Positions 1-64,000 of a stretch of 64,000 nt of DNA are shown here, one piece after another; positions within the stretch are counted from its first letter, which is position 1, and each line of letters opens with the position of its first letter. The position numbers were made by a program, and so were the translations under genes. Source of the DNA: a bacterium (GTDB taxonomy: Bacteria; Bacteroidota; Rhodothermia; Balneolales; M1805). Location of the stretch: assembly GCA_006226965.1 (NCBI GenBank), contig SBGQ01000043.1, positions 1 through 64,000 of the forward strand, written 5' to 3'. The notes beneath the pieces are model-generated. The model saw nothing but the letters and a program-made list of their open reading frames with translations. It did not search any database and had not been told where the DNA came from.

Positions 1-117
1 AGCCATTTGTTTAAATGCTTGATTATACGTTGTCATAAGTTCAATGTAATGAGTATTCGCATGAATAACTGTCCACTAAAAGGTAGCAAGTTCAACGTTG
101 TAAACTTCCTGCGTTAG
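1..117. other. Intergenic DNA at left edge
   Basis: No convincing coding sequence is visible in this stretch at the left edge. It probably belongs to the 3' flank of a gene lying outside the window and leads into the structured element that starts near 118. I see no promoter or terminator that I can defend here. Confidence 0.4.
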
Positions 118-209
118 GGATTGAAGCGGCAGCCCGGAGCGAGCTTGCGAGCGAGGACTATTAGCGGAAAGCCCGACGCAGCTTTAGCTGCGGAACGCCC
201 ACGCTTACC
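118..209 (+). repeat. Structured intergenic element, GC-rich, AGCGGAAAGCCCG core
   Basis: This GC-rich stretch stands out from its AT-rich surroundings. Read on the plus strand it contains GGGATTGAAGCGGC, then AGCGGAAAGCCCG, then a perfect hairpin (CGCAGC, loop TTTA, GCTGCG, about 176-191), then GAACGCCC. From memory, similar GGGAT-GAAGCGGC / AGCGGAAAGCCCG modules are frequent between genes in Bacteroidota genomes, with the hairpin arms varying while the flanks are kept. I know of no settled function. It lies at the 3' end of the minus-strand CvfB gene, so the pair is convergent, and it may belong to the transcript of a plus-strand gene left of the window. It could be a 3' UTR element, a transcription end signal or a non-coding RNA domain. 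Confidence 0.55.
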
Positions 210-1040
210 TTATTTTTTTTGAATGCCGTTTTCTTTTATCTCAATCTTCCCTTGCTTGTACAAATTCCCGACGGCTCGTTTGAATTGCTTTTTGCTCATA
301 TTCAGTGTTTCGTACACTTCTTCAGCAGAACTTTTGTCGTGAAGAGGTAAAAAACCCTTGTTTTCGCTTAGTTTTTCGAGGATAATTTCTGCGCTGTCTC
401 TTGCCCCTTCCAAGCCAACTCGCTGCAAACGCAAATCAATCTTTTTATCTTCGCGAATCCCAAATACATATCCTTTTATTCGTTCACCGTATTCCAAGAG
501 TTTAAACACCTGATTTTCATACAATAAACCTTGGTGTACTTCATTCACGATGGCATTATAGCCCAAATCTGTTTTATCCAAGATAATGAGCTCAACCTCG
601 TCTTTTTCTTTTACGGTAAGGTAATCGTTGCTCAAAAACTGATAAATCTTGCTTGAACCTGCCAAACGCCCGGTTTTTTCGTCTTCGAAAAGATAAACGA
701 GATATGATTTACCCACTTCCATTTCAACACGTTGCTCTTTGTGCGGAACTAACAAATCTTTTTCCAATCCCCAATCCATAAAAGCGCCGTTTTTACTTAC
801 ATCTTTGCAGGTTAGTATCTCAAATTGATTAAGCTGAATAGTTGGCATTAAAGTAGTGGCAATTAAACGATCTTCACTATCGTGATATAAAAACACGTCG
901 ATTGAATCGCCCACGGTGGTGTTTTCCGGAATGTATTTTTTCGGAAGCAAGACCTCGCCGCCTTCAGAATCACCTAAATAAAATCCGACAGAGGTATCGC
1001 GTAAAACGCTGAGTGTGTTAAATCGTCCGGCTTCGAGCAT
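210..1040 (-). CDS. cvfB: CvfB-family S1 RNA-binding protein
   Basis: The protein has the CvfB/YitL layout: tandem S1-like beta-barrel domains over roughly residues 1-215 and a C-terminal winged-helix domain (about 220-276) ending in a basic stretch. Family members bind RNA and affect expression of virulence or stress genes post-transcriptionally in Gram-positives; the role in this lineage is unknown. A longer reading from 1091 adds 17 residues of low-complexity sequence. I chose the ATG at 1040 because MLEAGRFNTL matches the usual N-terminus of the family. The cytosolic protein is about 276 residues, normal for the family. The gene stands alone, divergent from the TetR-type regulator, with about 150 bp between the two starts. 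Confidence 0.8.
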   Translation of the reverse strand: MLEAGRFNTLSVLRDTSVGFYLGDSEGGEVLLPKKYIPENTTVGDSIDVFLYHDSEDRLIATTLMPTIQLNQFEILTCKDVSKNGAFMDWGLEKDLLVPHKEQRVEMEVGKSYLVYLFEDEKTGRLAGSSKIYQFLSNDYLTVKEKDEVELIILDKTDLGYNAIVNEVHQGLLYENQVFKLLEYGERIKGYVFGIREDKKIDLRLQRVGLEGARDSAEIILEKLSENKGFLPLHDKSSAEEVYETLNMSKKQFKRAVGNLYKQGKIEIKENGIQKK

Positions 1041-1190
1041 AGTTCCTTTTTTTGATGAAAGATAGCACTTGTTTTGTAAAGTTGAGCACAAGCATTATTC
1101 TTCCTTTTTCGTTGTTTTTTCATGTCTTTTTTATTGATTTTCGATGTAGAAAACGTACATTCTGAAACAATCGGTTCAAAATAAAAATAT

Positions 1191-1787
1191 ATGCCGCGTC
1201 CCAAACTATTTTCTCGCGAGGAAGTGATTAAAAACAGCCTGATGTTATTCTGGAATAAAGGATATTATCCAACCGGAGTGAAAGAAATCACGGAAACATC
1301 AGAGATTAACAAATCCAGTTTATATGAAGCTTTCGGCGATAAAGAAGGTTTGTTTTTAGAATGTCTCCACTATTATCGAAATGTATATTTGAGCGAATTT
1401 TTCTCCGTTTTTAAATCCGATGCCGGACAATTACATGCACTTTCAAAATTTTTTGAACTGATTATTCCGGAACAACATCAACCGCCCTTAACTTGGGGTT
1501 GTTTTTTGGTGAATACTATGGTTGAAGCCGCACCGCACGAAGCCAATATCCGAACCGTTGTATTATCCTATTTGAAAGAAATTCAGCTACGTTTGGAAAA
1601 ATCTATCGTATTGGGTCAGCGTAACGGTGAAATCAGTTTCGAGCACGACCCGGAAGAATTAGCTCAATATATTTTGAATGCCTTCACCAGCTTACGGGTA
1701 AATTTAAAAGTACAGCCGAATACATCGCTAATAATATCAACTCAAAAGTATATAGTTGGCTCCATTCGGAACGTACATTTGACTTAA
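1191..1787 (+). CDS. TetR/AcrR-family transcriptional regulator
   Basis: The N-terminus (residues about 8-55) is a TetR helix-turn-helix domain: SREEVIKNSLMLFWNKGYY followed by TGVKEITETSEINKSSLYEAF, where the recognition helix and the SLY-FGDKEGL motif are clear. The C-terminal ligand domain is all-helical and has no assignable ligand. At 198 residues it is the usual size. The gene is divergent from cvfB and lies 54 bp before a small lipoprotein gene on the same strand, its likely target. The 10-mer AACGTACATT occurs both upstream of this gene (1152-1161) and at its very end just before the lipoprotein gene (1770-1779), which might mark binding sites. Confidence 0.85.
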   Translation: MPRPKLFSREEVIKNSLMLFWNKGYYPTGVKEITETSEINKSSLYEAFGDKEGLFLECLHYYRNVYLSEFFSVFKSDAGQLHALSKFFELIIPEQHQPPLTWGCFLVNTMVEAAPHEANIRTVVLSYLKEIQLRLEKSIVLGQRNGEISFEHDPEELAQYILNAFTSLRVNLKVQPNTSLIISTQKYIVGSIRNVHLT

Positions 1788-1841
1788 TTAATCACTAAGT
1801 TCTCAATATTATTTCAGTTGAGCACTAATTAAGAGGGTTTT

Positions 1842-2579
1842 ATGAAAATTATTTATCTATTGGGATTATTGGGCATTATCAGTCAAGCCTGTGCACCTGT
1901 TTTCTCTGAGTTTCAAGATGCAGGAACCGTTGGAAAAGGTCGCTCTGAAATCGGAGCTTCGTTCACCCAAACAGCTCTTTACTCTGATACACTAGGTAGA
2001 TTTGCAACACCCAGAGATTTTTGGGGGGAAGATGAAAATTACTCCTTTAGCAACTCAGCCATCACTCTGCAATACGTTACTACCATTTATTATTCTTATG
2101 GAATTTTGAATTCAGTTGATATTCGAGGTTTCGCCGGATATATAACCACGAACTCATTATACTTTTCACCAGACGGCAAAAATGACGTATATAAGCCCGA
2201 TGACGTTCTTTTCCTTGCGCTTGGCCCCAAAATCAGCATAATTAAAGATAGACTTACCTTCTTTTTTCCTTTTGGAACTATGTATTATTTAAACACAAAT
2301 AAAAGCAGAAATATAGATTCCAATATTGACGGAACAACTTTACACTTTCACCCTACAGCTCTGTTATCGTTTGACTTACACGAAAATATAAGATTCACAC
2401 AGTCAGTTAAGGCACTCTTTAATTTTGCAGACGATGCCGATTTACTTTATGCAACCAATACCGGATTTGCTGTTGGCAACTCAAGGATTAGAATTAGGCC
2501 TGAAATAGGGTTTCTATTTAAACCGGGAGAAGCAGATTGGTATATGAATTACGGACTAGGCTTTAGTTTTGGCTTGTAA
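1842..2579 (+). CDS. Predicted outer-membrane lipoprotein, beta-barrel-like, unknown function
   Basis: A lipoprotein signal peptide is clear: MKIIYLLGLLGIISQAC, with the lipidated Cys at residue 17. The mature part (about 229 residues) alternates polar and aromatic residues in beta-strand-like segments and ends in WYMNYGLGFSFGL, an aromatic terminal strand as in outer-membrane barrels. I do not recognise a family. The start is supported by AAGAGGG just upstream. It follows the TetR gene by 54 bp and may be controlled by it. The function cannot be stated; transport or a surface structural role are both possible. Confidence 0.65.
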   Translation: MKIIYLLGLLGIISQACAPVFSEFQDAGTVGKGRSEIGASFTQTALYSDTLGRFATPRDFWGEDENYSFSNSAITLQYVTTIYYSYGILNSVDIRGFAGYITTNSLYFSPDGKNDVYKPDDVLFLALGPKISIIKDRLTFFFPFGTMYYLNTNKSRNIDSNIDGTTLHFHPTALLSFDLHENIRFTQSVKALFNFADDADLLYATNTGFAVGNSRIRIRPEIGFLFKPGEADWYMNYGLGFSFGL

Positions 2580-2587
2580 TGCACCCA

Positions 2588-2989
2588 TCAGGATTTAACC
2601 TTATAAACAGGGAACGCATAATACTGTTGAATTAAATCGAAATCTCGATCGTTATGAAGCAAGGCAATTCCTTCTTTATGGCAAAACATAGCTAAGAGAA
2701 TGTCGATTTGCGAACGAACCGTATAACCATCTTTCCGAATTGAACGGTACCAATTAATCGAATCTAACCAAGATTCACGATAAGCAACTTCAACCTGCTC
2801 TAACTCTAAAAATAATTTTTTTACTTTTTCATAGTGCAGGTTATTACTAATTCCGCGAAGGACTTCCATCATCACCAAATCGCACATTAACACCGAATTC
2901 GATTTCAACGCCGTTTCCAAGTAGTCAACTTGATTAATATCCTGATTTTTCAAATAGGCAATCCATACAGAGGAATCAACTAAGACCAT
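2588..2989 (-). CDS. vapC: VapC-type PIN-domain toxin (RNase)
   Basis: A full-length 133-residue PIN domain. The acidic residues expected in the Mg-dependent nuclease centre are present: D5 (MVLVDSSVW), E42 (MMEVLRG), D96 (SQIDILLA) and D114 (HNDRDFD). VapC toxins cleave tRNA or other RNA and are held inactive by their cognate VapB. The ATG overlaps the stop codon of the upstream antitoxin by one base (TAATG arrangement), indicating translational coupling. No truncation or active-site loss is seen, so the toxin is probably functional. Confidence 0.9.
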   Translation of the reverse strand: MVLVDSSVWIAYLKNQDINQVDYLETALKSNSVLMCDLVMMEVLRGISNNLHYEKVKKLFLELEQVEVAYRESWLDSINWYRSIRKDGYTVRSQIDILLAMFCHKEGIALLHNDRDFDLIQQYYAFPVYKVKS

Positions 2990-3213
2990 TAATCCTCTGC
3001 AACCTTGCTAAGAGATGAACCAGCGGGATATGTAGAGTAGTCTGAATCACTAAAAAACTCCACTTTACCTCTTAATTTCAGTAATTCGAGTTGTGCGATT
3101 TTATGCTTCAATAATCGCAAACCTGCCTCAACAGCATCTTTTTTTGTTGAATAATGACCCGACTCTAAAATTGAATCCATTAATGAATCGTCTATTTCGA
3201 TATTCGTTCTCAT
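2989..3213 (-). CDS. vapB: VapB-type ribbon-helix-helix antitoxin
   Basis: A 74-residue protein with an N-terminal ribbon-helix-helix: MRTNIEIDDSLMDSILES then STKKDAVEAGLRLL, typical of VapB antitoxins of the DUF2191 kind. The C-terminal tail (acidic, Ser/Tyr rich) is expected to wrap VapC and block its active site. It is first in a two-gene operon with vapC, overlapping it by one base. An inverted repeat (3216-3243) sits directly before its ATG and is a good candidate for autoregulatory binding. Confidence 0.88.
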   Translation of the reverse strand: MRTNIEIDDSLMDSILESGHYSTKKDAVEAGLRLLKHKIAQLELLKLRGKVEFFSDSDYSTYPAGSSLSKVAED

Positions 3214-3215
3214 GA

Positions 3216-3243
3216 TGTGTATTATTTATTACTTTCATACACA
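3216..3243 (-). promoter_or_regulatory. Inverted repeat upstream of vapB, candidate operator
   Basis: TGTGTAT and ATACACA form perfect 7-bp arms separated by 14 bp, ending two bases from the vapB ATG. VapB-VapC complexes of known systems bind inverted repeats in their own promoters, so autoregulation is the natural reading. Binding is inferred, not shown. Confidence 0.45.
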
Positions 3244-3565
3244 TTACCAATATTTTTTATTAATATCAACAGAGATTTCACCTCTATTTTGGTTTTCTCT
3301 TACTCAAAAACGGTAAAGGAGTAATTCACGAATTACACTTACTCCCCCATTATCAACTTCTAGGTAACAATCGAACATGCTGTAAAGAATATCAAAGGGA
3401 GATAGGCTCAGTCATAGGGTTTGAGCGCGCTCCATTCGTAATCGTTTGTTCTATCCTAAAAGGTAATGTTCAGTAAAGTTCTTTCTCGTTTTTCATTGTA
3501 TGTCATTTAAAATTTGATTCAAATTACTTGTTTAATCTGATTGACACACTTTTCTGAACACTCTC
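3244..3565. other. Intergenic region between vapB and kamA
   Basis: About 320 bp without a gene-like reading frame. The vapBC promoter should lie in its first 60 bp. The remainder is AT-rich and contains no recognisable RNA gene. It leads into the repeated palindromic element at 3566-3660, which abuts the kamA stop codon. Confidence 0.5.
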
Positions 3566-3660
3566 GGATTCTGTAAAAGCTCAAACAATAGGAGAACCCG
3601 TCTGCACGGGAGAGACAGCTTTTCCATTTCCAAATCATTACATCATTACATTGTTACATC
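3566..3660. repeat. Copy A of a ~100-bp dispersed palindromic repeat
   Basis: The stretch from GGATTCTG to GTTACATC matches 17432-17536 in order and spacing: GGATTCTG-(T/C), AAA-CTCAA or CCCAA, a palindrome CCCGT-(N4)-ACGGG, then GAG-GACA-CTTTT, TTTCCAAATCATT and repeated ATCATTACATC-like units. By eye about three quarters of positions agree. In this copy the palindrome arms are CCCGT/ACGGG around CTGC. It overlaps the last bases of kamA by two. It resembles the small palindromic interspersed elements of many bacterial chromosomes. Confidence 0.6.
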
Positions 3661-4786
3661 AATCAATCGGATTGTGCTCTTTCCAATGTTTACCACTGTA
3701 ACTTTTCACTTCTACGAATTCTCCATCACGCTGAACATATCCATCAGGCGTTAACGGAACTTTTCCGTAAGGAGTATCGAGCACGTAAGTCGGAATAGCA
3801 AAACCGGAAGTAGAACCTCTGAGTTCGTTCATTATCTTTTTCCCCTCCTCGATGGTAGTTCGAAAGTGCTTGGTTCCGCCAATCAATTGCGCCTGATAGA
3901 GATAGTATGGACGCACGCGCATTTTTACCAATCCGTTGAATAAATCGCGTAAGATTTCAGAAGAATTATTAACGCCTTTCAATAACACCGTTTGATTTCC
4001 AAGCGGAGCACCGGAACGAGTAATTTTATCACAAGCCAAAGCCGCTTCAGGAGTTAACTCTTTTATATGATTATAATGTGTGTTCACCCAAATAGGATGG
4101 TATTTTGAAATAATTTCACACAAGGAATCTGTAATACGAAACGGATTTAATACCGGCAATCGCGAACCGATTCGAATAATCTCAACATGCGGAATGGCAC
4201 GCAAGCGGGAAATAATCCATTCAATATTTGAATCACTCAAAATGAGCGGATCGCCGCCTGTTAATAATACATCTCTGATTTGCGGAGTTCGAGCTATGTA
4301 ATCAATTCCCTCCTGTAATTCCGCTTTATTCATGGCGTATTCAGAGTCGCCAACCATACGTTTTCGTAAGCAATAACGGCAATAAACCGCACATTCAGCA
4401 GCTACAATAAAAGCAACACGATCGCCATAATTATGAACCACGTTTTTCACGGGTGAATGCGCTAATTCTTCGAGCGGGTCGAGAGCGTCAAGCGGTAAAT
4501 CGTCTGACATTTCATCCATTTTCGGGACAACCTGCTTGCGTATCGGACAATTCGGATCGTCCGGGTCCATCAATGAAGCGTAATATGGAGTGATTTGCCA
4601 ACGAAAATGCGCCTGTGTTTCTTGAATAGCCTGACGTTCATCATCAGTTAGATTAATCCATTCTGCTAAGGCTTCCGGCGTAGTGATACGGTTTCTAAGT
4701 TGCCATTTCCAATCGCTCCATTCAGGCTTGGAGCGCATTTCTTCACGATTAATCACAGAGTATTGTTTAGGTTGATGATGATTCAA
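3659..4786 (-). CDS. kamA: KamA-family radical SAM aminomutase (lysine 2,3-aminomutase-like)
   Basis: A 375-residue radical SAM enzyme. The [4Fe-4S]/SAM motif CAVYCRYC supplies C132, C136 and C139, followed by RKRMVG as in lysine aminomutases. LLTGGDPL and PHVEIIRIGSRLP are further KamA signatures. Near the C-terminus YGKVPLTPDGYV carries the lysine expected to bind PLP. Family members interconvert L-alpha-lysine and L-beta-lysine with PLP and a 5'-deoxyadenosyl radical. Beta-lysine can serve in lysine breakdown, in osmolyte N-acetyl-beta-lysine, or in EF-P modification (EpmB). No epmA, kamDE or acetyltransferase gene lies nearby, so the pathway is open. The gene stands alone between vapBC and a transglutaminase-like gene. 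Confidence 0.82.
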   Translation of the reverse strand: MNHHQPKQYSVINREEMRSKPEWSDWKWQLRNRITTPEALAEWINLTDDERQAIQETQAHFRWQITPYYASLMDPDDPNCPIRKQVVPKMDEMSDDLPLDALDPLEELAHSPVKNVVHNYGDRVAFIVAAECAVYCRYCLRKRMVGDSEYAMNKAELQEGIDYIARTPQIRDVLLTGGDPLILSDSNIEWIISRLRAIPHVEIIRIGSRLPVLNPFRITDSLCEIISKYHPIWVNTHYNHIKELTPEAALACDKITRSGAPLGNQTVLLKGVNNSSEILRDLFNGLVKMRVRPYYLYQAQLIGGTKHFRTTIEEGKKIMNELRGSTSGFAIPTYVLDTPYGKVPLTPDGYVQRDGEFVEVKSYSGKHWKEHNPID

Positions 4787-4865
4787 CGCAAAGATATTGA
4801 GAATTTGAAGTACTGTTCATAAGAAATACACTCAGTCCTACATTCATTTTGAACATCATATTGAA

Positions 4866-6065
4866 TCAATTCACAACAAACTCCATCAAAATCTCAAAAT
4901 GTTCATCACCTTTTGTGCTTCCTCCGATTTGAGCTTTTCCTCTGTTTAATTTCATTTTTTTGAAATAGCGAGTTCCATCTGCTTTCAATTCTTCGGCTTG
5001 TTCACCGTTAAAAATTACCATGCGTTTAAATGCTGTCGATTCCATATCAAACAAAACAGAATCTCTCGAACTTATGGATGTTGGCGAAGGTGAAATCAGG
5101 TTAAATGGATGAATCACATAGCTTTCGAATGTTTTCGGAAAGGTATTTGAATTCCCCTTTTTTGCGTGAATCATATATGTAAATAAGTTCCCATAACTCG
5201 CTTCTGATGGATTGTCTTTACCATACAAAGTGAGCTTATACTCTCCTTTTGAAGGAAAACTTACTAATACTTCGATATACTCATCTTTTCGAATAACAAT
5301 TGAATATTCGTTTGAAAGCTCCTGTTTTCGGGCATTTTCCAATTGAGAAATTACATAAATCGAATTCGGAACTTTTATTGAAATCTTTTCAAAACCTTGA
5401 GAATCGAATTCATTTTTAAGATGTGAAAGTGGTTTTATTTGCCATTTATAATAGTCAGATGAACCCTGAATCATAGAACTAACGTCGGCTTCTGTAACAG
5501 GTTTATCCAATAATTGCCAACTGTCTTCATCGGGCAGATGACTAGCTATTAAAACCGAGGGTTCTATATAAAAATAATGTCTGTCAAATTCCGGCTGAAA
5601 CTGAGATTCTCCTTTTACCAAACTTCCTGAACCCCAAGTAGCATCAATTAAATGCCATTTCCCATTGGTTTGAACAGCATTCCAAGCATGAGGTATAAAC
5701 GATTTGGAATCGGATGAACCGCGTGCTCTTCCTGTTACAATTTTTGTTTTGAGTCCGGCTTTTTTTGCCATTAAATCGAACAGACTTGCGTACCCTTCGC
5801 AGACAGCCAAACGATATTTTAGAACATTTTCATCTCGATTTGAACGGATACCGCGACGATATGCTCGTACATCGTATTGAACGTTTTTTGCAATCCAAGA
5901 ATAGATTACATACGCTTTTTCGTCATCATTTTTAGCCGGCTTAATAAGATAAGCCACTAATCTATCTGTGTTGATTTCCGTTGAACTTGGTGTTTGCTCA
6001 ACATGAGCATCCAACTTTTGAAACGGTAAAGTCAGTTGTAAAAACAGTACTAACGTTAGCAGCAT
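4866..6065 (-). CDS. Exported transglutaminase-like domain protein
   Basis: The N-terminus (MLLTLVLFLQLTLPF) is a short signal peptide. A transglutaminase-like cysteine peptidase fold follows at residues 30-150 with the triad C89 (AVCEGYASL), H126 (IPHAWNAV) and D141 (LIDATWGSG). Known members of this superfamily are proteases or amidases rather than true cross-linkers. The remaining ~250 residues form beta-rich domains of the kind seen in the kyphoscoliosis-peptidase type of architecture. All three catalytic residues are kept. It is a single gene, 79 bp upstream (in transcription terms) of kamA; substrate unknown. Confidence 0.75.
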   Translation of the reverse strand: MLLTLVLFLQLTLPFQKLDAHVEQTPSSTEINTDRLVAYLIKPAKNDDEKAYVIYSWIAKNVQYDVRAYRRGIRSNRDENVLKYRLAVCEGYASLFDLMAKKAGLKTKIVTGRARGSSDSKSFIPHAWNAVQTNGKWHLIDATWGSGSLVKGESQFQPEFDRHYFYIEPSVLIASHLPDEDSWQLLDKPVTEADVSSMIQGSSDYYKWQIKPLSHLKNEFDSQGFEKISIKVPNSIYVISQLENARKQELSNEYSIVIRKDEYIEVLVSFPSKGEYKLTLYGKDNPSEASYGNLFTYMIHAKKGNSNTFPKTFESYVIHPFNLISPSPTSISSRDSVLFDMESTAFKRMVIFNGEQAEELKADGTRYFKKMKLNRGKAQIGGSTKGDEHFEILMEFVVN

Positions 6066-6213
6066 GTATCATCCTTTTATTAGCCATTAAATGTACGCTT
6101 TTTATAGAATGTTGATTATTCGGGTTCACACAAAAGCATTTCGTCCACTTTCCGTTGCTCCTAAATAATAACTTTATCATCTTTTATGCAATTTCAATTA
6201 ATCCTGATTCTTT

Positions 6214-6600
6214 ATGAAAATTGAACATATAGCACTTTGGGTTGAAGACTTAGAGTTTATGCGAACTTTTTATTTGAAGTATTTTGATTGTACTTCAAAT
6301 GAGCGTTACCACAACCCCAACAAGCAATTCAGTTCTTACTTTATTCAATTCGATAACGGTTGTAGGTTAGAACTTATGCATCACCCTAAGTACAAAAAAC
6401 AAACTACCGAAGAACATTTGGTATTAGGCTATGCACACATCGCGATTTCATTGGGTTCTAAAGAACAGGTAGATTCGTTAACCGAACGTTTTAGAAACGA
6501 CGGAGTTTTAATTCTAGGAGAACCCAGAACTACCGGTGACGGATATTATGAAAGTGTAATTTCCGACCCGGAAGGTAATATGATTGAATTAACGATTTAA
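6214..6600 (+). CDS. VOC (glyoxalase/bleomycin-resistance fold) protein
   Basis: A 128-residue protein with the paired beta-alpha-beta-beta-beta units of the vicinal oxygen chelate fold: IEHIALWVEDLEFMRTFY opens the first, YAHIAISLGS the second, and DPEGNMIEL closes it. Metal-ligand candidates are H5, E54 (RLELM), H76 and E126. These are the positions used in glyoxalase I-like enzymes, so a metal-dependent lyase, isomerase or antibiotic-binding role is possible. The substrate cannot be told. Not obviously in an operon; the RraB-like gene follows after about 150 bp. Confidence 0.8.
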   Translation: MKIEHIALWVEDLEFMRTFYLKYFDCTSNERYHNPNKQFSSYFIQFDNGCRLELMHHPKYKKQTTEEHLVLGYAHIAISLGSKEQVDSLTERFRNDGVLILGEPRTTGDGYYESVISDPEGNMIELTI

Positions 6601-6751
6601 TCGACTTCGAAATGAATTACAACTTTAAACTAAAATTATCAGACAGAAAATAAAGTCGGTCTTGCCGTATCCGATAAGTCTTGCATAAGAAATTAATGTT
6701 CTGAAAAGGTTAGGGATTAATTCTAGAACCTTTCGCAAATAAGGCAGACTT

Positions 6752-7096
6752 ATGCAGTTAAATTATTTCAAATCATTAGAAATGCGACGTAAGGCAGAAA
6801 CCAAGTTGCTTGAATTGCTCGGCGCATTTGCTGACAATTTGCACGAACCTCGAGAAGTTACATTTTGGTTTTTCGGTGAAGAGTATGATGTTTACCGTTT
6901 AGCTGCTATAATGAAAGAAAAAGGATTTGAAATTGTAAGCGTTGTTCAGACACAAACGGCTCACGATGAATTTCTTTTAATCGGCGCTAAATGGATGGTT
7001 GTAAAAGACGACAGTTTTCTTGATTTAACATCGGCGATGGACGATTTAGCAAGCGCTTATAACTGCCGATATGACGGGCATGAAATGGAATTGTAA
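6752..7096 (+). CDS. RraB-like protein (ribonuclease E inhibitor B fold)
   Basis: A 114-residue acidic protein. PREVTFWFFGEEYDVYRLAAIMKEKGFE matches in pattern the core of the RraB/DUF1260 domain (hydrophobic strand with FWF, then a helix), and the end (MDDLASAYNCRYDGHEME) has the YDGWE-like closing motif of that family. In E. coli RraB binds and inhibits RNase E. Members are also found widely outside enterobacteria where the target is not established, so I name the fold and not the target. It is followed by a strong terminator at 7124-7157. Confidence 0.6.
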   Translation: MQLNYFKSLEMRRKAETKLLELLGAFADNLHEPREVTFWFFGEEYDVYRLAAIMKEKGFEIVSVVQTQTAHDEFLLIGAKWMVVKDDSFLDLTSAMDDLASAYNCRYDGHEMEL

Positions 7097-7123
7097 ACCC
7101 ATCTTTTAACGAAACTCTATAAA

Positions 7124-7157
7124 ACAAAAAAAGCTCATCTTAGTGAGCTTTTTTTGT
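7124..7157. terminator. Bidirectional intrinsic terminator
   Basis: AAAAAAAGCTCA, loop TCTTAG, TGAGCTTTTTTT: a symmetric hairpin with A and T tracts on both sides. It lies between the convergent rraB-like (+) and lipoprotein (-) genes and can serve both. Confidence 0.9.
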
Positions 7158-7170
7158 TTGAAATACTTAT

Positions 7171-7935
7171 TTATTGAAGTAAAACTGACGCTGTAAAATC
7201 GTTTATTGCAAATTTCTCCATCAGCATATCAATCATCTTTAATTCTAAAGTACCTTTCGAAATCGGTTGGTCTTTAACCGGAACAACTACATCTTCGTAA
7301 TCGGTGATTTCATTACCTACTCTCGATAATTTTTTAATTTCTTTTTGTGATTTATAAACCCCAACACCAATACTATGCTTAAACTCGGTTGATTGTTTTT
7401 TCAACTTCCCTTTCTTCTGAATTGCATATACATCCCAAAGTACTGAGCCGACTAACTTGAACTCAATCAACAAATCTTGCCCGCGAACACTAATTCCGGC
7501 CTCTACTTTATAGTTCATATTATCGGGTTTTATAAGATAACTCGGATCTTCTAACAAGTAATAACCTAGTAAAAAGTTCTCTTTAAATGCTCCCAATGAA
7601 TCTACAACAATGGGTGAAGTTGCAACTTTCAATAAATCTCGGGTTCCATTGAAACTCGCATCTATATTTTGATTTCTGATAACACTTGTATTGGCACCCG
7701 TTTTATCACGCATCAACTCTGAAATCAAATCTACAACTTTATTTAAATCGCCTTTTACTTTGATGGATTTTTTCCCGACGAATTCAGTTCTTTGCTCCGG
7801 AACAAAATACGCTAATGCCTGCTGTTTAACCGGTACTTGATTCTTTTTCCCGGGTGAAAGAATACTACATTGAGAAAGTATAAATACGCTTAACGTAAGC
7901 TTGAAAAGTAACCGTAAATAAGAAACAAATTTCAT
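7171..7935 (-). CDS. Predicted lipoprotein of unknown function
   Basis: The N-terminus MKFVSYLRLLFKLTLSVFILSQC is a lipoprotein signal peptide with the lipidated Cys at 23. The mature ~230 residues contain KVKGDLNKVVDLISELM, a central beta-rich part (VEAGISVRGQDLLIEFKL) and a C-terminal helix. I recognise no family. It stands alone, convergent with the RraB-like gene, and is divergent from the protoporphyrinogen oxidase gene with ~166 bp between the starts. Location is probably the periplasmic face of the inner or outer membrane. Confidence 0.6.
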   Translation of the reverse strand: MKFVSYLRLLFKLTLSVFILSQCSILSPGKKNQVPVKQQALAYFVPEQRTEFVGKKSIKVKGDLNKVVDLISELMRDKTGANTSVIRNQNIDASFNGTRDLLKVATSPIVVDSLGAFKENFLLGYYLLEDPSYLIKPDNMNYKVEAGISVRGQDLLIEFKLVGSVLWDVYAIQKKGKLKKQSTEFKHSIGVGVYKSQKEIKKLSRVGNEITDYEDVVVPVKDQPISKGTLELKMIDMLMEKFAINDFTASVLLQ

Positions 7936-8065
7936 GTGCTATTAATGAATCTCTTTAAGAGCTAGATGTTACAAAAATAAGAGCATAAATCCTTGCCAGA
8001 CCAATGATAAGGCTTATTTAGAAACAAATATTTGATTTCAGCCAAGATTAATGCTCGAAATGAGC

Positions 8066-8073
8066 TAATTTTG
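8066..8073 (+). promoter_or_regulatory. Candidate Bacteroidota -7 element before hemY
   Basis: TAATTTTG fits the TAnnTTTG -7 consensus of Bacteroidota housekeeping promoters and lies 28 bp before the ATG, giving a leader of about 20 nt. No clear -33 TTG was found at the usual distance, so this is tentative. Confidence 0.35.
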
Positions 8074-8101
8074 ACTCTTATTAAACCAGTACCATTAGTT
8101 T

Positions 8102-9451
8102 ATGCGAATTTGCATTATCGGTTCAGGCATTACCGGATTAAGTCTTGCTCATTTTTTAAAGAAAAATAATCACGAAGTTACTCTCATTGAGTCACGAAAT
8201 ACCGTTGGCGGACCCGTTCAAAGTACTAGTGATGAAGATTTTTTATATGAACACGGTCCAAATTCACTCCTACTTACCAGTGATTCTATAAAAGAACTCA
8301 TTAACGATTTATCGTTGCAGGGTTCTCTTTTGCAGGCTAAACCTGAAGCAAAAAATCGATATATCGTTAAAAATGGCCGTTTAGTCTCTCTTCCAACGTC
8401 AATTGGTGCATTTTTAAAAACAACGTTATTTAGTTGGAAAGCCAAACTCAGACTATTAAAAGAGCCTTTTATTTCAGCCGGAACCAATCCAAATGAGTCT
8501 TTAGGTGATTTTGTAGAACGCCGACTTGGAATTGAGTTTTTAGACTATGCCATTAACCCATTTGTAGCCGGTGTATATGCCGGAGATCCCAAAAAACTTG
8601 GTGTTAGACACGCTTTTGCAAAGTTGTATGATTTAGAACAAAAGTATGGCTCACTAATAAAAGGTCAGTTTAAAGGTGCAAAAGAAAGAAAAAAACGTGG
8701 GGAAGTCGCCAAAGACCGAGCACCGATGGTTTCTTTTAAAAATGGATTGGCTGAATTAATTAACGCACTCGAAAATGAATTGCAAACTTCTATACACAAG
8801 GGTGTTTTAATCGATCAGATTCATAAAGTTCATGATGGATGGAGTATTCTTTTCAATCACTCGGATGCAAGTATTGATGTTGATGTACTCATTATAACAA
8901 TACCCGCTTACCGTTTAACCGAATTAAATTTTTCATATTTAAAAGCCGACCAAAGAGAGTTATTCAAACAAGTATATTACCCATCTGTAACAGTGGTTCA
9001 CACCGGTTATAAACGAGATTCTATACAACATCCATTAGATGGATTTGGTTACTTAACGCCCGAAAAAGAACAACGTCAGATTTTAGGAGGTTTGTTTTCT
9101 TCTTCTATTTTTGATGCTCGTGCTCCAAAAGATGCTGTACTCATAACTAGTTTTATTGGAGGCGCTCGTCAACCGGAAGTAGCCTTAAAAGAAGATGCCG
9201 AACTTGTAGATATCGTTTACAAAGAGCATCAAGATTTACTCGGAGCAACAGAGAAACCTGTATTTACGCATATCGTTCGTTGGCCAAAATCCATTCCGCA
9301 GTACACTACTAATTACGACGAATTCAAAACTGCTGTTAAACAAATGGAAGATGCCAATCTCGGTCTAATTTTTTCCGGAAATTGGGTTAAAGGAATAAGC
9401 TTAAGTGATTGTATAACAAAAGCTTTTGAATTGGCTGATTCAATTAAATAA
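8102..9451 (+). CDS. hemY: Protoporphyrinogen/coproporphyrinogen oxidase (HemY type)
   Basis: An FAD-dependent amine-oxidase-fold enzyme of 449 residues. The dinucleotide motif is GSGITGL (from residue 7) with the acidic end of strand 2 (LIESRNTVGG) that binds the ribose. YEHGPNSLL is a HemY signature, and the C-terminus (GLIFSGNWVKGISLSDCI) contains the second FAD-contact motif. These enzymes oxidise protoporphyrinogen IX (or coproporphyrinogen III in Gram-positives) in late haem synthesis, at the cytoplasmic face of the membrane. No other haem-synthesis gene is next to it. Haem supply fits the many c-type cytochromes in this window. Confidence 0.87.
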   Translation: MRICIIGSGITGLSLAHFLKKNNHEVTLIESRNTVGGPVQSTSDEDFLYEHGPNSLLLTSDSIKELINDLSLQGSLLQAKPEAKNRYIVKNGRLVSLPTSIGAFLKTTLFSWKAKLRLLKEPFISAGTNPNESLGDFVERRLGIEFLDYAINPFVAGVYAGDPKKLGVRHAFAKLYDLEQKYGSLIKGQFKGAKERKKRGEVAKDRAPMVSFKNGLAELINALENELQTSIHKGVLIDQIHKVHDGWSILFNHSDASIDVDVLIITIPAYRLTELNFSYLKADQRELFKQVYYPSVTVVHTGYKRDSIQHPLDGFGYLTPEKEQRQILGGLFSSSIFDARAPKDAVLITSFIGGARQPEVALKEDAELVDIVYKEHQDLLGATEKPVFTHIVRWPKSIPQYTTNYDEFKTAVKQMEDANLGLIFSGNWVKGISLSDCITKAFELADSIK

Positions 9452-9473
9452 CAGTATCTCTTATCACATTTTC

Positions 9474-9508
9474 AAAAAAAGCCTGATAATTTCTTTATCA
9501 GGCTTTTG
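9474..9508. terminator. Intrinsic terminator between hemY and the T9SS cargo gene
   Basis: AAAAAAAGCCTGATAA, loop TTTC, TTATCAGGCTTTT: a long perfect stem with flanking A/T tracts. It lies between convergent genes and probably works in both directions. Confidence 0.88.
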
Positions 9509-9538
9509 AACTAGGTAAGTATCTTATCGATACTATTC

Positions 9539-11980
9539 TTACTTGATTAAAGTCATCGTTTTTGTGAACACAAATTCACCACTTTGTAATTGATAAAAAT
9601 ACGTTCCGCTGGATAATCGACTCGCATCAAAAGAAATGGAATGTTCGCCGGCCATCATCGTCTGATTGTTAATTAAACTTGCGACACGTTGTCCCAACAC
9701 GTTATATACATGTAAACTTATAGTCGCTGGTTTTGCCAATGTAAACGGAATAACAGTATTGGGATTGAATGGATTTGGGTAATTATTCCCAAGTAAAAAC
9801 CCATTTATTTCAGCCTCATTATTTTCGATTGCCAACGTAGTTTGATCTTTATAAATCGCAATTCCGCTGCCTTTATCAGTTGCGTTCATGGCAACAATCA
9901 GTTCATCCTGTTTTAGAATAAAATCATGAATCAGATAGGTTCCCAAATCGTTTGGAATTATTCTTGTAATTCGTTGGCCGTTAAAATGCCCCAATGCATT
10001 AAACGGATTTCCGGCTAATGCCGTGATATACATTCCTGAATCTGATGGCGTTAAGTTAAAAACTTGACCATTCAAGCCTTCAACTGCTCTTTTCCAATCT
10101 TGTCCGTCCCATTTTCCGACAAAGAAGTTCTGTACACCGTTAGAAGTTCTAAAACCTGAGCCATAGCCGTGACCTACATACAAGGTATCCTGAAATCTCA
10201 AAACGGAGTTGGTTAATCCATTCATCCCTGTTCCGATATTATTCCACGTTTCACCATTATAATAAGCCAAATTATCACTGTTTTCATTGCCATTAAAATT
10301 TTGAAAGAAACCGGCAATAAATAAACGGTAATTGGTAAATCCTCCATCATCAAAAGGCTCAACAAAAATATCGTTTATACGATCGTTCTGTTGTAAAGTA
10401 GTTGAGTGGGATATGGTACGAATCTGATTGTTTCTGTAATAGGCTAACAACTCTGCATCTGTATCTCCAATTTTTCTGAAATCACCGGCTACATACATTC
10501 TATCATTCACGATTTCAATATCACTAACCGCACGATCCGGATTTTCGCCAAACGGTTTGCTCCAATTTGTTCCGTCGAATGCAGCCAGATAATGAATAGT
10601 ATCTGTTGCTGTAATCAGATTAGTGAACGCTCCGGCTACGTAAATTTTACTACCGTCACTTACTACTTTCTTTATTTCAGAAACTTCGATATCGGTATTT
10701 GCAATAGCAACCCAGCCTGCTGAAGTTCTTCTAGCAAAACCTTTTATCTGTTTTGAAATATCGGAATACACAAATCTTCCGAAAGCATATAATTCATCAT
10801 TAAACTCAATTATTCGGTACACATCTCCCAAAAAACCATCCGTAGAATAATTTCCTCTTAAACTACTCCAAGTATTTGTTTCACCGTTAAACACTAAAAT
10901 GGGACCGGAAATATTCTTATCAAAATCCATGTAATTGTAAGCCGGGATGTACACTTTTTTACCACTTACATAAACTCTTGCAAATGTTTCAGAAAAATCT
11001 GCACCTGTTAGAATGTTATCGCTCAGGCCATTTTCCTGTGAAAGGAATTTCACCGTGTAATTATTCGATAAGACTAGGCTATCACCAATCGCCGCTAGAT
11101 ATGTTGCACTTTGATTCGGGTTAACAATGGAACCGTTCGACTCAAATCCGCTGATTACTCCGTTTTCATATTTTGCTAATGACGAGTTTACAACAACTCC
11201 GCCGGATTGATATAAAGATTGCATTCCGGAGATATACAGAACCGGAGCTTCAAGATTATTATCATCTGAAGGAACAACACGAATCATATGAAATATTTGT
11301 CCGCTATAGTCTACATAAAAAGGCTCCGTAAAACCAACGCCGTCCCATTTTGCAGCGCCTCGCAGTGTTACTACTCCGTCTCCGCTTGCTGTAAATCCGC
11401 CGCCAAAAAACAAGTTTGATGACGAACCTGTTACCGTATAAACCTGATTGTTAAATCCCGATCCGATTTTTGAATAGTTATTAAAATCATATACCGTGTG
11501 ATAACGAATATCGGTATTTAAGACTTGAATATCGCCGAATAAGTGAATGCGTTGCCCGTCATAATGCATTCCATACAAATAACCATTTACTCTGGTACTT
11601 TTGTCTTCTTCGTTTTTTCCATTACGGTTTTTCCAAACGCCATCATAATACGAAGCTAAACCATTGGAGTGATAGATAAATAATGTATCACCCACAAATA
11701 GCATATCCGAGAAATAAGAAAAGGAGCCGACTACAAAATTGTCATCTAGTGAAACCCAGTTGTTTTCTACTTTTTTGGCAATCATGGCACGTTCACCATT
11801 CACAAAAAGGTATCCGCCAATGAATAATTCACCGTTTTTCTCTACCATTTTGCCTACGGAACCGGATAATCCGCCCACTTTTATATCATTTTGCCATGCT
11901 CCGTTTTGTACGGTCTGGGCTGATAATTGGGAAAATCCCATACACACTAAGCATACAAGTAATAGTACTGTCTTTTGCAT
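9539..11980 (-). CDS. Secreted T9SS cargo protein with beta-propeller-like repeats
   Basis: An 813-residue secreted protein. MQKTVLLLVCLVCMGFSQLSAQ is a Sec signal peptide. The body is built from repeated beta-strand units with motifs such as 'LFIGGYLFVNGE', 'LAAFDGTNWSKPF', 'LAYYNGETWNNIG' and 'KWDGQDWKRAVEG', i.e. recurring 'G-W' blocks as in Kelch or delta-60-like propellers. From residue 733 a type A T9SS C-terminal sorting domain begins (NYPNPFNPNTVIPFTL) and ends in KTMTLIK. Such domains direct passage through the type IX secretion system and release or anchoring at the cell surface. The function is unknown. It has a strong 3' terminator and a candidate promoter near 12011. Confidence 0.85.
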   Translation of the reverse strand: MQKTVLLLVCLVCMGFSQLSAQTVQNGAWQNDIKVGGLSGSVGKMVEKNGELFIGGYLFVNGERAMIAKKVENNWVSLDDNFVVGSFSYFSDMLFVGDTLFIYHSNGLASYYDGVWKNRNGKNEEDKSTRVNGYLYGMHYDGQRIHLFGDIQVLNTDIRYHTVYDFNNYSKIGSGFNNQVYTVTGSSSNLFFGGGFTASGDGVVTLRGAAKWDGVGFTEPFYVDYSGQIFHMIRVVPSDDNNLEAPVLYISGMQSLYQSGGVVVNSSLAKYENGVISGFESNGSIVNPNQSATYLAAIGDSLVLSNNYTVKFLSQENGLSDNILTGADFSETFARVYVSGKKVYIPAYNYMDFDKNISGPILVFNGETNTWSSLRGNYSTDGFLGDVYRIIEFNDELYAFGRFVYSDISKQIKGFARRTSAGWVAIANTDIEVSEIKKVVSDGSKIYVAGAFTNLITATDTIHYLAAFDGTNWSKPFGENPDRAVSDIEIVNDRMYVAGDFRKIGDTDAELLAYYRNNQIRTISHSTTLQQNDRINDIFVEPFDDGGFTNYRLFIAGFFQNFNGNENSDNLAYYNGETWNNIGTGMNGLTNSVLRFQDTLYVGHGYGSGFRTSNGVQNFFVGKWDGQDWKRAVEGLNGQVFNLTPSDSGMYITALAGNPFNALGHFNGQRITRIIPNDLGTYLIHDFILKQDELIVAMNATDKGSGIAIYKDQTTLAIENNEAEINGFLLGNNYPNPFNPNTVIPFTLAKPATISLHVYNVLGQRVASLINNQTMMAGEHSISFDASRLSSGTYFYQLQSGEFVFTKTMTLIK

Positions 11981-12010
11981 AAAGTTGAGTTAGTTAAACA
12001 TTATTAGATG

Positions 12011-12018
12011 CAAACTTA
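12011..12018 (-). promoter_or_regulatory. Candidate -7 element for the T9SS cargo gene
   Basis: On the minus strand the sequence reads TAAGTTTG, an exact TAnnTTTG match, 30 bp before the ATG at 11980. The leader would be about 20-25 nt. A -33 TTG is not obvious. Confidence 0.4.
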
Positions 12019-12241
12019 ACTTTGTGCGTAAACCGGAAACAGACTCAGTTTATGAAACCCCTATTTTGAGTTTATGAAAATTGCTTTCACTTGATGAAAA
12101 CGGTGTACCTAGCGAACTTTTCTCGAAAAACTCTTTGTTGATGTAAAAAAATAGTTTGTGGTGTCAGATTTTGCGGGGACATCAATTAAAATCTATAAAA
12201 CCGACAAAAATCATACATAAATCACACCTGATTTTAGAAAA

Positions 12242-13015
12242 CTAACCCAGTTGAATCGATTCCATGCGCTCAATTACTTCATCTCGGCTTGTCGGGGAAA
12301 TATGAATCTGTGCGCCGTCGTCCATTATTAAATAACCGCCGTCTTTTCTGAGCAACTGTTTCACATAATGCAGATTTGCAATATAAGAGCGATGTGGACG
12401 TACGAAATGTGACAAACGAAGAAGTTTTTCAAATTCTTTTAAATTCTTACTCACCAATAACTTACTACCATTTGAAAGTATAAATTCCGAATAGGCGCCG
12501 CTGGCTTTTATATAAATTATCTCGTTGGTATTTATAAAAAGTAAACCATCTGAAACGGGAACAGCAATGCGTAAAAAAGGCGCATCTTCTTTTAAATTGA
12601 TTTTCAGCGATTCGAGTTGAGCCTGATTTTCAGTAATTGATTTCCGATTTATTTTTGCAACGGCGCGTTCTAATTCATCGATTTGAATCGGTTTTAACAA
12701 ATAATCGACTGCGGAAAGTCGGAACGCATCAACCGCATATTGGGAATAAGCTGTCGTAAAAATGATATCAAAACTGATTTCATCTGCATTAAAGAAATCG
12801 AGTAATTGAAGTCCGGTTAAACCCGGCATTTCAATATCTAAAAAAACAACTTGGGGTTTTTCTTTATTGATAAGACGAACCGCGCCGGATAAATCCTCTG
12901 CTTCCCCGGAAATCTGAACTTGCGGGCAATATTCTTCGAGCATCGCTTTTAAGATGGAACGTGCTTTGGATTCATCATCCACTAAAATGGCTCGAATGGA
13001 TTCCTGTTCAGACAT
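12242..13015 (-). CDS. LytTR-family response regulator
   Basis: A 257-residue LytR/AlgR-type regulator. The receiver domain (residues 7-125) has VDDE for the acidic pocket, phospho-acceptor D60 (VFLDIEMPG), the T/S of TTAYSQYAV and the lysine of LLKPI. The LytTR DNA-binding domain follows at about 150-255 (FINTNEIIYIKASGAY, then HRSYIANLHYVK). LytTR proteins bind pairs of direct repeats. Its gene overlaps the end of the propeller histidine kinase gene by 8 bp, so the two are translationally coupled and almost certainly a cognate pair. Confidence 0.92.
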   Translation of the reverse strand: MSEQESIRAILVDDESKARSILKAMLEEYCPQVQISGEAEDLSGAVRLINKEKPQVVFLDIEMPGLTGLQLLDFFNADEISFDIIFTTAYSQYAVDAFRLSAVDYLLKPIQIDELERAVAKINRKSITENQAQLESLKINLKEDAPFLRIAVPVSDGLLFINTNEIIYIKASGAYSEFILSNGSKLLVSKNLKEFEKLLRLSHFVRPHRSYIANLHYVKQLLRKDGGYLIMDDGAQIHISPTSRDEVIERMESIQLG

Positions 13016-16000
13016 AAAAATTAGAGTTCAAATTAGGTAAGCGAAGATAAACAATCGTACCCAAAGCCTGTTCCTGCGAATCTTTTTTATCCACAAATTC
13101 TACCGAAATGGCATTGCCGTACAAACTTTTAAGCAATTCGAACCTACGTTGATTGGCTTTACCTGAAAACGAAGAATATTTCCGTAGTTGTTGCATCTGC
13201 AATGTGGCTTCTCTCCCTCGTCCGTTATCCTCAATCTTGAATACAACCATTTGTTCGGCATCTATCGAAACAGAAACCTGTAATTCACCTAGTTTTTTCA
13301 TCCCCATAAAACCATGCTTTATTGAGTTTTCCAAATAAGGCTGAACAAACATCGGCGGAATAAAAACGGATTCAGCTTCCAGATTTTCCTCCGTTACTAT
13401 GTTAAAATTGAATCCGTCATCCAATCTCATTTTTTCGAGTTCGAGGTAAATTTCAAGCGTTTCTAGTTCTTCTTTTAAGCTGATTTTTTCCTGAGCACTA
13501 TGTTGCATCACCAAACGCATTAAATCGGCGAATTTGCCCAAAAATCGGTTACTGGCACGTTTATCATTGGCAAAAATAAAATGCTGAATTGAGTTTAAGG
13601 CATTATAAATAAAATGCGGATTCATCTGTGATTGAAGCGCTGTTAAACGGGAAATCTTTAACTGATCTTCCATATACGTTTTCAGGCGCTGCTCTTCAAA
13701 AGCGGCTTGCTGTTGCTGAATTCTGTACCGGAATATTAAAACAATAACGAACAAACTCAGACCAAGCGCTATTGTGATAAACCACCAACTCAACCAAAAT
13801 GGCTGTGCAATTTCAATCGGAATCTGAATCTGATTTTTTGATGATTCTCCGTTTTTATTCACACTTTTTGCTTCAAATTGATACGAACCGGGATTTAAAT
13901 CCAAAAACGAAACGGTCTCTTTGGGGCGATTTACTTCAATCCAATCCTCGCTTAATCCTATCATTCTGTACGCGAGTTTTAACCCTGAACCGCTTGCAAA
14001 CGAAACACCCGAAAACGTGATTTGTACTTTGTTCGAATCATAAGGCAAATCGAATTCTCGTTGCGTTTTTCGATTTCCGGAAACCCATATTTGATTCAAA
14101 TACACCGTTGGTTCAGCAATTTTTTTGTTGATGAAGGATTTACTCATTCGTTGTAATCCGTTAAACGAGGCCATGAGCAGTTCATCACCTAAATCAGCTA
14201 AACCGGTGAGTTCGTTGGAAATGAGTCCGTCTGTTTTACTCGTATAAATCCATTCTTGCGGTTTAAAAACATGTACATCATCCTGAAAATCTTGATTTCC
14301 CCAAAATTGTAATCCTTCGTTTGTACCAATCCAAACCCCGTTTTCATCCGCTTCCATCGAACGAATGGAGTTTCCTTTTATCACCGTATTGGCTTCTCCA
14401 AAGGCAATAACCCGATTGTTGTGAATTACAAAAACATCACCTGAAATGCCTCCAACCCAAACATTATCTTGCTTATCAAGTAAAATCCGAAACGGGTAAA
14501 AGGAAGTTTGAGTAATCGGATGTTTTATCTCTTCAATTCCCTTATCTGAAAAATGAACTAATCCGCTTCTTCCTCCCAACCAAAATTGTTTCCCTTTTTC
14601 ATCAACAAGAGTAACTATTTGATTACCTGCTAAGATATTGGCTCTGTAAGGTGAACCTTCCCGCTGCACCGTTTTTTTAAGTAGTTCTGTAATCCAGTTT
14701 TCTTTTTCTTTTGATAAACTCTCGAGGTATGCACCGCCTGACTCCGCCGACAAAAACGTTGCTTCATCAACCCAACTGATTGATTTTATGGCTCTTGGCT
14801 TCGGACGTTTTATGTTAATTTCCGGATTTGTCAGGTTTATAAGCGAGTTATTGCTCAAGGCTAAAATGGTTTTATCGAACGGGCTTGAGCTGATGTATTG
14901 AATGGGAAAATTGGATGTAAATATTGGCTTTTTGAGTTGCTTATCTGCTCGATTAAATGGAATTACGGAACCCAATCGTGTACCAATCCAAACGGTTTCA
15001 TCATTTTTAACCAGTGTACTGATTTTGTCATCGCTCAGCGGACTATTGCTTTGTAAATATGAAATCGTTTCAAATGAGGGAATAAGTAAAACGCCATCGG
15101 ACAAGGTTGAAACCCAAAATCTGCCGTCTCTATCTTGTGCTACACTCGAGCAATTATAATTTTCCAGCGCCGGAAAGGCATTTTTCAGCGGTTTTAATTG
15201 ATTATCGAGCACATAAATTCCTTGTTCAGTTAAAAACCAAAGCAAATTTCCACGTTTTTTTACTGTGTTGATATTCCCTTTAATAACACTTAGTAATTTA
15301 CTTAGCTCCTCATGTTTTTTTAATTCGGTAAACGGTTTCGTCTGGAAATACACTTCTTTTTTCTGATTGCTTACCACATATAAAACTTCGTTCATTACAA
15401 ATGAAGTTGTTCGATATAATTGTTCCGGGTTTATTTTCAGCAAATTATAGGGTGGAAAACCCGGCTTATATTGTTGAATCCCAAATCGCTGATTGGACAA
15501 AATGAGTCCAAATTGTTCATCATCAGTTAAAAAACTACCTGAGAATTCGGTGAACACCCGTTCAAACCTCATTTCACTGATGTTGTATTTAATTTCTGCT
15601 TTCCAAACGCCGTTTTTTCCGACCGCATACAACCACTTCGTATCATAAATCGCAAAAAACGCATAGGAAGTTGCAATTGAATCGGAATACGCTTCTAAAA
15701 TGCGAACGGAATCTACATCAGCACAGACAATTTGCCCGACAAAATTATGTGCCCAAATTCGTCCGAAACTATCTTTTGTTAACAATGAATACGAGGAACC
15801 ACGCTGCCCTTTAAAAGAAATGGTTTCAAAACCTTGCCCGTTGTAACGCGATAAACCAAATGCCGTTCCTGCCCACAAATAGCCTTGTTCATCAATTTCA
15901 ACGCTGTATACTTCCCGTGATGGAAGCCCGTCATCATCATGAAAAACGATGTGTGTTAAATCCTGCGCTTTCAGTTGAAAGACATAACAAAGGGTCATCA

Positions 16001-16043
16001 CTACGATGAAAAGGTTTCTGAATCCGTTGAGTTTCGAAACCAT
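13008..16043 (-). CDS. Two-component sensor: periplasmic propeller with LytS-type histidine kinase
   Basis: A 1011-residue one-protein sensor. After a signal sequence (start to about 26) come two-component-propeller repeats (GYLWAGTAFGLSRYNG, RFWVSTLSDGVLLIP, VWIGTNEGLQFW), forming periplasmic blades to about residue 650. A Y_Y_Y domain (LAYRMIGLSEDWIEV ... LNPGSYQFEAKS) follows, then one membrane helix (about 755-780) and a His_kinase domain with H810 in QMNPHFIYNALNSIQ. The ATPase N-box is PYLENSIKHG and the G-box EDNGRGRE. The domain order matches hybrid-less Bacteroidota sensors for extracellular ligands. It lies 8 bp after a DUF58 gene and overlaps the LytTR regulator gene. The signal is unknown. 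Confidence 0.9.
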   Translation of the reverse strand: MVSKLNGFRNLFIVVMTLCYVFQLKAQDLTHIVFHDDDGLPSREVYSVEIDEQGYLWAGTAFGLSRYNGQGFETISFKGQRGSSYSLLTKDSFGRIWAHNFVGQIVCADVDSVRILEAYSDSIATSYAFFAIYDTKWLYAVGKNGVWKAEIKYNISEMRFERVFTEFSGSFLTDDEQFGLILSNQRFGIQQYKPGFPPYNLLKINPEQLYRTTSFVMNEVLYVVSNQKKEVYFQTKPFTELKKHEELSKLLSVIKGNINTVKKRGNLLWFLTEQGIYVLDNQLKPLKNAFPALENYNCSSVAQDRDGRFWVSTLSDGVLLIPSFETISYLQSNSPLSDDKISTLVKNDETVWIGTRLGSVIPFNRADKQLKKPIFTSNFPIQYISSSPFDKTILALSNNSLINLTNPEINIKRPKPRAIKSISWVDEATFLSAESGGAYLESLSKEKENWITELLKKTVQREGSPYRANILAGNQIVTLVDEKGKQFWLGGRSGLVHFSDKGIEEIKHPITQTSFYPFRILLDKQDNVWVGGISGDVFVIHNNRVIAFGEANTVIKGNSIRSMEADENGVWIGTNEGLQFWGNQDFQDDVHVFKPQEWIYTSKTDGLISNELTGLADLGDELLMASFNGLQRMSKSFINKKIAEPTVYLNQIWVSGNRKTQREFDLPYDSNKVQITFSGVSFASGSGLKLAYRMIGLSEDWIEVNRPKETVSFLDLNPGSYQFEAKSVNKNGESSKNQIQIPIEIAQPFWLSWWFITIALGLSLFVIVLIFRYRIQQQQAAFEEQRLKTYMEDQLKISRLTALQSQMNPHFIYNALNSIQHFIFANDKRASNRFLGKFADLMRLVMQHSAQEKISLKEELETLEIYLELEKMRLDDGFNFNIVTEENLEAESVFIPPMFVQPYLENSIKHGFMGMKKLGELQVSVSIDAEQMVVFKIEDNGRGREATLQMQQLRKYSSFSGKANQRRFELLKSLYGNAISVEFVDKKDSQEQALGTIVYLRLPNLNSNFYV

Positions 16044-16051
16044 ACGAATGT

Positions 16052-16975
16052 TTATTGGGCTATTCTTCTTCGGCGATTCAAATACGCCAAAAGAGAGCGA
16101 TCAAACGGTTCCTGCGTGTCTATTTCGAAGAAATCTATTTGATATTCGCTGCACGCTTTTTTGAATTGATGAACGTGTTCACGCATTTTTTCTTTATACG
16201 TCTCACGCAATTGAACCGGCATTACATCCATTCTCGCACCGGTTTCCATATCCGTTAAAACAAACTTTTTATCAGGCAAATCGAGCTCGCGTTCCACTCT
16301 TTTTTCATGAACATTTAATAAAACGATGTCATGTTTTTTGTGGCGCAGGTGTTTTAATGACTCAACCAAAGCTGAATTTTGTTTGATGTTCTCAAACAAA
16401 TCGGTGATGATAATGAGCATAGACCGTTTTTCGATTCGTTCAGCTAATTCGTGCAAAACATCAGCCGAGGCGGTTTTACGTTTCTCAGGATTCTTTTTAT
16501 CAGGCGGAGTTAAATGCTGGCTCAAACTGGAATACAACAAGCGCAAATGTGCTTGCGAGGTTCTGGGCGGAATAAATTCACGAATGGATTCATCAAATGT
16601 GATGAGTCCGGTTGCATCACGCTGGCGATTCATTAAATGGATTAACGAAGCCGCCAAGTGAGTTCCATAACGAAGCTTATCCCAATCGGCGTAGTATTTA
16701 AAGTGCATCGAAGAGCTGATATCCAACAAAACATAACAACGCAAATTGGTTTCTTCTTCGAATTGCTTCACATAAAAACGCTCACTTTTCCCATACACTT
16801 TCCAGTCAACATGGCGCAATTCGTCTCCGGCGTTGTATGGTCGATGCTCAGCAAATTCCACACTGAAGCCGTAGTACGGACTTTTGTGAATCCCTGTAAT
16901 GAAACCTTCAACGATATGTCGGGCTTTCATTTCCAGCGGTGCAAGTTGCGTAATTATTTCCGGGCTGATTATCAT
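16052..16975 (-). CDS. DUF58 domain protein (VWA-like)
   Basis: A 307-residue DUF58 protein. The hallmark region YNAGDELRHVDWKVYGK (residues 47-63) is followed by a VWA-like domain with a MIDAS-type DISSS motif (D85, S87, S89) and later ITDLFEN. DUF58 proteins usually sit beside MoxR AAA ATPases and BatA/BatB and are thought to act in chaperone-like assembly or stress responses. None of those partners is next to it here. Instead it is the first gene of a tight operon with a propeller kinase (gap 8 bp) and a LytTR regulator. There is no signal peptide, so it is probably cytosolic. Confidence 0.85.
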   Translation of the reverse strand: MIISPEIITQLAPLEMKARHIVEGFITGIHKSPYYGFSVEFAEHRPYNAGDELRHVDWKVYGKSERFYVKQFEEETNLRCYVLLDISSSMHFKYYADWDKLRYGTHLAASLIHLMNRQRDATGLITFDESIREFIPPRTSQAHLRLLYSSLSQHLTPPDKKNPEKRKTASADVLHELAERIEKRSMLIIITDLFENIKQNSALVESLKHLRHKKHDIVLLNVHEKRVERELDLPDKKFVLTDMETGARMDVMPVQLRETYKEKMREHVHQFKKACSEYQIDFFEIDTQEPFDRSLLAYLNRRRRIAQ

Positions 16976-17431
16976 GCTATAACATACTAAGATTGCTGCT
17001 TGTTGATGAACTCGTTTTTCAACTTTTTGGACAGGCTTTTTTGAAAAGGTGAAAAAGTGAAAAGGTGTAGAGGTTTTAGGTTTCAGGTTTCAGGAGTTTT
17101 GAAATATGGGTGATATTTAAATTTTAATCGAAATAATTCGGTGTTCAACGAATAGTAGAGCAATAGTTTGTTGATTTCTGTGATTCTTAAATGGTTAGGA
17201 ATTCGGTGTTCGAGACTAACTTAAATCCAAGTCAACTTCTCTAAAACTCTCTTCTGTTCTCGTTCAGTGAAATACTTAAATTCAAAAACATACGAGGGCT
17301 TTTTTACTCCTTTTTCCTATAAGTGCATAGGTTTAAATCGTCATTTCATGGTACTACGTGTCACTGCGTATCACCTGCTATGTCCTCGGATGAGGAAATC
17401 TCGTTTAATTTTCGACTTGTTTAACGCTTAT
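16976..17431. other. Intergenic region between DUF58 operon and amidinotransferase
   Basis: Both flanking genes start here and diverge. The only internal structure I see is short: three near-identical 8-mers (AAAAGGTG, AAAAAGTG, AAAAGGTG, about 17043-17067), a run of AGGTTT units (17071-17093), two copies of AATTCGGTGTTC near 17139 and 17200, and a small palindrome CCTC-GGAT-GAGG near 17382. Short open frames here look like chance. The dispersed repeat copy B follows at 17432. Confidence 0.45.
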
Positions 17432-17536
17432 GGATTCTGCGAAAACCCAATCGACATGAGACTCCCGTATGCACGGGAGTGACAACTTTTTCCTTTCCAA
17501 ATCATTTTATCATTTCATCGCTACATCGTTACATCG
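17432..17536. repeat. Copy B of the ~100-bp dispersed palindromic repeat
   Basis: The partner of 3566-3660. Here the palindrome is longer and perfect: CTCCCGT-ATGC-ACGGGAG. The flanks GGATTCTGCGAAA and GTGACAACTTTTTCCTTTCC correspond in order to copy A, and the tail again has ATC-TTACATCG repeats. It sits about 60 bp before the amidinotransferase ATG. The palindrome arms differ in length between copies while remaining paired, which favours selection for a hairpin or a palindromic mobile unit. Confidence 0.6.
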
Positions 17537-17597
17537 TGTACTTATTGTATCTTTTGGCACAATTGGAGATTAATTTTAGCATTGCAAACCGAGGTAT

Positions 17598-18494
17598 ATG
17601 TCACACATTTATACAAAAGCAGACCAAATCGATTTTACATTGGATGAGATCTCATCCATGCCGCTCCCAACCGGACTTTTAATGGTTGAGCCGACATTTT
17701 TTAGCATTGATTATGTAATTAACCCACACATGGAAGGCAATATTGGCAATGTTGATAAAGCCAAAGCACTAACTGAGTGGGAAACCATCAAAAAACATTA
17801 CGAATCGTTTGGGTTGAATGTACATCCGATTGCGGGTCAACCCGGTTTACCTGATATGGTTTTTTGTGCCAACCAAAGTTTTCCCTGTTTGAGTCCATCA
17901 GGTAAAAAAGAAGTATTGATGAGCATCATGCACTCTCCCATGCGCAAGCAGGAAGTCAGCTTTATTGAAGACTGGTATCAAAAAAACGCGTATGAAGTTC
18001 ATCATTTAGATGCATCTCAGGTTACTGATTTCGAAGGTATGGGCGATGCGATTTGGATTAACGGAAAACGAATTTTATTTGGCGGTTACGGGTACCGTTC
18101 ATCACTTTCGGCTTATGATGTTATTCGTGAAAAGTTCGACATTCCCGTTGTTGCATTCGAATTAGTGACTCCAAAATTTTATCACCTCGATACCTGTTTT
18201 TGTTCATTAAATGAAGATTCTGTGCTTATCTATCCGCCCGCTTTTAAACCGGAGGGTGTGGAAATCATCAAAAAATTATTCAAACATGTAATTGAAGCCA
18301 CCGAATTCGAAGCCGAAGAACTCTTTGCCTGTAACGCAACCTGCCCCGATGGGAAAAATGTTGTCATTCAACGCGGTTGCAAGGAAGTAAATAAGCAATT
18401 AAGCGATTTAGGGTTTGTAGTTCATGAAGTGGAAACCGAAGAATTCCTGAAAAGCGGCGGTTCTGTTTTTTGTATGAAAATGATGGTTTGGTAA
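17598..18494 (+). CDS. Guanidino-group modifying enzyme (amidinotransferase / arginine deiminase superfamily)
   Basis: A 298-residue single-domain member of the guanidine-modifying fold. Recognisable landmarks are EPTFFSIDYVINPHMEGN, GQPGLPDMVFCAN, TDFEGMGDAIW (acidic substrate contacts), catalytic H196 in FYHLDTCF and catalytic C292 in GGSVFCM. The early part resembles dimethylargininases and the N-terminal domain of ArgZ-type arginine dihydrolases. It could release citrulline or ornithine plus ammonia from arginine or a methylated arginine; the exact substrate cannot be told. The enzyme is soluble. GAGG precedes the ATG. The repeat copy B lies just upstream. Confidence 0.8.
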   Translation: MSHIYTKADQIDFTLDEISSMPLPTGLLMVEPTFFSIDYVINPHMEGNIGNVDKAKALTEWETIKKHYESFGLNVHPIAGQPGLPDMVFCANQSFPCLSPSGKKEVLMSIMHSPMRKQEVSFIEDWYQKNAYEVHHLDASQVTDFEGMGDAIWINGKRILFGGYGYRSSLSAYDVIREKFDIPVVAFELVTPKFYHLDTCFCSLNEDSVLIYPPAFKPEGVEIIKKLFKHVIEATEFEAEELFACNATCPDGKNVVIQRGCKEVNKQLSDLGFVVHEVETEEFLKSGGSVFCMKMMVW

Positions 18495-18562
18495 GGTGTC
18501 AGGTGGAAAAATTGTTTCGTTTTAAATCAGTACCGCAAATTTAATTCAGGCTTTTAACAACC

Positions 18563-19252
18563 ATGCACATTCATGCTTTTTATCATGCTTCTTTTGAAGG
18601 ACTCGGTTCTATAAGAGAATGGATGGATGAATCCGGTTTTACAATAACCGAAACACATTGGTATCAACCTGAGCCAAACTTGCCCGACATTCGAGAACTC
18701 GACGTCTTAATCGTTATGGGCGGGCCAATGGGAATTTATGATGAAACTGAATTCCCTTGGCTTATTCATGAAAAAAAGCTGATTAAAGAAGCCATTTCAC
18801 TACACAAAAAAGTACTTGGAATTTGCCTTGGTTCTCAATTATTGGCTGATGCATTCGGTGCACGTGTTTATCCGCATACACAGAAAGAAATTGGTTGGTT
18901 TCCGGTTCAACGCTATACATCTTCACACCCTTTAGCTGCGCATTTACCAGTTGAACAAACCGTATTTCATTGGCATGGCGATACCTTCGATTTACCTGAA
19001 CACGCAGACTTATTGGCTTCGAGCTCGGCTTGCAAACATCAGGCATTTGCAATCGGAGATTCTGTTTTAGGCTTACAGTTTCATCTCGAAGTGGAGTCTA
19101 ACGATGTCCAAAAAATGGTAAAACACGGTGAACACGAATTGACAAAGGCGCCATTTATACAATCAAAAGAGGTTATTCTAAGCGAAAATCAATACTTTGA
19201 AACAAACGAATCTCTTTTGCATCAACTTCTAAACGCATGGCTAAGCCTCTGA
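18563..19252 (+). CDS. Class I glutamine amidotransferase-like protein
   Basis: A 229-residue class I GATase domain without a fused synthetase. The nucleophile elbow is GICLG with C88, and the His-Glu pair lies in LQFHLEVE (H174, E176), so the hydrolase triad is complete. It resembles the GMP-synthase-like stand-alone amidotransferases, some of which are gamma-glutamyl peptidases that process small gamma-glutamyl compounds. The partner or substrate is unknown. Its 3' end overlaps the start of the SASA esterase gene by 16 bp, so the two are probably co-translated; the amidinotransferase gene lies 68 bp upstream on the same strand. Confidence 0.8.
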   Translation: MHIHAFYHASFEGLGSIREWMDESGFTITETHWYQPEPNLPDIRELDVLIVMGGPMGIYDETEFPWLIHEKKLIKEAISLHKKVLGICLGSQLLADAFGARVYPHTQKEIGWFPVQRYTSSHPLAAHLPVEQTVFHWHGDTFDLPEHADLLASSSACKHQAFAIGDSVLGLQFHLEVESNDVQKMVKHGEHELTKAPFIQSKEVILSENQYFETNESLLHQLLNAWLSL

Positions 19253-20031
19253 AATTAGGATTTCTTCTTTTCGGACTTTTTGTTCTTACGTACTGCCGCC
19301 CCGCTGATATTGATATCTATTTGCTGATTGGTCAATCTAACATGGCAGGACGCGGTCTTGTGGAAGCTCAAGACACTGTTCCGTTTCCGAGAGTATTCAG
19401 CCTTACAAAAGAAAACACATGGAGATTAGCAACCGATCCCATTCATTTTGATAAGTCCGTTGCCGGAGTCGGTTTGGGCAGAACATTCGGAATCGAAATG
19501 GCTAAACATAAACCATCATCGAGCATTTATTTGGTTCCGTGTGCTGTTGGAGGGTCGTCAATTTCCCAATGGCAACCGGGTGCTTATCACGAACAAACCC
19601 GTTCTTATCCTTGGGATGATACCGAAAAACGTTTGAGATTTGCGCTACAAACCGGAACCTTAAAAGGTATTTTATGGCTACAAGGCGAAAGTGATTCAAA
19701 TCCTGAAAAATCTGATACTTACGGAGATGCGTTCAAAGAATTAATACATCGCATTTTCGAAATTAATGGCGGAGTTGAAGTCCCGGTGTTGGCGGGAGAA
19801 CTTGGCCCATTTTTTCAAATCAAAAATAAAAATCAGTATTCTGATTTTCGAGAAGTACCGGCACACCATGTAATACAACAAACCCAACAAGCGCTAAATA
19901 CATTCAAACAATCAGCTTTTATTTTGTCTCAAGGATTGCATCACATCGGTGACAGCACTCATTTTGATGCGGCTTCACAACGTATTTTGGGCAGAAAATT
20001 TGCCCGAGCAATGATTGGTTTATCTAAATAA
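19237..20031 (+). CDS. SASA-domain esterase, predicted lipoprotein
   Basis: A 264-residue SGNH/SASA-family hydrolase. The N-terminus (MAKPLKLGFLLFGLFVLTYC) is a lipoprotein signal with Cys at 20. The nucleophile block is YLLIGQSNMAGRG, followed by ILWLQGESD (oxyanion/Asn-like block) and a C-terminal D-x-x-H block in DSTHFDAASQ. This pattern is that of carbohydrate O-acetylesterases, including sialate O-acetylesterases; the natural ester is not known. It overlaps the GATase gene by 16 bp. A shared terminator follows. Confidence 0.83.
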   Translation: MAKPLKLGFLLFGLFVLTYCRPADIDIYLLIGQSNMAGRGLVEAQDTVPFPRVFSLTKENTWRLATDPIHFDKSVAGVGLGRTFGIEMAKHKPSSSIYLVPCAVGGSSISQWQPGAYHEQTRSYPWDDTEKRLRFALQTGTLKGILWLQGESDSNPEKSDTYGDAFKELIHRIFEINGGVEVPVLAGELGPFFQIKNKNQYSDFREVPAHHVIQQTQQALNTFKQSAFILSQGLHHIGDSTHFDAASQRILGRKFARAMIGLSK

Positions 20032-20033
20032 AA

Positions 20034-20062
20034 AAGGCTGACACCCAATGGATATCAGCCTT
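20034..20062. terminator. Intrinsic terminator between SASA gene and sod
   Basis: AAGGCTGA and TCAGCCTT pair around a 12-13 nt loop, with A-rich and T/A-rich flanks. It lies between two convergent genes and may serve both strands. Confidence 0.75.
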
Positions 20063-20082
20063 ATAAAAAACACGTTACCGAT

Positions 20083-21090
20083 TTAATACAAACGGCACAA
20101 ATCGAGCACTTTGTGGAAATGATTATGTAACACATCCATTTCAGCAACTACTTGCTCAGGCTTCAATTTTTTGAATCCTTTTTGGAATTTTTTAGTCGCA
20201 TCAACCAGTACCTTTGTTGCTTCGTTAATTTCAAGTGTATTAAAAACTTCCGGTTTTTTCTCTTTTTGGAGCGATTCGGCAATTTTTACAAAATTCTTGA
20301 GCTCTTTTTTGATAGGCTCAACATTACCTTCTTCTGTCGGATGGTATGTTGCGTCCATAATCGTGTGGAAAGCATCTAACTGTTTCCATGTTTCGAATAC
20401 AAATTTTGAACTGCGTTTTGCCAATTTGTGGCGTTTTGAAACTTCAGACCAATTAATCACATTCCAAATGGCGTTCAAATAATCGCCGCGTTTGTTTTGG
20501 TATTTTAAATAATACGCATGTTCCCAAACGTCAATGCCCAAAATCGGAGTTCCTTTAACTTCGGCATCTTCCATTAATGGATTGTCTTGGTTAGGAGTTG
20601 AACAAATAATCAATTTGCCTTCTTTACTTACAATTAACCAAGCCCAGCCTGAACCGAAACGTGTGGAAGCTGCTTTATTTAACTCAGCTTGAAAATTTTC
20701 AAAACTTCCGAAATCAGCTTGAATTGCTTCTGTCAAAAACGCATCCGGTGTTTGTCCGCTTGCCGGAGCTAAAATATTCCAGAACAAAGTGTGGTTGAAG
20801 TGTCCGCCCGCATTGTTACGAACAGCTGTATTGTATTTGGTAATGTTCGCTAAAATCTGATTGATACTTTTCGGCGCATCAGGATAAGCTTCTAAAGCTG
20901 CATTTAATTTGGCAACATATCCTGCATGATGCTTGGAATAGTGAATTTCCATGGTTTGCGCATCAATATACGATTCGAGTGCATCGTAAGCGTATGGCAA
21001 TGGGGCTTGTGTGAATTGGGCTTGTGCGACTGTTAGTGTTGATGTAACCATCGCAAGAACTAAAAGTGTTGATTTGATTAGTTTTTTCAT
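20083..21090 (-). CDS. Exported Fe/Mn superoxide dismutase with a C-terminal helical extension
   Basis: A 335-residue protein. Residues 1-24 are a Sec signal peptide (ends AQAQ). Residues 27-219 are a complete Fe/Mn SOD with metal ligands H50, H100, D187 and H191 (GIDVWEHAYYLKYQNKR). Fe versus Mn cannot be assigned safely. Residues 220-335 are not part of normal SOD (about 195 residues): a helical, Lys-rich domain with LDAFHTIMDATYHP and a closing HNHFHKVLDLC that could bind metal or haem. It destroys superoxide in the periplasm, useful when cytochromes meet oxygen. It is last in a minus-strand run 48 bp after the ccsBA gene. Confidence 0.85.
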   Translation of the reverse strand: MKKLIKSTLLVLAMVTSTLTVAQAQFTQAPLPYAYDALESYIDAQTMEIHYSKHHAGYVAKLNAALEAYPDAPKSINQILANITKYNTAVRNNAGGHFNHTLFWNILAPASGQTPDAFLTEAIQADFGSFENFQAELNKAASTRFGSGWAWLIVSKEGKLIICSTPNQDNPLMEDAEVKGTPILGIDVWEHAYYLKYQNKRGDYLNAIWNVINWSEVSKRHKLAKRSSKFVFETWKQLDAFHTIMDATYHPTEEGNVEPIKKELKNFVKIAESLQKEKKPEVFNTLEINEATKVLVDATKKFQKGFKKLKPEQVVAEMDVLHNHFHKVLDLCRLY

Positions 21091-21138
21091 AATTAATGAT
21101 TCATTTTTGTGGGGTAATTTTACTTAAAAATAGGCATT

Positions 21139-24100
21139 TCAGGAGTTAACAGATGACAATGATTTTTCTTTTCTGAACGAAAGCACAGTGAGAATGAGTA
21201 ATGCGCCGGTTACCCACCAAACCCAAACGGGAATTGGTACAGGATCGCCCTTGGCATAACTGTGTAAACCGGCTAAATAATAATTCACTCCAAAAGAGGT
21301 CATGATAATGCTTGAAAAGGCCCACATCGTAGCTACATTGAACCAATGTTTGATATTTTGAATTGGGATGAGTCTCAAGTGTAGTACAATCGCATATACA
21401 ATCACGGAAATTAAAGCCCAGGTTTCTTTTGGATCCCAGCCCCAATAGCGTCCCCAAGATTCATTCGCCCATATACCTCCCAAGAATGTTCCAATCGTTA
21501 GTAAAAATAAACCAATCGTAATATTTATTTCTGCAAGTACAGTAAGATCCTTCATGGTTTTCTTGATGGCATCTGTTTGTTGTTTCGGCTGTATCGCTCT
21601 GAGTAGCAAATACATAAAACTCAATAACGCTGATAAAGCCAAAGGTGCATATCCCAATACAATTACAGCAACATGAATTTTTAACCAATAGGATTTTAGC
21701 ACAGGAACAAGGTTCGTTATTTCAGGATTTAGCCAATCCAAATAGGCAACGAACAACAAAACTCCGGTAAATTGAACACTCAAAGGCAGAGTAAATACAT
21801 TGTTTTTTCCTGTGATAAGTCCCATCAAAATAATACCCCAAGAGGCGAGTAGTAACATCTCGAAGCCATCAGTCCAAGGTGGACGCTCCGCAATGTACCA
21901 ACGGAGTAACATGCCGGCAGTGAAGGCAAAAAACAAGAAGATACTCATCCCTATTCCAACTCCATGAACTTGACGATACCAAGAAAATGGCTGAAATACA
22001 TTCACAAAAGCAATCACGAGCCAAATTGCGCCAACGCTCATAAATCCGGTAAACAAGCGAGATAAGATGGAAAACTGATTATCAAATAATTCAACCTGTA
22101 ATCGAGTTTCGTTCGGATAAACTTCTTTTCCTGCCATTTTTTGATACTGAGCAATATAACCGATTAGCTCAACAGCTTGTTTATGACCTTCTTCTGTTTC
22201 TCTTTGTATTAGGTTCGATAACAAAGGAAGTGCATTTTCTGCAAAACGTGCATCTTCTGCTTGCATGGCTTCTGCAGCATGATGCGCGGTGTACCAAGTA
22301 TGATTTTGGTCTTCTTTATGCGGATAAACGCGCAGAAATTCTCCCGTAATCAGTCCATAAAAAATGTTGAAGCGCTCATCTAGTTTCAAATATTCTTTAT
22401 CGGCATCGTTTTGTGTTGCTGGTTTTTTCTGAGCAGCTTCTTCAACTCTAGCCTGAAGGCGATAAGCACCGTTTTCATCCAATAACTCACTGAATGCCAA
22501 TGTACTCGGCACCTCTTTACCAAGATATTGAACGGCGTCTTCACGAATACTTTTTCCAACCTTAATAACAGGAATATCAGCCCAAATTTGCGGGTTTAGC
22601 TGCGTGGAAAGCACAAACTGATCGGCATCTAAGGTGTAAACAGCATCTACAAATGGAACTGTTATTGTAGTTTTCCCACTGATTTTCCTCAAAATTTCTA
22701 GGGAAAGTGTATTCATCGGCTTCATGCGTCCATCTAAATCCTGAACAACTAATTCACCAAAAGCAGAACTGATTTCCGGATGAATAGCCAATTGTGTTTT
22801 CGGATTAAACTGCGCTTGCGCATGTATGGAAAAGCCCAACGTTGCAACCAACATGAACATGCCTAACTGCAAGCTTTTACTCATTTTTTTTCGCAACATC
22901 GTAAAACGCGATTTAGGAGAAAACAAGGTCCAAATCATAAAGATTGTGAGCATGGCATAGCCCAAATAGGTAATCCATGTGCCCCAAAAATCGTGATTCA
23001 CTGATAAAACCGTTCCTTTTTCATCGGTATCATAAGAGGCTTGAAAAAATCGAAAGCCGTTGTAATCCAATACGTTATTCATAAAGATTCGATAAGGAAA
23101 ATGTCCTTCTTTTCCATGGACTATCAAATTTGAGGCAAAAGAAGACGGACTCTGACTCCCCGGATACCGTTCCAATTCAAAGTCGGTGAGTTCAAGTGAA
23201 AAACCTAGTGGAATAGATTTTATACCAAATGCCGCGCGATATGCTTTATCATTTACCTGCACCATTTCCCAATTTTCGGCGTCACCGTTATGCTCTTTTA
23301 GTGTTATGGTTTCAGAATTATCCCCTTTAAAAAAGGTTAGTTTTAAAAAATCTGCCGCCGTTTTATCTTCTTTATTCGGATTTAACTCATAAGCCAAATC
23401 AGCATTGGAATAAAAATCAGGTACTAAAAATGCGGATTCCTCAAATTGATACACCATGCGAAGATGTAAACCTGCTAATGTTTGAGCAGCTAAAGCGCCG
23501 TGGTATTCCGCACTCATATTTTGAATATGCATGATATGTGGTGAGATTATCACTAACGAATCGCCACTTAATTCAATCGTAACGTCGGCGGATTCCTTCG
23601 CTCCAAAACTGTATGAATGAGCGCCAATAGTGCGAATTTCACCATACCTAAGCCAAGTATCAATTCGTTCAGGCGCAGCAACCACCAATTGAAGCAAGGT
23701 ATCTCTACCCTCAACTACAACCGGATTGGCACGTGGATAAAATTGGGTTTGTTCGATCGTTAAGCCATTTACTTTATCCCTCGATAACGAGAAATTACCA
23801 CCTTTATAATTCGCTTTTTCGCTGTAAATCGTTTCCCAAACACCATCGGCCTGTAATTCCTGAACCTGCAAAAACGGCTCCGCAGACGTGATATGCGAAA
23901 CCGTTTGACCTTCCCGAATATGCGCCCATCCTTCAAAACCAAAATACCGAGTTACAAAAGCGCCTATTAACGTTACTGCAAAACCTAAGTGAAACAACCC
24001 AATAGACCATTTTTCTTTACTTAACAAACGATAGGCTTTTATTTGCATGATAAAATTGATAGCCAACCAGCCCATTACCACCTCGAACCAAAGCGCATTA

Positions 24101-24234
24101 TAAACCAAAGTGCGAGCGCGTGGAGTTCCAAAATCATTTTCAATAAAGGTGGCAACCGCCATTCCAACTGCAAAAATAAACAGTAAAACAACGGAGACTC
24201 TATTGGAGGTAAGGGCTTTAAAAACGGATTTCAT
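21139..24234 (-). CDS. ccsBA: Fused ResB-CcsA cytochrome c maturation protein (System II)
   Basis: A 1031-residue fusion. The N-terminal part (to about 450) is ResB/CcsB-like: membrane helices near 12-35, 45-65, 75-95, a large periplasmic insert and a helix near 415-435. A second signal-like hydrophobic stretch near 450-475 leads to another periplasmic domain. The C-terminal ~300 residues are CcsA/ResC with several helices and the haem-handling WWD motif WGRYWGWDPKETWALI (from residue 927). System II proteins carry haem across the membrane and ligate it to CXXCH. Fusions are known in Bacteroidota and epsilon-proteobacteria. Placement beside nrfHA suggests it serves NrfA, which needs an unusual CXXCK ligation. 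Confidence 0.9.
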   Translation of the reverse strand: MKSVFKALTSNRVSVVLLFIFAVGMAVATFIENDFGTPRARTLVYNALWFEVVMGWLAINFIMQIKAYRLLSKEKWSIGLFHLGFAVTLIGAFVTRYFGFEGWAHIREGQTVSHITSAEPFLQVQELQADGVWETIYSEKANYKGGNFSLSRDKVNGLTIEQTQFYPRANPVVVEGRDTLLQLVVAAPERIDTWLRYGEIRTIGAHSYSFGAKESADVTIELSGDSLVIISPHIMHIQNMSAEYHGALAAQTLAGLHLRMVYQFEESAFLVPDFYSNADLAYELNPNKEDKTAADFLKLTFFKGDNSETITLKEHNGDAENWEMVQVNDKAYRAAFGIKSIPLGFSLELTDFELERYPGSQSPSSFASNLIVHGKEGHFPYRIFMNNVLDYNGFRFFQASYDTDEKGTVLSVNHDFWGTWITYLGYAMLTIFMIWTLFSPKSRFTMLRKKMSKSLQLGMFMLVATLGFSIHAQAQFNPKTQLAIHPEISSAFGELVVQDLDGRMKPMNTLSLEILRKISGKTTITVPFVDAVYTLDADQFVLSTQLNPQIWADIPVIKVGKSIREDAVQYLGKEVPSTLAFSELLDENGAYRLQARVEEAAQKKPATQNDADKEYLKLDERFNIFYGLITGEFLRVYPHKEDQNHTWYTAHHAAEAMQAEDARFAENALPLLSNLIQRETEEGHKQAVELIGYIAQYQKMAGKEVYPNETRLQVELFDNQFSILSRLFTGFMSVGAIWLVIAFVNVFQPFSWYRQVHGVGIGMSIFLFFAFTAGMLLRWYIAERPPWTDGFEMLLLASWGIILMGLITGKNNVFTLPLSVQFTGVLLFVAYLDWLNPEITNLVPVLKSYWLKIHVAVIVLGYAPLALSALLSFMYLLLRAIQPKQQTDAIKKTMKDLTVLAEINITIGLFLLTIGTFLGGIWANESWGRYWGWDPKETWALISVIVYAIVLHLRLIPIQNIKHWFNVATMWAFSSIIMTSFGVNYYLAGLHSYAKGDPVPIPVWVWWVTGALLILTVLSFRKEKSLSSVNS

Positions 24235-24388
24235 AAACGTTGAATTAGAGAAAAATCGTGCTGAGTTGAGCTAAATAGGCTTGAACAAAATAAGATTTAA
24301 TAGTCTTAATTACAATAAATTCGGATTAATCATGACTCCATTTATTTTTAAAGATTTCTTATGACTTTTTGTAACTATTAAAGACAAC

Positions 24389-24424
24389 AAAAAGGCATAA
24401 GTCTATGAAGCTCATGCCCTTTTG
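24389..24424 (-). terminator. Intrinsic terminator after the porin gene
   Basis: On the minus strand AAAAGGGCATGAG and CTTATGCCTTTTT pair (two G-U pairs) around a nine-base loop, followed by T's. It ends the nrf-porin transcript, so ccsBA-sod probably has its own promoter in the ~150 bp that follow. Confidence 0.7.
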
Positions 24425-24453
24425 ATATCAAAATAATTGAAAATGAAGCCGTA

Positions 24454-25746
24454 TTACCACTTCAAACCAATAAATTTGGCAGCGCTATGAGGTCTAAAAA
24501 TCAACATCACATAAGCCCAATTTGGCATGTTACTTGGGTTTGTATTTCCTTGCAGGATAGCTAAGTTTTCTCCAGCAAACAGATGAGAATATCCGGCCTG
24601 AATCGAAAACGTCTTATTCACCACCCAACCAAAACTCAAGTCAGCCTCAACGCCTAAAAATTTTTCTATGTTCGATTCTGCATGAGACATAAAGTAATGC
24701 AAACCTAAAATCATGAACTTATTGGAAGCAAAATTAAAGCGGTTAAGCGAGTAAACATCAACTAAACCTTGTGCTGGGTTGCGTCCACCTACATAGAAGA
24801 AATCCATAAAGCCATTAAAACGGTGATTGGTACCGTACAAGGGCTGAAACGAATTGTTTTTTACGCCCACATCGGCTGCATCGGTTCCGGAAAGTAACTC
24901 AAAACCAAGTGTGGTACTAAACGATTTACCTTCATCCATTTTGGTGAGCATATTTCCCTCTAAGGAAACATCAAACGCTTTAACATCTAATCCATTTTGA
25001 TCCGAACCGAATTGATAATATCCGAAAAACGTAAATTTCAGATTATCCATTTTGTAGGATACTTCCGGAAGACCAACAGTAGTCATGTAATTGGTCTCAT
25101 TGATTTGCGAATTCATCCATTTTGGGGCGTCTTGTCTTCCATCATTCCAAACCAAAAACACCGTTTTGAAATCGCCTTTTGTATGTTCTGCACGTAAAAA
25201 TTGGGCATTCTTATACTGATTGGCTAATATATAAGGTCCATCCTTTAATTGGTCGCCCACTACATTGTAAGCTAAACCTAAGTCCACTTTGATGTTTTCT
25301 TTTTTCCATTTGAGCAGAGCAATATCGTGTGCACGACCTTGTAAAGCCCAATCCAAATTTCCCAAAAAGCGAAAATTATCATAGTTCAACTCTTGCCGAC
25401 CTAATTTCATGCTCCACGCTTCATTGAAACGATATTCTGCATAGGCTTCATGAACCGACAAAAACGGGTCATTTGCTTTAATTTGAGGAGTGCTACCCCA
25501 ATAACGGATGTCCTGAACCGAACCGTAAATCGTTAGATTTTCTTCTTTATAATTGAATCCCAAACGTAAACGTTGAGCTGCCAATAAAGCGGGGTCTTCT
25601 TCTTTTTGCGGGATAAGTCCGAAACCGTGTCGCACTTCTGTTCTGTTAAACAATTGCCCATCAACAGTAAATGAACCATTTTCTTGAGCTTTAGCAAACG
25701 GAGCTACAATCAGCGCTCCTAAAATAATTAATCCTAGTTTTTTCAT
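24454..25746 (-). CDS. Alginate-export-family outer-membrane porin
   Basis: A 430-residue beta-barrel with signal peptide MKKLGLIILGALIVAPFAKAQ. The mature protein reads as alternating amphipathic strands (SMKLGRQELNYDNFRFLG, AHDIALLKWKKENIKVDLGL, FSIQAGYSHLFAGEN) and matches the Alginate_exp porin pattern, including the RQEL-YD segment. The barrel ends in aromatic/hydrophobic residues. An in-frame ATG lies 60 bp further upstream, inside the region of the hairpin that follows nrfA, but the chosen start gives a proper signal peptide. Lying directly behind nrfA, it might admit nitrite or formate-derived substrates; that is inference. Family members are mostly uncharacterised outside alginate secretion. 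Confidence 0.78.
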   Translation of the reverse strand: MKKLGLIILGALIVAPFAKAQENGSFTVDGQLFNRTEVRHGFGLIPQKEEDPALLAAQRLRLGFNYKEENLTIYGSVQDIRYWGSTPQIKANDPFLSVHEAYAEYRFNEAWSMKLGRQELNYDNFRFLGNLDWALQGRAHDIALLKWKKENIKVDLGLAYNVVGDQLKDGPYILANQYKNAQFLRAEHTKGDFKTVFLVWNDGRQDAPKWMNSQINETNYMTTVGLPEVSYKMDNLKFTFFGYYQFGSDQNGLDVKAFDVSLEGNMLTKMDEGKSFSTTLGFELLSGTDAADVGVKNNSFQPLYGTNHRFNGFMDFFYVGGRNPAQGLVDVYSLNRFNFASNKFMILGLHYFMSHAESNIEKFLGVEADLSFGWVVNKTFSIQAGYSHLFAGENLAILQGNTNPSNMPNWAYVMLIFRPHSAAKFIGLKW

Positions 25747-25782
25747 GATAGCTTTTTGATTGATGTGCGAACCTTGCCCAAT

Positions 25783-25804
25783 GGAAGCTCGTTTCGGAGC
25801 TTCC
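25783..25804 (-). promoter_or_regulatory. Perfect hairpin between nrfA and the porin gene
   Basis: GGAAGCTC and GAGCTTCC form a perfect 8-bp stem with a six-base loop, 21-42 nt past the nrfA stop. No T tract follows on the minus strand, so it is more likely an mRNA-protecting or processing hairpin than a terminator. Confidence 0.5.
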
Positions 25805-25824
25805 AACTTGGGATTATTACTTAA

Positions 25825-27297
25825 TTATCGTGTACCGTAAGCAGCTTCACGCTGTTTGGCTTCTTCCAGCCACTTAGGAACTACTTGATCTAAGAATTTG
25901 GCTTTTGCTTCTTTTTCTTTTTTGATGTCTAAGCCAACATAAATTTGTGCTTTTTCTTTGGTTGAAATATCTGGCATAGGAACTTCACCGGTATGACCCA
26001 ACTTTGCCAATAATCGTGTGATATTGATACGTGCGTTTTGCACTTTTTGGGTAGCCGTTGTAACAATTCTACTGATTTCAACAGGTGCATGGAAGGAAGC
26101 CCCGTGCGAAGCCACCGAAAAATCCCAACGCCATTGAGCGTGACGAATATCTTGCAAAATTTCTTTCATTTGTGCTTCGGTTGCTCCTTTTTTCCAGGCA
26201 AAACCGGCTTCAATATGAGCTTTAACCAACAATCTCTCTAATTCACGGGTACCTTCTTTTATTTTGGTCTGACGTGTAAACACATCGCGCATCAAGGATT
26301 CTGTTTTTTCGCGGTGGCACACAAAACAAGAGTTTTCAATGTTAGCCAATGGTGATTGAATATGGTGATCGGTGAACTTTTGTCCACCTTCCGTTTTATA
26401 TGGCATATGACAATCGGCACAAGAAACACCACGTTGAGCATGAATTCCTTCTTTGAAAACTTCGTAATCCGGATGCTGTGCTTTTAACATTTTTGCTTTA
26501 GAAATGGGATGAGTCCAATCGGCAAAATCAATGGCATCATAATATTTCTCCATGTCTTCAACAGTAAAACCATTTTTCCAAGGGAACGTTAAGTATTGGG
26601 CGCCATCCACTTTTTTCTTGTCGAAATAATATTCAACGTGGCACTGTGCACAAACCAAGGAACGCATTTCCTGATGAGTTGCTTTCGTGATGTCTTCACC
26701 GCGAGCTGCAAACGCTTCAATCAAGGCCGGACGAGTAATCGTTAATTTCATGGTTTCATTGTCGTGGCAGTCAGCACAACCGATATCATTAACCACTTCT
26801 GCACCTAAATCCGACCATTTTTTAGAATAATATTCCGCAACACCTATTTCTTTCATCAAACGAGGAACGTCAGGACTTTTACAGGTCCAGCAAGTACTTG
26901 GCATAGGTCCTTCACCCTCCTTCATTGGAGCGCCGGTACGCAAAGTTTCCTGAATGTCTTTCACCGCATGCATGTGTCCACGTGGTTGATTGTAATCTTT
27001 TGAAAATCCGTATCCAGCCCATAAAACGACCAATTCAGGAGCATCCTTTAACGCATCGCGACGATTAGAATACAAGTATTTACTATGAAAAGTGGTGTCT
27101 TGTGTGCGCATATACGATTCGTACTGACGAGGAAAATTATCGCCCCACTTTTCGTTTCGAGGCTCTAACTCCATAATCGGAGTCAGGTTTTGATAGGCAA
27201 ATTTTGCTTCTGTTTTCCGCTCAATAATGGTTGTAGTAACCCAGGCAAGGGCTAATACGGCGGCTATTGTAATCCCAAATAAAATCCAGTTTTTCAT
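25825..27297 (-). CDS. nrfA: Cytochrome c nitrite reductase, pentahaem catalytic subunit
   Basis: A 490-residue NrfA. The catalytic haem site CWTCK (C136, C139, K140) uses lysine as the proximal ligand, and four CXXCH sites follow at 174-178, 216-220, 293-297 and 324-328. The segment KYYDAIDFADWTHP and distal HHIQSPL are conserved around the active site and Ca site. The enzyme reduces nitrite to ammonium with six electrons in the periplasm, fed by NrfH. The N-terminus keeps a hydrophobic signal/anchor (8-26). It lies 33 bp behind nrfH on the same strand; porin, ccsBA and sod follow. Confidence 0.97.
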   Translation of the reverse strand: MKNWILFGITIAAVLALAWVTTTIIERKTEAKFAYQNLTPIMELEPRNEKWGDNFPRQYESYMRTQDTTFHSKYLYSNRRDALKDAPELVVLWAGYGFSKDYNQPRGHMHAVKDIQETLRTGAPMKEGEGPMPSTCWTCKSPDVPRLMKEIGVAEYYSKKWSDLGAEVVNDIGCADCHDNETMKLTITRPALIEAFAARGEDITKATHQEMRSLVCAQCHVEYYFDKKKVDGAQYLTFPWKNGFTVEDMEKYYDAIDFADWTHPISKAKMLKAQHPDYEVFKEGIHAQRGVSCADCHMPYKTEGGQKFTDHHIQSPLANIENSCFVCHREKTESLMRDVFTRQTKIKEGTRELERLLVKAHIEAGFAWKKGATEAQMKEILQDIRHAQWRWDFSVASHGASFHAPVEISRIVTTATQKVQNARINITRLLAKLGHTGEVPMPDISTKEKAQIYVGLDIKKEKEAKAKFLDQVVPKWLEEAKQREAAYGTR

Positions 27298-27330
27298 AGT
27301 GTTTACGTTTGGTGTATTGGATAAAATCGT

Positions 27331-27936
27331 TTATTTCTCGGTGTTCAGTTGCTTTTCCAGCCATTGCGGAATTATGTTATGATCATCAACTGTATTGACC
27401 GTTTTTTCGAGTAGATATCGGGTAGCTGAGAGGCTTTTTGTCTTTCCATGAGGCACCTCTTTGTGGCAATCCCAACAAAGCCGACTAGTTCGAGCTTCGG
27501 CATGTTCTGCAACAAAAAATTCGGTTTTAGCGTCGGTCACTTGGTCTTGATGACAACGAATACAATTCGACTGAATCACATTTACGGAAGCTTCACGTGC
27601 TTTTATAACCTGAGGCTCACCTCTTGTGGTAAATACATACGAGTGATAAAGCCCGTCCATAGCCTTAAAAGCGTATTTCTTGAATTCAGAATCTTGAGGC
27701 ACATGGCAATCATTACAATGAGCCACTTCTCTGTGTGAGCTGTGTTTCCAGGTTTGATACTGAGGTGTCATAACATGACAGTTAATACAAGCTTTCGGGT
27801 CGTCGGTCATGTAAGAAACAGCATTTGAAATGATAGCTGTATAAAGCCCGATAGATACAAAAGCTGTTAATAATGCAATTACTGGAAGTCGCCAACTTGG
27901 TGGAGGTGAGAGAAATTGCCAAACTTTTTTGATCAC
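27331..27936 (-). CDS. nrfH: NrfH-type tetrahaem quinol dehydrogenase
   Basis: A 201-residue NapC/NirT/NrfH protein. One N-terminal membrane helix (about 17-38) is followed by four CXXCH sites: 50-54, 74-78, 125-129 and 154-158. It oxidises menaquinol and passes electrons to NrfA. The start codon is GTG with a strong ribosome site (CAGGAGGATTACC) directly before it, unusual for this window where Shine-Dalgarno sequences are mostly weak. First gene of the nrf run; a candidate -7 element and a near-palindrome lie about 25-40 bp upstream. Confidence 0.95.
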   Translation of the reverse strand: MIKKVWQFLSPPPSWRLPVIALLTAFVSIGLYTAIISNAVSYMTDDPKACINCHVMTPQYQTWKHSSHREVAHCNDCHVPQDSEFKKYAFKAMDGLYHSYVFTTRGEPQVIKAREASVNVIQSNCIRCHQDQVTDAKTEFFVAEHAEARTSRLCWDCHKEVPHGKTKSLSATRYLLEKTVNTVDDHNIIPQWLEKQLNTEK

Positions 27937-27958
27937 GGTAATCCTCCTGAAAATTCAT

Positions 27959-27976
27959 TGTAACAAAAGTAACAAA
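27959..27976 (-). promoter_or_regulatory. Candidate nrfH promoter and near-palindrome
   Basis: TTGTAAC-AAAA-GTAACAA is an imperfect dyad (6 of 7 arm positions pair). On the minus strand it contains TACTTTTG (27964-27971), a TAnnTTTG match, about 27 bp before the GTG. TTGT-AC / GT-ACAA dyads are typical of CRP/FNR-family sites, including HcpR-like regulators of nitrogen oxide genes in Bacteroidota. Overlap of operator and -7 element would imply repression or a chance match. Confidence 0.35.
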
Positions 27977-28300
27977 ACAACAAATAAGAATAAAGAGTCT
28001 TATTTATTGTTTTTCAAAAAAATCATTCATCTGATTCAAAAACGTCATTTTAGGGTAGCTTTGCAAGACATTGCCTTAAATTTAGATTGAGTTTAGATAG
28101 TACAGAATAGATAGAGAACTACACTACTAAGAAGTTTTAACATCTCACGATTGTTGAACCCGTGCTCATTTTTTTGAACCTATTTTTGGCGCCAAATACG
28201 TTTAGCAGGGTTTCACATGGAAAAAAAAGTTCATTATTACAGAAAATGACTGTTTGAATGGCTTCAAACATTACGTAATCCTTTTTATGAGATAAAAGAC
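27977..28300. other. Intergenic region upstream of nrfH
   Basis: About 320 bp between the nrfH promoter area and the end of the L,D-transpeptidase gene. It contains a perfect 20-bp inverted repeat at 28251-28270, described separately, and otherwise AT-rich sequence with no gene I can support. Confidence 0.45.
28251..28270. promoter_or_regulatory. Perfect inverted repeat TGTTTGAA-TGGC-TTCAAACA
   Basis: Eight-base perfect arms around four bases. It contains TTGA-N6-TCAA, the half-site layout of FNR/CRP-family operators, but lies ~315 bp from nrfH and 31 bp past the L,D-transpeptidase stop. As RNA on the minus strand it would be a hairpin without an adjacent T tract. Either reading is uncertain. 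Confidence 0.4.
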
Positions 28301-29050
28301 TTAGGGCAAATCCCAAATGGGTTTCATTAATTTGTAATCGGCTTGGGTAAGCAACACAAAAACAGGGTCTCGTTGCACACTCAACCATTGAATGATTTGC
28401 GTCAACTTTTCGGGTTCCATGGCAGTACATCCAGCTGTTGAAGATTCCGGACCCGACCAATTATGCAGGAAAATGCAAGAACCGCCGCCTTTAATAATCG
28501 GATTTTCGTTGTGTTTTATAATTAAACCTTGCTCATAATACACTCCCATTTCACGCATTTTTTCAGAACTCTTCCAATCCATTTTTTCGTCACCGGGTAA
28601 TTCAACCGCTTTTAAAATCTGGTTATAATGATTGGAAGTTTTGTCATCTACACATTCTGTTAAGGCTTCGAGCAATAGATACGGCATATTTATGGAGTCG
28701 TTTGGAGCATAACCGAACACTTCGCCCACTTCAAACGCACCGGCCGGACTCCTTCCGTCACCTTCTTTTTTGATTCCCATTCCCGGCATTTCTTTTTCCT
28801 GATGAAGTCCTTTTCCCCAAGCCAACCCTCGTTTACCGATAACAATTGGAATCTTATGTTCAATTTCTTTCCACGCCGATTGCACCGTTTCTCGTTCATA
28901 GCTTGATAAATAGCCGGTTGTTCCATTTACCGAATCGGCGATAGCAACTAATAATTGCAAACTATCCGCCGGAATCGGTGATTTTGGAGCTGAACAAGAA
29001 ATCAAAAACAAAACTGAGGCAAGTAATCCGAAAACAAAACGAGGCATCAT
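28301..29050 (-). CDS. L,D-transpeptidase (YkuD) domain lipoprotein
   Basis: The YkuD signature is complete: GDGRSPAGAFEVG early in the domain and IFLHNW ... SSTAGCTAM with the catalytic His and Cys (Cys 208 counted from the chosen start). Such enzymes form or remodel 3-3 cross-links in peptidoglycan or attach proteins to it. The N-terminus from the ATG at 29050 (MMPRFVFGLLASVLFLISC) is a lipoprotein signal. An in-frame ATG 54 bp further upstream would spoil it, so I prefer the shorter form. It stands alone between the nrf block and the second T9SS cargo gene. Confidence 0.82.
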   Translation of the reverse strand: MMPRFVFGLLASVLFLISCSAPKSPIPADSLQLLVAIADSVNGTTGYLSSYERETVQSAWKEIEHKIPIVIGKRGLAWGKGLHQEKEMPGMGIKKEGDGRSPAGAFEVGEVFGYAPNDSINMPYLLLEALTECVDDKTSNHYNQILKAVELPGDEKMDWKSSEKMREMGVYYEQGLIIKHNENPIIKGGGSCIFLHNWSGPESSTAGCTAMEPEKLTQIIQWLSVQRDPVFVLLTQADYKLMKPIWDLP

Positions 29051-29118
29051 GATATTTTTTGGTTGATACGATGCCACAGTATAACCATTACCCTTCATTT
29101 TCAAAAAACTAATACAAA

Positions 29119-29146
29119 CAAAAAAGGCGCCAATCCGACGCCTTTA
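29119..29146 (-). terminator. Intrinsic terminator after second T9SS cargo gene
   Basis: AAAGGCG and CGCCTTT pair around a nine-base loop; on the minus strand the stem is followed by TTTTTTGTTTG. It lies just past the stop codon at 29164. Confidence 0.8.
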
Positions 29147-29163
29147 CTTGATTTAAAATCCGA

Positions 29164-30528
29164 TTATTTTATCAAACTCATTCGTTTTGAAACCGAACCG
29201 TTTGGTGTAGAAATCGTGTAGATATACACTCCGGAACTTAATCGGGAAGCATCAAACTGAACAGCATGTAAACCACTAGGCATCGCGCCATTCACCAATG
29301 TAGCTACTTTTTGCCCTAAAACGGTATATACACTCAGGTTTACATCACTTTGTTGATTCAATGTAAATTGAATCCTTGTTGTAGGATTAAACGGATTAGG
29401 GAAATTTTGCTTCAACTCGAATCCTTGCACGATTTCTTTATCGGATTCCACTGAAGTGGCAAATTCAGATTTATCGATGTAGTACAATCCGTTGTTTTCG
29501 TTGTACACGCCGCCTACACTAGCAAAAAGTCGATTCACCGATACAAACAAACTGCTGATATTCAAGCCTTTCAAACCGACTAATTCCCATGTCTCACCAT
29601 TTGCTGATTTCCAGACGCCGCCATCAAAACCGCCATTAAAGGTTGTATTTGTATTTAAACCAACATAAAAATACTCATCATCAGCGGCCATTGCCGTAAT
29701 TCCGGGTTTGTAGATAACTCCGCTTTCAAGAACATTCGTAACTATAGTTTCAGTGAATGAATCGCCTCTGTTTGTTGATTTCCAAAAACCAAAATCGAAA
29801 CGTCCGCCGCCTGTTCCCGCAGCTAAAATCGTATCGCCTCGTCTGGCAAATTTATTTTTTATGGAATTCACATTGGTTCTGGTATACGTAACGCCTTTAT
29901 CATCCGAAACATAAAATCCGTCCGAAGCCGAGAGATAAACGCGCGTTGCATCCGTTTCAAGCTGAACCACATTCGGTGCGCCGTTTGCTTCATTGGCATC
30001 CAAACCTTGGGTAATCAATTCCCAACTTCCGTCGCCTTCTTTTCGATAAATACCTGTACCGCCGTCGTTAGTATCATCTGCCGTACCAGCCAATACCACA
30101 TTATCGATTTCAGCAAAAAAGCGTCCTCGATTTTCATCATTAGTTGAAGCAAGCGAGGTTTGATTTGTCCACGTTTTACCTGCATCGTAGGAAAAACTTA
30201 CAATTCTACGTTGTGCAAGTGCCAAAAACGTATCCGAACCATACAAACCTGCCGGAGAATCTGTCTCAATAGCCGTGTTCGTTAATCCACTGTTTGGAAC
30301 CAGTTCTTCCCAAGTAGAACCTTCATCAACAGAAAAATAAACTTTCATTCCGTCATCATTAAATCCGCTGAGAATGGCTGTAGTTGTAAACAAGGTGTCT
30401 TTACTTTCCACAACTCCTAAATAACCCAAATAAAAATTCGCTGATGGATTTTCTGCTTTTGTGAATTGTGCAAATGTATTGCCCAAAGGCAACAAACTTA
30501 GTAAGGCAATGGTAGCTGATTTTAACAT
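29164..30528 (-). CDS. Secreted T9SS cargo protein with BNR/sortilin-like repeats
   Basis: A 454-residue exported protein: signal peptide MLKSATIALLSLLPLGNTFAQ, then repeated Asp-box-like units (YFSVDEGSTWEEL, SFSYDAGKTWTNQ, YVSDDKGVTYTRT, WKSTNRGDSFTE, WKSANGETWELVG) forming a BNR/sortilin-type propeller. From residue 375 the T9SS type A sorting domain NFPNPFNPTTRIQFTL runs to KRMSLIK. It resembles surface proteins of unknown binding function. It is divergent from the second propeller kinase gene (126 bp between the starts), which may share regulation. Confidence 0.85.
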   Translation of the reverse strand: MLKSATIALLSLLPLGNTFAQFTKAENPSANFYLGYLGVVESKDTLFTTTAILSGFNDDGMKVYFSVDEGSTWEELVPNSGLTNTAIETDSPAGLYGSDTFLALAQRRIVSFSYDAGKTWTNQTSLASTNDENRGRFFAEIDNVVLAGTADDTNDGGTGIYRKEGDGSWELITQGLDANEANGAPNVVQLETDATRVYLSASDGFYVSDDKGVTYTRTNVNSIKNKFARRGDTILAAGTGGGRFDFGFWKSTNRGDSFTETIVTNVLESGVIYKPGITAMAADDEYFYVGLNTNTTFNGGFDGGVWKSANGETWELVGLKGLNISSLFVSVNRLFASVGGVYNENNGLYYIDKSEFATSVESDKEIVQGFELKQNFPNPFNPTTRIQFTLNQQSDVNLSVYTVLGQKVATLVNGAMPSGLHAVQFDASRLSSGVYIYTISTPNGSVSKRMSLIK

Positions 30529-30654
30529 GTTATCTCTTTTTTGTACTAGTTTAAACCAAACTACAAGTATGCTTTTCCATCAACCATTACTCATTTGTAG
30601 TATTTTGAAACGATTCTAGGATTAAGTTTCTAGGTTTTAGCGAACAACTCTATA

Positions 30655-33600
30655 TTGACACTAAAAACAAGCGTGTTATTCCTTTTCTCTTTTTTACTGA
30701 GTTTTTTTCAGGTGATGACCTTGCCAAAAACAACTTCCGTTCCGTTGTATTTCAGACATTTTTCAGATTCTGAAATTCCGAATAACACTGTTTTTGATGT
30801 TCATCAAGATGATGACGGTTTTATATGGATTGCCACTCAAGATGGGTTCGCACGATTCGAAGGCACAAAATTTCGCTTTTTTCGGCATTCCAGAAACGAT
30901 AAAACCAGTTTACACGACAATATTTGTTACAGTATCACCACTTCTGAGAACAAACTTTGGGTGAGCACCCAAACCGGAGTTGCCGTGTTCAACAAACAAA
31001 CTATGCAGCAAATCGATACGCTTTTTACTCATCAAACATTTTCGGTTTTGCGCGCCAGTCAACATCACATATTTGCAATTAATGGAGACCAATTTCTCAT
31101 TTGGGATGAAAATGGTGAGCGTGTCGATTCAGCGGATATTGAAGCAACAAGCGGATTTCATCCAAAAAATGCAGCTTTCTTTACCAACAACAACACACTG
31201 ATTCAAAAACAGCATTCGCAGCTTTCAACATTTACGTTTTCTCCGTTTGATGGCATTGTGAAGCGCTCTTATTCACTTCCTGAGAATTTCCTACTTGCTG
31301 ATGTTTTCGGTTTTTTAAACGACTCAACCTTGTTGCTTAGGAAACAGGATACTGTTTTTTCTATCGGCATTCTAGATTCTGCACAAGTTGAAATTCGCAA
31401 ACTGGTAACCGTTTCAGGTTTGAGTACTATGGAACGTTTACATTCCTATGGCTTCGTTTTGCCAAACGGTAATTTTTGGGCGTTAAGCATGAATTCCGTG
31501 CTTTTTTTCCAAAAAACAGATTCTGGAAATTTTATCTGTATTCCTGTTCGCGACGGTTTATCTGATCACAAAAAAAACCAAGCTCATTCGATTACATTTG
31601 GCTTAAACGATGCGCAACAACGGCTTTGGATTGCCGACCAATACAACGGACTTTCTCTGCTCGATGCTCGTCAGTTGGCGTTCAAAAATCTCACTAAAGA
31701 GACCTTTCATCAATCGCAAGATGAGAATCTGATTGCCTGGGCTTTTGCATTCAATGATGAACAAACCTCTGCACTTATTGCTGCAAGCGGATACCTTTTT
31801 CACTTGGAATTTTCTAAACCGTTTTCTGAAATCGGAGCTTGGGATTTAATCCAACCTTTCATCAAAACAATCAAAAAAATTACATCGCCTGACTTAAACG
31901 GCCATAATAACGACGTTGCTTTCAGAAACGGGAAATTTTATATCAATGCGTTTAAAACGGGAATTATTGAATACAATCCGAATACACATCACATCAAAAA
32001 AATAGTTCCTCAAACGCCTGAGCGACGCTTGTATTCCGTAACGGCAATCAACGAAAATTTGGTCTGGTCTGGTTTTAAACGAGTTCTCATTCAACATCCG
32101 GACAACACGGTCGAACCTTTGGATTCCGTTTTTTTTGCAGATGCAAGTATTATTTACAATACCACGTTTAACGAATCCAAACATGAATGGGTAATCTCCG
32201 AATTCAACAGCGTTTTAAGTTATTCGTTAGAATCGAACACGTTCAAAACCATTTTAAATGCGAAAGAAAAGAAAAAACGATTCGCAACAACCGCCATTAT
32301 GAACGCTTTCGGAAAGGGTGAAACCTACTGGATTTCAACGTTTGGGCAAGGTGTGTTAAAAATCACACCCAATGATACACTTACCTTTTCAATCGAAAAC
32401 GGACTTGAAAACGCCTCGATTTACAACATCGTAGAAAGTACAGATAAGCGATTATGGATTTCAACCAATCGCGGACTTCATGTTTCTGATTCCGATTTTT
32501 CGAAACTCATTCTTTTGAATGATGATTTAGGATTTCCAAATTCCATTGCCAATCAAAACGGAACGGAATATCACAAAAACGGTTTATTATCGGTTGCCGG
32601 CTCTGAAGGTGTGTCTATTATCAACACAATAAATTTTGATGAATTTGGCGTTTTCGTAGAACATCCAAAGCTTTTAGAACTCAGAATCTCCACTAAACTA
32701 AATCAGGTGAATGTCTATTATGAAGATACATTCCGTTCGTTTCCTCAATCCGACCTGGTTCGCTTTTCGTTAGGAATTTCAGATTTTACGCAGCACAATT
32801 TCCCGACTTTTTATCGCATTCATCCTGATTCAAGTTGGCAAGCTATTCCCGAACTTCCCGCTGAAATTTCTTTTACACAGTTACAAGCCGGTAATTATAC
32901 CTTGGAATCTGCTTTTGTAAATCCGTATAACTTTCAGTTTCAGACGCAAAAACTCGCCGAATTTTCCATCTTTATTCCATTTTGGGAGCGCTGGCAAACT
33001 CGACTTTTTCTAATTGTATTGGTACTAATTCTCGCAGCAATTCTTATTCAAAAACGAGTGAGCCGATATTATCACAAAAAGTTAATTGCTTTAGAAAAAG
33101 AACAACATGTATTCAGAGAACGAGAACACCTTTCGCGAGATTTACACGATTCCATCGGCACGCAACTTAGCTTAATTATTCGCCAGTTAACGGCTGCATC
33201 AAAAGAAAAAGACACGCTCAATAAAGTGTTTTCCGCCAAACAATTAGCTCAGTTTTCACTAGACCAATTGAGGGAAACAATTTGGGCTTTAAAGTCGGAA
33301 GAAATCCATTTGGATGAATACGTTTCAAGAATAGAAAACCTAAGTAAACGTTTAATTCTTCAGACCGGAATACACTTAGAATTTTTCATCGATTTAAAAT
33401 CGAATCCGAAAATCAGCCCGATTCAACTCATTCAATCTCAACGCATTCTGGAAGAATCCCTAACGAATGCCATTAAGTATAGCGAATCAAAAAAAATTCA
33501 TATTTCGCTTTCATCTGACCAATACAATTGGAAATTATCAATCACAGATTTTGGCAAAGGTTTTGTTTTCGATCAACAAACTGCGCGACATCATTACGGC

Positions 33601-33708
33601 TTAAAACATATTCAGGAACGTGCGCGGGAAATTCAGGGAACTTTACACATAGAAACGGAAATCGGGAAAGGAACGGAAATCTCACTCCGCTTGCCGATTC
33701 GCTCTTAA
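30655..33708 (+). CDS. Two-component sensor: propeller, Y_Y_Y and HisKA_3 kinase
   Basis: A 1017-residue sensor. I take the TTG at 30655 as start because it alone gives a signal peptide (MTLKTSVLFLFSFLLSFF); the first ATG, at 30715, would lose it. Two-component propeller blades (NTVFDVHQDDDGFIWIATQDGFARF and related) fill the periplasmic part, then a Y_Y_Y domain, a membrane helix (about 783-800) and a HisKA_3 kinase with H831 (RDLHDSIG). The ATPase ends with DFGKGF and GKGTEISLRLP. HisKA_3 kinases pair with NarL-type regulators; one lies 1.1 kb downstream, separated by a gene on the other strand. Confidence 0.87.
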   Translation: MTLKTSVLFLFSFLLSFFQVMTLPKTTSVPLYFRHFSDSEIPNNTVFDVHQDDDGFIWIATQDGFARFEGTKFRFFRHSRNDKTSLHDNICYSITTSENKLWVSTQTGVAVFNKQTMQQIDTLFTHQTFSVLRASQHHIFAINGDQFLIWDENGERVDSADIEATSGFHPKNAAFFTNNNTLIQKQHSQLSTFTFSPFDGIVKRSYSLPENFLLADVFGFLNDSTLLLRKQDTVFSIGILDSAQVEIRKLVTVSGLSTMERLHSYGFVLPNGNFWALSMNSVLFFQKTDSGNFICIPVRDGLSDHKKNQAHSITFGLNDAQQRLWIADQYNGLSLLDARQLAFKNLTKETFHQSQDENLIAWAFAFNDEQTSALIAASGYLFHLEFSKPFSEIGAWDLIQPFIKTIKKITSPDLNGHNNDVAFRNGKFYINAFKTGIIEYNPNTHHIKKIVPQTPERRLYSVTAINENLVWSGFKRVLIQHPDNTVEPLDSVFFADASIIYNTTFNESKHEWVISEFNSVLSYSLESNTFKTILNAKEKKKRFATTAIMNAFGKGETYWISTFGQGVLKITPNDTLTFSIENGLENASIYNIVESTDKRLWISTNRGLHVSDSDFSKLILLNDDLGFPNSIANQNGTEYHKNGLLSVAGSEGVSIINTINFDEFGVFVEHPKLLELRISTKLNQVNVYYEDTFRSFPQSDLVRFSLGISDFTQHNFPTFYRIHPDSSWQAIPELPAEISFTQLQAGNYTLESAFVNPYNFQFQTQKLAEFSIFIPFWERWQTRLFLIVLVLILAAILIQKRVSRYYHKKLIALEKEQHVFREREHLSRDLHDSIGTQLSLIIRQLTAASKEKDTLNKVFSAKQLAQFSLDQLRETIWALKSEEIHLDEYVSRIENLSKRLILQTGIHLEFFIDLKSNPKISPIQLIQSQRILEESLTNAIKYSESKKIHISLSSDQYNWKLSITDFGKGFVFDQQTARHHYGLKHIQERAREIQGTLHIETEIGKGTEISLRLPIRS

Positions 33709-33824
33709 AAGTTGAATCATTTTTTTTAACTGTTTCCTCATTTAAAATCAATCGAATTAGTAATCAGGTTCTGTTCATATCAAACCATTTTATTCGTTTT
33801 CTGCCGATTCGTTCATAATAGTTG
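33693..33824. repeat. 22-bp imperfect direct repeat at the kinase 3' end
   Basis: GCCGATTCG-TC-TAA-AGTTG occurs at 33693-33714, covering the kinase stop codon, and again at 33803-33824, with 19 of 22 positions equal. No longer homology surrounds the copies. It might be the trace of a small duplication or chance. Confidence 0.35.
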
Positions 33825-33915
33825 CACTTGTTTTCGCTACTACTTTTACTTGATACAGTATTCGGATTTATCATTCAGGTATCTACCGTTAACTCTAAAA
33901 AACTGGCAACCCTTT

Positions 33916-34752
33916 TCATTCGTTTTCAGTCGTATAAATCGGTTTTAAAATCACTCCTTCATTGCTCAATAAATTGCTCCATTTTGGTGATTTCAGCACT
34001 TCTCGAATACTCATTGCTTCACCGTTCACAAAAACAATAGTACTTACCAATCGAATTCCGTGACTGTAATCGGCATACGAACTTCCGTGTCCATTATACA
34101 CGGGTTGAATCGGTTTTCCGTCCAATTTGTGCCATCCGTAAATCACAACCGGACTCGGAACATTCGTTTTTAAGTTTTCAACCATTCGATTCGAAATAAT
34201 CACGTCTTTTTTGTGTCCGGCTGTTAACCTTCCCAATGGAAATCGTTCCGTAAATGGTGCTCTTTGCTCTAAAACCGAATCCTGATGTTGTAAAAAAACG
34301 GAAACGCTTGTCATAGAATCCGAGGGTGGAATTGGTTGAGGTCTCAATTTCACAGCTGCTTGCTCGTACAAGTTATCAACCATAAATGTGGTCGGCAAAC
34401 TCATATCTAATGCTGTTGCAATTTTTTGAGCAGTAATAGGAGTGAGTGGTACATATATAAAATCACCATTTTTCCCGAGACACAAATAATCAGGCGTTAC
34501 ATAGAATACAACCTCAACCGAATCTTGTTTGATGGAAATCGGAACGAGTTTTCGAAGAAAATCGGGCACATTTCCTTTTATGAATTCATCAAAAATAACC
34601 GCTTCTCTTTCTTCACGAGGCAAAAACGAAATCTTTTCAGCTAAAGCTGAACCGGTAAGAAACCCTTCCTGCCGTATAGGCACATCCAGTTGTTGAGCCG
34701 AAACCGAAGCGCTCCATAAAAACATCCATAAAACAATGATATTCCATTTCAT
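33916..34752 (-). CDS. Exported protein of unknown function
   Basis: A 278-residue protein with signal peptide MKWNIIVLWMFLWSASVSAQ and no lipobox. The mature part contains VEVVFYVTPDYLCLGKNGDF, PLTPITAQKIATAL and a C-terminal block GWHKLDGKPIQPVYNGHGSS then YADYSHGIRLV, whose His, Asp and Tyr residues look conserved-type and could form an active site. I recall similar unassigned proteins in diverse bacteria but no function. It sits on the opposite strand between the HisKA_3 kinase and the NarL regulator genes, with 71 bp between its ATG and that of the regulator. Confidence 0.7.
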   Translation of the reverse strand: MKWNIIVLWMFLWSASVSAQQLDVPIRQEGFLTGSALAEKISFLPREEREAVIFDEFIKGNVPDFLRKLVPISIKQDSVEVVFYVTPDYLCLGKNGDFIYVPLTPITAQKIATALDMSLPTTFMVDNLYEQAAVKLRPQPIPPSDSMTSVSVFLQHQDSVLEQRAPFTERFPLGRLTAGHKKDVIISNRMVENLKTNVPSPVVIYGWHKLDGKPIQPVYNGHGSSYADYSHGIRLVSTIVFVNGEAMSIREVLKSPKWSNLLSNEGVILKPIYTTENE

Positions 34753-34823
34753 GCTTGCAATTTACTTGAAATAACGCATTTGAATTATTGTGATATGCTC
34801 CGAATATCTCCATATTCCTGTTT

Positions 34824-35477
34824 ATGATTCAGTTAGCATTAGTTGAGGATAACAGCAGCCAGATAAAATCGTTAATTGACGAGTTTTCAAGTATTGATTT
34901 CATTGAATTGGGGATTTGCTCGATGAGCGGTGAAGAGTTTTTAATCGAACTTTCCAACAGCACCGAACTCCCCGATTTTGCGTTGGTTGATGTAGAAATG
35001 CCGGGTATGAACGGCATCGAAACCGTTATCAAAATAAAAGAACGTTTCCCGTCGATTACCTGCATCATGTTTTCTGTTTTGGATGATGAACTCACCTTGT
35101 ATAATGCCATTCAGGCCGGTGCATCAGGATACTTTCTCAAAGAAGATGATATCGAACAAATTAGTCAGCATTTAAAACAAGTGAAGGAATTCGGAGCCTT
35201 ACCGTTTACACCGCGAATGGCGCTCAAAGCTTTAGAACTCATCAAAAAAGCAACACCACCACCATCAGAAAACGCCGATTCTATCCTTTCTCAGCGCGAA
35301 TTAGAGATTTTGCAGCTTTTATCGGAAGGCCATAACGCGCAAACGATTGCCGAGAAATTATTTGTCAGTTTTCACACCGTTCGCAAACATATGATGAACA
35401 TTTACACGAAGTTGGAAGTGAATTCAAAAACGGAGGCCATTAAAATCGGACTCAAAAACAGTTGGTTACGATTATAA
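34824..35477 (+). CDS. NarL/LuxR-family response regulator
   Basis: A 217-residue regulator. The receiver domain has VEDN for the acidic pocket, D56 (ALVDVEMPGM) as phospho-acceptor, a serine in FSVLDD and the lysine in YFLKEDD. The C-terminal HTH is LuxR-type: LSQRELEILQLLSEGHNAQTI then FVSFHTVRKHMMNIYTKL. It is the natural partner of the HisKA_3 propeller kinase at 30655-33708 although an opposite-strand gene lies between them. Its target genes are unknown; the neighbouring T9SS cargo gene is a candidate. Confidence 0.92.
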   Translation: MIQLALVEDNSSQIKSLIDEFSSIDFIELGICSMSGEEFLIELSNSTELPDFALVDVEMPGMNGIETVIKIKERFPSITCIMFSVLDDELTLYNAIQAGASGYFLKEDDIEQISQHLKQVKEFGALPFTPRMALKALELIKKATPPPSENADSILSQRELEILQLLSEGHNAQTIAEKLFVSFHTVRKHMMNIYTKLEVNSKTEAIKIGLKNSWLRL

Positions 35478-37172
<1,695 letters not shown>

Positions 37173-37178
37173 TTTCTT

Positions 37179-37209
37179 AAGGCTGGTGATTAACATCAGC
37201 CTTTTTTTT
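37179..37209 (+). terminator. Intrinsic terminator after the ABC-F gene
   Basis: AAGGCTGGTG and CATCAGCCTT pair (one G-U) around ATTAA, followed by eight T's, seven bases past the stop codon. Confidence 0.9.
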
Positions 37210-37246
37210 GCTTGAATTTCATCATAATTCCCCTTACCTCTATAAG

Positions 37247-37636
37247 ATGAAAATTTGGAGTTTCATACTAACAGTTAGCCTTACCCTTTTTGCAGCGCTT
37301 ACCTTTTTTCTATCCGTGTCTATAATTTTTGATTGGAATGGATTACGAGAAGCTCAAGGCAACTTTGTTTGGGCTATTATCTGGCTAAATCTCATTTGTT
37401 CGATTATTTATTTTGGAAGTGCATTCTTTATTGCAAAAAACAATCCTTTATCCGTCAATCTTCTTCGAATATCACTTTATATGATAGCTTCGGGTAGCGT
37501 TTATTTAAGTATTCATATACTAAATGGCGGACTTTATGAATCCAAAACAATTGGTGCTCTTGTGTTTAGATTCCTTGTTTCACTCATTTTTTTCTTATTA
37601 GTAAAAAGATTTTTCCGTAGGAAAGAAGCTGTTTAA
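37247..37636 (+). CDS. Small integral membrane protein, unknown function
   Basis: A 129-residue protein with four predicted membrane helices (about 4-26, 42-62, 73-93, 101-120) and a basic C-terminus (KRFFRRKEAV). I chose the ATG at 37247; an upstream TTG would start inside the terminator tail. No family recognised. It lies 5 bp before the truncated haemoglobin gene, so the two are probably co-transcribed, and it may be a partner in NO or O2 handling, which is only inferred from position. Confidence 0.6.
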   Translation: MKIWSFILTVSLTLFAALTFFLSVSIIFDWNGLREAQGNFVWAIIWLNLICSIIYFGSAFFIAKNNPLSVNLLRISLYMIASGSVYLSIHILNGGLYESKTIGALVFRFLVSLIFFLLVKRFFRRKEAV

Positions 37637-37641
37637 TCTAT

Positions 37642-38031
37642 ATGCACGAGTTCAATAAATCAGATATCCTAACTGAAGAAGATTGCAAACGCTTAGTCTA
37701 TACATTTTATGACAGCCTTCAAAAAAATGAACGTTTGGGATATATCTTCAACCAAAAAGCAAACATTGAATGGGATTTACATTTGCCTAAAATGGTTGAT
37801 TTTTGGTCAAACATCTTGTTTCAAACCGGTAGATATAAAGGAAATCCTTATCAAGCGCATCTCCATTTAACAATACAGGAATCGGATTTTGAAGAATGGA
37901 TTACCATATTTAAAACTACAGTTGATTCAAACTTTGCTGGCTCCAATGCTGAACGCGCCAAAGGAATTGCGGATAATGTTGCCGCAATGTTTATATCCAG
38001 AATGAAAATGGATGGGCATTTACCTTTTTAA
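37642..38031 (+). CDS. Group III truncated haemoglobin
   Basis: A 129-residue truncated globin of group III type: LVYTFYDSLQKNERLGYIFN, LPKMVDFWSNILFQTGRYKGNPYQAHLHL and the C-terminal AMFISRM. The proximal haem His should be H73 or H75 in the HLHL segment. Group III globins (e.g. Campylobacter Ctb) bind O2 and NO and are linked with nitrosative stress. It sits between a small membrane protein and a 59-residue protein, upstream of an Rrf2-type regulator and the nos cluster, which supports a role in NO handling. Confidence 0.87.
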   Translation: MHEFNKSDILTEEDCKRLVYTFYDSLQKNERLGYIFNQKANIEWDLHLPKMVDFWSNILFQTGRYKGNPYQAHLHLTIQESDFEEWITIFKTTVDSNFAGSNAERAKGIADNVAAMFISRMKMDGHLPF

Positions 38032-38047
38032 GGTTGAAAGGATACAC

Positions 38048-38227
38048 ATGGACAAAAATAACACCACTATAATAATCGAATTAATTAAAGATAAACTCAT
38101 TTCTATTGCAGAAGACTCTTTCAGAGAAGCAGCTATTTCCGGTTTATGTATGGATGGTGCAATAGAAGCTGCAATTGGGGCTATGAAATCAGCAAAAATT
38201 GAATTCGACAATCAAATTAGCAATTAA
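38048..38227 (+). CDS. Small conserved-type protein (59 residues), unknown function
   Basis: The start is the ATG at 38048, supported by GAAAGGATACAC just before it; an upstream in-frame ATG at 38012 lies inside the globin gene. The product is a short, helical, acidic protein with EAAISGLCMDGAIEAAIGAM as its core. I recall similar small proteins of this GLC-DGA/GRW pattern in Bacteroidota, without assigned function. The single cysteine in a conserved-looking loop might be functional. It is in line with the globin and Rrf2 genes. Confidence 0.55.
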   Translation: MDKNNTTIIIELIKDKLISIAEDSFREAAISGLCMDGAIEAAIGAMKSAKIEFDNQISN

Positions 38228-38305
38228 GACTATTTTATCACTTTTGTCTTGCTTCCTGTTTTTCTCCTGCATATCTTAGCCATGAACTAAGAAATTAATC
38301 TGTTT

Positions 38306-38740
38306 ATGATTGCTTCTAAAACATGTGAATTAGCTATTCGGGCACTCATTCTTATCGCTCAAGATAAGTCGGGCGAGCCTGTTCGAATTTCTTATTTACA
38401 TGAAGAATTAGAAGTTGGCTTTTCGTTTATGACTAAAATTTTACAACCTCTAACCCATTCCGGGGTTCTCGTTTCCTTAAAAGGGGCGAAAGGCGGTTTA
38501 GTATTAAACAAAAAGCCTGAGGAAATTAATCTCAAGCAAATTGTTGAGATTATGGACGGGGATACTCTTTTCACCAAATGCGCTTTAGGCTTACCCAAAT
38601 GCGGGCATCCTGAAACGTGCGCATTTCATGAAAGCTGGACACCTGTAAGAGAACTTCTCACACAAACTTTTCAACAAACGACACTTGCTCAATTATCTAA
38701 AACAGGAAGCGAATCCCTTTTAAACAAATTAGTAGGCTGA
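38306..38740 (+). CDS. Rrf2-family regulator with three cysteines (NsrR/IscR-like)
   Basis: A 144-residue Rrf2 protein. The winged helix is at the N-terminus (CELAIRALILIAQ ... MTKILQPLTHSGVLVSLKGAKGG). The effector loop KCALGLPKCGHPETCAFH holds C92, C99 and C105, fitting an Fe-S cluster like that of NsrR or IscR, so it may sense NO, O2 or cluster status. It directly precedes cytochrome c and nosZ; a perfect 23-bp inverted repeat in the 57-bp gap is its most likely binding site. A close paralogue ends the cluster at 51584-51997. Confidence 0.87.
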   Translation: MIASKTCELAIRALILIAQDKSGEPVRISYLHEELEVGFSFMTKILQPLTHSGVLVSLKGAKGGLVLNKKPEEINLKQIVEIMDGDTLFTKCALGLPKCGHPETCAFHESWTPVRELLTQTFQQTTLAQLSKTGSESLLNKLVG

Positions 38741-38760
38741 CGTTTTTTTTAATCTTAAAT

Positions 38761-38783
38761 AGTAATTAGCACTACTAATTACT
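38761..38783 (+). promoter_or_regulatory. Perfect 23-bp inverted repeat before the nos genes, candidate operator
   Basis: AGTAATTAG-CACTA-CTAATTACT has perfect 9-bp arms and lies 14 bp before the cytochrome c ATG and 20 bp after the Rrf2 stop. Its size matches Rrf2 operators (NsrR sites are 23 bp with dyad symmetry) although the sequence is not the enterobacterial NsrR consensus. A weaker CTTAG-N7-CTAAG dyad precedes the Rrf2 gene itself (38275-38291). Confidence 0.6.
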
Positions 38784-38797
38784 TAAACCATACCATC

Positions 38798-39253
38798 ATG
38801 AAACACATCTTTACCGCCCTCTTATTTTTGGCTCTGATTTCTTGTGGAAATTCTGATGAATCTCACACAAAAAAAGCATCGGCCAGTAAAACAAATGCAT
38901 CAGGAATTAGCGATTTCGAATTGAAAAACGGAATTGGCCCCGTTAAAGAAGAAGTAAAATTGGGCGCTTTAAATCAAACGCTTGTCAATTCTGGTAAAGC
39001 AGTTTTTGAATTGAATTGCTCTGCCTGCCATAAAACTTCAGAACGATATGTTGGCCCTCAATTAGATGATATGCTAACACGAAGAACCCCAACCTATTTG
39101 ATGAATATGATGCTAAATCCTGATGAAATGATTAAAAAACATCCGGAAGGAAAAAAAATGTTTGCGCAGTTTTTAACACCAATGCCCAAACAAAACATCA
39201 CGCTTGAACAAGCCCGGTCAATCGTTGAGTACATAAGAACAGTACAAAAGTAA
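38798..39253 (+). CDS. Monohaem c-type cytochrome lipoprotein, probable electron donor to NosZ
   Basis: A 151-residue lipoprotein: MKHIFTALLFLALISC with Cys at 16. After a flexible linker (about 20-60) comes a small class I cytochrome c domain with CSACH (C74-H78) and a likely Met axial ligand in LTPMPKQN. Its place directly before nosZ (87 bp) with an operator-like repeat in front suggests it feeds electrons to NosZ, as cytochromes c in clade II nos clusters are thought to do. Periplasmic, membrane-tethered. Confidence 0.87.
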   Translation: MKHIFTALLFLALISCGNSDESHTKKASASKTNASGISDFELKNGIGPVKEEVKLGALNQTLVNSGKAVFELNCSACHKTSERYVGPQLDDMLTRRTPTYLMNMMLNPDEMIKKHPEGKKMFAQFLTPMPKQNITLEQARSIVEYIRTVQK

Positions 39254-39340
39254 CGGGTAAAAAAACATCACACAATAACACATCAATTGCTTCTTATTGA
39301 ATCTAATACTCAATGTTGCAATTTACTTATGGAGATCACT

Positions 39341-41284
39341 ATGAAAAAAAAATTATGGCTTTCGGCTATCGTTGCTGCAGTGGTTTTAGCATCATGTGCT
39401 AAAAAAGCTGATTTAGGCGGCCATCAAGAAGCTGCTCAAAAAGTGTATGTTGCACCGGGCGAGCATGACGAATTTTATGGTTTTATGTCAGGCGGTTTTA
39501 ACGGGCAATTAGGAATTTATGGACTACCCTCAGGTAGACATTTGTACACTGTTCCTATTTTTTCACAAGCGCCTGTAAACGGTTATGGCTATTCTGAAGA
39601 AACAAAAGATATGCTTAAAACCTCTTATGGATTTATTCCTTGGGGAGATGCTCACCATCCGGAATTGTCTCAAACTGATGGCGTACCTGACGGTAGATGG
39701 CTGTTTATTAATGAAAACAACACCCCACGAATTGCTCGTGTAGATTTAAAAACATTCAGAACTGATGAAATTATTGAGATTCCAAACTCTGCGGGAAATC
39801 ACGCCTCATCATTCGTGACCATGAATACCGAATATGTTTCAGCGGCAACTCGTTTTTCTGTTCCTGTTGATGGTGGCAATAAAGATGTAGCTATTGATTC
39901 CTATAAAGAGAACTTTGGCGGAACCATCACTTTTGTAAAAGTAAGCCAAGAGGGCCATATGAATATTGAATTTCAATTATTGGTTCCCGGCTTTAATTAC
40001 GATTTATCACATGCCGGAAAAGGAATTTCTGACGGATGGGCATTTTTCACGACTTACAATACAGAACAAGCACACACTTTATTAGAAATTAATGCATCGC
40101 AAGCGGACAAAGATTTCATTGCAGCTATAAATTGGAAAAAAGCTGTTGAGTATGTTAAGTCCGGTAAAGGAAAAAAAATGTCAGGCTTGCATACTGTAAA
40201 TCATTTTGACCACAAAAAAGGAACTGCTGTTTCAGAATTACGGAAAGAAGTTATTACGCTAAACCCTAAAGATAATCCCGGAATTATCTATTTCTTACCG
40301 ACTCCAAAATCTCCGCATGGTGTTGATGTTGACCCAAGTGGACGTTTTATTGTTGGCGGCGGAAAATTAGCAACCGTATTACCTGTTCACTCATTCGAAA
40401 AAATGATTAAAGCCATTGAAGACAAAGCATTTGAAGGTGAAGCCGGCGGTATTCCTATTCTAAAATACGACGCGGTAATTCATGCTGAAGTAGAAAACCC
40501 GGGCCTTGGGCCACTTCATACCGAATTTGACGGAAAAGGCTTTGCTTATACAACTGCATTTTTAAGCTCAGAAGTTGTTAAATGGTCGTTGGAAACCTTT
40601 GAAGTTGTTGACCGCATTGACACCTACTATTCACCCGGTCACTTAATGATTCCCGGCGGTGATTCTCGCAAACCTTGGGGTAAATACTTAGTTGTACTAA
40701 ACAAAATCACCAAAGACAGATATCTCCCAACCGGCCCGGAACTATTCCATTCTGCTCAACTTATTGATATCTCCGGCGATAAAATGAAACTTTTGCTCGA
40801 TTTCCCGACGGAAGGTGAGCCACATTATGCACAAGGTATCGCAGCTGAAATCATAAAAAATAACCAAGTAAGATTTTTTCCTTTAGCTGATAATGGCCAT
40901 GAATGGGCGGCAAAATCTGAAAAAGAAACCGAAGTAATTCGCAAAGGAAATGTTGTACATGTTAAAATGACATCAATAAGAAGCCATTTTATGCCTGATA
41001 ACATCGAAGGTATTAAAGTGGGTGATGAAGTGTATTTCCACGTAACGAATTTGGAACAGGATTGGGATCTACCTCACGGTTTTTCCATTCTGGGAAATAA
41101 CAATGCAGAACTTCTGATTATGCCGGGCGAAACACTCACGATAAAATGGACCCCGACTCGTGAAGGTATCTTCCCATTCTACTGTACTGATTTCTGTAGC
41201 GCATTACATCAGGAAATGCAAGGTTATATACGTGTATCAGCTAAAAACAGTAATACACCAATAAAATTCAATTCCCCGAAATAA
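39341..41284 (+). CDS. nosZ: Nitrous oxide reductase, clade II (Sec-exported)
   Basis: A 647-residue NosZ. I use the ATG at 39341 (preceded by GGAGATCACT), which gives MKKKLWLSAIVAAVVLASC, a lipoprotein/Sec signal rather than the twin-Arg signal of clade I. The seven-bladed propeller carries the CuZ site (e.g. GNHASSF, PHGVDVDPSGR). The cupredoxin end has the CuA ligands C615, C619, H623 and M626 in FYCTDFCSALHQEM. It reduces N2O to N2 in the periplasm. No truncation or missing ligand seen. Cytochrome c precedes it, and the copper and haem assembly genes nosL, nosD, nosF and nosY follow. Confidence 0.97.
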   Translation: MKKKLWLSAIVAAVVLASCAKKADLGGHQEAAQKVYVAPGEHDEFYGFMSGGFNGQLGIYGLPSGRHLYTVPIFSQAPVNGYGYSEETKDMLKTSYGFIPWGDAHHPELSQTDGVPDGRWLFINENNTPRIARVDLKTFRTDEIIEIPNSAGNHASSFVTMNTEYVSAATRFSVPVDGGNKDVAIDSYKENFGGTITFVKVSQEGHMNIEFQLLVPGFNYDLSHAGKGISDGWAFFTTYNTEQAHTLLEINASQADKDFIAAINWKKAVEYVKSGKGKKMSGLHTVNHFDHKKGTAVSELRKEVITLNPKDNPGIIYFLPTPKSPHGVDVDPSGRFIVGGGKLATVLPVHSFEKMIKAIEDKAFEGEAGGIPILKYDAVIHAEVENPGLGPLHTEFDGKGFAYTTAFLSSEVVKWSLETFEVVDRIDTYYSPGHLMIPGGDSRKPWGKYLVVLNKITKDRYLPTGPELFHSAQLIDISGDKMKLLLDFPTEGEPHYAQGIAAEIIKNNQVRFFPLADNGHEWAAKSEKETEVIRKGNVVHVKMTSIRSHFMPDNIEGIKVGDEVYFHVTNLEQDWDLPHGFSILGNNNAELLIMPGETLTIKWTPTREGIFPFYCTDFCSALHQEMQGYIRVSAKNSNTPIKFNSPK

Positions 41285-41297
41285 TTCGAGATTACGA

Positions 41298-41330
41298 TCC
41301 CTGAGTACAAGTTTAGGCTTTACTCAGGGA
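41298..41330 (+). terminator. Strong hairpin after nosZ
   Basis: TCCCTGAGTA and TACTCAGGGA form a perfect 10-bp stem with a 13-base loop, 14 bp past the nosZ stop. No T tract directly follows; it may be a weak terminator or protect the nosZ message and lower expression of downstream genes. Confidence 0.6.
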
Positions 41331-41430
41331 GTTTAAACCAGTCAAAAAAAAACGACTTCTAATTAGGCTTGAACATTTTCAAGCATTCTATAAACTGCTG
41401 CAAATCTACCGCAGCTAACGATTTACACTC

Positions 41431-42453
41431 ATGAAACGCTTACCTCAACTTTTATTTATAGCTGCTATTTTGCTCATATCAAGCGTTTATGTTTTTCCTA
41501 TTTGGAAAATTGATTTGAGAGCACCACAATATCCGGAAGGAATCGGTTTATTGATCTGGGTAAATCAAATTACAGGTCAACAGCCACAAGATCTTAAAAA
41601 CATTAATGGATTAAACCACTACATAGGAATGAAAGAGATTGTACCGGAATCCATTCCTGAACTTGTGTGGATGCCATGGTTATTTGGTGTTTTGATTGTT
41701 TTTGGAGCTTTTACAGTTTATAAAAATAAGCGCAGTTTGTATTTGCTTTGGACTTCATCATTTCTGGGATTAGGAGCAATCGGATTAATAGATTTTTATT
41801 TATGGGGATATGATTACGGACATAATTTGAATCCAACTGCCCCAATCCGTGTTCCGGGTATGACCTACCAACCACCATTAATAGGAAGTAAACAGCTATT
41901 AAACATGAATGCTCTTTCTGTACCTGATATTTCCGGAATATTAGTTTTTTTAGCAATGGCATTAGCCATAACAGCACTAATACTTCTGTTTAATAAAAAG
42001 TTATCAGGCAAACTTCATTTATTACTTTTCTTGAGTTTTCTTGGACTTCAATCTTGCGAAAAAGGCCCTAAAGAACCCGATTTGAAATTGGATTCTTGTG
42101 CATACTGTGAAATGAAAATCACACAATTACCTTTTGTCAGCCAATCGCAAACTGTTTATGGAAAACCCTACTTCTTCGACTCAATAGAATGTATGGCCGC
42201 ATATTCTCAAAAAAGCGATACTGATTTTGTGCTTGAATATGCGTGGGTAACACACTTTGGAACTCAACCTGAATGGGTTCCGATACAACAAGCTTACTTT
42301 ATTCATAACAAAGAAATTAAATCTCCGATGGGGTTAAGCTTAGTTGCATTTAAAAGTGAAGCGGAGTTGTTGGAATTCAAAAAAACTTACGGAGGTGAAA
42401 CTCTGAATTGGAATGATGTTAAACAATTTGTTTCAGCATCTTGGAATTTGTAA
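41431..42453 (+). CDS. nosL: Fusion of a multi-helix membrane domain to NosL
   Basis: A 340-residue protein. Residues 1-195 hold about four membrane helices (near 5-25, 82-97, 105-127, 168-188) with periplasmic loops rich in Pro and His. At 196-209 LLLFLSFLGLQSC is a lipoprotein-like signal with a lipobox Cys at 209, now internal. From 210 a NosL domain follows, with the Cu(I)-binding CAYCEM (C223, C226, M228) and a conserved FFDSIECM. NosL delivers copper to NosZ. In other Bacteroidota the two parts can be separate genes. It lies between nosZ and nosD (16 bp gap). Confidence 0.82.
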   Translation: MKRLPQLLFIAAILLISSVYVFPIWKIDLRAPQYPEGIGLLIWVNQITGQQPQDLKNINGLNHYIGMKEIVPESIPELVWMPWLFGVLIVFGAFTVYKNKRSLYLLWTSSFLGLGAIGLIDFYLWGYDYGHNLNPTAPIRVPGMTYQPPLIGSKQLLNMNALSVPDISGILVFLAMALAITALILLFNKKLSGKLHLLLFLSFLGLQSCEKGPKEPDLKLDSCAYCEMKITQLPFVSQSQTVYGKPYFFDSIECMAAYSQKSDTDFVLEYAWVTHFGTQPEWVPIQQAYFIHNKEIKSPMGLSLVAFKSEAELLEFKKTYGGETLNWNDVKQFVSASWNL

Positions 42454-42469
42454 AACCAAAATAACAGCC

Positions 42470-43699
42470 ATGAAAACTCGGTTAACTCTCTGTTTGATAT
42501 TACTTTTTCCACTGATTACATCAGCACAAAAAAGAATACCCGTTTCTGTTGGCGATTCCCTTCAGGCCTTGATAAACAATTCAGAAAACGGAGATACCCT
42601 TTTCTTTAACTCAGGAATTTATTCAAATACAAGCCTGCGCATCAACAAAAAATTACATCTAAGAGCCGATAAACATGCCATCCTAGTTGGTGCTGATACA
42701 GGCTCAATTGTTCAAGTCGTTCATTCGGGCGTAAGTATTTCGGGTTTAACGTTCAAAAATACTCCAATAAGTTTCATTCGTGAATATGCTGCAATTGAAA
42801 TCATAAAAAGCAGTGATATCACCATCAAAAACAACACGTTTGAAGATAATTTCTTTGCCGTTTACTTATCTGATAGCCAAAATATCACCATTATGGAAAA
42901 TGATATAAACGCATCCAATAAACGAGAAAGCAACTCAGGTAATGCCATTCATTCCTGGAAATCTGAACACATTCGTATTGAAAATAATCGACTTGAAGGT
43001 CACAGAGATGGTGTTTATTTAGAGTTTTCTAAACACATCTTTGTTAAAAACAATATCAGTATTCATCAGCTTCGTTACGGTTTACATTTCATGTTTTCTG
43101 ATTCGTGCACCTATGAAGCAAACCGATTTGAGGATAATGGCGCCGGTGTTGCCGTTATGTATTCAAAATTCGTTTCTATGAAAAAGAATGTCTTTATCGG
43201 TAATAAAGGCGCTAACACTTACGGTTTACTGCTCAAAGAAATTTTCGACAGCGATATTACCGAAAACACTTTTTATGACAATACAACTGCCATTTATTTA
43301 GAAGCTTCCAATCGGATTTTTGTCCATCATAATACATTCTCTAAAAACGGATGGGCTATTAAACTAAAAGCAAATTCTATCTCGAATCGCTTCGAAAACA
43401 ACAATTTTATGGGAAATGTGTTTGATTTAGCGACTAACAGCCGCCAAAATTACAATTCGTTAAAAGGGAATTATTGGTCGCAATTTAACGGATACGATTT
43501 AGATAACGACGGAATCGGAGACACCCCATATCGGCCGGCTCGATTATTCGGCGCCATAATCGATAAACAACCATTGGCATTATTACTCGTGCATTCTCAG
43601 TTTGCTCAGTTGTTAGACTGGGTTGATTCCGTCCTGCCCATTTTAACACCGGAATCACTTAAAGACACATCACCGCGAATGAAACCCGTTTTGTTATGA
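42470..43699 (+). CDS. nosD: NosD, periplasmic beta-helix protein
   Basis: A 409-residue protein with signal peptide MKTRLTLCLILLFPLITSAQ and repeated right-handed beta-helix turns (ITIKNNTFEDNFFAVYL, IRIENNRLEGHRDGVYL, TENTFYDNTTAIYLEAS), ending NYWSQFNGYDLDNDGIGDTP, the NosD hallmark. It is needed for assembly of the NosZ copper site together with NosF and NosY, probably carrying a sulfur or copper species. The ATG at 42470 is chosen over an upstream one inside the nosL gene. It overlaps nosF by four bases (ATGA). Confidence 0.92.
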   Translation: MKTRLTLCLILLFPLITSAQKRIPVSVGDSLQALINNSENGDTLFFNSGIYSNTSLRINKKLHLRADKHAILVGADTGSIVQVVHSGVSISGLTFKNTPISFIREYAAIEIIKSSDITIKNNTFEDNFFAVYLSDSQNITIMENDINASNKRESNSGNAIHSWKSEHIRIENNRLEGHRDGVYLEFSKHIFVKNNISIHQLRYGLHFMFSDSCTYEANRFEDNGAGVAVMYSKFVSMKKNVFIGNKGANTYGLLLKEIFDSDITENTFYDNTTAIYLEASNRIFVHHNTFSKNGWAIKLKANSISNRFENNNFMGNVFDLATNSRQNYNSLKGNYWSQFNGYDLDNDGIGDTPYRPARLFGAIIDKQPLALLLVHSQFAQLLDWVDSVLPILTPESLKDTSPRMKPVLL

Positions 43700-44406
43700 T
43701 AGAAATTATTAACCTCAGTAAATCTTTCGGCACAAACCGAATTCTGCAACAGATTTCACTCAGCCTTAAACCCGGAAAAGTAACCGCACTTATCGGGCCA
43801 AATGGCGCAGGAAAATCTACTTTAATTAAGACTATTCTTGGATTAGTAAAAATTGAGAGTGGTTCAATTCTCTTAGATGGATTATCCGTTCAAGACGAAA
43901 AAACACGTGCAAAGATTGGCTATATGCCTCAGGCTCCTCAATTCCCGCCTCATATGACGGTCAGAGAAATCATTGAGTTTGTACAAAAACTTAGGGTTGA
44001 GTCTCCTCACAGAGACATGAAACTCCTCAATCAACTCGGGTTGCAATTCGAATTGGACAAACCGTTCAAAACACTTTCCGGCGGAACCAAACAAAAAGTA
44101 AGTGCGGTAATCGCATTTCTATTCTTACCAGAGGTTCTCATTTTAGATGAGCCGACTGCTGGCTTAGATCCTGTTTCAGCGTTAACGTTTAAAAATCGTG
44201 TAAGAGAAGAATCAAAATCCGGAAAAACCATTCTTTATACCTCACATATCCTTCAAGAAATTGAAGAACTAGCGGACGAGCTCATTTATTTGCAAGAAGG
44301 GAAAGTTGTACTTCAAATTGAATTAAAAGAGTTTTTATCGACATACAAAACACATTCGCTTGAACAAGCTTTGGCAATACATATCTCAAAGCAAGAGGCA
44401 GCCTAA
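43696..44406 (+). CDS. nosF: NosF, ABC transporter ATP-binding protein
   Basis: A 236-residue ABC ATPase. Walker A GPNGAGKST (34-42), signature LSGGT, Walker [14 protein letters not shown] and the switch His in YTSHILQE are intact. It pairs with NosY to energise NosD-dependent maturation of NosZ. Translational coupling is visible on both sides: ATGA overlap with nosD and TAATG with nosY. Cytosolic face of the inner membrane. Confidence 0.93.
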   Translation: MIEIINLSKSFGTNRILQQISLSLKPGKVTALIGPNGAGKSTLIKTILGLVKIESGSILLDGLSVQDEKTRAKIGYMPQAPQFPPHMTVREIIEFVQKLRVESPHRDMKLLNQLGLQFELDKPFKTLSGGTKQKVSAVIAFLFLPEVLILDEPTAGLDPVSALTFKNRVREESKSGKTILYTSHILQEIEELADELIYLQEGKVVLQIELKEFLSTYKTHSLEQALAIHISKQEAA

Positions 44407-45188
44407 TGAAAAAGACCTTATTCCTTTTCCAATTTAAAAATCAATTAAGAAGTAAATGGGTTTACATTGTTCTCTTAGCCATTTGTTCACTTTCTGATTT
44501 AATGCTCCGATTTAGCGGCGATGGTGCAAAAAGCATACTCAGCCTAATTAATTTGTCATTGTTTTTTATTCCTGTAATTGTTGCTATACAAACCGCAATG
44601 TTTATTTATGGTAATCGTGAATACATGGAGTTGGTGTTAACACAACCTGTAAAACGCGGGGTTTTAATAGTTCAACTGTGGCTGGCGTTTTGGATTCCAG
44701 TCGCTCTGGCCATTTTTTTAGGCATGTTATTGCCATTTATTTATTTACAAGAAGGTTGGCCGTATGTTGATGCCGTAATTCAACTTTCTTTTATTACAAA
44801 CATTTTAGCCGGAATCTTTTCATTATTAGCCGTATTGATTTCTCTTTCTCATGATGACAAAGCCAAAGGACTTGGCGTTTTACTTGGATATTGGTTGTTT
44901 TTAAGCATTGTTTATGATGGTTTGATGCTGTTTACCATTCAAGCATTGTCAGATTTTTCTTTACGAGAAATCAGCTTACTAGCTGTTTCACTAAATCCGG
45001 TTGACCTCGCCCGAATATTATTGCTTATGCTCAATAATGGTGCGGCTTTATTAGGTGTAACAGGAGCGTTATTCGAGCGATTCGCCGGCACTATTGTGGG
45101 AATAATCTCGATAAGTTCACTACTTCTTATCTGGTTTCTCATTCCCGGGTGGCTCTCCTACAAAAAGTTTTTATCCAAAGACTTTTAA
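44406..45188 (+). CDS. nosY: NosY, ABC transporter permease
   Basis: A 260-residue ABC-2 type permease with six predicted membrane helices (near 18-32, 51-70, 93-113, 128-150, 158-178 and 230-250). The region NREYMELVLTQPVKRGVLIV is typical of NosY. Partner of NosF; together with NosD it forms the membrane complex for NosZ maturation. The start overlaps the nosF stop by one base. A 68-bp gap follows before the DUF2249 gene. Confidence 0.9.
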   Translation: MKKTLFLFQFKNQLRSKWVYIVLLAICSLSDLMLRFSGDGAKSILSLINLSLFFIPVIVAIQTAMFIYGNREYMELVLTQPVKRGVLIVQLWLAFWIPVALAIFLGMLLPFIYLQEGWPYVDAVIQLSFITNILAGIFSLLAVLISLSHDDKAKGLGVLLGYWLFLSIVYDGLMLFTIQALSDFSLREISLLAVSLNPVDLARILLLMLNNGAALLGVTGALFERFAGTIVGIISISSLLLIWFLIPGWLSYKKFLSKDF

Positions 45189-45256
45189 TTAAGACAATAT
45201 TGTCTTTTTGCAAAACAAACAAGTACATTCAATTCGAAATATCATTGAAAACAAAT

Positions 45257-45565
45257 ATGGATACCAAACAAACAATCTTCATTTCAGAACTTCCTCATAG
45301 CGAACGTCACCTTGCCGTTTTTAATGCATTTGATTCACTTGCACTTCAGGATTCATTCGAAATCGTTGTGGACCACGAACCAAGAGGTTTAATTCGTCAA
45401 TTTCAGCAATTCCGTGGCGGACAATCAGCATGGAAATTAATAAAACAAGAAAACGGATTTATTTGGTTTCAGATATCGCGCATTCTTGAAGCACCGGAAA
45501 ATCAACCTGAACTCGCGATTGAACATCATGGATGCGGTTGTGGAAATCATCACCATCATCACTAA
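45257..45565 (+). CDS. DUF2249 protein with Cys/His-rich tail
   Basis: A 102-residue protein, ATG at 45257. The DUF2249 domain is clear: HSERHLAVFNAFDSL, FEIVVDHEPRGLIRQFQQ and WKLIKQENGFIWFQISRI. DUF2249 proteins are often found near nitrogen oxide respiration genes and have a TusA-like fold. The C-terminus HHGCGCGNHHHHH is striking: two Cys and seven His that could bind Cu, Zn or Fe. It is native, since the downstream gene continues five bases later. No signal peptide: cytosolic. Likely role: metal or sulfur handling for the nos system. Confidence 0.8.
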   Translation: MDTKQTIFISELPHSERHLAVFNAFDSLALQDSFEIVVDHEPRGLIRQFQQFRGGQSAWKLIKQENGFIWFQISRILEAPENQPELAIEHHGCGCGNHHHHH

Positions 45566-45570
45566 GAGTC

Positions 45571-45882
45571 ATGGAAAACTTAACCCATTTTGTACTGGAA
45601 ACACCGGATTCCATTCAAACACAAAGCACACTTTCTAAAAACTTTTTTAAGTCGGAAAACTTCCGTGCAATGATGTTTAGTTTCGCTGTTGATGAAGAAC
45701 TAACCGAACATTCGTCAAAAAAAACAGCCATTCTACACGTTCTATCAGGCACCGGCACATTCGGCACCGATAAGGAAGTTGTTGACTTAAAACCCAACGC
45801 ATGGATTCATATTCCGGCTGATTTAAAACATTGGGTTAAAGCCAAGGAAGAACTTCATTTCCTTTTGTATTTAATTGGTTGA
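45571..45882 (+). CDS. Small cupin-domain protein
   Basis: A 103-residue single cupin. The barrel motifs are present in reduced form: HSSKKTAILHVLSGTGTFG ... LKPNAWIHIPADLKHWVKAKEEL. Expected metal ligands are partly kept (H59-region and H90-region His; the usual HxH pair is not complete), so metal binding is uncertain. The start is five bases past the DUF2249 stop, pointing to co-translation. Cupins of this sort occur in denitrification clusters with NnrS-like and DUF2249 genes. No signal peptide: cytosolic. Confidence 0.75.
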   Translation: MENLTHFVLETPDSIQTQSTLSKNFFKSENFRAMMFSFAVDEELTEHSSKKTAILHVLSGTGTFGTDKEVVDLKPNAWIHIPADLKHWVKAKEELHFLLYLIG

Positions 45883-45913
45883 TTAATCGAACATCAAAAA
45901 ACACAACAAAAGA

Positions 45914-46312
45914 ATGCCAACAGTTAGTCGTTTTTTTCTGAAATCTGGTTTTATCTGGCTCATCATTTCGATGCTTTTTTTTGGTTTACAGCAAATTGAG
46001 CCCGGATTTCGCATTGCCTACCATCATACACTGGGCTTAGGCTGGGTCACTCAAATCATTATCGGAGTTGCTATTTGGATGTTTCCCCGTTGGAGCAGTG
46101 CTTTGCCTAAAGGTCCGATGTGGGTTTGGTGGCTGGTTTATATCACACTGAATTTAGGATTATTGTTACGGATTTTATCTGAGCAATTTCTGTCTCTTCA
46201 ATCTGAATTTGTATCCATCGTACTCATTATTTCGGGGTTTTTGTTGTGGATTTCGATGATGGCTTTCATCGGTATAATGTGGAAACGTGTTAAAGCAAAG
46301 CAACCGATATGA
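45914..46312 (+). CDS. Four-helix membrane protein A, NnrS/haem-copper-like, tandem paralogue
   Basis: A 132-residue protein with four predicted membrane helices. The central block YHHTLGLGWVTQIIIGVAIWMFPR has adjacent His residues at a helix start, a pattern shared with NnrS-type and oxidase subunit I-like proteins that bind haem. It aligns along its length with the next gene product (His then GW-x8-G-A-W-x-MP-[RK]), so the two are tandem duplicates. They overlap by four bases (ATGA). Function unknown; NO or haem/copper handling is inferred from motif and location. Confidence 0.65.
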   Translation: MPTVSRFFLKSGFIWLIISMLFFGLQQIEPGFRIAYHHTLGLGWVTQIIIGVAIWMFPRWSSALPKGPMWVWWLVYITLNLGLLLRILSEQFLSLQSEFVSIVLIISGFLLWISMMAFIGIMWKRVKAKQPI

Positions 46313-46716
46313 TGCCAAGGGTTAGTATCGTTTTTATACGCTGGGCATTGATTCAACTTGGAATTGCTTCAACAATCGGGCTCATTATTCTTATTAGTAA
46401 AGCATCCGGAATCTGGATATGGAGTTGGAATTATCGCCCTCTGCACACGGAAGCTATTTGGTTCGGTTGGATTATCAACTTTGTAATTGGTACAGCCTGG
46501 TGGATTATGCCTAAACGTCCGGATTTACCCGATAAATTCGGTAACGAATGGTTTGCATGGCTCAGTTTCACTTTCCTTCAAATAGATTGGTTTTACCGCA
46601 TTTTTGTAGATGTATTTAACGCCCCAACAGTCATTCGCTTTACACCACTATTAGCAATTATTTGTTTTGTGATTGGAATCTGGCCAAGACTAAAACACAT
46701 CATACACGAACATTAG
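46309..46716 (+). CDS. Four-helix membrane protein B, NnrS/haem-copper-like, tandem paralogue
   Basis: A 135-residue membrane protein, paralogue of the preceding one. LHTEAIWFGWIINFVIGTAWW followed by IMPKRPDLPD matches the His-GW-G-W-MP pattern of protein A, and the following F-Y-R-I block matches L-L-R-I. Four predicted helices, no signal peptide. The ATG overlaps the stop of gene A by four bases and the stop lies four bases before the larger membrane gene, so the three are one translational unit and plausibly one complex. Confidence 0.65.
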   Translation: MMPRVSIVFIRWALIQLGIASTIGLIILISKASGIWIWSWNYRPLHTEAIWFGWIINFVIGTAWWIMPKRPDLPDKFGNEWFAWLSFTFLQIDWFYRIFVDVFNAPTVIRFTPLLAIICFVIGIWPRLKHIIHEH

Positions 46717-46720
46717 TCTA

Positions 46721-47851
46721 ATGCAAAAGCGGTATTCATTGAACACGCATGTACGAGTCCCGGGTTTATTCTATCTCGTAATTACTCTTCTATCAGGAAT
46801 AGGATTACGCATACAATGGCTCTTCCCTGATTGGAGTGTATTCTCACAAAAGTTTGCAATACATGCCCATTCTCACTTGGCTCTTTTAGGCTGGCTTTTC
46901 CCGATTTTGTTGTACTCATTAGTGAAACGGGATACACAACTCACTTCTTTCTTACGCTGGAACATCTACATATTGCATGGATTGATTATAGCCATGTTTC
47001 CGGCTTTTTTACTTCAAGGATATGCCTTTTACTCCATCTTGTTTTCATCACTTTATCTGATTGTTTCTTATTCCATTTTATGGCAACTCAGGAATGAATT
47101 GGAGTTGGGAAAGAATCCGGTAAAAACATGGGCTGTTTTATTTTACGTTGCATCAACAATTGGTCCTTGGCTTTTAGGCGGATCAACTGTATTTGGCCAA
47201 GTTTGGATGAACGCCTGGATTGCATGGTTTCTGCATTTGCAATTTAATGGTTGGGTAACTTTTGGTTTATTGGCATTATTTTTCAGCCGAATTCCTTCGC
47301 CTAAATGGTTAATACACGTTTTCGCTACGGGCACACTCTTTATTTCATTTAGTTTGATGTTACCGCAAAACGACTTTCAACTGCTTAAAATAAGTGCTGT
47401 ATTTGCGGGCATCTTACTCACCTTGAGTTCCATATGGTTAGTAACAATCGTTGTTAAACAACACCAGAGAACTACTATAACCGGATTTATTATTCAACTT
47501 CTACTCTTAAAATCGTTCTTATTGGGGTTTTCCGGACTAGAAATCATGCAAAATTACATTCACCATATTCCGCAAGCCCGAGTTGCATTTACTCATACCA
47601 GCTTATTAGCCATAGCTTCAACATTTTTGCTTTTCTATAATGGTTTATCCAAAAAATTAACCCTGCTTTTTAGCACGGCATCGTGGCTTATGGTTGCTTT
47701 ACTTTGGATGGAACTCTTTGGCTTGTATTACAAAACCGGAATTCCATTTTCAATACAAGTACCTTATATAATTTTAGGAGTCGTGCTTTTGGGAACAATT
47801 TTACCGCTAATTCTAAAATCCGTAACCAAAGTAACACAAAACCCTTCTTAA
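46721..47851 (+). CDS. Large polytopic membrane protein, haem-copper oxidase subunit I/NnrS-like
   Basis: A 376-residue protein with about eleven hydrophobic helices. His residues lie in the membrane segments: HAHSHLALLGWLFP, WFLHLQFNGWVTFGLL and FTHTSLLAIAS. HLQFNGW resembles motifs of haem-binding oxidase-like proteins, yet no catalytic set of a true oxidase or NO reductase (six conserved His) can be laid out with confidence. The HAHSH-x5-GW block also resembles the two smaller proteins just upstream. It could be an NnrS-type NO-response protein or an assembly factor for copper or haem. It is co-translated with them. Confidence 0.6.
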   Translation: MQKRYSLNTHVRVPGLFYLVITLLSGIGLRIQWLFPDWSVFSQKFAIHAHSHLALLGWLFPILLYSLVKRDTQLTSFLRWNIYILHGLIIAMFPAFLLQGYAFYSILFSSLYLIVSYSILWQLRNELELGKNPVKTWAVLFYVASTIGPWLLGGSTVFGQVWMNAWIAWFLHLQFNGWVTFGLLALFFSRIPSPKWLIHVFATGTLFISFSLMLPQNDFQLLKISAVFAGILLTLSSIWLVTIVVKQHQRTTITGFIIQLLLLKSFLLGFSGLEIMQNYIHHIPQARVAFTHTSLLAIASTFLLFYNGLSKKLTLLFSTASWLMVALLWMELFGLYYKTGIPFSIQVPYIILGVVLLGTILPLILKSVTKVTQNPS

Positions 47852-47870
47852 ATTTCCTATTTTTTCTGCA

Positions 47871-48299
47871 TTGAAAACACCTATCCACATAAAACTCTTT
47901 TCTTCTTTCATGAGTGTGTTACTCATGTGGAATTTATTTGGCTGGTGGTTATATCCCGTAGTTCACGGCATTGTTGATAAACATCTGAACTCCGGTATTG
48001 AATGTTGTAACGGAGCAGAATTATGTTGTTGTAAAGCTGCCGGAGCCGACGCCTGTTACTGCTTACCGGGGCAAGACCATGGTGACAATAACGTAATGGT
48101 CTGCGGTATTGATGCACCTGATGCACATCCTAACGCACAAGAGCAAGGCGTTCTCGTTTTCTTTGAAATGAGAGCAACAGTTACTCAACTATCCTTTCTA
48201 ATTCCGGGAAAACATCTCCCGAATTTAAGCCCTTCGTTTTGGGAACTACCCTTATCCGGCTTTCTTAACGAGCAATTTCGCCCTCCCAAATTTTCATAA
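47871..48299 (+). CDS. Cys-rich membrane-anchored protein, unknown function
   Basis: A 142-residue protein. The TTG at 47871 is taken as start; the next Met codon (ATG at 47910) would cut the hydrophobic segment (about 10-32). Between residues 43 and 78 eight cysteines cluster: CC at 45-46, CCC at 52-54, C62, C64 and C78, with His nearby (QDHGD). The remaining C-terminus is plain. Such clusters bind Cu(I), Zn or Fe-S; with nosZ and a copper receptor next door, copper storage or transfer is a fair guess. I recognise no family. Confidence 0.55.
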   Translation: MKTPIHIKLFSSFMSVLLMWNLFGWWLYPVVHGIVDKHLNSGIECCNGAELCCCKAAGADACYCLPGQDHGDNNVMVCGIDAPDAHPNAQEQGVLVFFEMRATVTQLSFLIPGKHLPNLSPSFWELPLSGFLNEQFRPPKFS

Positions 48300-48396
48300 A
48301 TAAACACTCCTGCTTTTGCAGTATTTCCTCAACTGAAATGTTTTTCAGCTTGTAGGATTATGTCAAATTTTTATTAAAAAAACTCTTTTATTATTT

Positions 48397-49194
48397 ATGA
48401 AAATCAATTTCTTAAAGGCAATTTCTATTGCACTTATCTCTATTGCTGTAATCTCTTGTAAAGATTCTACAACAACAGACAATTCGCTCGAACTTCTCTC
48501 TATTACTTCTGCTGAATCGGGCGATTACATCTTGCATCTTTCCGGCTTAAAACCACTCGAAACCGGCTACAATCGTTTGTTTTGGGATGTTTCTAAAGCT
48601 GGAACTACTGTCGAAATCGATTCAATTCTTGTAAATCCGATAATGGATATGACTACAATGACTCACTCTTGCCCCAAAGAAACGCCGTTTTCATCACAAG
48701 ATGCAGATGGTAAGTTTGAAGGCTACATGGTTTTTATCATGCCTAGCGGCGATATGGGCTCGTGGGCTATTACTGCTACCGCATACTTATCAAACGGAGA
48801 ATCGTTTACAGCCGCGGTTGATATAAGTGTGGCTAACTCTTGGAAATTGCAAAGCTTCACCTATAATGAAGTTAAATATTTTGTTTCCTGGGCTAGCCCT
48901 GATGAACCGTTTGTGGGAAAAAACACCGTTCAACTTATGCTCCACAAAAAGGCAACGATGATGAGTTTCCCTTCAACCGATGACCTTAGCTTATCAATTT
49001 ATCCGTACATGGATATGGGTTCAGGCGAGGGCCATTCCGCACCTTATGAACAAGTTGAGCGAATGGGAACGGGGCATTATAAAGGCTCCATCAGTTATAG
49101 TATGAGCGGCGACTGGCAAATTACAGTTTCTGCTAATTCCGGAAGTGAAACCGTTGCCGAAACGGTATTCAACATGAATGTTATCAGTAAATAA
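48397..49194 (+). CDS. Lipoprotein with tandem YtkA/FixH-like domains, Met/His-rich
   Basis: A 265-residue lipoprotein: MKINFLKAISIALISIAVISC, Cys at 21. Two immunoglobulin-like beta units of the YtkA/FixH type can be seen. The first contains NPIMDMTTMTHSCPKETP and VFIMPSGDMGSWAITATAY, the second IYPYMDMGSGEGHSAPYEQ and GHYKGSISYSMSGDWQITVSA. The repeated MDM and GH pairs are suited to copper binding, and YtkA-like domains are often linked to copper delivery for oxidases. It precedes the copper-type TonB receptor gene, so it may receive copper in the periplasm. Confidence 0.72.
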   Translation: MKINFLKAISIALISIAVISCKDSTTTDNSLELLSITSAESGDYILHLSGLKPLETGYNRLFWDVSKAGTTVEIDSILVNPIMDMTTMTHSCPKETPFSSQDADGKFEGYMVFIMPSGDMGSWAITATAYLSNGESFTAAVDISVANSWKLQSFTYNEVKYFVSWASPDEPFVGKNTVQLMLHKKATMMSFPSTDDLSLSIYPYMDMGSGEGHSAPYEQVERMGTGHYKGSISYSMSGDWQITVSANSGSETVAETVFNMNVISK

Positions 49195-49205
49195 ATAAAT
49201 CGCGT

Positions 49206-49289
49206 GGGCTCAGTGGGTCAAAGCTGGAAGTTACTGGCGGAATAGCAACTCTAATTCCCGCGAAGACTCCCAACGACCCATTGAAGCTC
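49206..49289 (+). ncRNA. Rod-like 84-nt hairpin before the TonB receptor gene
   Basis: GGGCTCAGTGGGTC pairs with GACCCATTGA-A-GCTC (14 pairs, one bulged A, G-U pairs allowed). Inside, TGGAAGT pairs with ACTCCCA (one mismatch) and GCGGAAT with ATTCCCGC (one bulge). The region is GC-rich against its neighbours and ends 19 nt before the ATG. It matches no riboswitch consensus that I know (cobalamin, TPP, SAM, fluoride and others checked by eye). It could be a cis-regulatory leader for copper uptake, a processed 3' end, or a mobile palindrome. Confidence 0.45.
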
Positions 49290-49308
49290 CCTTTTAATAC
49301 GTATAGCT

Positions 49309-51480
49309 ATGTATATACTTTTTATCGTTTTACTGATTATATCGCCCAATAGGCTTGTTTTGGTGGATGCACAGAACAAAGAACCTATCGCAGACGCATA
49401 TGGAATAACTTCATCCGGCAAGCTACTCATAAGTAATTCTGACGGTGTAATCGAGGTAAACAAAGAAATCCAACATCTCCAGATAAGCCACATAAACTAT
49501 CACACACTGCATATACTTGCTCCTTTTCCTGATACTGTTTTCATGCAAGCTCAAACTTATACAGGAAAAGATATTCTGGTAATCGGGAAAAAACAGGAAA
49601 ACGCTCAGATACATCAATATCAAGATTTCACAATAAACCAACCTGTTGAGCGACAATTGAGACAAATTGAAGGCTTGCAACTGGTTCAACGCGGGGCTTT
49701 TGCTTGGGAACCAATGGTTAGAGGCTTAAGTGACCAACGTTTAAGTGTTTCGATTGATGGGATGCGCGTTTATGCTGCTTGTACCGATAAAATGGACCCT
49801 CCAACCGCTTATATTGAAACAGGAAATCTTGAACAGATTACGATTCAAAAGGAAAGCAACTCTGGTTTAGAATCAGGAAACGGATTTGCAGGATTGCATT
49901 TAAAATTGCAAGAAGCACGATTTCAACATCAGTCCCTTCAACTCAGCTCAGGTTTTCGAGCACCCGACTCCTATCGCTTCTTTAGTATGACCGGAAACTC
50001 AGGTTGGCAAACGCAAGCGATTCGTTATTCAGTTTCTTTCAAACAAGCTGATGATTTTTCGGCATCCGATAATCAAGTCATAAAGAATTCGGGATTCAGC
50101 AAATTGAACGCCTCAATAAATCATCGTTGGCTGGATAAATCATTCACTGTCTCAAACACATTTATTTATGATGATGCCTGGGAAATGGGTTTTCCCGTTC
50201 TTTTAATGGATGCAACTCGCGCAAAAGCACTTATGCTACGGCAAGAGTGGCAATTCTTACGTCCCAATACATTATGGGCTAATCATTCTTTAATGGGATA
50301 TTACAATTCCGTTCGTCATAAAATGGATGATTACAGTCGGGATGTGGCCAATCGTGACGTAATGAGAAACATGTACATGCCCATGGAAGGAACAACTGAA
50401 ACCTTCGGTTTAACATGGAAAGCACATTCTTTATTCCATTCAAAACTCAATCTTAATATGGAATTGATTCAATCTACCGCAAACGGATTCATGCTTATGG
50501 AGCCCTTAGATACAACTATATCACCCATGTATTTAGACAATTTGTCTGATGTAGTTACACAAGAAGCAAAGTTCGGGTTTAATTATGAGTTTTCTCTGCT
50601 TAACGGTTGGTTAGCAACACCGAATGTGTCTTTATTGGTAAACCATATTTTCACAGACGATGAACGGTATGCGCAATATTTTGAAGAACTGTATCAAAAG
50701 AACACCAACACCAATGTGCGCTTGGCTTTTCAGGCACAAATTACACTTGCTAAACAGGTTGGCTCTTTCGGATATGTGAGCTTCAACACGTCAGTTAACG
50801 AGCGTAATCCAAACCACAATGAACGTTACTCACATTACATCTATAACTATGTTGACGGCTTCTTTTACGAAGGAAATCCTTGGCTTAAAAATGAGTTCAG
50901 CGTTGCTCAGGAAGTCTCATGGCAGCTCAATAAAGACTCTTATAGTTTGAATTTAAGTGGATTTTATCGCTCATTTAATAACTATATATCCGGCGTTTTT
51001 GACGCCAATCTAAGCTCAGAATATTATTCGTTTATGAGATATTCGAATGTTGGCAAAGCAACTCTTTTAGGATTTGAATTACGGGTACTTTCAAATCTAA
51101 CCCATTCCATTTCAATGGATAACCGTATTAGTTATACTAAAGGTAGATTAATCGGCTTAAACGATAACCTTCCGTATATAGCACCGCTCAGTGGTTACTC
51201 GAAAATAAATTGGAATACTTTTATAGGAAAGTTTACGCCCGTAATCGAATGGTCTGCTGCGCAAAACAATATTGCTGACAAAACCAGTATTGAAGACACC
51301 TCAAACGAATGGATGTTAGTTCACGTTTCTTGGGAACAATCATTTTATAATGATAATCTCCTAATCAACGCAGAAATTCAAAACGTTTTCGATACGTTTG
51401 TTGTACGCCATGTTAGTATGGGTAATCTACCTGAACATGGGCGCAGTTTCGGTATAAGTATTAAATACTTATTAAATTAA
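49309..51480 (+). CDS. TonB-dependent receptor, copper type (OprC/NosA-like)
   Basis: A 723-residue outer-membrane receptor. A short signal region is followed by a CarboxypepD-regulatory-like domain (about 16-75), a plug (VERQLRQIEGLQLVQRGAF, RLSVSIDGMRVYAACTDKMD) and a 22-strand-type barrel ending in an aromatic strand. GMRVYAACTDKMDPPTAYIE closely follows the Cys/Met copper-binding plug segment of OprC and NosA. Those proteins import copper and NosA was linked to NosZ biogenesis. Here it closes the nos cluster, downstream of a YtkA-type lipoprotein; the two may hand copper from the surface to the periplasm. Confidence 0.85.
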   Translation: MYILFIVLLIISPNRLVLVDAQNKEPIADAYGITSSGKLLISNSDGVIEVNKEIQHLQISHINYHTLHILAPFPDTVFMQAQTYTGKDILVIGKKQENAQIHQYQDFTINQPVERQLRQIEGLQLVQRGAFAWEPMVRGLSDQRLSVSIDGMRVYAACTDKMDPPTAYIETGNLEQITIQKESNSGLESGNGFAGLHLKLQEARFQHQSLQLSSGFRAPDSYRFFSMTGNSGWQTQAIRYSVSFKQADDFSASDNQVIKNSGFSKLNASINHRWLDKSFTVSNTFIYDDAWEMGFPVLLMDATRAKALMLRQEWQFLRPNTLWANHSLMGYYNSVRHKMDDYSRDVANRDVMRNMYMPMEGTTETFGLTWKAHSLFHSKLNLNMELIQSTANGFMLMEPLDTTISPMYLDNLSDVVTQEAKFGFNYEFSLLNGWLATPNVSLLVNHIFTDDERYAQYFEELYQKNTNTNVRLAFQAQITLAKQVGSFGYVSFNTSVNERNPNHNERYSHYIYNYVDGFFYEGNPWLKNEFSVAQEVSWQLNKDSYSLNLSGFYRSFNNYISGVFDANLSSEYYSFMRYSNVGKATLLGFELRVLSNLTHSISMDNRISYTKGRLIGLNDNLPYIAPLSGYSKINWNTFIGKFTPVIEWSAAQNNIADKTSIEDTSNEWMLVHVSWEQSFYNDNLLINAEIQNVFDTFVVRHVSMGNLPEHGRSFGISIKYLLN

Positions 51481-51583
51481 TTTTTTTATTATCCGAAAGA
51501 GCTCAAGGTTACAATTTGAATCCATCAGACATCTTCTTGTATAAAAATGACACACACTCATAATTGAAATTAGAGAGCAGTTT

Positions 51584-51997
51584 ATGATCACTACCAAATC
51601 TTGCCAATTTGCCATTAGAGCGCTCATCTATTTAGCGTTAAATAGCGATGGCAAACCTATCCAAATCTCGCGATTACATAAAGATTTAAATGTCGGTGCA
51701 GCTTATCTGACGAAAATATTACAACCGCTTACTCAACATGAAATCTTGGTTTCCTATAAAGGAACAAATGGCGGAGTTCAATTAAATCGCCCTGCAGATA
51801 AAATTTCTCTTTATGAAATTGTACACATTATAGACGGCGACGCTTTATTTGATGAATGTGCACTAGGAATACCAACTTGCAGTATCGAAACACCTTGTGC
51901 GTTTCATTTTAAATGGGCTGATATTCGTGATGAAATAAAATTCGCATTTCACGACACAACCATTGCAGATTTAGCTGCATCCGGCGGGCAAGTATAA
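51584..51997 (+). CDS. Second Rrf2-family regulator with three cysteines
   Basis: A 137-residue Rrf2 protein, clearly paralogous to the one at 38306-38740: same winged helix (QFAIRALIYLAL, YLTKILQPLTQHEILVSYKGTNGG) and the same loop ECALGIPTCSIETPCAFH with C92, C99 and C105 at identical spacing. It follows the copper receptor gene by 103 bp. Having one copy at each end of the nos region suggests a divided control, for example one for NO/O2 and one for copper or Fe-S status, though this is inference. Confidence 0.87.
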   Translation: MITTKSCQFAIRALIYLALNSDGKPIQISRLHKDLNVGAAYLTKILQPLTQHEILVSYKGTNGGVQLNRPADKISLYEIVHIIDGDALFDECALGIPTCSIETPCAFHFKWADIRDEIKFAFHDTTIADLAASGGQV

Positions 51998-52026
51998 AAA
52001 AAGCTGACTATTTGAGTCAGCTTTTA
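51996..52026. terminator. Bidirectional terminator after second Rrf2 gene
   Basis: AAAAAAAGCTGACT, loop ATTTG, AGTCAGCTTTT: a perfect stem of 11 bp with flanking A/T tracts between convergent genes. It closes the nos region. Confidence 0.9.
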
Positions 52027-52032
52027 GTTTGA

Positions 52033-53001
52033 TTATCTAAATTTGACAATCGCATTATCTACGGGTTTAACCGTTCGTAAATAGGTATAAATAGCGCGTA
52101 AATCATCTTCTTTCATTCCGCCATACATGCTCCAGGGCATTTCCGTGTTATAATCATTCGGCCCGAGAACAATTGCAGAATCAGCATAAGACTTAAAGCG
52201 ATTTACGAAATCTTGTTCAGTCCATTTGCCAATCCCGGTAGCTTCATCCGGTGTAATATTCGCTGATGTTGCAAATTTTCCGTTTTCCATCTTGAATTCC
52301 ATTCCACCGGCAAACTGTTTTTCCATTATGAATTGACCTTTGTCCTGAGGAGTATGACAATCCATACAACTTGCAGCTGTAACCAAATAACGACCATAAG
52401 CTACTTTGTCATTTGGATCCGGCTTAGGTTGATGAGCCGGCGGTTGCGGCATCGTTTTTACAATTAAACTCAAGGGGAAATCTAATTGCTGCGGCTCCAT
52501 TTCAAAATTATTCGGCTTCGCATCTAAGGTTCTGATATAGGCAATTACATCCAGAATATCATTCTTATCAATAGTACGATAATTCATGAAAGGCATAATC
52601 GGGAATAACGCATAACCATCTTTATGCATTCCGCCTACAATAGCTTTATAAATTTCTTCATTTGTCCAATTTGATTTACCGGTCGGAGTTAAATTACCCG
52701 GATAAATTTTGCCCGGAAAATTAGTTTCATGACTAAACGGACGTCCGCCTCCGCCATAAACATCGTCATTTACTCTTCCAGAATAAACGGTCATATCACG
52801 CTTGGAGTGACAATCAGCACAAACCATTACATGGTTCACTAAATACTTACCGTTAGCAATTCGGAGTGAATCGGTAGGTAAGGTTATCTTTTCGACTTCG
52901 AAGTCTTTGGGAAGTGCAGTATTAAAATAGATAAGCCCTGCGGCTACAACAAACACTACTAATCCCAGAAATGAGGCTAAAATTATCCCCACTTTTTTCA
53001 T
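52033..53001 (-). CDS. Membrane-anchored dihaem cytochrome c
   Basis: A 322-residue protein. One N-terminal helix (4-26) anchors it, then two cytochrome c domains: CADCH (C61-H65) and CMDCH (C212-H216), with Met ligand candidates in FPIMPFMNYRT and TEMPWSMYGG. The 'GKYLVNH-CADCH' and 'GRYLVTAASCMDCH' pattern resembles dihaem subunits of alcohol or aldose dehydrogenases and other periplasmic oxidases. No such catalytic gene is next to it. It may be a general electron carrier towards an oxidase or a reductase. Convergent with the Rrf2 gene. Confidence 0.82.
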   Translation of the reverse strand: MKKVGIILASFLGLVVFVVAAGLIYFNTALPKDFEVEKITLPTDSLRIANGKYLVNHVMVCADCHSKRDMTVYSGRVNDDVYGGGGRPFSHETNFPGKIYPGNLTPTGKSNWTNEEIYKAIVGGMHKDGYALFPIMPFMNYRTIDKNDILDVIAYIRTLDAKPNNFEMEPQQLDFPLSLIVKTMPQPPAHQPKPDPNDKVAYGRYLVTAASCMDCHTPQDKGQFIMEKQFAGGMEFKMENGKFATSANITPDEATGIGKWTEQDFVNRFKSYADSAIVLGPNDYNTEMPWSMYGGMKEDDLRAIYTYLRTVKPVDNAIVKFR

Positions 53002-53231
53002 ATGAATCCTCGGCTTTATTTTGAATAGGTTGAATTTTGAGAGAGCTGTTCACGATTAAGCCGCCTAATTGTTCCTTCACTTGTTACATAAGGGACAACA
53101 ATTTTTCGACTTAGATAGCATACCAAATAAAAACAATACTTTGTAAATATCAAAATGTGTGAGCTTTGTGACGAATGGGATTATTTCGGGATTTATTAAG
53201 TTCGATTCACTATTTATTTGATATTCAATTA
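53002..53231. other. Intergenic region between cytochrome c and DEAD-box genes
   Basis: Part of a 350-bp divergent gap that must hold both promoters. The cytochrome promoter should be in the first ~100 bp but I find no clean TAnnTTTG match. No RNA gene or repeat recognised. Confidence 0.4.
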
Positions 53232-53256
53232 TTGAGCAGAATTTTAGGTATCTTTA
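53232..53256 (+). promoter_or_regulatory. Candidate promoter of the DEAD-box helicase gene
   Basis: TTG followed 14 bp later by TATCTTTA (one mismatch to TAnnTTTG). Initiation near 53262 would give a leader of about 90 nt, as is common for cold-inducible helicase genes. Sequence-based guess only. Confidence 0.3.
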
Positions 53257-53351
53257 GCCCACAAAAAACAACACGTTGATAAGCCCGGCCTTTTGCACTC
53301 GTACGATTCCGATTTTAATCAACCCAACACGCAACGTTCTACTCCTATTTC

Positions 53352-55211
53352 ATGTCATTTGAATCATTCGGCCTAAACGCCCCTATTCTTGAAGCTATCA
53401 AAGCAAAAGGGTTCGAAAACCCAACTCCAATTCAATCAAAAGCAATCCCATTTTTATTAGAAAACCAATCAGACTTAATTGCGTTAGCGGGTACCGGAAC
53501 CGGTAAAACAGCAGCATTTGGCTTACCTCTTTTAGAAAAATTAGACAGAGATTCACAAGATGTTCAATCAGTAATCTTATGTCCAACACGCGAACTTTGT
53601 ATTCAAATTACTAACGAACTTCAATCTTTCGCTGAAAACCTTCCAAAAACATGGATTTTAGCCGTTTATGGAGGCTCTTCCATTCGTGACCAAATTCGTT
53701 CGCTAAGAAAAGGTGTTCAAATTATTGTAGCAACACCCGGGCGTTTAATGGATTTAATGGAACGCGGCGAAGCTGATATAAGCAACGTTAAACATGTAGT
53801 TCTTGATGAAGCCGACGAAATGTTAGATATGGGCTTCAAAGATGATATCGATTCAATTTTATCACAAACTCCTTCTGAGAAAAACGTCTGGTTGTTTTCT
53901 GCAACATTCCCGAAAGAAGTTGAACGTATTGCCCGTACGTACATGAAAGAACCTGCTGAAATTACTATAGGTTCTAAAAATGAAGCACAAAAGAATATCG
54001 AACATGCGGTTTACCTCATTCACGAAAAAGACCGCTATAATGCTTTAAAAAGATTACTGGATTACTATCCGGAAATCTATGGGATGATTTTCTGCCGCAC
54101 ACGATTAGAAACTCAACAAATAGCAGAAAAATTAATTAAAGACGGTTATCCGTCAGCTTCTTTACACGGTGATTTATCACAGGCTCAACGCGACCAAGTA
54201 ATGCGCAGTTTCCGTGAAAAGAATGTGACCATTTTAGTAGCAACAGATGTTGCCGCTCGTGGTATTGATGTTGATAGCGTAACTCACGTTATTCATTACA
54301 ATCTTCCTGACGACATAGAAAGTTACACACACCGAAGCGGAAGAACTGGTCGTGCCGGAAAAACCGGTATTTCAATGGCATTAGTGAATACCCGTGAAAA
54401 AGGTAAAATCTTCGCTATCGAACGCCAAACTGGTTTAAAACTTAACTTCGGTGAAATTCCTGACGGCTCAGCTATTTGTGAGAAGCAACTGTATGCCATG
54501 ATTGAAAAAATGGTAAACGTAACTGTTAACGAATCTGAAATTGAACCATTTATGAGTTTAGTTTTTGCTCAGCTATCAGGAATGACAAAAGAAGAATTAA
54601 TTAAACGCTTTGTATCTATCGAATTCAACCGATTTATTGAGTACTATCGCCACGCAAAACCAATTGAAGCTATTCAAGAACGTGGTAAGAGAGGCAGAGA
54701 TAATGAAGGCGGCCGTGACAGAGACCGAGATCGTGGCGACCGTGGCGGTAGAGACAGAGGTAGAGACCGCGACCGTGAACGCGGACCAAGAGGTGAAGGT
54801 CGAGACCGTGCCGATCGCGGTTCACGTGCAGTTGGTCCAGAAGCAGGAATGGTTCCTTTTATCGTTGAAGGCGTTTCATCAGATTTAAGAAAAGGTGCAT
54901 TAGTTCGCATTTTATGTGATGCAACCAGCTTAGGATCTGATAGTATCGGCCAAATTGCGTTGGTAAAAGGAAATGCAATTATTGATGTTAAAGCCGAAAA
55001 AGCTGATTTAGTTCACAAATTAAGTGAAATTAAATTAGACGGAAGAAATTTAAGAATTCGTGAATTTGTGCGAGACGGAAGGCCGCAAGGTTCCGGGCGT
55101 TCTGAAAGAAGTGACAGAGGACCTCGTGATCGTGATAGAGACAGAGATCGAAATCGCGGACGCCGTGACGGAAGCTCCCGTAATAAAGACGGAAAACGTA
55201 ATCGCATTTAG
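53352..55211 (+). CDS. deaD: DEAD-box RNA helicase with Arg/Asp-rich tracts (DeaD/CsdA-like)
   Basis: A 619-residue helicase. Q motif GFENPTPIQ, Walker A AGTGTGKT (46-53), PTRELC, DEAD at 152-155, SAT at 183-185 and HRSGRTGRAG are intact. After the helicase core a basic/acidic low-complexity tract (about 444-493, rich in RDRD, RGG and GRD units) precedes a DbpA-type RNA-binding domain (about 500-572); a second Arg/Asp/Gly tract ends the protein (573-619). Family members remodel ribosome precursors and cold-stabilised mRNA. The tracts give the antisense strand long false reading frames. A terminator follows. Confidence 0.93.
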   Translation: MSFESFGLNAPILEAIKAKGFENPTPIQSKAIPFLLENQSDLIALAGTGTGKTAAFGLPLLEKLDRDSQDVQSVILCPTRELCIQITNELQSFAENLPKTWILAVYGGSSIRDQIRSLRKGVQIIVATPGRLMDLMERGEADISNVKHVVLDEADEMLDMGFKDDIDSILSQTPSEKNVWLFSATFPKEVERIARTYMKEPAEITIGSKNEAQKNIEHAVYLIHEKDRYNALKRLLDYYPEIYGMIFCRTRLETQQIAEKLIKDGYPSASLHGDLSQAQRDQVMRSFREKNVTILVATDVAARGIDVDSVTHVIHYNLPDDIESYTHRSGRTGRAGKTGISMALVNTREKGKIFAIERQTGLKLNFGEIPDGSAICEKQLYAMIEKMVNVTVNESEIEPFMSLVFAQLSGMTKEELIKRFVSIEFNRFIEYYRHAKPIEAIQERGKRGRDNEGGRDRDRDRGDRGGRDRGRDRDRERGPRGEGRDRADRGSRAVGPEAGMVPFIVEGVSSDLRKGALVRILCDATSLGSDSIGQIALVKGNAIIDVKAEKADLVHKLSEIKLDGRNLRIREFVRDGRPQGSGRSERSDRGPRDRDRDRDRNRGRRDGSSRNKDGKRNRI

Positions 55212-55221
55212 CACTTTTCTC

Positions 55222-55252
55222 AAAGCCTGAATAACCATTCAGGCTTTTTTTT
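55222..55252 (+). terminator. Intrinsic terminator after the DEAD-box gene
   Basis: AAAGCCTGAAT, loop AACC, ATTCAGGCTTT followed by more T's, 10 bp past the stop codon. A textbook hairpin. Confidence 0.92.
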
Positions 55253-55270
55253 ATTTATCCGTTGGCAAAC

Positions 55271-58200
55271 ATGCAAACTTACTATCAGCTAAATAATTTT
55301 AAACTTTGCGTTTTTAAATTATATTCAAGCGTGAGGCGTTTTTACAGTTTTATAGTATCCTTGTTTTGTCGTGTTTGCCTTTTCTTTTTTTTCATCCCTA
55401 TTACCGGATTGGCTCAGGCACCATACATTACAAACTACAGCTCATCTAATTATGATGCTGGAGATGTGAATTGGTCATCAACTCAAGATGATGACGGTTA
55501 TATTTACATTGCAAACTCTGACGGCGTTTTAGTTTATGACGGACACGATTGGACTCTCGTTTCTGTTGCCGGCAGAACCGCTCGTTTAGTAGTTTATGAT
55601 AAAACTCACGGGCTTTTAGTTGGCACAGTAAATGATTTTGGGAAACTCATAAGAAAGGAAAACGGCGAAATTTATTATGAATCGTTTTCAAACTTATTAC
55701 CCACGTCTATCGAATCGTTCAAAACTATTTTCAACATTCTAATCCTGAATAATTTTGTATTTCTTGAAGCTCAGGATGCCATTTATAAATTTGACGGCAA
55801 ATCCATTAAGAACTATACCTTTAACAATTACATTGTAGGCACTTATATAGCTAACAATATTCTTTATGTTATCGGCGACACACATATTTATCAGTTTGAG
55901 AAGGATTCTTTTACAGAGATTTCTACCAGTAACTTCCATGATTTAGGTGAAATCACCTTAATAACTGACACCAACGAAGGTGAATTACTTGTAGTTGTAG
56001 ACTATGAAAAAATATATAAGCTTTCGAACGGGTTAAACGGGAGTTATCAGATATGGAGTAAGAGTGCTCAAGAGCTTCTAAAAAACCACAAACTGTATAT
56101 TTACGCTACCGACAGTTTTAAACATCAATACCGTTTTTTCACGACATACAATTCTGGGGTGTTAGTATTTGATCAAGCCGGAAACCCAATAGTTACTCTA
56201 AATACTGAAAACGGTCTTTCAAGTAATCAGGCTCAATCTATCTTCGTTGATATTGAAAAAAACGTTTGGATATCTACTTCTAAAGGTGTGGACAAAGTAA
56301 ACTTTGAAATCCCTTTTAAAAAATACGATGAACAGTCGGGATTAAGTACTCCGGTACTAAGTGTATTGGAGCATAACGGTGCCGTTTATGCCGGAACAAA
56401 CACAGGCGTTTACATCTTAAGTGAAAAAGAAAATAAATTTATTAGAATTAATACTGAACCCAGTCAATTTTGGGATATAATCCCCTTTAATAAGGGTGTA
56501 TTGGCTGCCGGAGGTAATCATGGTTTGTTTTATATAGAAGGTGAAACCGTTGTAGCTAATTATATTACAGAAATCTCTACAATGAGTATTGCTGTTTCAC
56601 TTACAAACCCCAAACGTATTTATGCTGGTTTGTATGATGGGTTTCTCGTTTTAGACTATAATAATCAGAAACGAGCGTTCGAGTTAGCTTTATCTGTTGA
56701 TGAAATCAAAGCTGATATCAGGACAATAGTTGAGGACACTCAAAATAACATTTGGGCTGGAACTAGTTATTCCGGGCTTTTTAGAGTTAAGCTAAATCAT
56801 GATGGAAATGCAACGGTTAATCGTTACACAGCAAAAGACGGTTATTTTTCATCCGATTATAACCACGTTTTTGGCACTTCAAGATTCCCTGTTTTTACCT
56901 CAAACAATCATTTATACAAATATTCAATTGCAGCTGATTCCTTTGAAGTAATTACTTACCCCGAAACACCAACTATAGATTCTTATCCAAATTTACGATT
57001 CGACGGTAAAGGTCGAATTTGGGATTTATCAAGCAAATTTATTCTCGATACAAAAGACATAAATCGCTCAGACAGTACAAGTCTCAATTTCTTCAAATCT
57101 AAACTATCTGATTTATCGCCGGATGGTGACAATACAGTTTGGCTTGCAACGCGTGGCGCTTTATATAAGTTTGATTTACCGTTTAATCTTCCAGAACCGC
57201 CCGGAATTATAAAACCGGTTCGTGCTCAGTTATCTGCCAATGCAAAGCCCGTCCTAATTGAGCAGGTTTCTGACCAACATTTCCGATTTAATTTACCGCC
57301 TCACACCCCCGCGTTTGATTTAACATTTAGTTACCCGACTTTTATTCAGGAAGAGCAAGTGCGATTTAGGTACTTGATTAATGGTTTCAAACCATCCTTT
57401 TCGGATTGGTCTAAAGCGAACTCGTTTACGATTGCCGGGTTACCTTACGGTAAATTTGAGTTAGTAGCTGAAGCAATTGGCGGAACGGGTCTTTTAAGCA
57501 AACCCGTTTATTTAACAATTGTGCATACCGCTCCGTGGTATTTACGAACACATTATATCATCCTCAATATTTTGATTGTCATTTCTTTGATTTTTGGATT
57601 CAATAAAATCAGGAATTATCAAATATTAAAACGCAATGAATATTTAGAACATATTGTACAAACCAGAACAGATGAAGTAAGAACTCAAAATGACAAGTTA
57701 AAGGAACTGGCTTCTGAAATGGCTAATGCAAATCAGCTTAAGTCAAAAATGCTGCAAATGGCTGTTCATGATCTAAGAAATCCGCTTTCTGTACTTATGG
57801 GTTACTGCGATATCCTTTCCGATGAAGATGATATACAACAACAGAAATTGGTTCTTACTAGTATTGAGCGAGTTATTGAAAAGATGCTTAATTCTATAGA
57901 AGCTCTACTTTCAGCTGATGAAAAAGGAACTATTCAACCTAATTCGGTAAAAGAAGTTCTCGATTTAAGACCCCTAGTTCTCGATGTAATTGCTGATAAC
58001 ACCATTTTAGCCAATCGTAAAAAACAAACACTGGAATCTGAATTAGAGGCCAATTGCTATATTCGAGGCGACCGTTATCAAATTGTAGAGGTGTTTGAAA
58101 ATCTAATAAATAATGCCATAAAATATGCCCCATTGCAGACTAATATCATTGTTAGACTTCAAATACGCGGACTTAACGGGAATCGGGTTGTTCGTTTTAG

Positions 58201-58423
58201 TGTAACTGATTTCGGTCCGGGCATCAAAGAAGAAGATATGGATCGAATATTTACTCCTTACGCCAGAAGTGAAAATAATCCGACTGCCGGGGAAGCGTCT
58301 TCGGGCTTAGGACTTAGTATTGTTAAAGAAATTGTGCATTGGCACCACGGTAAAATTTGGGTTGAATCTAATCAAGGCAAATCCGGTTCAACTTTTAATG
58401 TTGAATTTCCATTATCTAAATAA
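55271..58423 (+). CDS. Two-component sensor: propeller, Y_Y_Y and HisKA kinase
   Basis: About 1050 residues. The start is unsure: ATG at 55271 is used, but GTG at 55331 gives a cleaner signal peptide (MRRFYSFIVSLFCRVCLFF... ending GLAQ). Periplasmic propeller blades (NVWISTSKGVDKVNFE, NIWAGTSYSGLFRVK, TVWLATRGALYKFD) lead to a Y_Y_Y domain, a membrane helix (about 755-780), a coiled-coil-like segment and a HisKA kinase with the phospho-acceptor His in AVHDLRNPLSVL (near residue 833), N-box ENLINNAIKYAP and G boxes DFGPGI and SSGLGLSIV. No response regulator is adjacent. Signal unknown. Confidence 0.85.
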   Translation: MQTYYQLNNFKLCVFKLYSSVRRFYSFIVSLFCRVCLFFFFIPITGLAQAPYITNYSSSNYDAGDVNWSSTQDDDGYIYIANSDGVLVYDGHDWTLVSVAGRTARLVVYDKTHGLLVGTVNDFGKLIRKENGEIYYESFSNLLPTSIESFKTIFNILILNNFVFLEAQDAIYKFDGKSIKNYTFNNYIVGTYIANNILYVIGDTHIYQFEKDSFTEISTSNFHDLGEITLITDTNEGELLVVVDYEKIYKLSNGLNGSYQIWSKSAQELLKNHKLYIYATDSFKHQYRFFTTYNSGVLVFDQAGNPIVTLNTENGLSSNQAQSIFVDIEKNVWISTSKGVDKVNFEIPFKKYDEQSGLSTPVLSVLEHNGAVYAGTNTGVYILSEKENKFIRINTEPSQFWDIIPFNKGVLAAGGNHGLFYIEGETVVANYITEISTMSIAVSLTNPKRIYAGLYDGFLVLDYNNQKRAFELALSVDEIKADIRTIVEDTQNNIWAGTSYSGLFRVKLNHDGNATVNRYTAKDGYFSSDYNHVFGTSRFPVFTSNNHLYKYSIAADSFEVITYPETPTIDSYPNLRFDGKGRIWDLSSKFILDTKDINRSDSTSLNFFKSKLSDLSPDGDNTVWLATRGALYKFDLPFNLPEPPGIIKPVRAQLSANAKPVLIEQVSDQHFRFNLPPHTPAFDLTFSYPTFIQEEQVRFRYLINGFKPSFSDWSKANSFTIAGLPYGKFELVAEAIGGTGLLSKPVYLTIVHTAPWYLRTHYIILNILIVISLIFGFNKIRNYQILKRNEYLEHIVQTRTDEVRTQNDKLKELASEMANANQLKSKMLQMAVHDLRNPLSVLMGYCDILSDEDDIQQQKLVLTSIERVIEKMLNSIEALLSADEKGTIQPNSVKEVLDLRPLVLDVIADNTILANRKKQTLESELEANCYIRGDRYQIVEVFENLINNAIKYAPLQTNIIVRLQIRGLNGNRVVRFSVTDFGPGIKEEDMDRIFTPYARSENNPTAGEASSGLGLSIVKEIVHWHHGKIWVESNQGKSGSTFNVEFPLSK

Positions 58424-58550
58424 TCCTTTCCGATTTAACGGACTTCAAAAAATTTTTGCGTTATTTATTTAGAATAGAGGAATGTTAAATGCTCCGATTT
58501 CAACTCAATCACAGTAATGTAATACCCACATATTTTTGATATCACCCCCC

Positions 58551-58588
58551 AAAAAAAAAGCCTTACCCGAAAACGAGTAAGGCTTTTT
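58551..58588. terminator. Terminator after rpoC
   Basis: AAAAAAAAAGCCTTAC, loop CCGAAAACGA, GTAAGGCTTTTT. On the minus strand it ends the rpoBC transcript 22 bp past the rpoC stop. Symmetric A/T tracts could also stop readthrough from the kinase gene. Confidence 0.9.
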
Positions 58589-58610
58589 AATGTGTATGAG
58601 CCGAAGTGTA

Positions 58611-61600
58611 TTATTCTTCGTCTTCTTCTGCTCCAAGAGCTTGGAAAACACGGCTTGCAGCATCCACATCTTGCATATCGGATTTTGCACCAACAACAAG
58701 ACGACGATATCTGCGGAGACCTGTACCCGCTGGTACTTTTTGTCCCACAACCACATTTTCTTTGAGTCCCAACAAGTAGTCTTCTTTTGCTTCGATAGCA
58801 GCCTGAGAAAGTACTTTAGTTGTTTCCTGGAATGAAGCAGCTGAAATCCAGCTTTCTGTAGAAAGAGCAGCACGTGTAATACCTAACAAGATTGGTCTTG
58901 AAATTGCTTGTTTAGCTTCACGTGTTTTAATTTCCGACTTATTCTCTTCAATCAATTTAGCATTGATTTCGCGAATATCACGACGATCTAGAATATAACC
59001 GTAAGGTAAATCGCTATCAGCCGGATCGGTAACTACAAATTTACCAATCAACTCATCGTTCGTGCGGTTTACTTCAAAACGGTCAACTTTGTCGCCTTCG
59101 AGGTACATTGTATCGCCCGGATCTGTGATTTCAACTTTTTGCATCATAGTTCTTACAACTACTTCAATATGCTTATCGTTGATCTTCACACCCTGTAGAC
59201 GGTAAACTTCCTGAATTTCATTCACCAAATAAGATTGAACTGCGAATGGTCCAAGAATGTTTAAGATGTCCTGCGGCATGATAGAACCGTCTGATAACTG
59301 TTGACCAGCTTTAATCAAGTCATTTTCTTGTACAAGAATCAACTTAGAAAGTGGTACCAAGTATGTTTTTGAATCTGTACCGTCTTTTGAAGTAACGATA
59401 ACTTCCTGAGAACCACGTTTACGTGAACCCATTTTAACGATACCGTCAATTTCAGAAACGATAGCTGGATCTGAAGGTGGTCTTGCTTCGAATAACTCCG
59501 TTACACGTGGAAGACCTGCTGTAATATCTTTCGATTTACCTGCGCTTCTTGGAATCTTAGCTAATGTTTGACCGGCTTGTACTAATTCACCATCATCAAC
59601 GATAAGGTGAGCCATTACCGGAAGTGTAGTTTCTTTGATACGATCATCAGAACCTTTAACCACAACAGTAGGTACCATGCTCTTATCTTTTGCTTCGATA
59701 ATAACTTTTTCGCGGTGACCTGTTTGTGAGTCCGTTTCTTCAGTATAAGTTGCACTGTCGATAATGTCTTTGTACTGAACGGTACCGTTCAATTCAGAAA
59801 TCAACAAGGCGTTAAACGGATCCCATTTACACATTGGGATACCTTTAATAACAGAATCGCCTTCACCAACCAACATTACAGAACCGTAAGGAACGTTGTA
59901 GCTGATTAACACTTTACCTGAATCATCAACGATTTTGAGTTCACCCGCACGGCTTAATACGATGTTGTGAGTTTCTTCACCGTCATCATATTCCACTACG
60001 CGTAAGTTTTCGAACTCAACTTTACCTTCAAATTTCGCAATGTGCTGAGACTCTTGCTCAAGACGAGAAGCAGTACCACCCACGTGGAAAGTACGAAGTG
60101 TTAACTGTGTACCAGGTTCACCGATAGACTGAGCAGCAATTACACCCACAGCTTCACCAGTTTGAACCATGTTTCCACGAGCAAGGTCACGTCCGTAACA
60201 CTTGGCACAAACCCCTCTTGGAGTTTCGCAAGTTAACACAGAACGAATTTCTACTTCGTCGATTGATGTTTCAGCAATTTTCTTAGCAACATCTTCATCA
60301 ATTAATTGATTTGCTTCACAGATAAGAGCATCTGTCAGCGGATCATAAATATCATGCAGAGATACACGACCGAGAATACGTTCTTCCAAGCTTTCAACAA
60401 CATCTTCGTTGTCTTTTAACGCTTGCATTTTAATACCACGTAAAGTACCGCAATCATCTTCGTTGATGATAATATCCTGAGCAACGTCAACTAAACGACG
60501 TGTTAAGTAACCGGCGTCAGCAGTTTTAAGAGCGGTATCGGCAAGACCTTTACGAGCACCGTGAGTAGAAATAAAGTATTCTAGTACAGAAAGACCTTCT
60601 TTGAATGAAGAAAGAATTGGCTGTTCAATTACTTCGTTACCTGCTCCACCAGTACTTTTCTGCGGTTTAGCCATAAGACCACGCATACCACCTAACTGAC
60701 GAATCTGCTCTTTAGAACCACGAGCTCCGGAATCCGCCATCATAAATACTGGGTTGAATCCGTTTCTGTCTTCTTGCAGAGCTTTGAAAAGTGTTTCAGC
60801 CACACGGTTGGTTACAGAAGTCCATTTATCAACAACCTGGTTGTAACGTTCGTTATCTGTGATGAAACCCATTTCATAACGTTCTTGGATTTCTTCAACT
60901 TCACGTTGTGCCTTGTCGATAAGGTCAATTTTCTCCTGTGGAATGATAATATCACTCAAGCTGAATGATAAACCACCGCGGGTAGCTGTTTCATAACCTA
61001 ATTGCTTCATATCATCCAAGAATTTAGCAGTACCGTAAGTACCTACTGTCTTGAATACTTCAGAAATAAGGTTACGTAATTCTTTTTTACCAAAAGTTTG
61101 GTTTTTAAATGGGAGTGGGTGCGGGAGAATTCGGTTGAATATCACACGTCCTGTTGAAGTTTTAACAACTTCAACTTTTTCCTCGCCATTCACGATATTT
61201 TTGATACGAACATTGATTTTCGCATGAAGGTCAATTTTATCCTGATCGTAAGCAATAATTACTTCGTCATCAGAAGCAAAAGTTTTACCCTCACCACGTT
61301 TGCCGTCATCAACTTTTGTTAAATAATAAATACCAAGAACCATGTCCTGTGAAGGAACTACGATAGGACCACCGGAAGCAGGGGACATAATGTTGTGAGA
61401 ACCTAACATTAATGTATTTGCTTCCAAAATTGCATCGTCACTTAATGGTAAGTGAACCGCCATTTGGTCACCGTCAAAGTCCGCGTTGAAAGCGGTACAA
61501 GACAATGGGTGTAAACGAATCGCTTTTTCTTCGATAAGAACCGGTTGATAAGCCTGAATACCTAAACGGTGAAGAGTAGGAGCACGGTTCAACATTACAG

Positions 61601-62873
61601 GGTGACCCTGAATAACGTTTTCCAATACGTCCCAAACCACATTATCGCGACGGTCAACTACTTTTTTAGCGCTTTTTACGGTTTTTACATAACCACGCTC
61701 AATCAATCGACGAATAATAAATGGCTTATACAATTCAACTGCCATTTCTTTCGGAAGACCGCACTGATGCATTTTCAGTTCTGGACCTACAACGATTACC
61801 GAACGACCTGAGTAGTCAACACGTTTACCTAATAAGTTCTGACGGAAACGACCGCCTTTACCTTTAAGCATATCACTTAAAGATTTTAACGGACGGTTGT
61901 TGTTACGAACCGCATTTGATTTACGTGAGTTATCGAAGAGTGAATCAACAGCTTCTTGTAACATACGCTTTTCGTTGCGCAAGATTACATCCGGAGCTTT
62001 GATGTCAATTAATCTCTTTAAACGGTTGTTTCTGATGATTACACGACGATATAAATCGTTCAAGTCAGAAGTAGCGAAACGGCCTCCTTCCAACGGCACT
62101 AACGGACGCAATTCTGGCGGAATTACCGGAATTACTCGCATAATCATCCAATCAGGGCGGTTTTCAGCATGCTTGTTAGCAGCACGGAAAGACTCGATTA
62201 CCTGAAGACGTTTTAAGTGTTTTTTCTTACGCATCATTGAAGTCTCGTTTTTAACGGCTTCACGATATTTGTAAGCGTCTTTGTCTAAATCAATACGTTG
62301 TAATAAAGACTCAACAGCCTCTGCACCCATCTTAACGATGAATTTATCTGGATCGTCGTTATCTAATTCGTAATGATCATCAGGTAACTGATTGATAATA
62401 TCATAGTACTCTTCCTCAGTAATCATATCACCCATTTTGTAGCCCAAATCACGAGCTAAACCGGGTTGAATTACTACGAAGGATTCGTAATAAATAACTT
62501 TTTCTAAGTTCTTTGTAGAAAGCCCAAGCAAGTAAGCAATTTTACTTGGCATAGACTTGAAGTACCAAATGTGAACTACAGGAACAGATAATGTGATGTG
62601 TCCCATGCGCTCACGACGAACCGCTTTACGTGTTACTTCAACACCGCATCGGTCGCAAATGATACCTTTGTAACGAATACGTTTGTACTTACCGCAATGA
62701 CACTCCCAATCCTTTACCGGACCAAAAATCTTCTCGCAGAATAAACCGTCTTTTTCAGGTTTAAAAGTACGATAGTTAATGGTTTCCGGATTTAATACTT
62801 CACCATGAGAGCGTGATAGAATTGCTTCAGCAGATGCCAGCGAAATCCGTATTCTGTTGATGTCTTTCGTCAT
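58611..62873 (-). CDS. rpoC: DNA-directed RNA polymerase subunit beta'
   Basis: The full 1420-residue beta' subunit. The zinc site [20 protein letters not shown] is near the N-terminus, the catalytic [12 protein letters not shown] is intact, and the second zinc site is [14 protein letters not shown]. The bridge helix and trigger-loop region are present ([11 protein letters not shown]). The C-terminus is acidic (GAEEDEE). Length and order are as in Bacteroidota, with a large insertion near the C-terminal jaw region. The gene is 51 bp downstream of rpoB. It supplies a good phylogenetic marker for this genome. Confidence 0.98.
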
Positions 62874-62924
62874 AACTGATTTTCTTAAAATTTCAAATGA
62901 TTGCCACTGTTTCTGTTAGAGTGA

Positions 62925-64000
62925 TTAGTCGATATCAACATCTAATCCTAAACCTTGAAGCTCACGTAACAATACGTTGAACGATTCAGGTGTACCACCT
63001 TCAGGTAGATTTTCACCTTTAACGATAGCTTCATATACCTTAGAACGACCTTTAACATCGTCACTCTTAACTGTGAGCATTTCCTGAAGAATGTTAGCTG
63101 CACCGTACGCATACAATGCCCAAACTTCCATCTCTCCAAGACGCTGGCCACCAAACTGAGCTTTACCACCAAGAGGTTGTTGTGTGATAAGTGAGTATGG
63201 TCCGATAGAACGGGCATGCATCTTATCTTCAACTAAGTGGTTCAGTTTTAACATATACATATAACCAACAGTCGTTTTTTGAGCAAAACGCTCACCAGAA
63301 CGACCATCATACAAGTAAATGCGTCCATCCTCAGGTAAACCTGCTTTCAACATCCACTCTTTAACATCATCCTCTGATGCACCGTCAAAGATTGGAGTTG
63401 CAAATTTCACACCGAGGCGTTTACCTGCCCATGCTAAAATGGTCTCATAAATCTGACCTAAGTTCATACGGGAAGGTACACCAAGTGGGTTTAACACGAT
63501 ATCAACCGGAGTTCCGTCTTCCATGAAAGGCATATCTTCCATCGGAACAACCTTTGCCACAACACCTTTGTTACCGTGGCGTCCGGCCATTTTATCGCCC
63601 ACGCGGAGTTTGCGTTTTTTAGCAATAAATACTTTTGCTTTTTGAACAATTCCCGGAGGTAACTCATCACCAACTTGAATTGCATATTTCTTACGCTTGA
63701 ATTCAGTTTCATACTCGCGACGTTTTTCGCGGTAGTTTCTGCAAAGCATTTGAACTAAAGAATTAGTCTCTTCATCTTCAATCCAAGTTAAGCGTAAGCT
63801 TAAGCGAGTTGGATCCATATCTAAGAAGAGGTCTTTAGAATATTTTGTTCCTTTTGCAACTACTTCAACACCTTGAGAAGTTACTACACCACCAGATTTC
63901 TGATCTTTTAATAAGGTGTGCATTCTTGTAGCCCAATCGAAATTGAGGTCTTCAATTTTCTTGCGGAATACTTCTGTTTCCTTCTCAACAAGTTCTTTTT
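62925..64000 (-). CDS. rpoB: DNA-directed RNA polymerase subunit beta, C-terminal part (runs off window)
   Basis: The C-terminal ~358 codons of rpo[58 protein letters not shown] and [22 protein letters not shown] are unmistakable beta-subunit motifs. The frame stays open to the right edge, and the ATG codon at 63923 is internal, not the start. It forms an operon with rpoC, as in nearly all bacteria. Confidence 0.97.

Follow-up and report, generated by a model that had tools for sequence, protein, structure and literature searches.

The catalytic subunits of all cytochrome oxidases and NO reductases have 12 helices in a pseudo-threefold arrangement, which has long made it plausible that they arose when a four-helix unit was triplicated. 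In the oxidases, the low-spin haem is ligated by one His of TM2 and one of TM10, so that two of these four-helix units each contribute their second helix; in the cbb3 oxidase subunit CcoN, the TM2 motif RP[LV]HTN bears such a ligand in the established structures. The literature that we found on NnrS together with haem-copper oxidases, on internal repeats and threefold symmetry in oxidases and on the numbering of CcoN ligands describes no free-standing single-unit protein. Surveys with a minimum length of 400 residues and a demand for all six conserved His ligands (of the low-spin haem, the high-spin haem and CuB/FeB; e.g., PMC3084760) would have thrown out such proteins. Many membrane proteins encoded around clade II NosZ also lack a known role. 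As for NO-responsive genes, nnrS and dnrN (encoding Ric) are core co-members of NsrR regulons, where a COG4309 gene has been reported beside norB (PMC1274295).

We analysed a window of 64,000 nucleotides from a Balneolales-type genome (3.78 Mb in 184 contigs; the named relatives of its order are Balneolales/Balneolia). Directly after a clade II nosZ cluster, it encodes three membrane proteins of 132, 135 and 376 amino acids, here called A (45914–46312), B (46309–46716) and C (46721–47851), all on the plus strand. The cluster upstream, on the same strand, begins with an Rrf2-family regulator in an NsrR-like position (38306–38740), which clusters with Rrf2 regulators located beside Ric and nos genes in relatives such as Tunicatimonas pelagia (plasmid NZ_CP120684.1, our locus L022). 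It continues with a c-type cytochrome lipoprotein, the NosZ partner (38798–39253; PF00034, E 1.6e-9), a Sec-dependent clade II N2O reductase gene, nosZ (39287–41284; TIGR04246, 922 bits against a cut-off of 625), and a region containing nosB-nosL, nosD, nosF and nosY (41431–45188), identified by PF05573 (NosL), NosB motifs and the ORFs; its nosD/F/Y part clusters with the annotated nosD, ABC and permease genes of L022. A DUF2249 protein, presumably of the COG4309 type, and a cupin protein (45257–45882; PF10006, E 3e-13, and PF07883, E 2e-7) precede A. The coordinates and lengths given in a preliminary description of this DNA hold, including the four-base overlap of A and B and the start of C four bases past B. 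The true start of B is probably the next ATG (46312, in TGATG), because a conserved 'MP' opens the B relatives (45 of 49 aligned sequences), in which case the overlap with A may be of one base.

Several other genes of this genome concern nitrogen oxides or copper. The product of the gene at 41431–42453 (340 aa, assigned by Pfam to NosL) bears the NosB signatures LNHYIGM and YGHN towards its N-terminus and reads as a NosB-NosL fusion, as described in some Flavobacterium strains (PMC9697520). On the minus strand, an nrfA-type cytochrome c552 nitrite reductase and a NapC/NrfH-type cytochrome (25825–27936) are accompanied by a ccsBA-like cytochrome c assembly gene (21139–24234); nitrite ammonification and N2O reduction thus appear to be encoded within the same window. 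The organism may also reduce NO, since its genome contains a NorB-like gene truncated by a contig edge, with RPMHTTSV and HH motifs (L094, G000:C83:11-868). Downstream of C, a Cys-rich ORF of 142 aa with a TTG start and without family match (47871–48299) lies before a YtkA-like lipoprotein (48397–49194), followed by a TonB-dependent receptor (49309–51480) and a second Rrf2 regulator (51584–51997). This stretch is possibly a copper uptake unit for NosZ.

A and B are homologous (profile-profile probability 99.9%, E about 1e-37). Each contains a single invariant His, found in the motif H-x4-GW-x6-GVA-x-W-MFP-R in A (His38, 46025–46027, 53 of 53 sequences) and in H-x6-GW-x6-G-x-A-x-W-x-x-P-K in B (His46, 46444–46446, 49 of 49). 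The His, Gly, Trp and Pro positions are invariant or nearly so across 53 A, 49 B and 45 C sequences, and the motifs are therefore not due to chance. The His-GW motif that had been noticed as common to the three proteins is thus real, with two amendments: six residues, not eight, follow GW, and the spacing between His and Gly is unequal in A (H-x4-G) and B (H-x6-G). The genes are also closely linked. In the 43 loci having both, B lies downstream of A on the same strand, at a distance of at most 60 nt in 42 of them.

Profile searches detected A-type and B-type proteins together in Balneolota, in Rhodothermota-like genomes of the same class and in Chloroflexota, and single copies in Gemmatimonadota, Planctomycetota and Bacteroidia. 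In the phylogenetic tree, A and B sequences formed two large groups, each spanning several phyla (B: 45 sequences, support 99), and the single-copy relatives made up a separate, third one. This topology rules out a recent tandem duplication; A and B, initially described as tandem duplicates, are indeed homologous, but their duplication is old and not local. It would be older than the split of the phyla bearing the pair, unless the pair was transferred between phyla as a unit.

Similarity to the oxidase family emerged when relatives were included. Searched directly against Pfam and NCBIfam, window A and window C had no COX1 match and nothing over a cut-off, and window B matched COX1 below the cut-off. 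Among relatives, 24 of 25 B-type and 15 of 24 A-type proteins matched PF00115 (COX1) at E<0.01, with one B relative (39.7 bits) exceeding the curated cut-off. When a combined A+B profile was searched against all PDB sequences, it retrieved three matches, all of them to TM9-12 of CcoN (E 1.7e-4), aligning the His region of the unit with CcoN 'GHVHAGALGWVAMITIG'. By contrast, A-only and B-only profiles, as well as the single window proteins (phmmer), produced only chance matches in PDB. The AF2 prediction for B had four helices (pLDDT 93.3) with His46 in helix 2; the segment around this His, RPLHTEAIWFGW, is similar to the TM2 motif of CcoN. The best fold match of the B model was cNOR (TM 0.75), a weak one at E 2.5 in this search with a single unit. 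A is placed in the same oxidase/NOR subunit I fold by its homology with B, and each protein would represent one third of this 12-helix fold. Motif spacing suggests that A corresponds to TM9-12 and B to TM1-4 of the full fold, an assignment limited to that criterion because the A-only and B-only profiles have no match in PDB.

Using broad alignments, the A profile matched the C profile three times, in register and end to end, with E-values of 1.1e-6, 2.4e-6 and 3.1e-5, compared with 0.03 or weaker for control multi-helix families (ctaA, nosY, CopD-like), 0.12 for reversed C and 0.013 at best for block-shuffled C. The three matches independently aligned A His38 onto C His52, His172 and His292, and B His46 was aligned onto C His50. 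C is accordingly built of three tandem copies of the A/B unit. Its AlphaFold model, of modest confidence (pTM 0.73, pLDDT 69.5, built on 7 sequences), contained 12 helices with these His in TM2, TM6 and TM10. In a fold search, its ten best PDB matches were all subunit I proteins (cbb3, cNOR, aa3 or bo3; probability 1.00, E 2e-3 or weaker). Window C matches no Pfam or NCBIfam family and its profile had no match in PDB; its membership in the oxidase family hence relies on its homology with A/B and on the predicted fold. Relatives of C occurred in 42 of the 395 genomes sampled in the phylum.

The conserved His residues of C are exactly five. Three form the cluster His48-Ala-His50-Ser-His52 in TM2 (46862–46876; conserved in 44, 45 and 45 of 45 proteins, respectively) and the others are His172 in TM6 (47234–47236; 34 of 45, hence lost in 11) and His292 in TM10 (47594–47596; 45 of 45). 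The two motifs noticed beforehand, HAHSHLALLGW and HLQFNGW, are those of TM2 and TM6, and a third equivalent His, that of TM10, had been overlooked. C thus has His at positions equivalent to the TM2 and TM10 ligands of low-spin haem. However, C has no conserved His of the CuB/FeB type in TM7, so that this site is missing and catalysis by C appears unlikely. With five, one and one conserved His in C, A and B, and lengths of 376, 132 and 135 residues, the three proteins fall short of the six ligands and 400 residues of catalytic haem-copper oxidases and NO reductases. The proposal of the preliminary description that they are split or expanded relatives of oxidase subunit I with an incomplete catalytic set is borne out by the PF00115 matches, by CcoN as the match in PDB, by the absent CuB-type His and by the structures predicted for B and C singly, which resembled oxidase/NOR-type folds rather than unrelated ones.

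The same description had also likened the three proteins to NnrS, and here sequence and gene context disagree. A, B and C of the window had no PF05940 match; A-family units of relatives matched only the last third of this model (positions about 251-369) and under the curated cut-off, and B and C did not match it. The one canonical NnrS available for comparison (L183, the sole clean sequence from the phylum) had E-values of 0.04 or weaker against the A, B and C profiles, which speaks against canonical NnrS as parent family at the sequence level, within the reach of this single sequence. NnrS above the cut-off was found in none of 129 genomes searched in the order and in 5 of 395 in the phylum. 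Three further proteins considered as NnrS-like candidates (L088, L180 and L181) were discarded, as they match COX1/CcoN and not NnrS. What did stand was the context, with Ric, an Rrf2/NsrR-type regulator and nir/nor/nos genes.

Indeed, the recurrent neighbours of the A, B and C families are genes for Ric, Rrf2 regulators, NirK, NOR and Nos proteins. At least one of Ric, nirK, qNOR, nosZ, nosD or truncated haemoglobin was present in 14 of 20 A-B loci, taken from whole genomes, and in 31 of 41 C loci, a lower bound as some of the latter lie on short contigs; Rrf2 regulators were also common at both. Ric was present in 13 of the 20 A-B loci, compared with an estimated chance expectation of ~1% of 16-kb stretches, and no Ric gene was found close to the cluster of the window itself. 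The linkage with Ric and nir/nor/nos genes is strong, and the families may be members of NO-responsive regulons. A-B and C lie in one operon or nearby in about a dozen Balneolales loci, but A-B without C and C without A-B each occur in many genomes. This separate occurrence makes the three-protein complex suggested earlier unlikely as an obligate unit.

Some of these loci have additional peculiarities. In two genomes of one genus (L084:9055-10857 and L085:7189-8970), a C-family protein carries the NosZ-associated cytochrome c as a C-terminal fusion domain, in which the Cys that marks the free form as a lipoprotein has become internal; these domains are about 40% identical to the window cytochrome at 38798–39253, that of L084 43% (blastp E 2.5e-27). 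An unnamed membrane family of 360 aa is often encoded immediately 5' of A-B in Chloroflexota and Rhodothermota-like genomes (L177:1429-2511; relatives in L096, L097, L100, L101, L104, L108 and L178). The A unit profile matches the last third of this family (E 1.1e-7), which is possibly a further multi-unit partner replacing C. In Bacteroidota, a three-unit COX1-related protein of ~421 aa is encoded near nos/Ric genes (L180:5735-7000, L181:6162-7427, L088:1-988); in L180 and L181, a single-unit A relative and a gene of the DUF59 type lie nearby. On the plasmid of L022, Tn3-type transposases flank a full nos gene cluster that includes Ric, Rrf2, C and truncated haemoglobin genes, which amounts to a mobile N2O-reduction island.

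Our preferred reading, to which we assign a probability of about 0.5, is that A, B and C are non-catalytic haem b proteins of the oxidase/NOR fold that belong to an NO-responsive nitrogen-oxide module. Its structural and evolutionary part, namely the existence in several phyla of single- and triple-unit subunit I relatives lacking the catalytic site, is well supported; homology, unit architecture, conserved His, lost catalytic ligands and genomic linkage come directly from the data. We infer haem binding, A-B pairing and the physiological role as follows. The basic piece would be a four-helix unit whose second helix supplies one haem-ligating His, present once in A, once in B and three times in the single chain of C, as in oxidase catalytic subunits. 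A and B probably pair, combining the H-x4-G His of A, similar to that of CcoN TM10, with the RPLH-x6-G His of B, similar to that of CcoN TM2, to hold one bis-His-ligated low-spin b haem at the subunit interface; this model is proposed because the two spacings are of the TM10 and the TM2 type, respectively. An equivalent low-spin haem is predicted in C between TM2 and TM10, i.e., between the first and third units. Since a CuB/FeB site is absent, none of the three proteins should reduce O2 or NO. They would serve the module of Rrf2/NsrR, Ric and nir/nor/nos genes in the position occupied by NnrS in Proteobacteria, as membrane haem proteins binding or buffering NO or keeping membrane redox carriers running during N2O/NO metabolism. 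We favour a role linked to NO because Ric and Rrf2 are constant companions, with or without nosZ.

Two observations argue against NO binding as such. A bis-His six-coordinate haem fits electron transfer better than NO binding, so that the predicted ligation counts against it, and the cytochrome c fused to C in L084 and L085 also points to electron transfer. A less likely but possible alternative is that C (and A-B) takes electrons or oxidises quinol via the low-spin haem b and passes the electrons to the small cytochrome c, or to azurin, as the supplier of NosZ or NirK. Such a relay would provide the quinol link that in Wolinella comes from NosG/C1/C2/H or the bc complex, and it agrees with the cytochrome fusions, with the predicted bis-His haem, a type common in electron transfer, and with the many clusters where C adjoins cytochrome c and nosZ, or azurin in Flavobacterium-type loci. 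Yet the fusion is limited to one genus, no quinone site was identified in the proteins, NosB-L is already encoded in the window and most A-B pairs of Balneolaceae, like the C genes in loci of the Flavobacterium type, accompany Ric and NO genes without nosZ.

The almost invariant HAHSH cluster of C, considered as a metal site, together with the CopD-like, SCO1, NosL, YtkA and ctaA-type genes near several loci, might instead indicate maturation factors that carry or insert haem or copper for NosZ, NirK or NOR. We regard this as unlikely, given that A and B lack any Cys or Met cluster and conserve only a single His each, that the family also occurs outside copper-enzyme clusters and that the His sit at the haem-ligand positions of the oxidase fold. 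An NO or O2 reductase that is split and still catalytic, with an active site built jointly by A, B and C, could be imagined from the fold, the nir/nor/nos linkage and the position of C His172 in TM6, comparable to that of a CuB ligand. This is highly improbable: the missing ligands speak against it (no conserved TM7 His pair, cross-linking Tyr-type position or Glu cluster, and only the five, one and one conserved His in C, A and B), His172 itself is lost in 11 of 45 C proteins, and A-B and C are found apart.

These single- and three-unit proteins also bear on how the oxidase fold arose. We speculate, as a rather unlikely scenario, that A and B are surviving building blocks, each one third of the haem-copper oxidase fold, with the haem site between chains as a possible pre-triplication ancestor had it, and that C and its 421-aa relative are triplicated non-catalytic side branches kept in NO-responsive operons. 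The single units may be ancestral or may be products of the fission of a longer protein; both are possible. In either case, a conserved two-gene couple of single units beside a three-unit protein makes the triplication idea amenable to structural and reconstitution tests. The A, B and C families are unnamed in the libraries searched and form a recurrent part of the nitrogen-oxide gene clusters of Bacteroidota, Balneolota and Chloroflexota, which hints at a haem module of nitrogen-oxide metabolism that has no name yet.

Among known systems, the NosB, NosG and NosH proteins and their cytochromes showed no homology to A, B or C in the Pfam/NCBIfam searches; the NosB of this clade II nos module is a separate domain, in the fusion at 41431–42453. 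DUF2871 (PF11070, 134 positions) is likewise a short family, uncharacterised, that matches some C proteins and one A relative weakly, and any relationship is read from these weak scores. The 421-aa protein of L180 and L181 shares with C the three four-helix units, matches the A, B and C profiles and is equally unnamed and uncharacterised, but exceeds the COX1 cut-off, which C does not. NnrS is similar in being a polytopic membrane protein associated with Ric/dnrN, with NsrR and with genes of denitrification, and in the weak match of A-family units to the last third of its model. NorB/qNOR (PDB 3o0r, 4xyd) differ by their FeB ligands and NorC partner, absent here, and the qNOR profile had no sequence-level match with C (E 0.07), but they share the link with NO metabolism and the fold (TM 0.64 for C and 0.75 for B). 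Finally, CcoN (PF00115, TIGR00780; PDB 3mk7, 9g6b) has the CuB His and catalytic Tyr that A, B and C lack, is about 100 residues longer than C, does not have the HxHxH of C TM2, and contains three times the single third represented by A or B. At the same time, it resembles C in fold and in the His positions of TM2, TM6 and TM10, and its four-helix unit is related in sequence to A and B, its TM2 RP[LV]HT being similar to RPLHT of B and its TM10 HAGALGWVAMITIG-x4-IP to HTLGLGWVTQIIIG-x4-FP of A.
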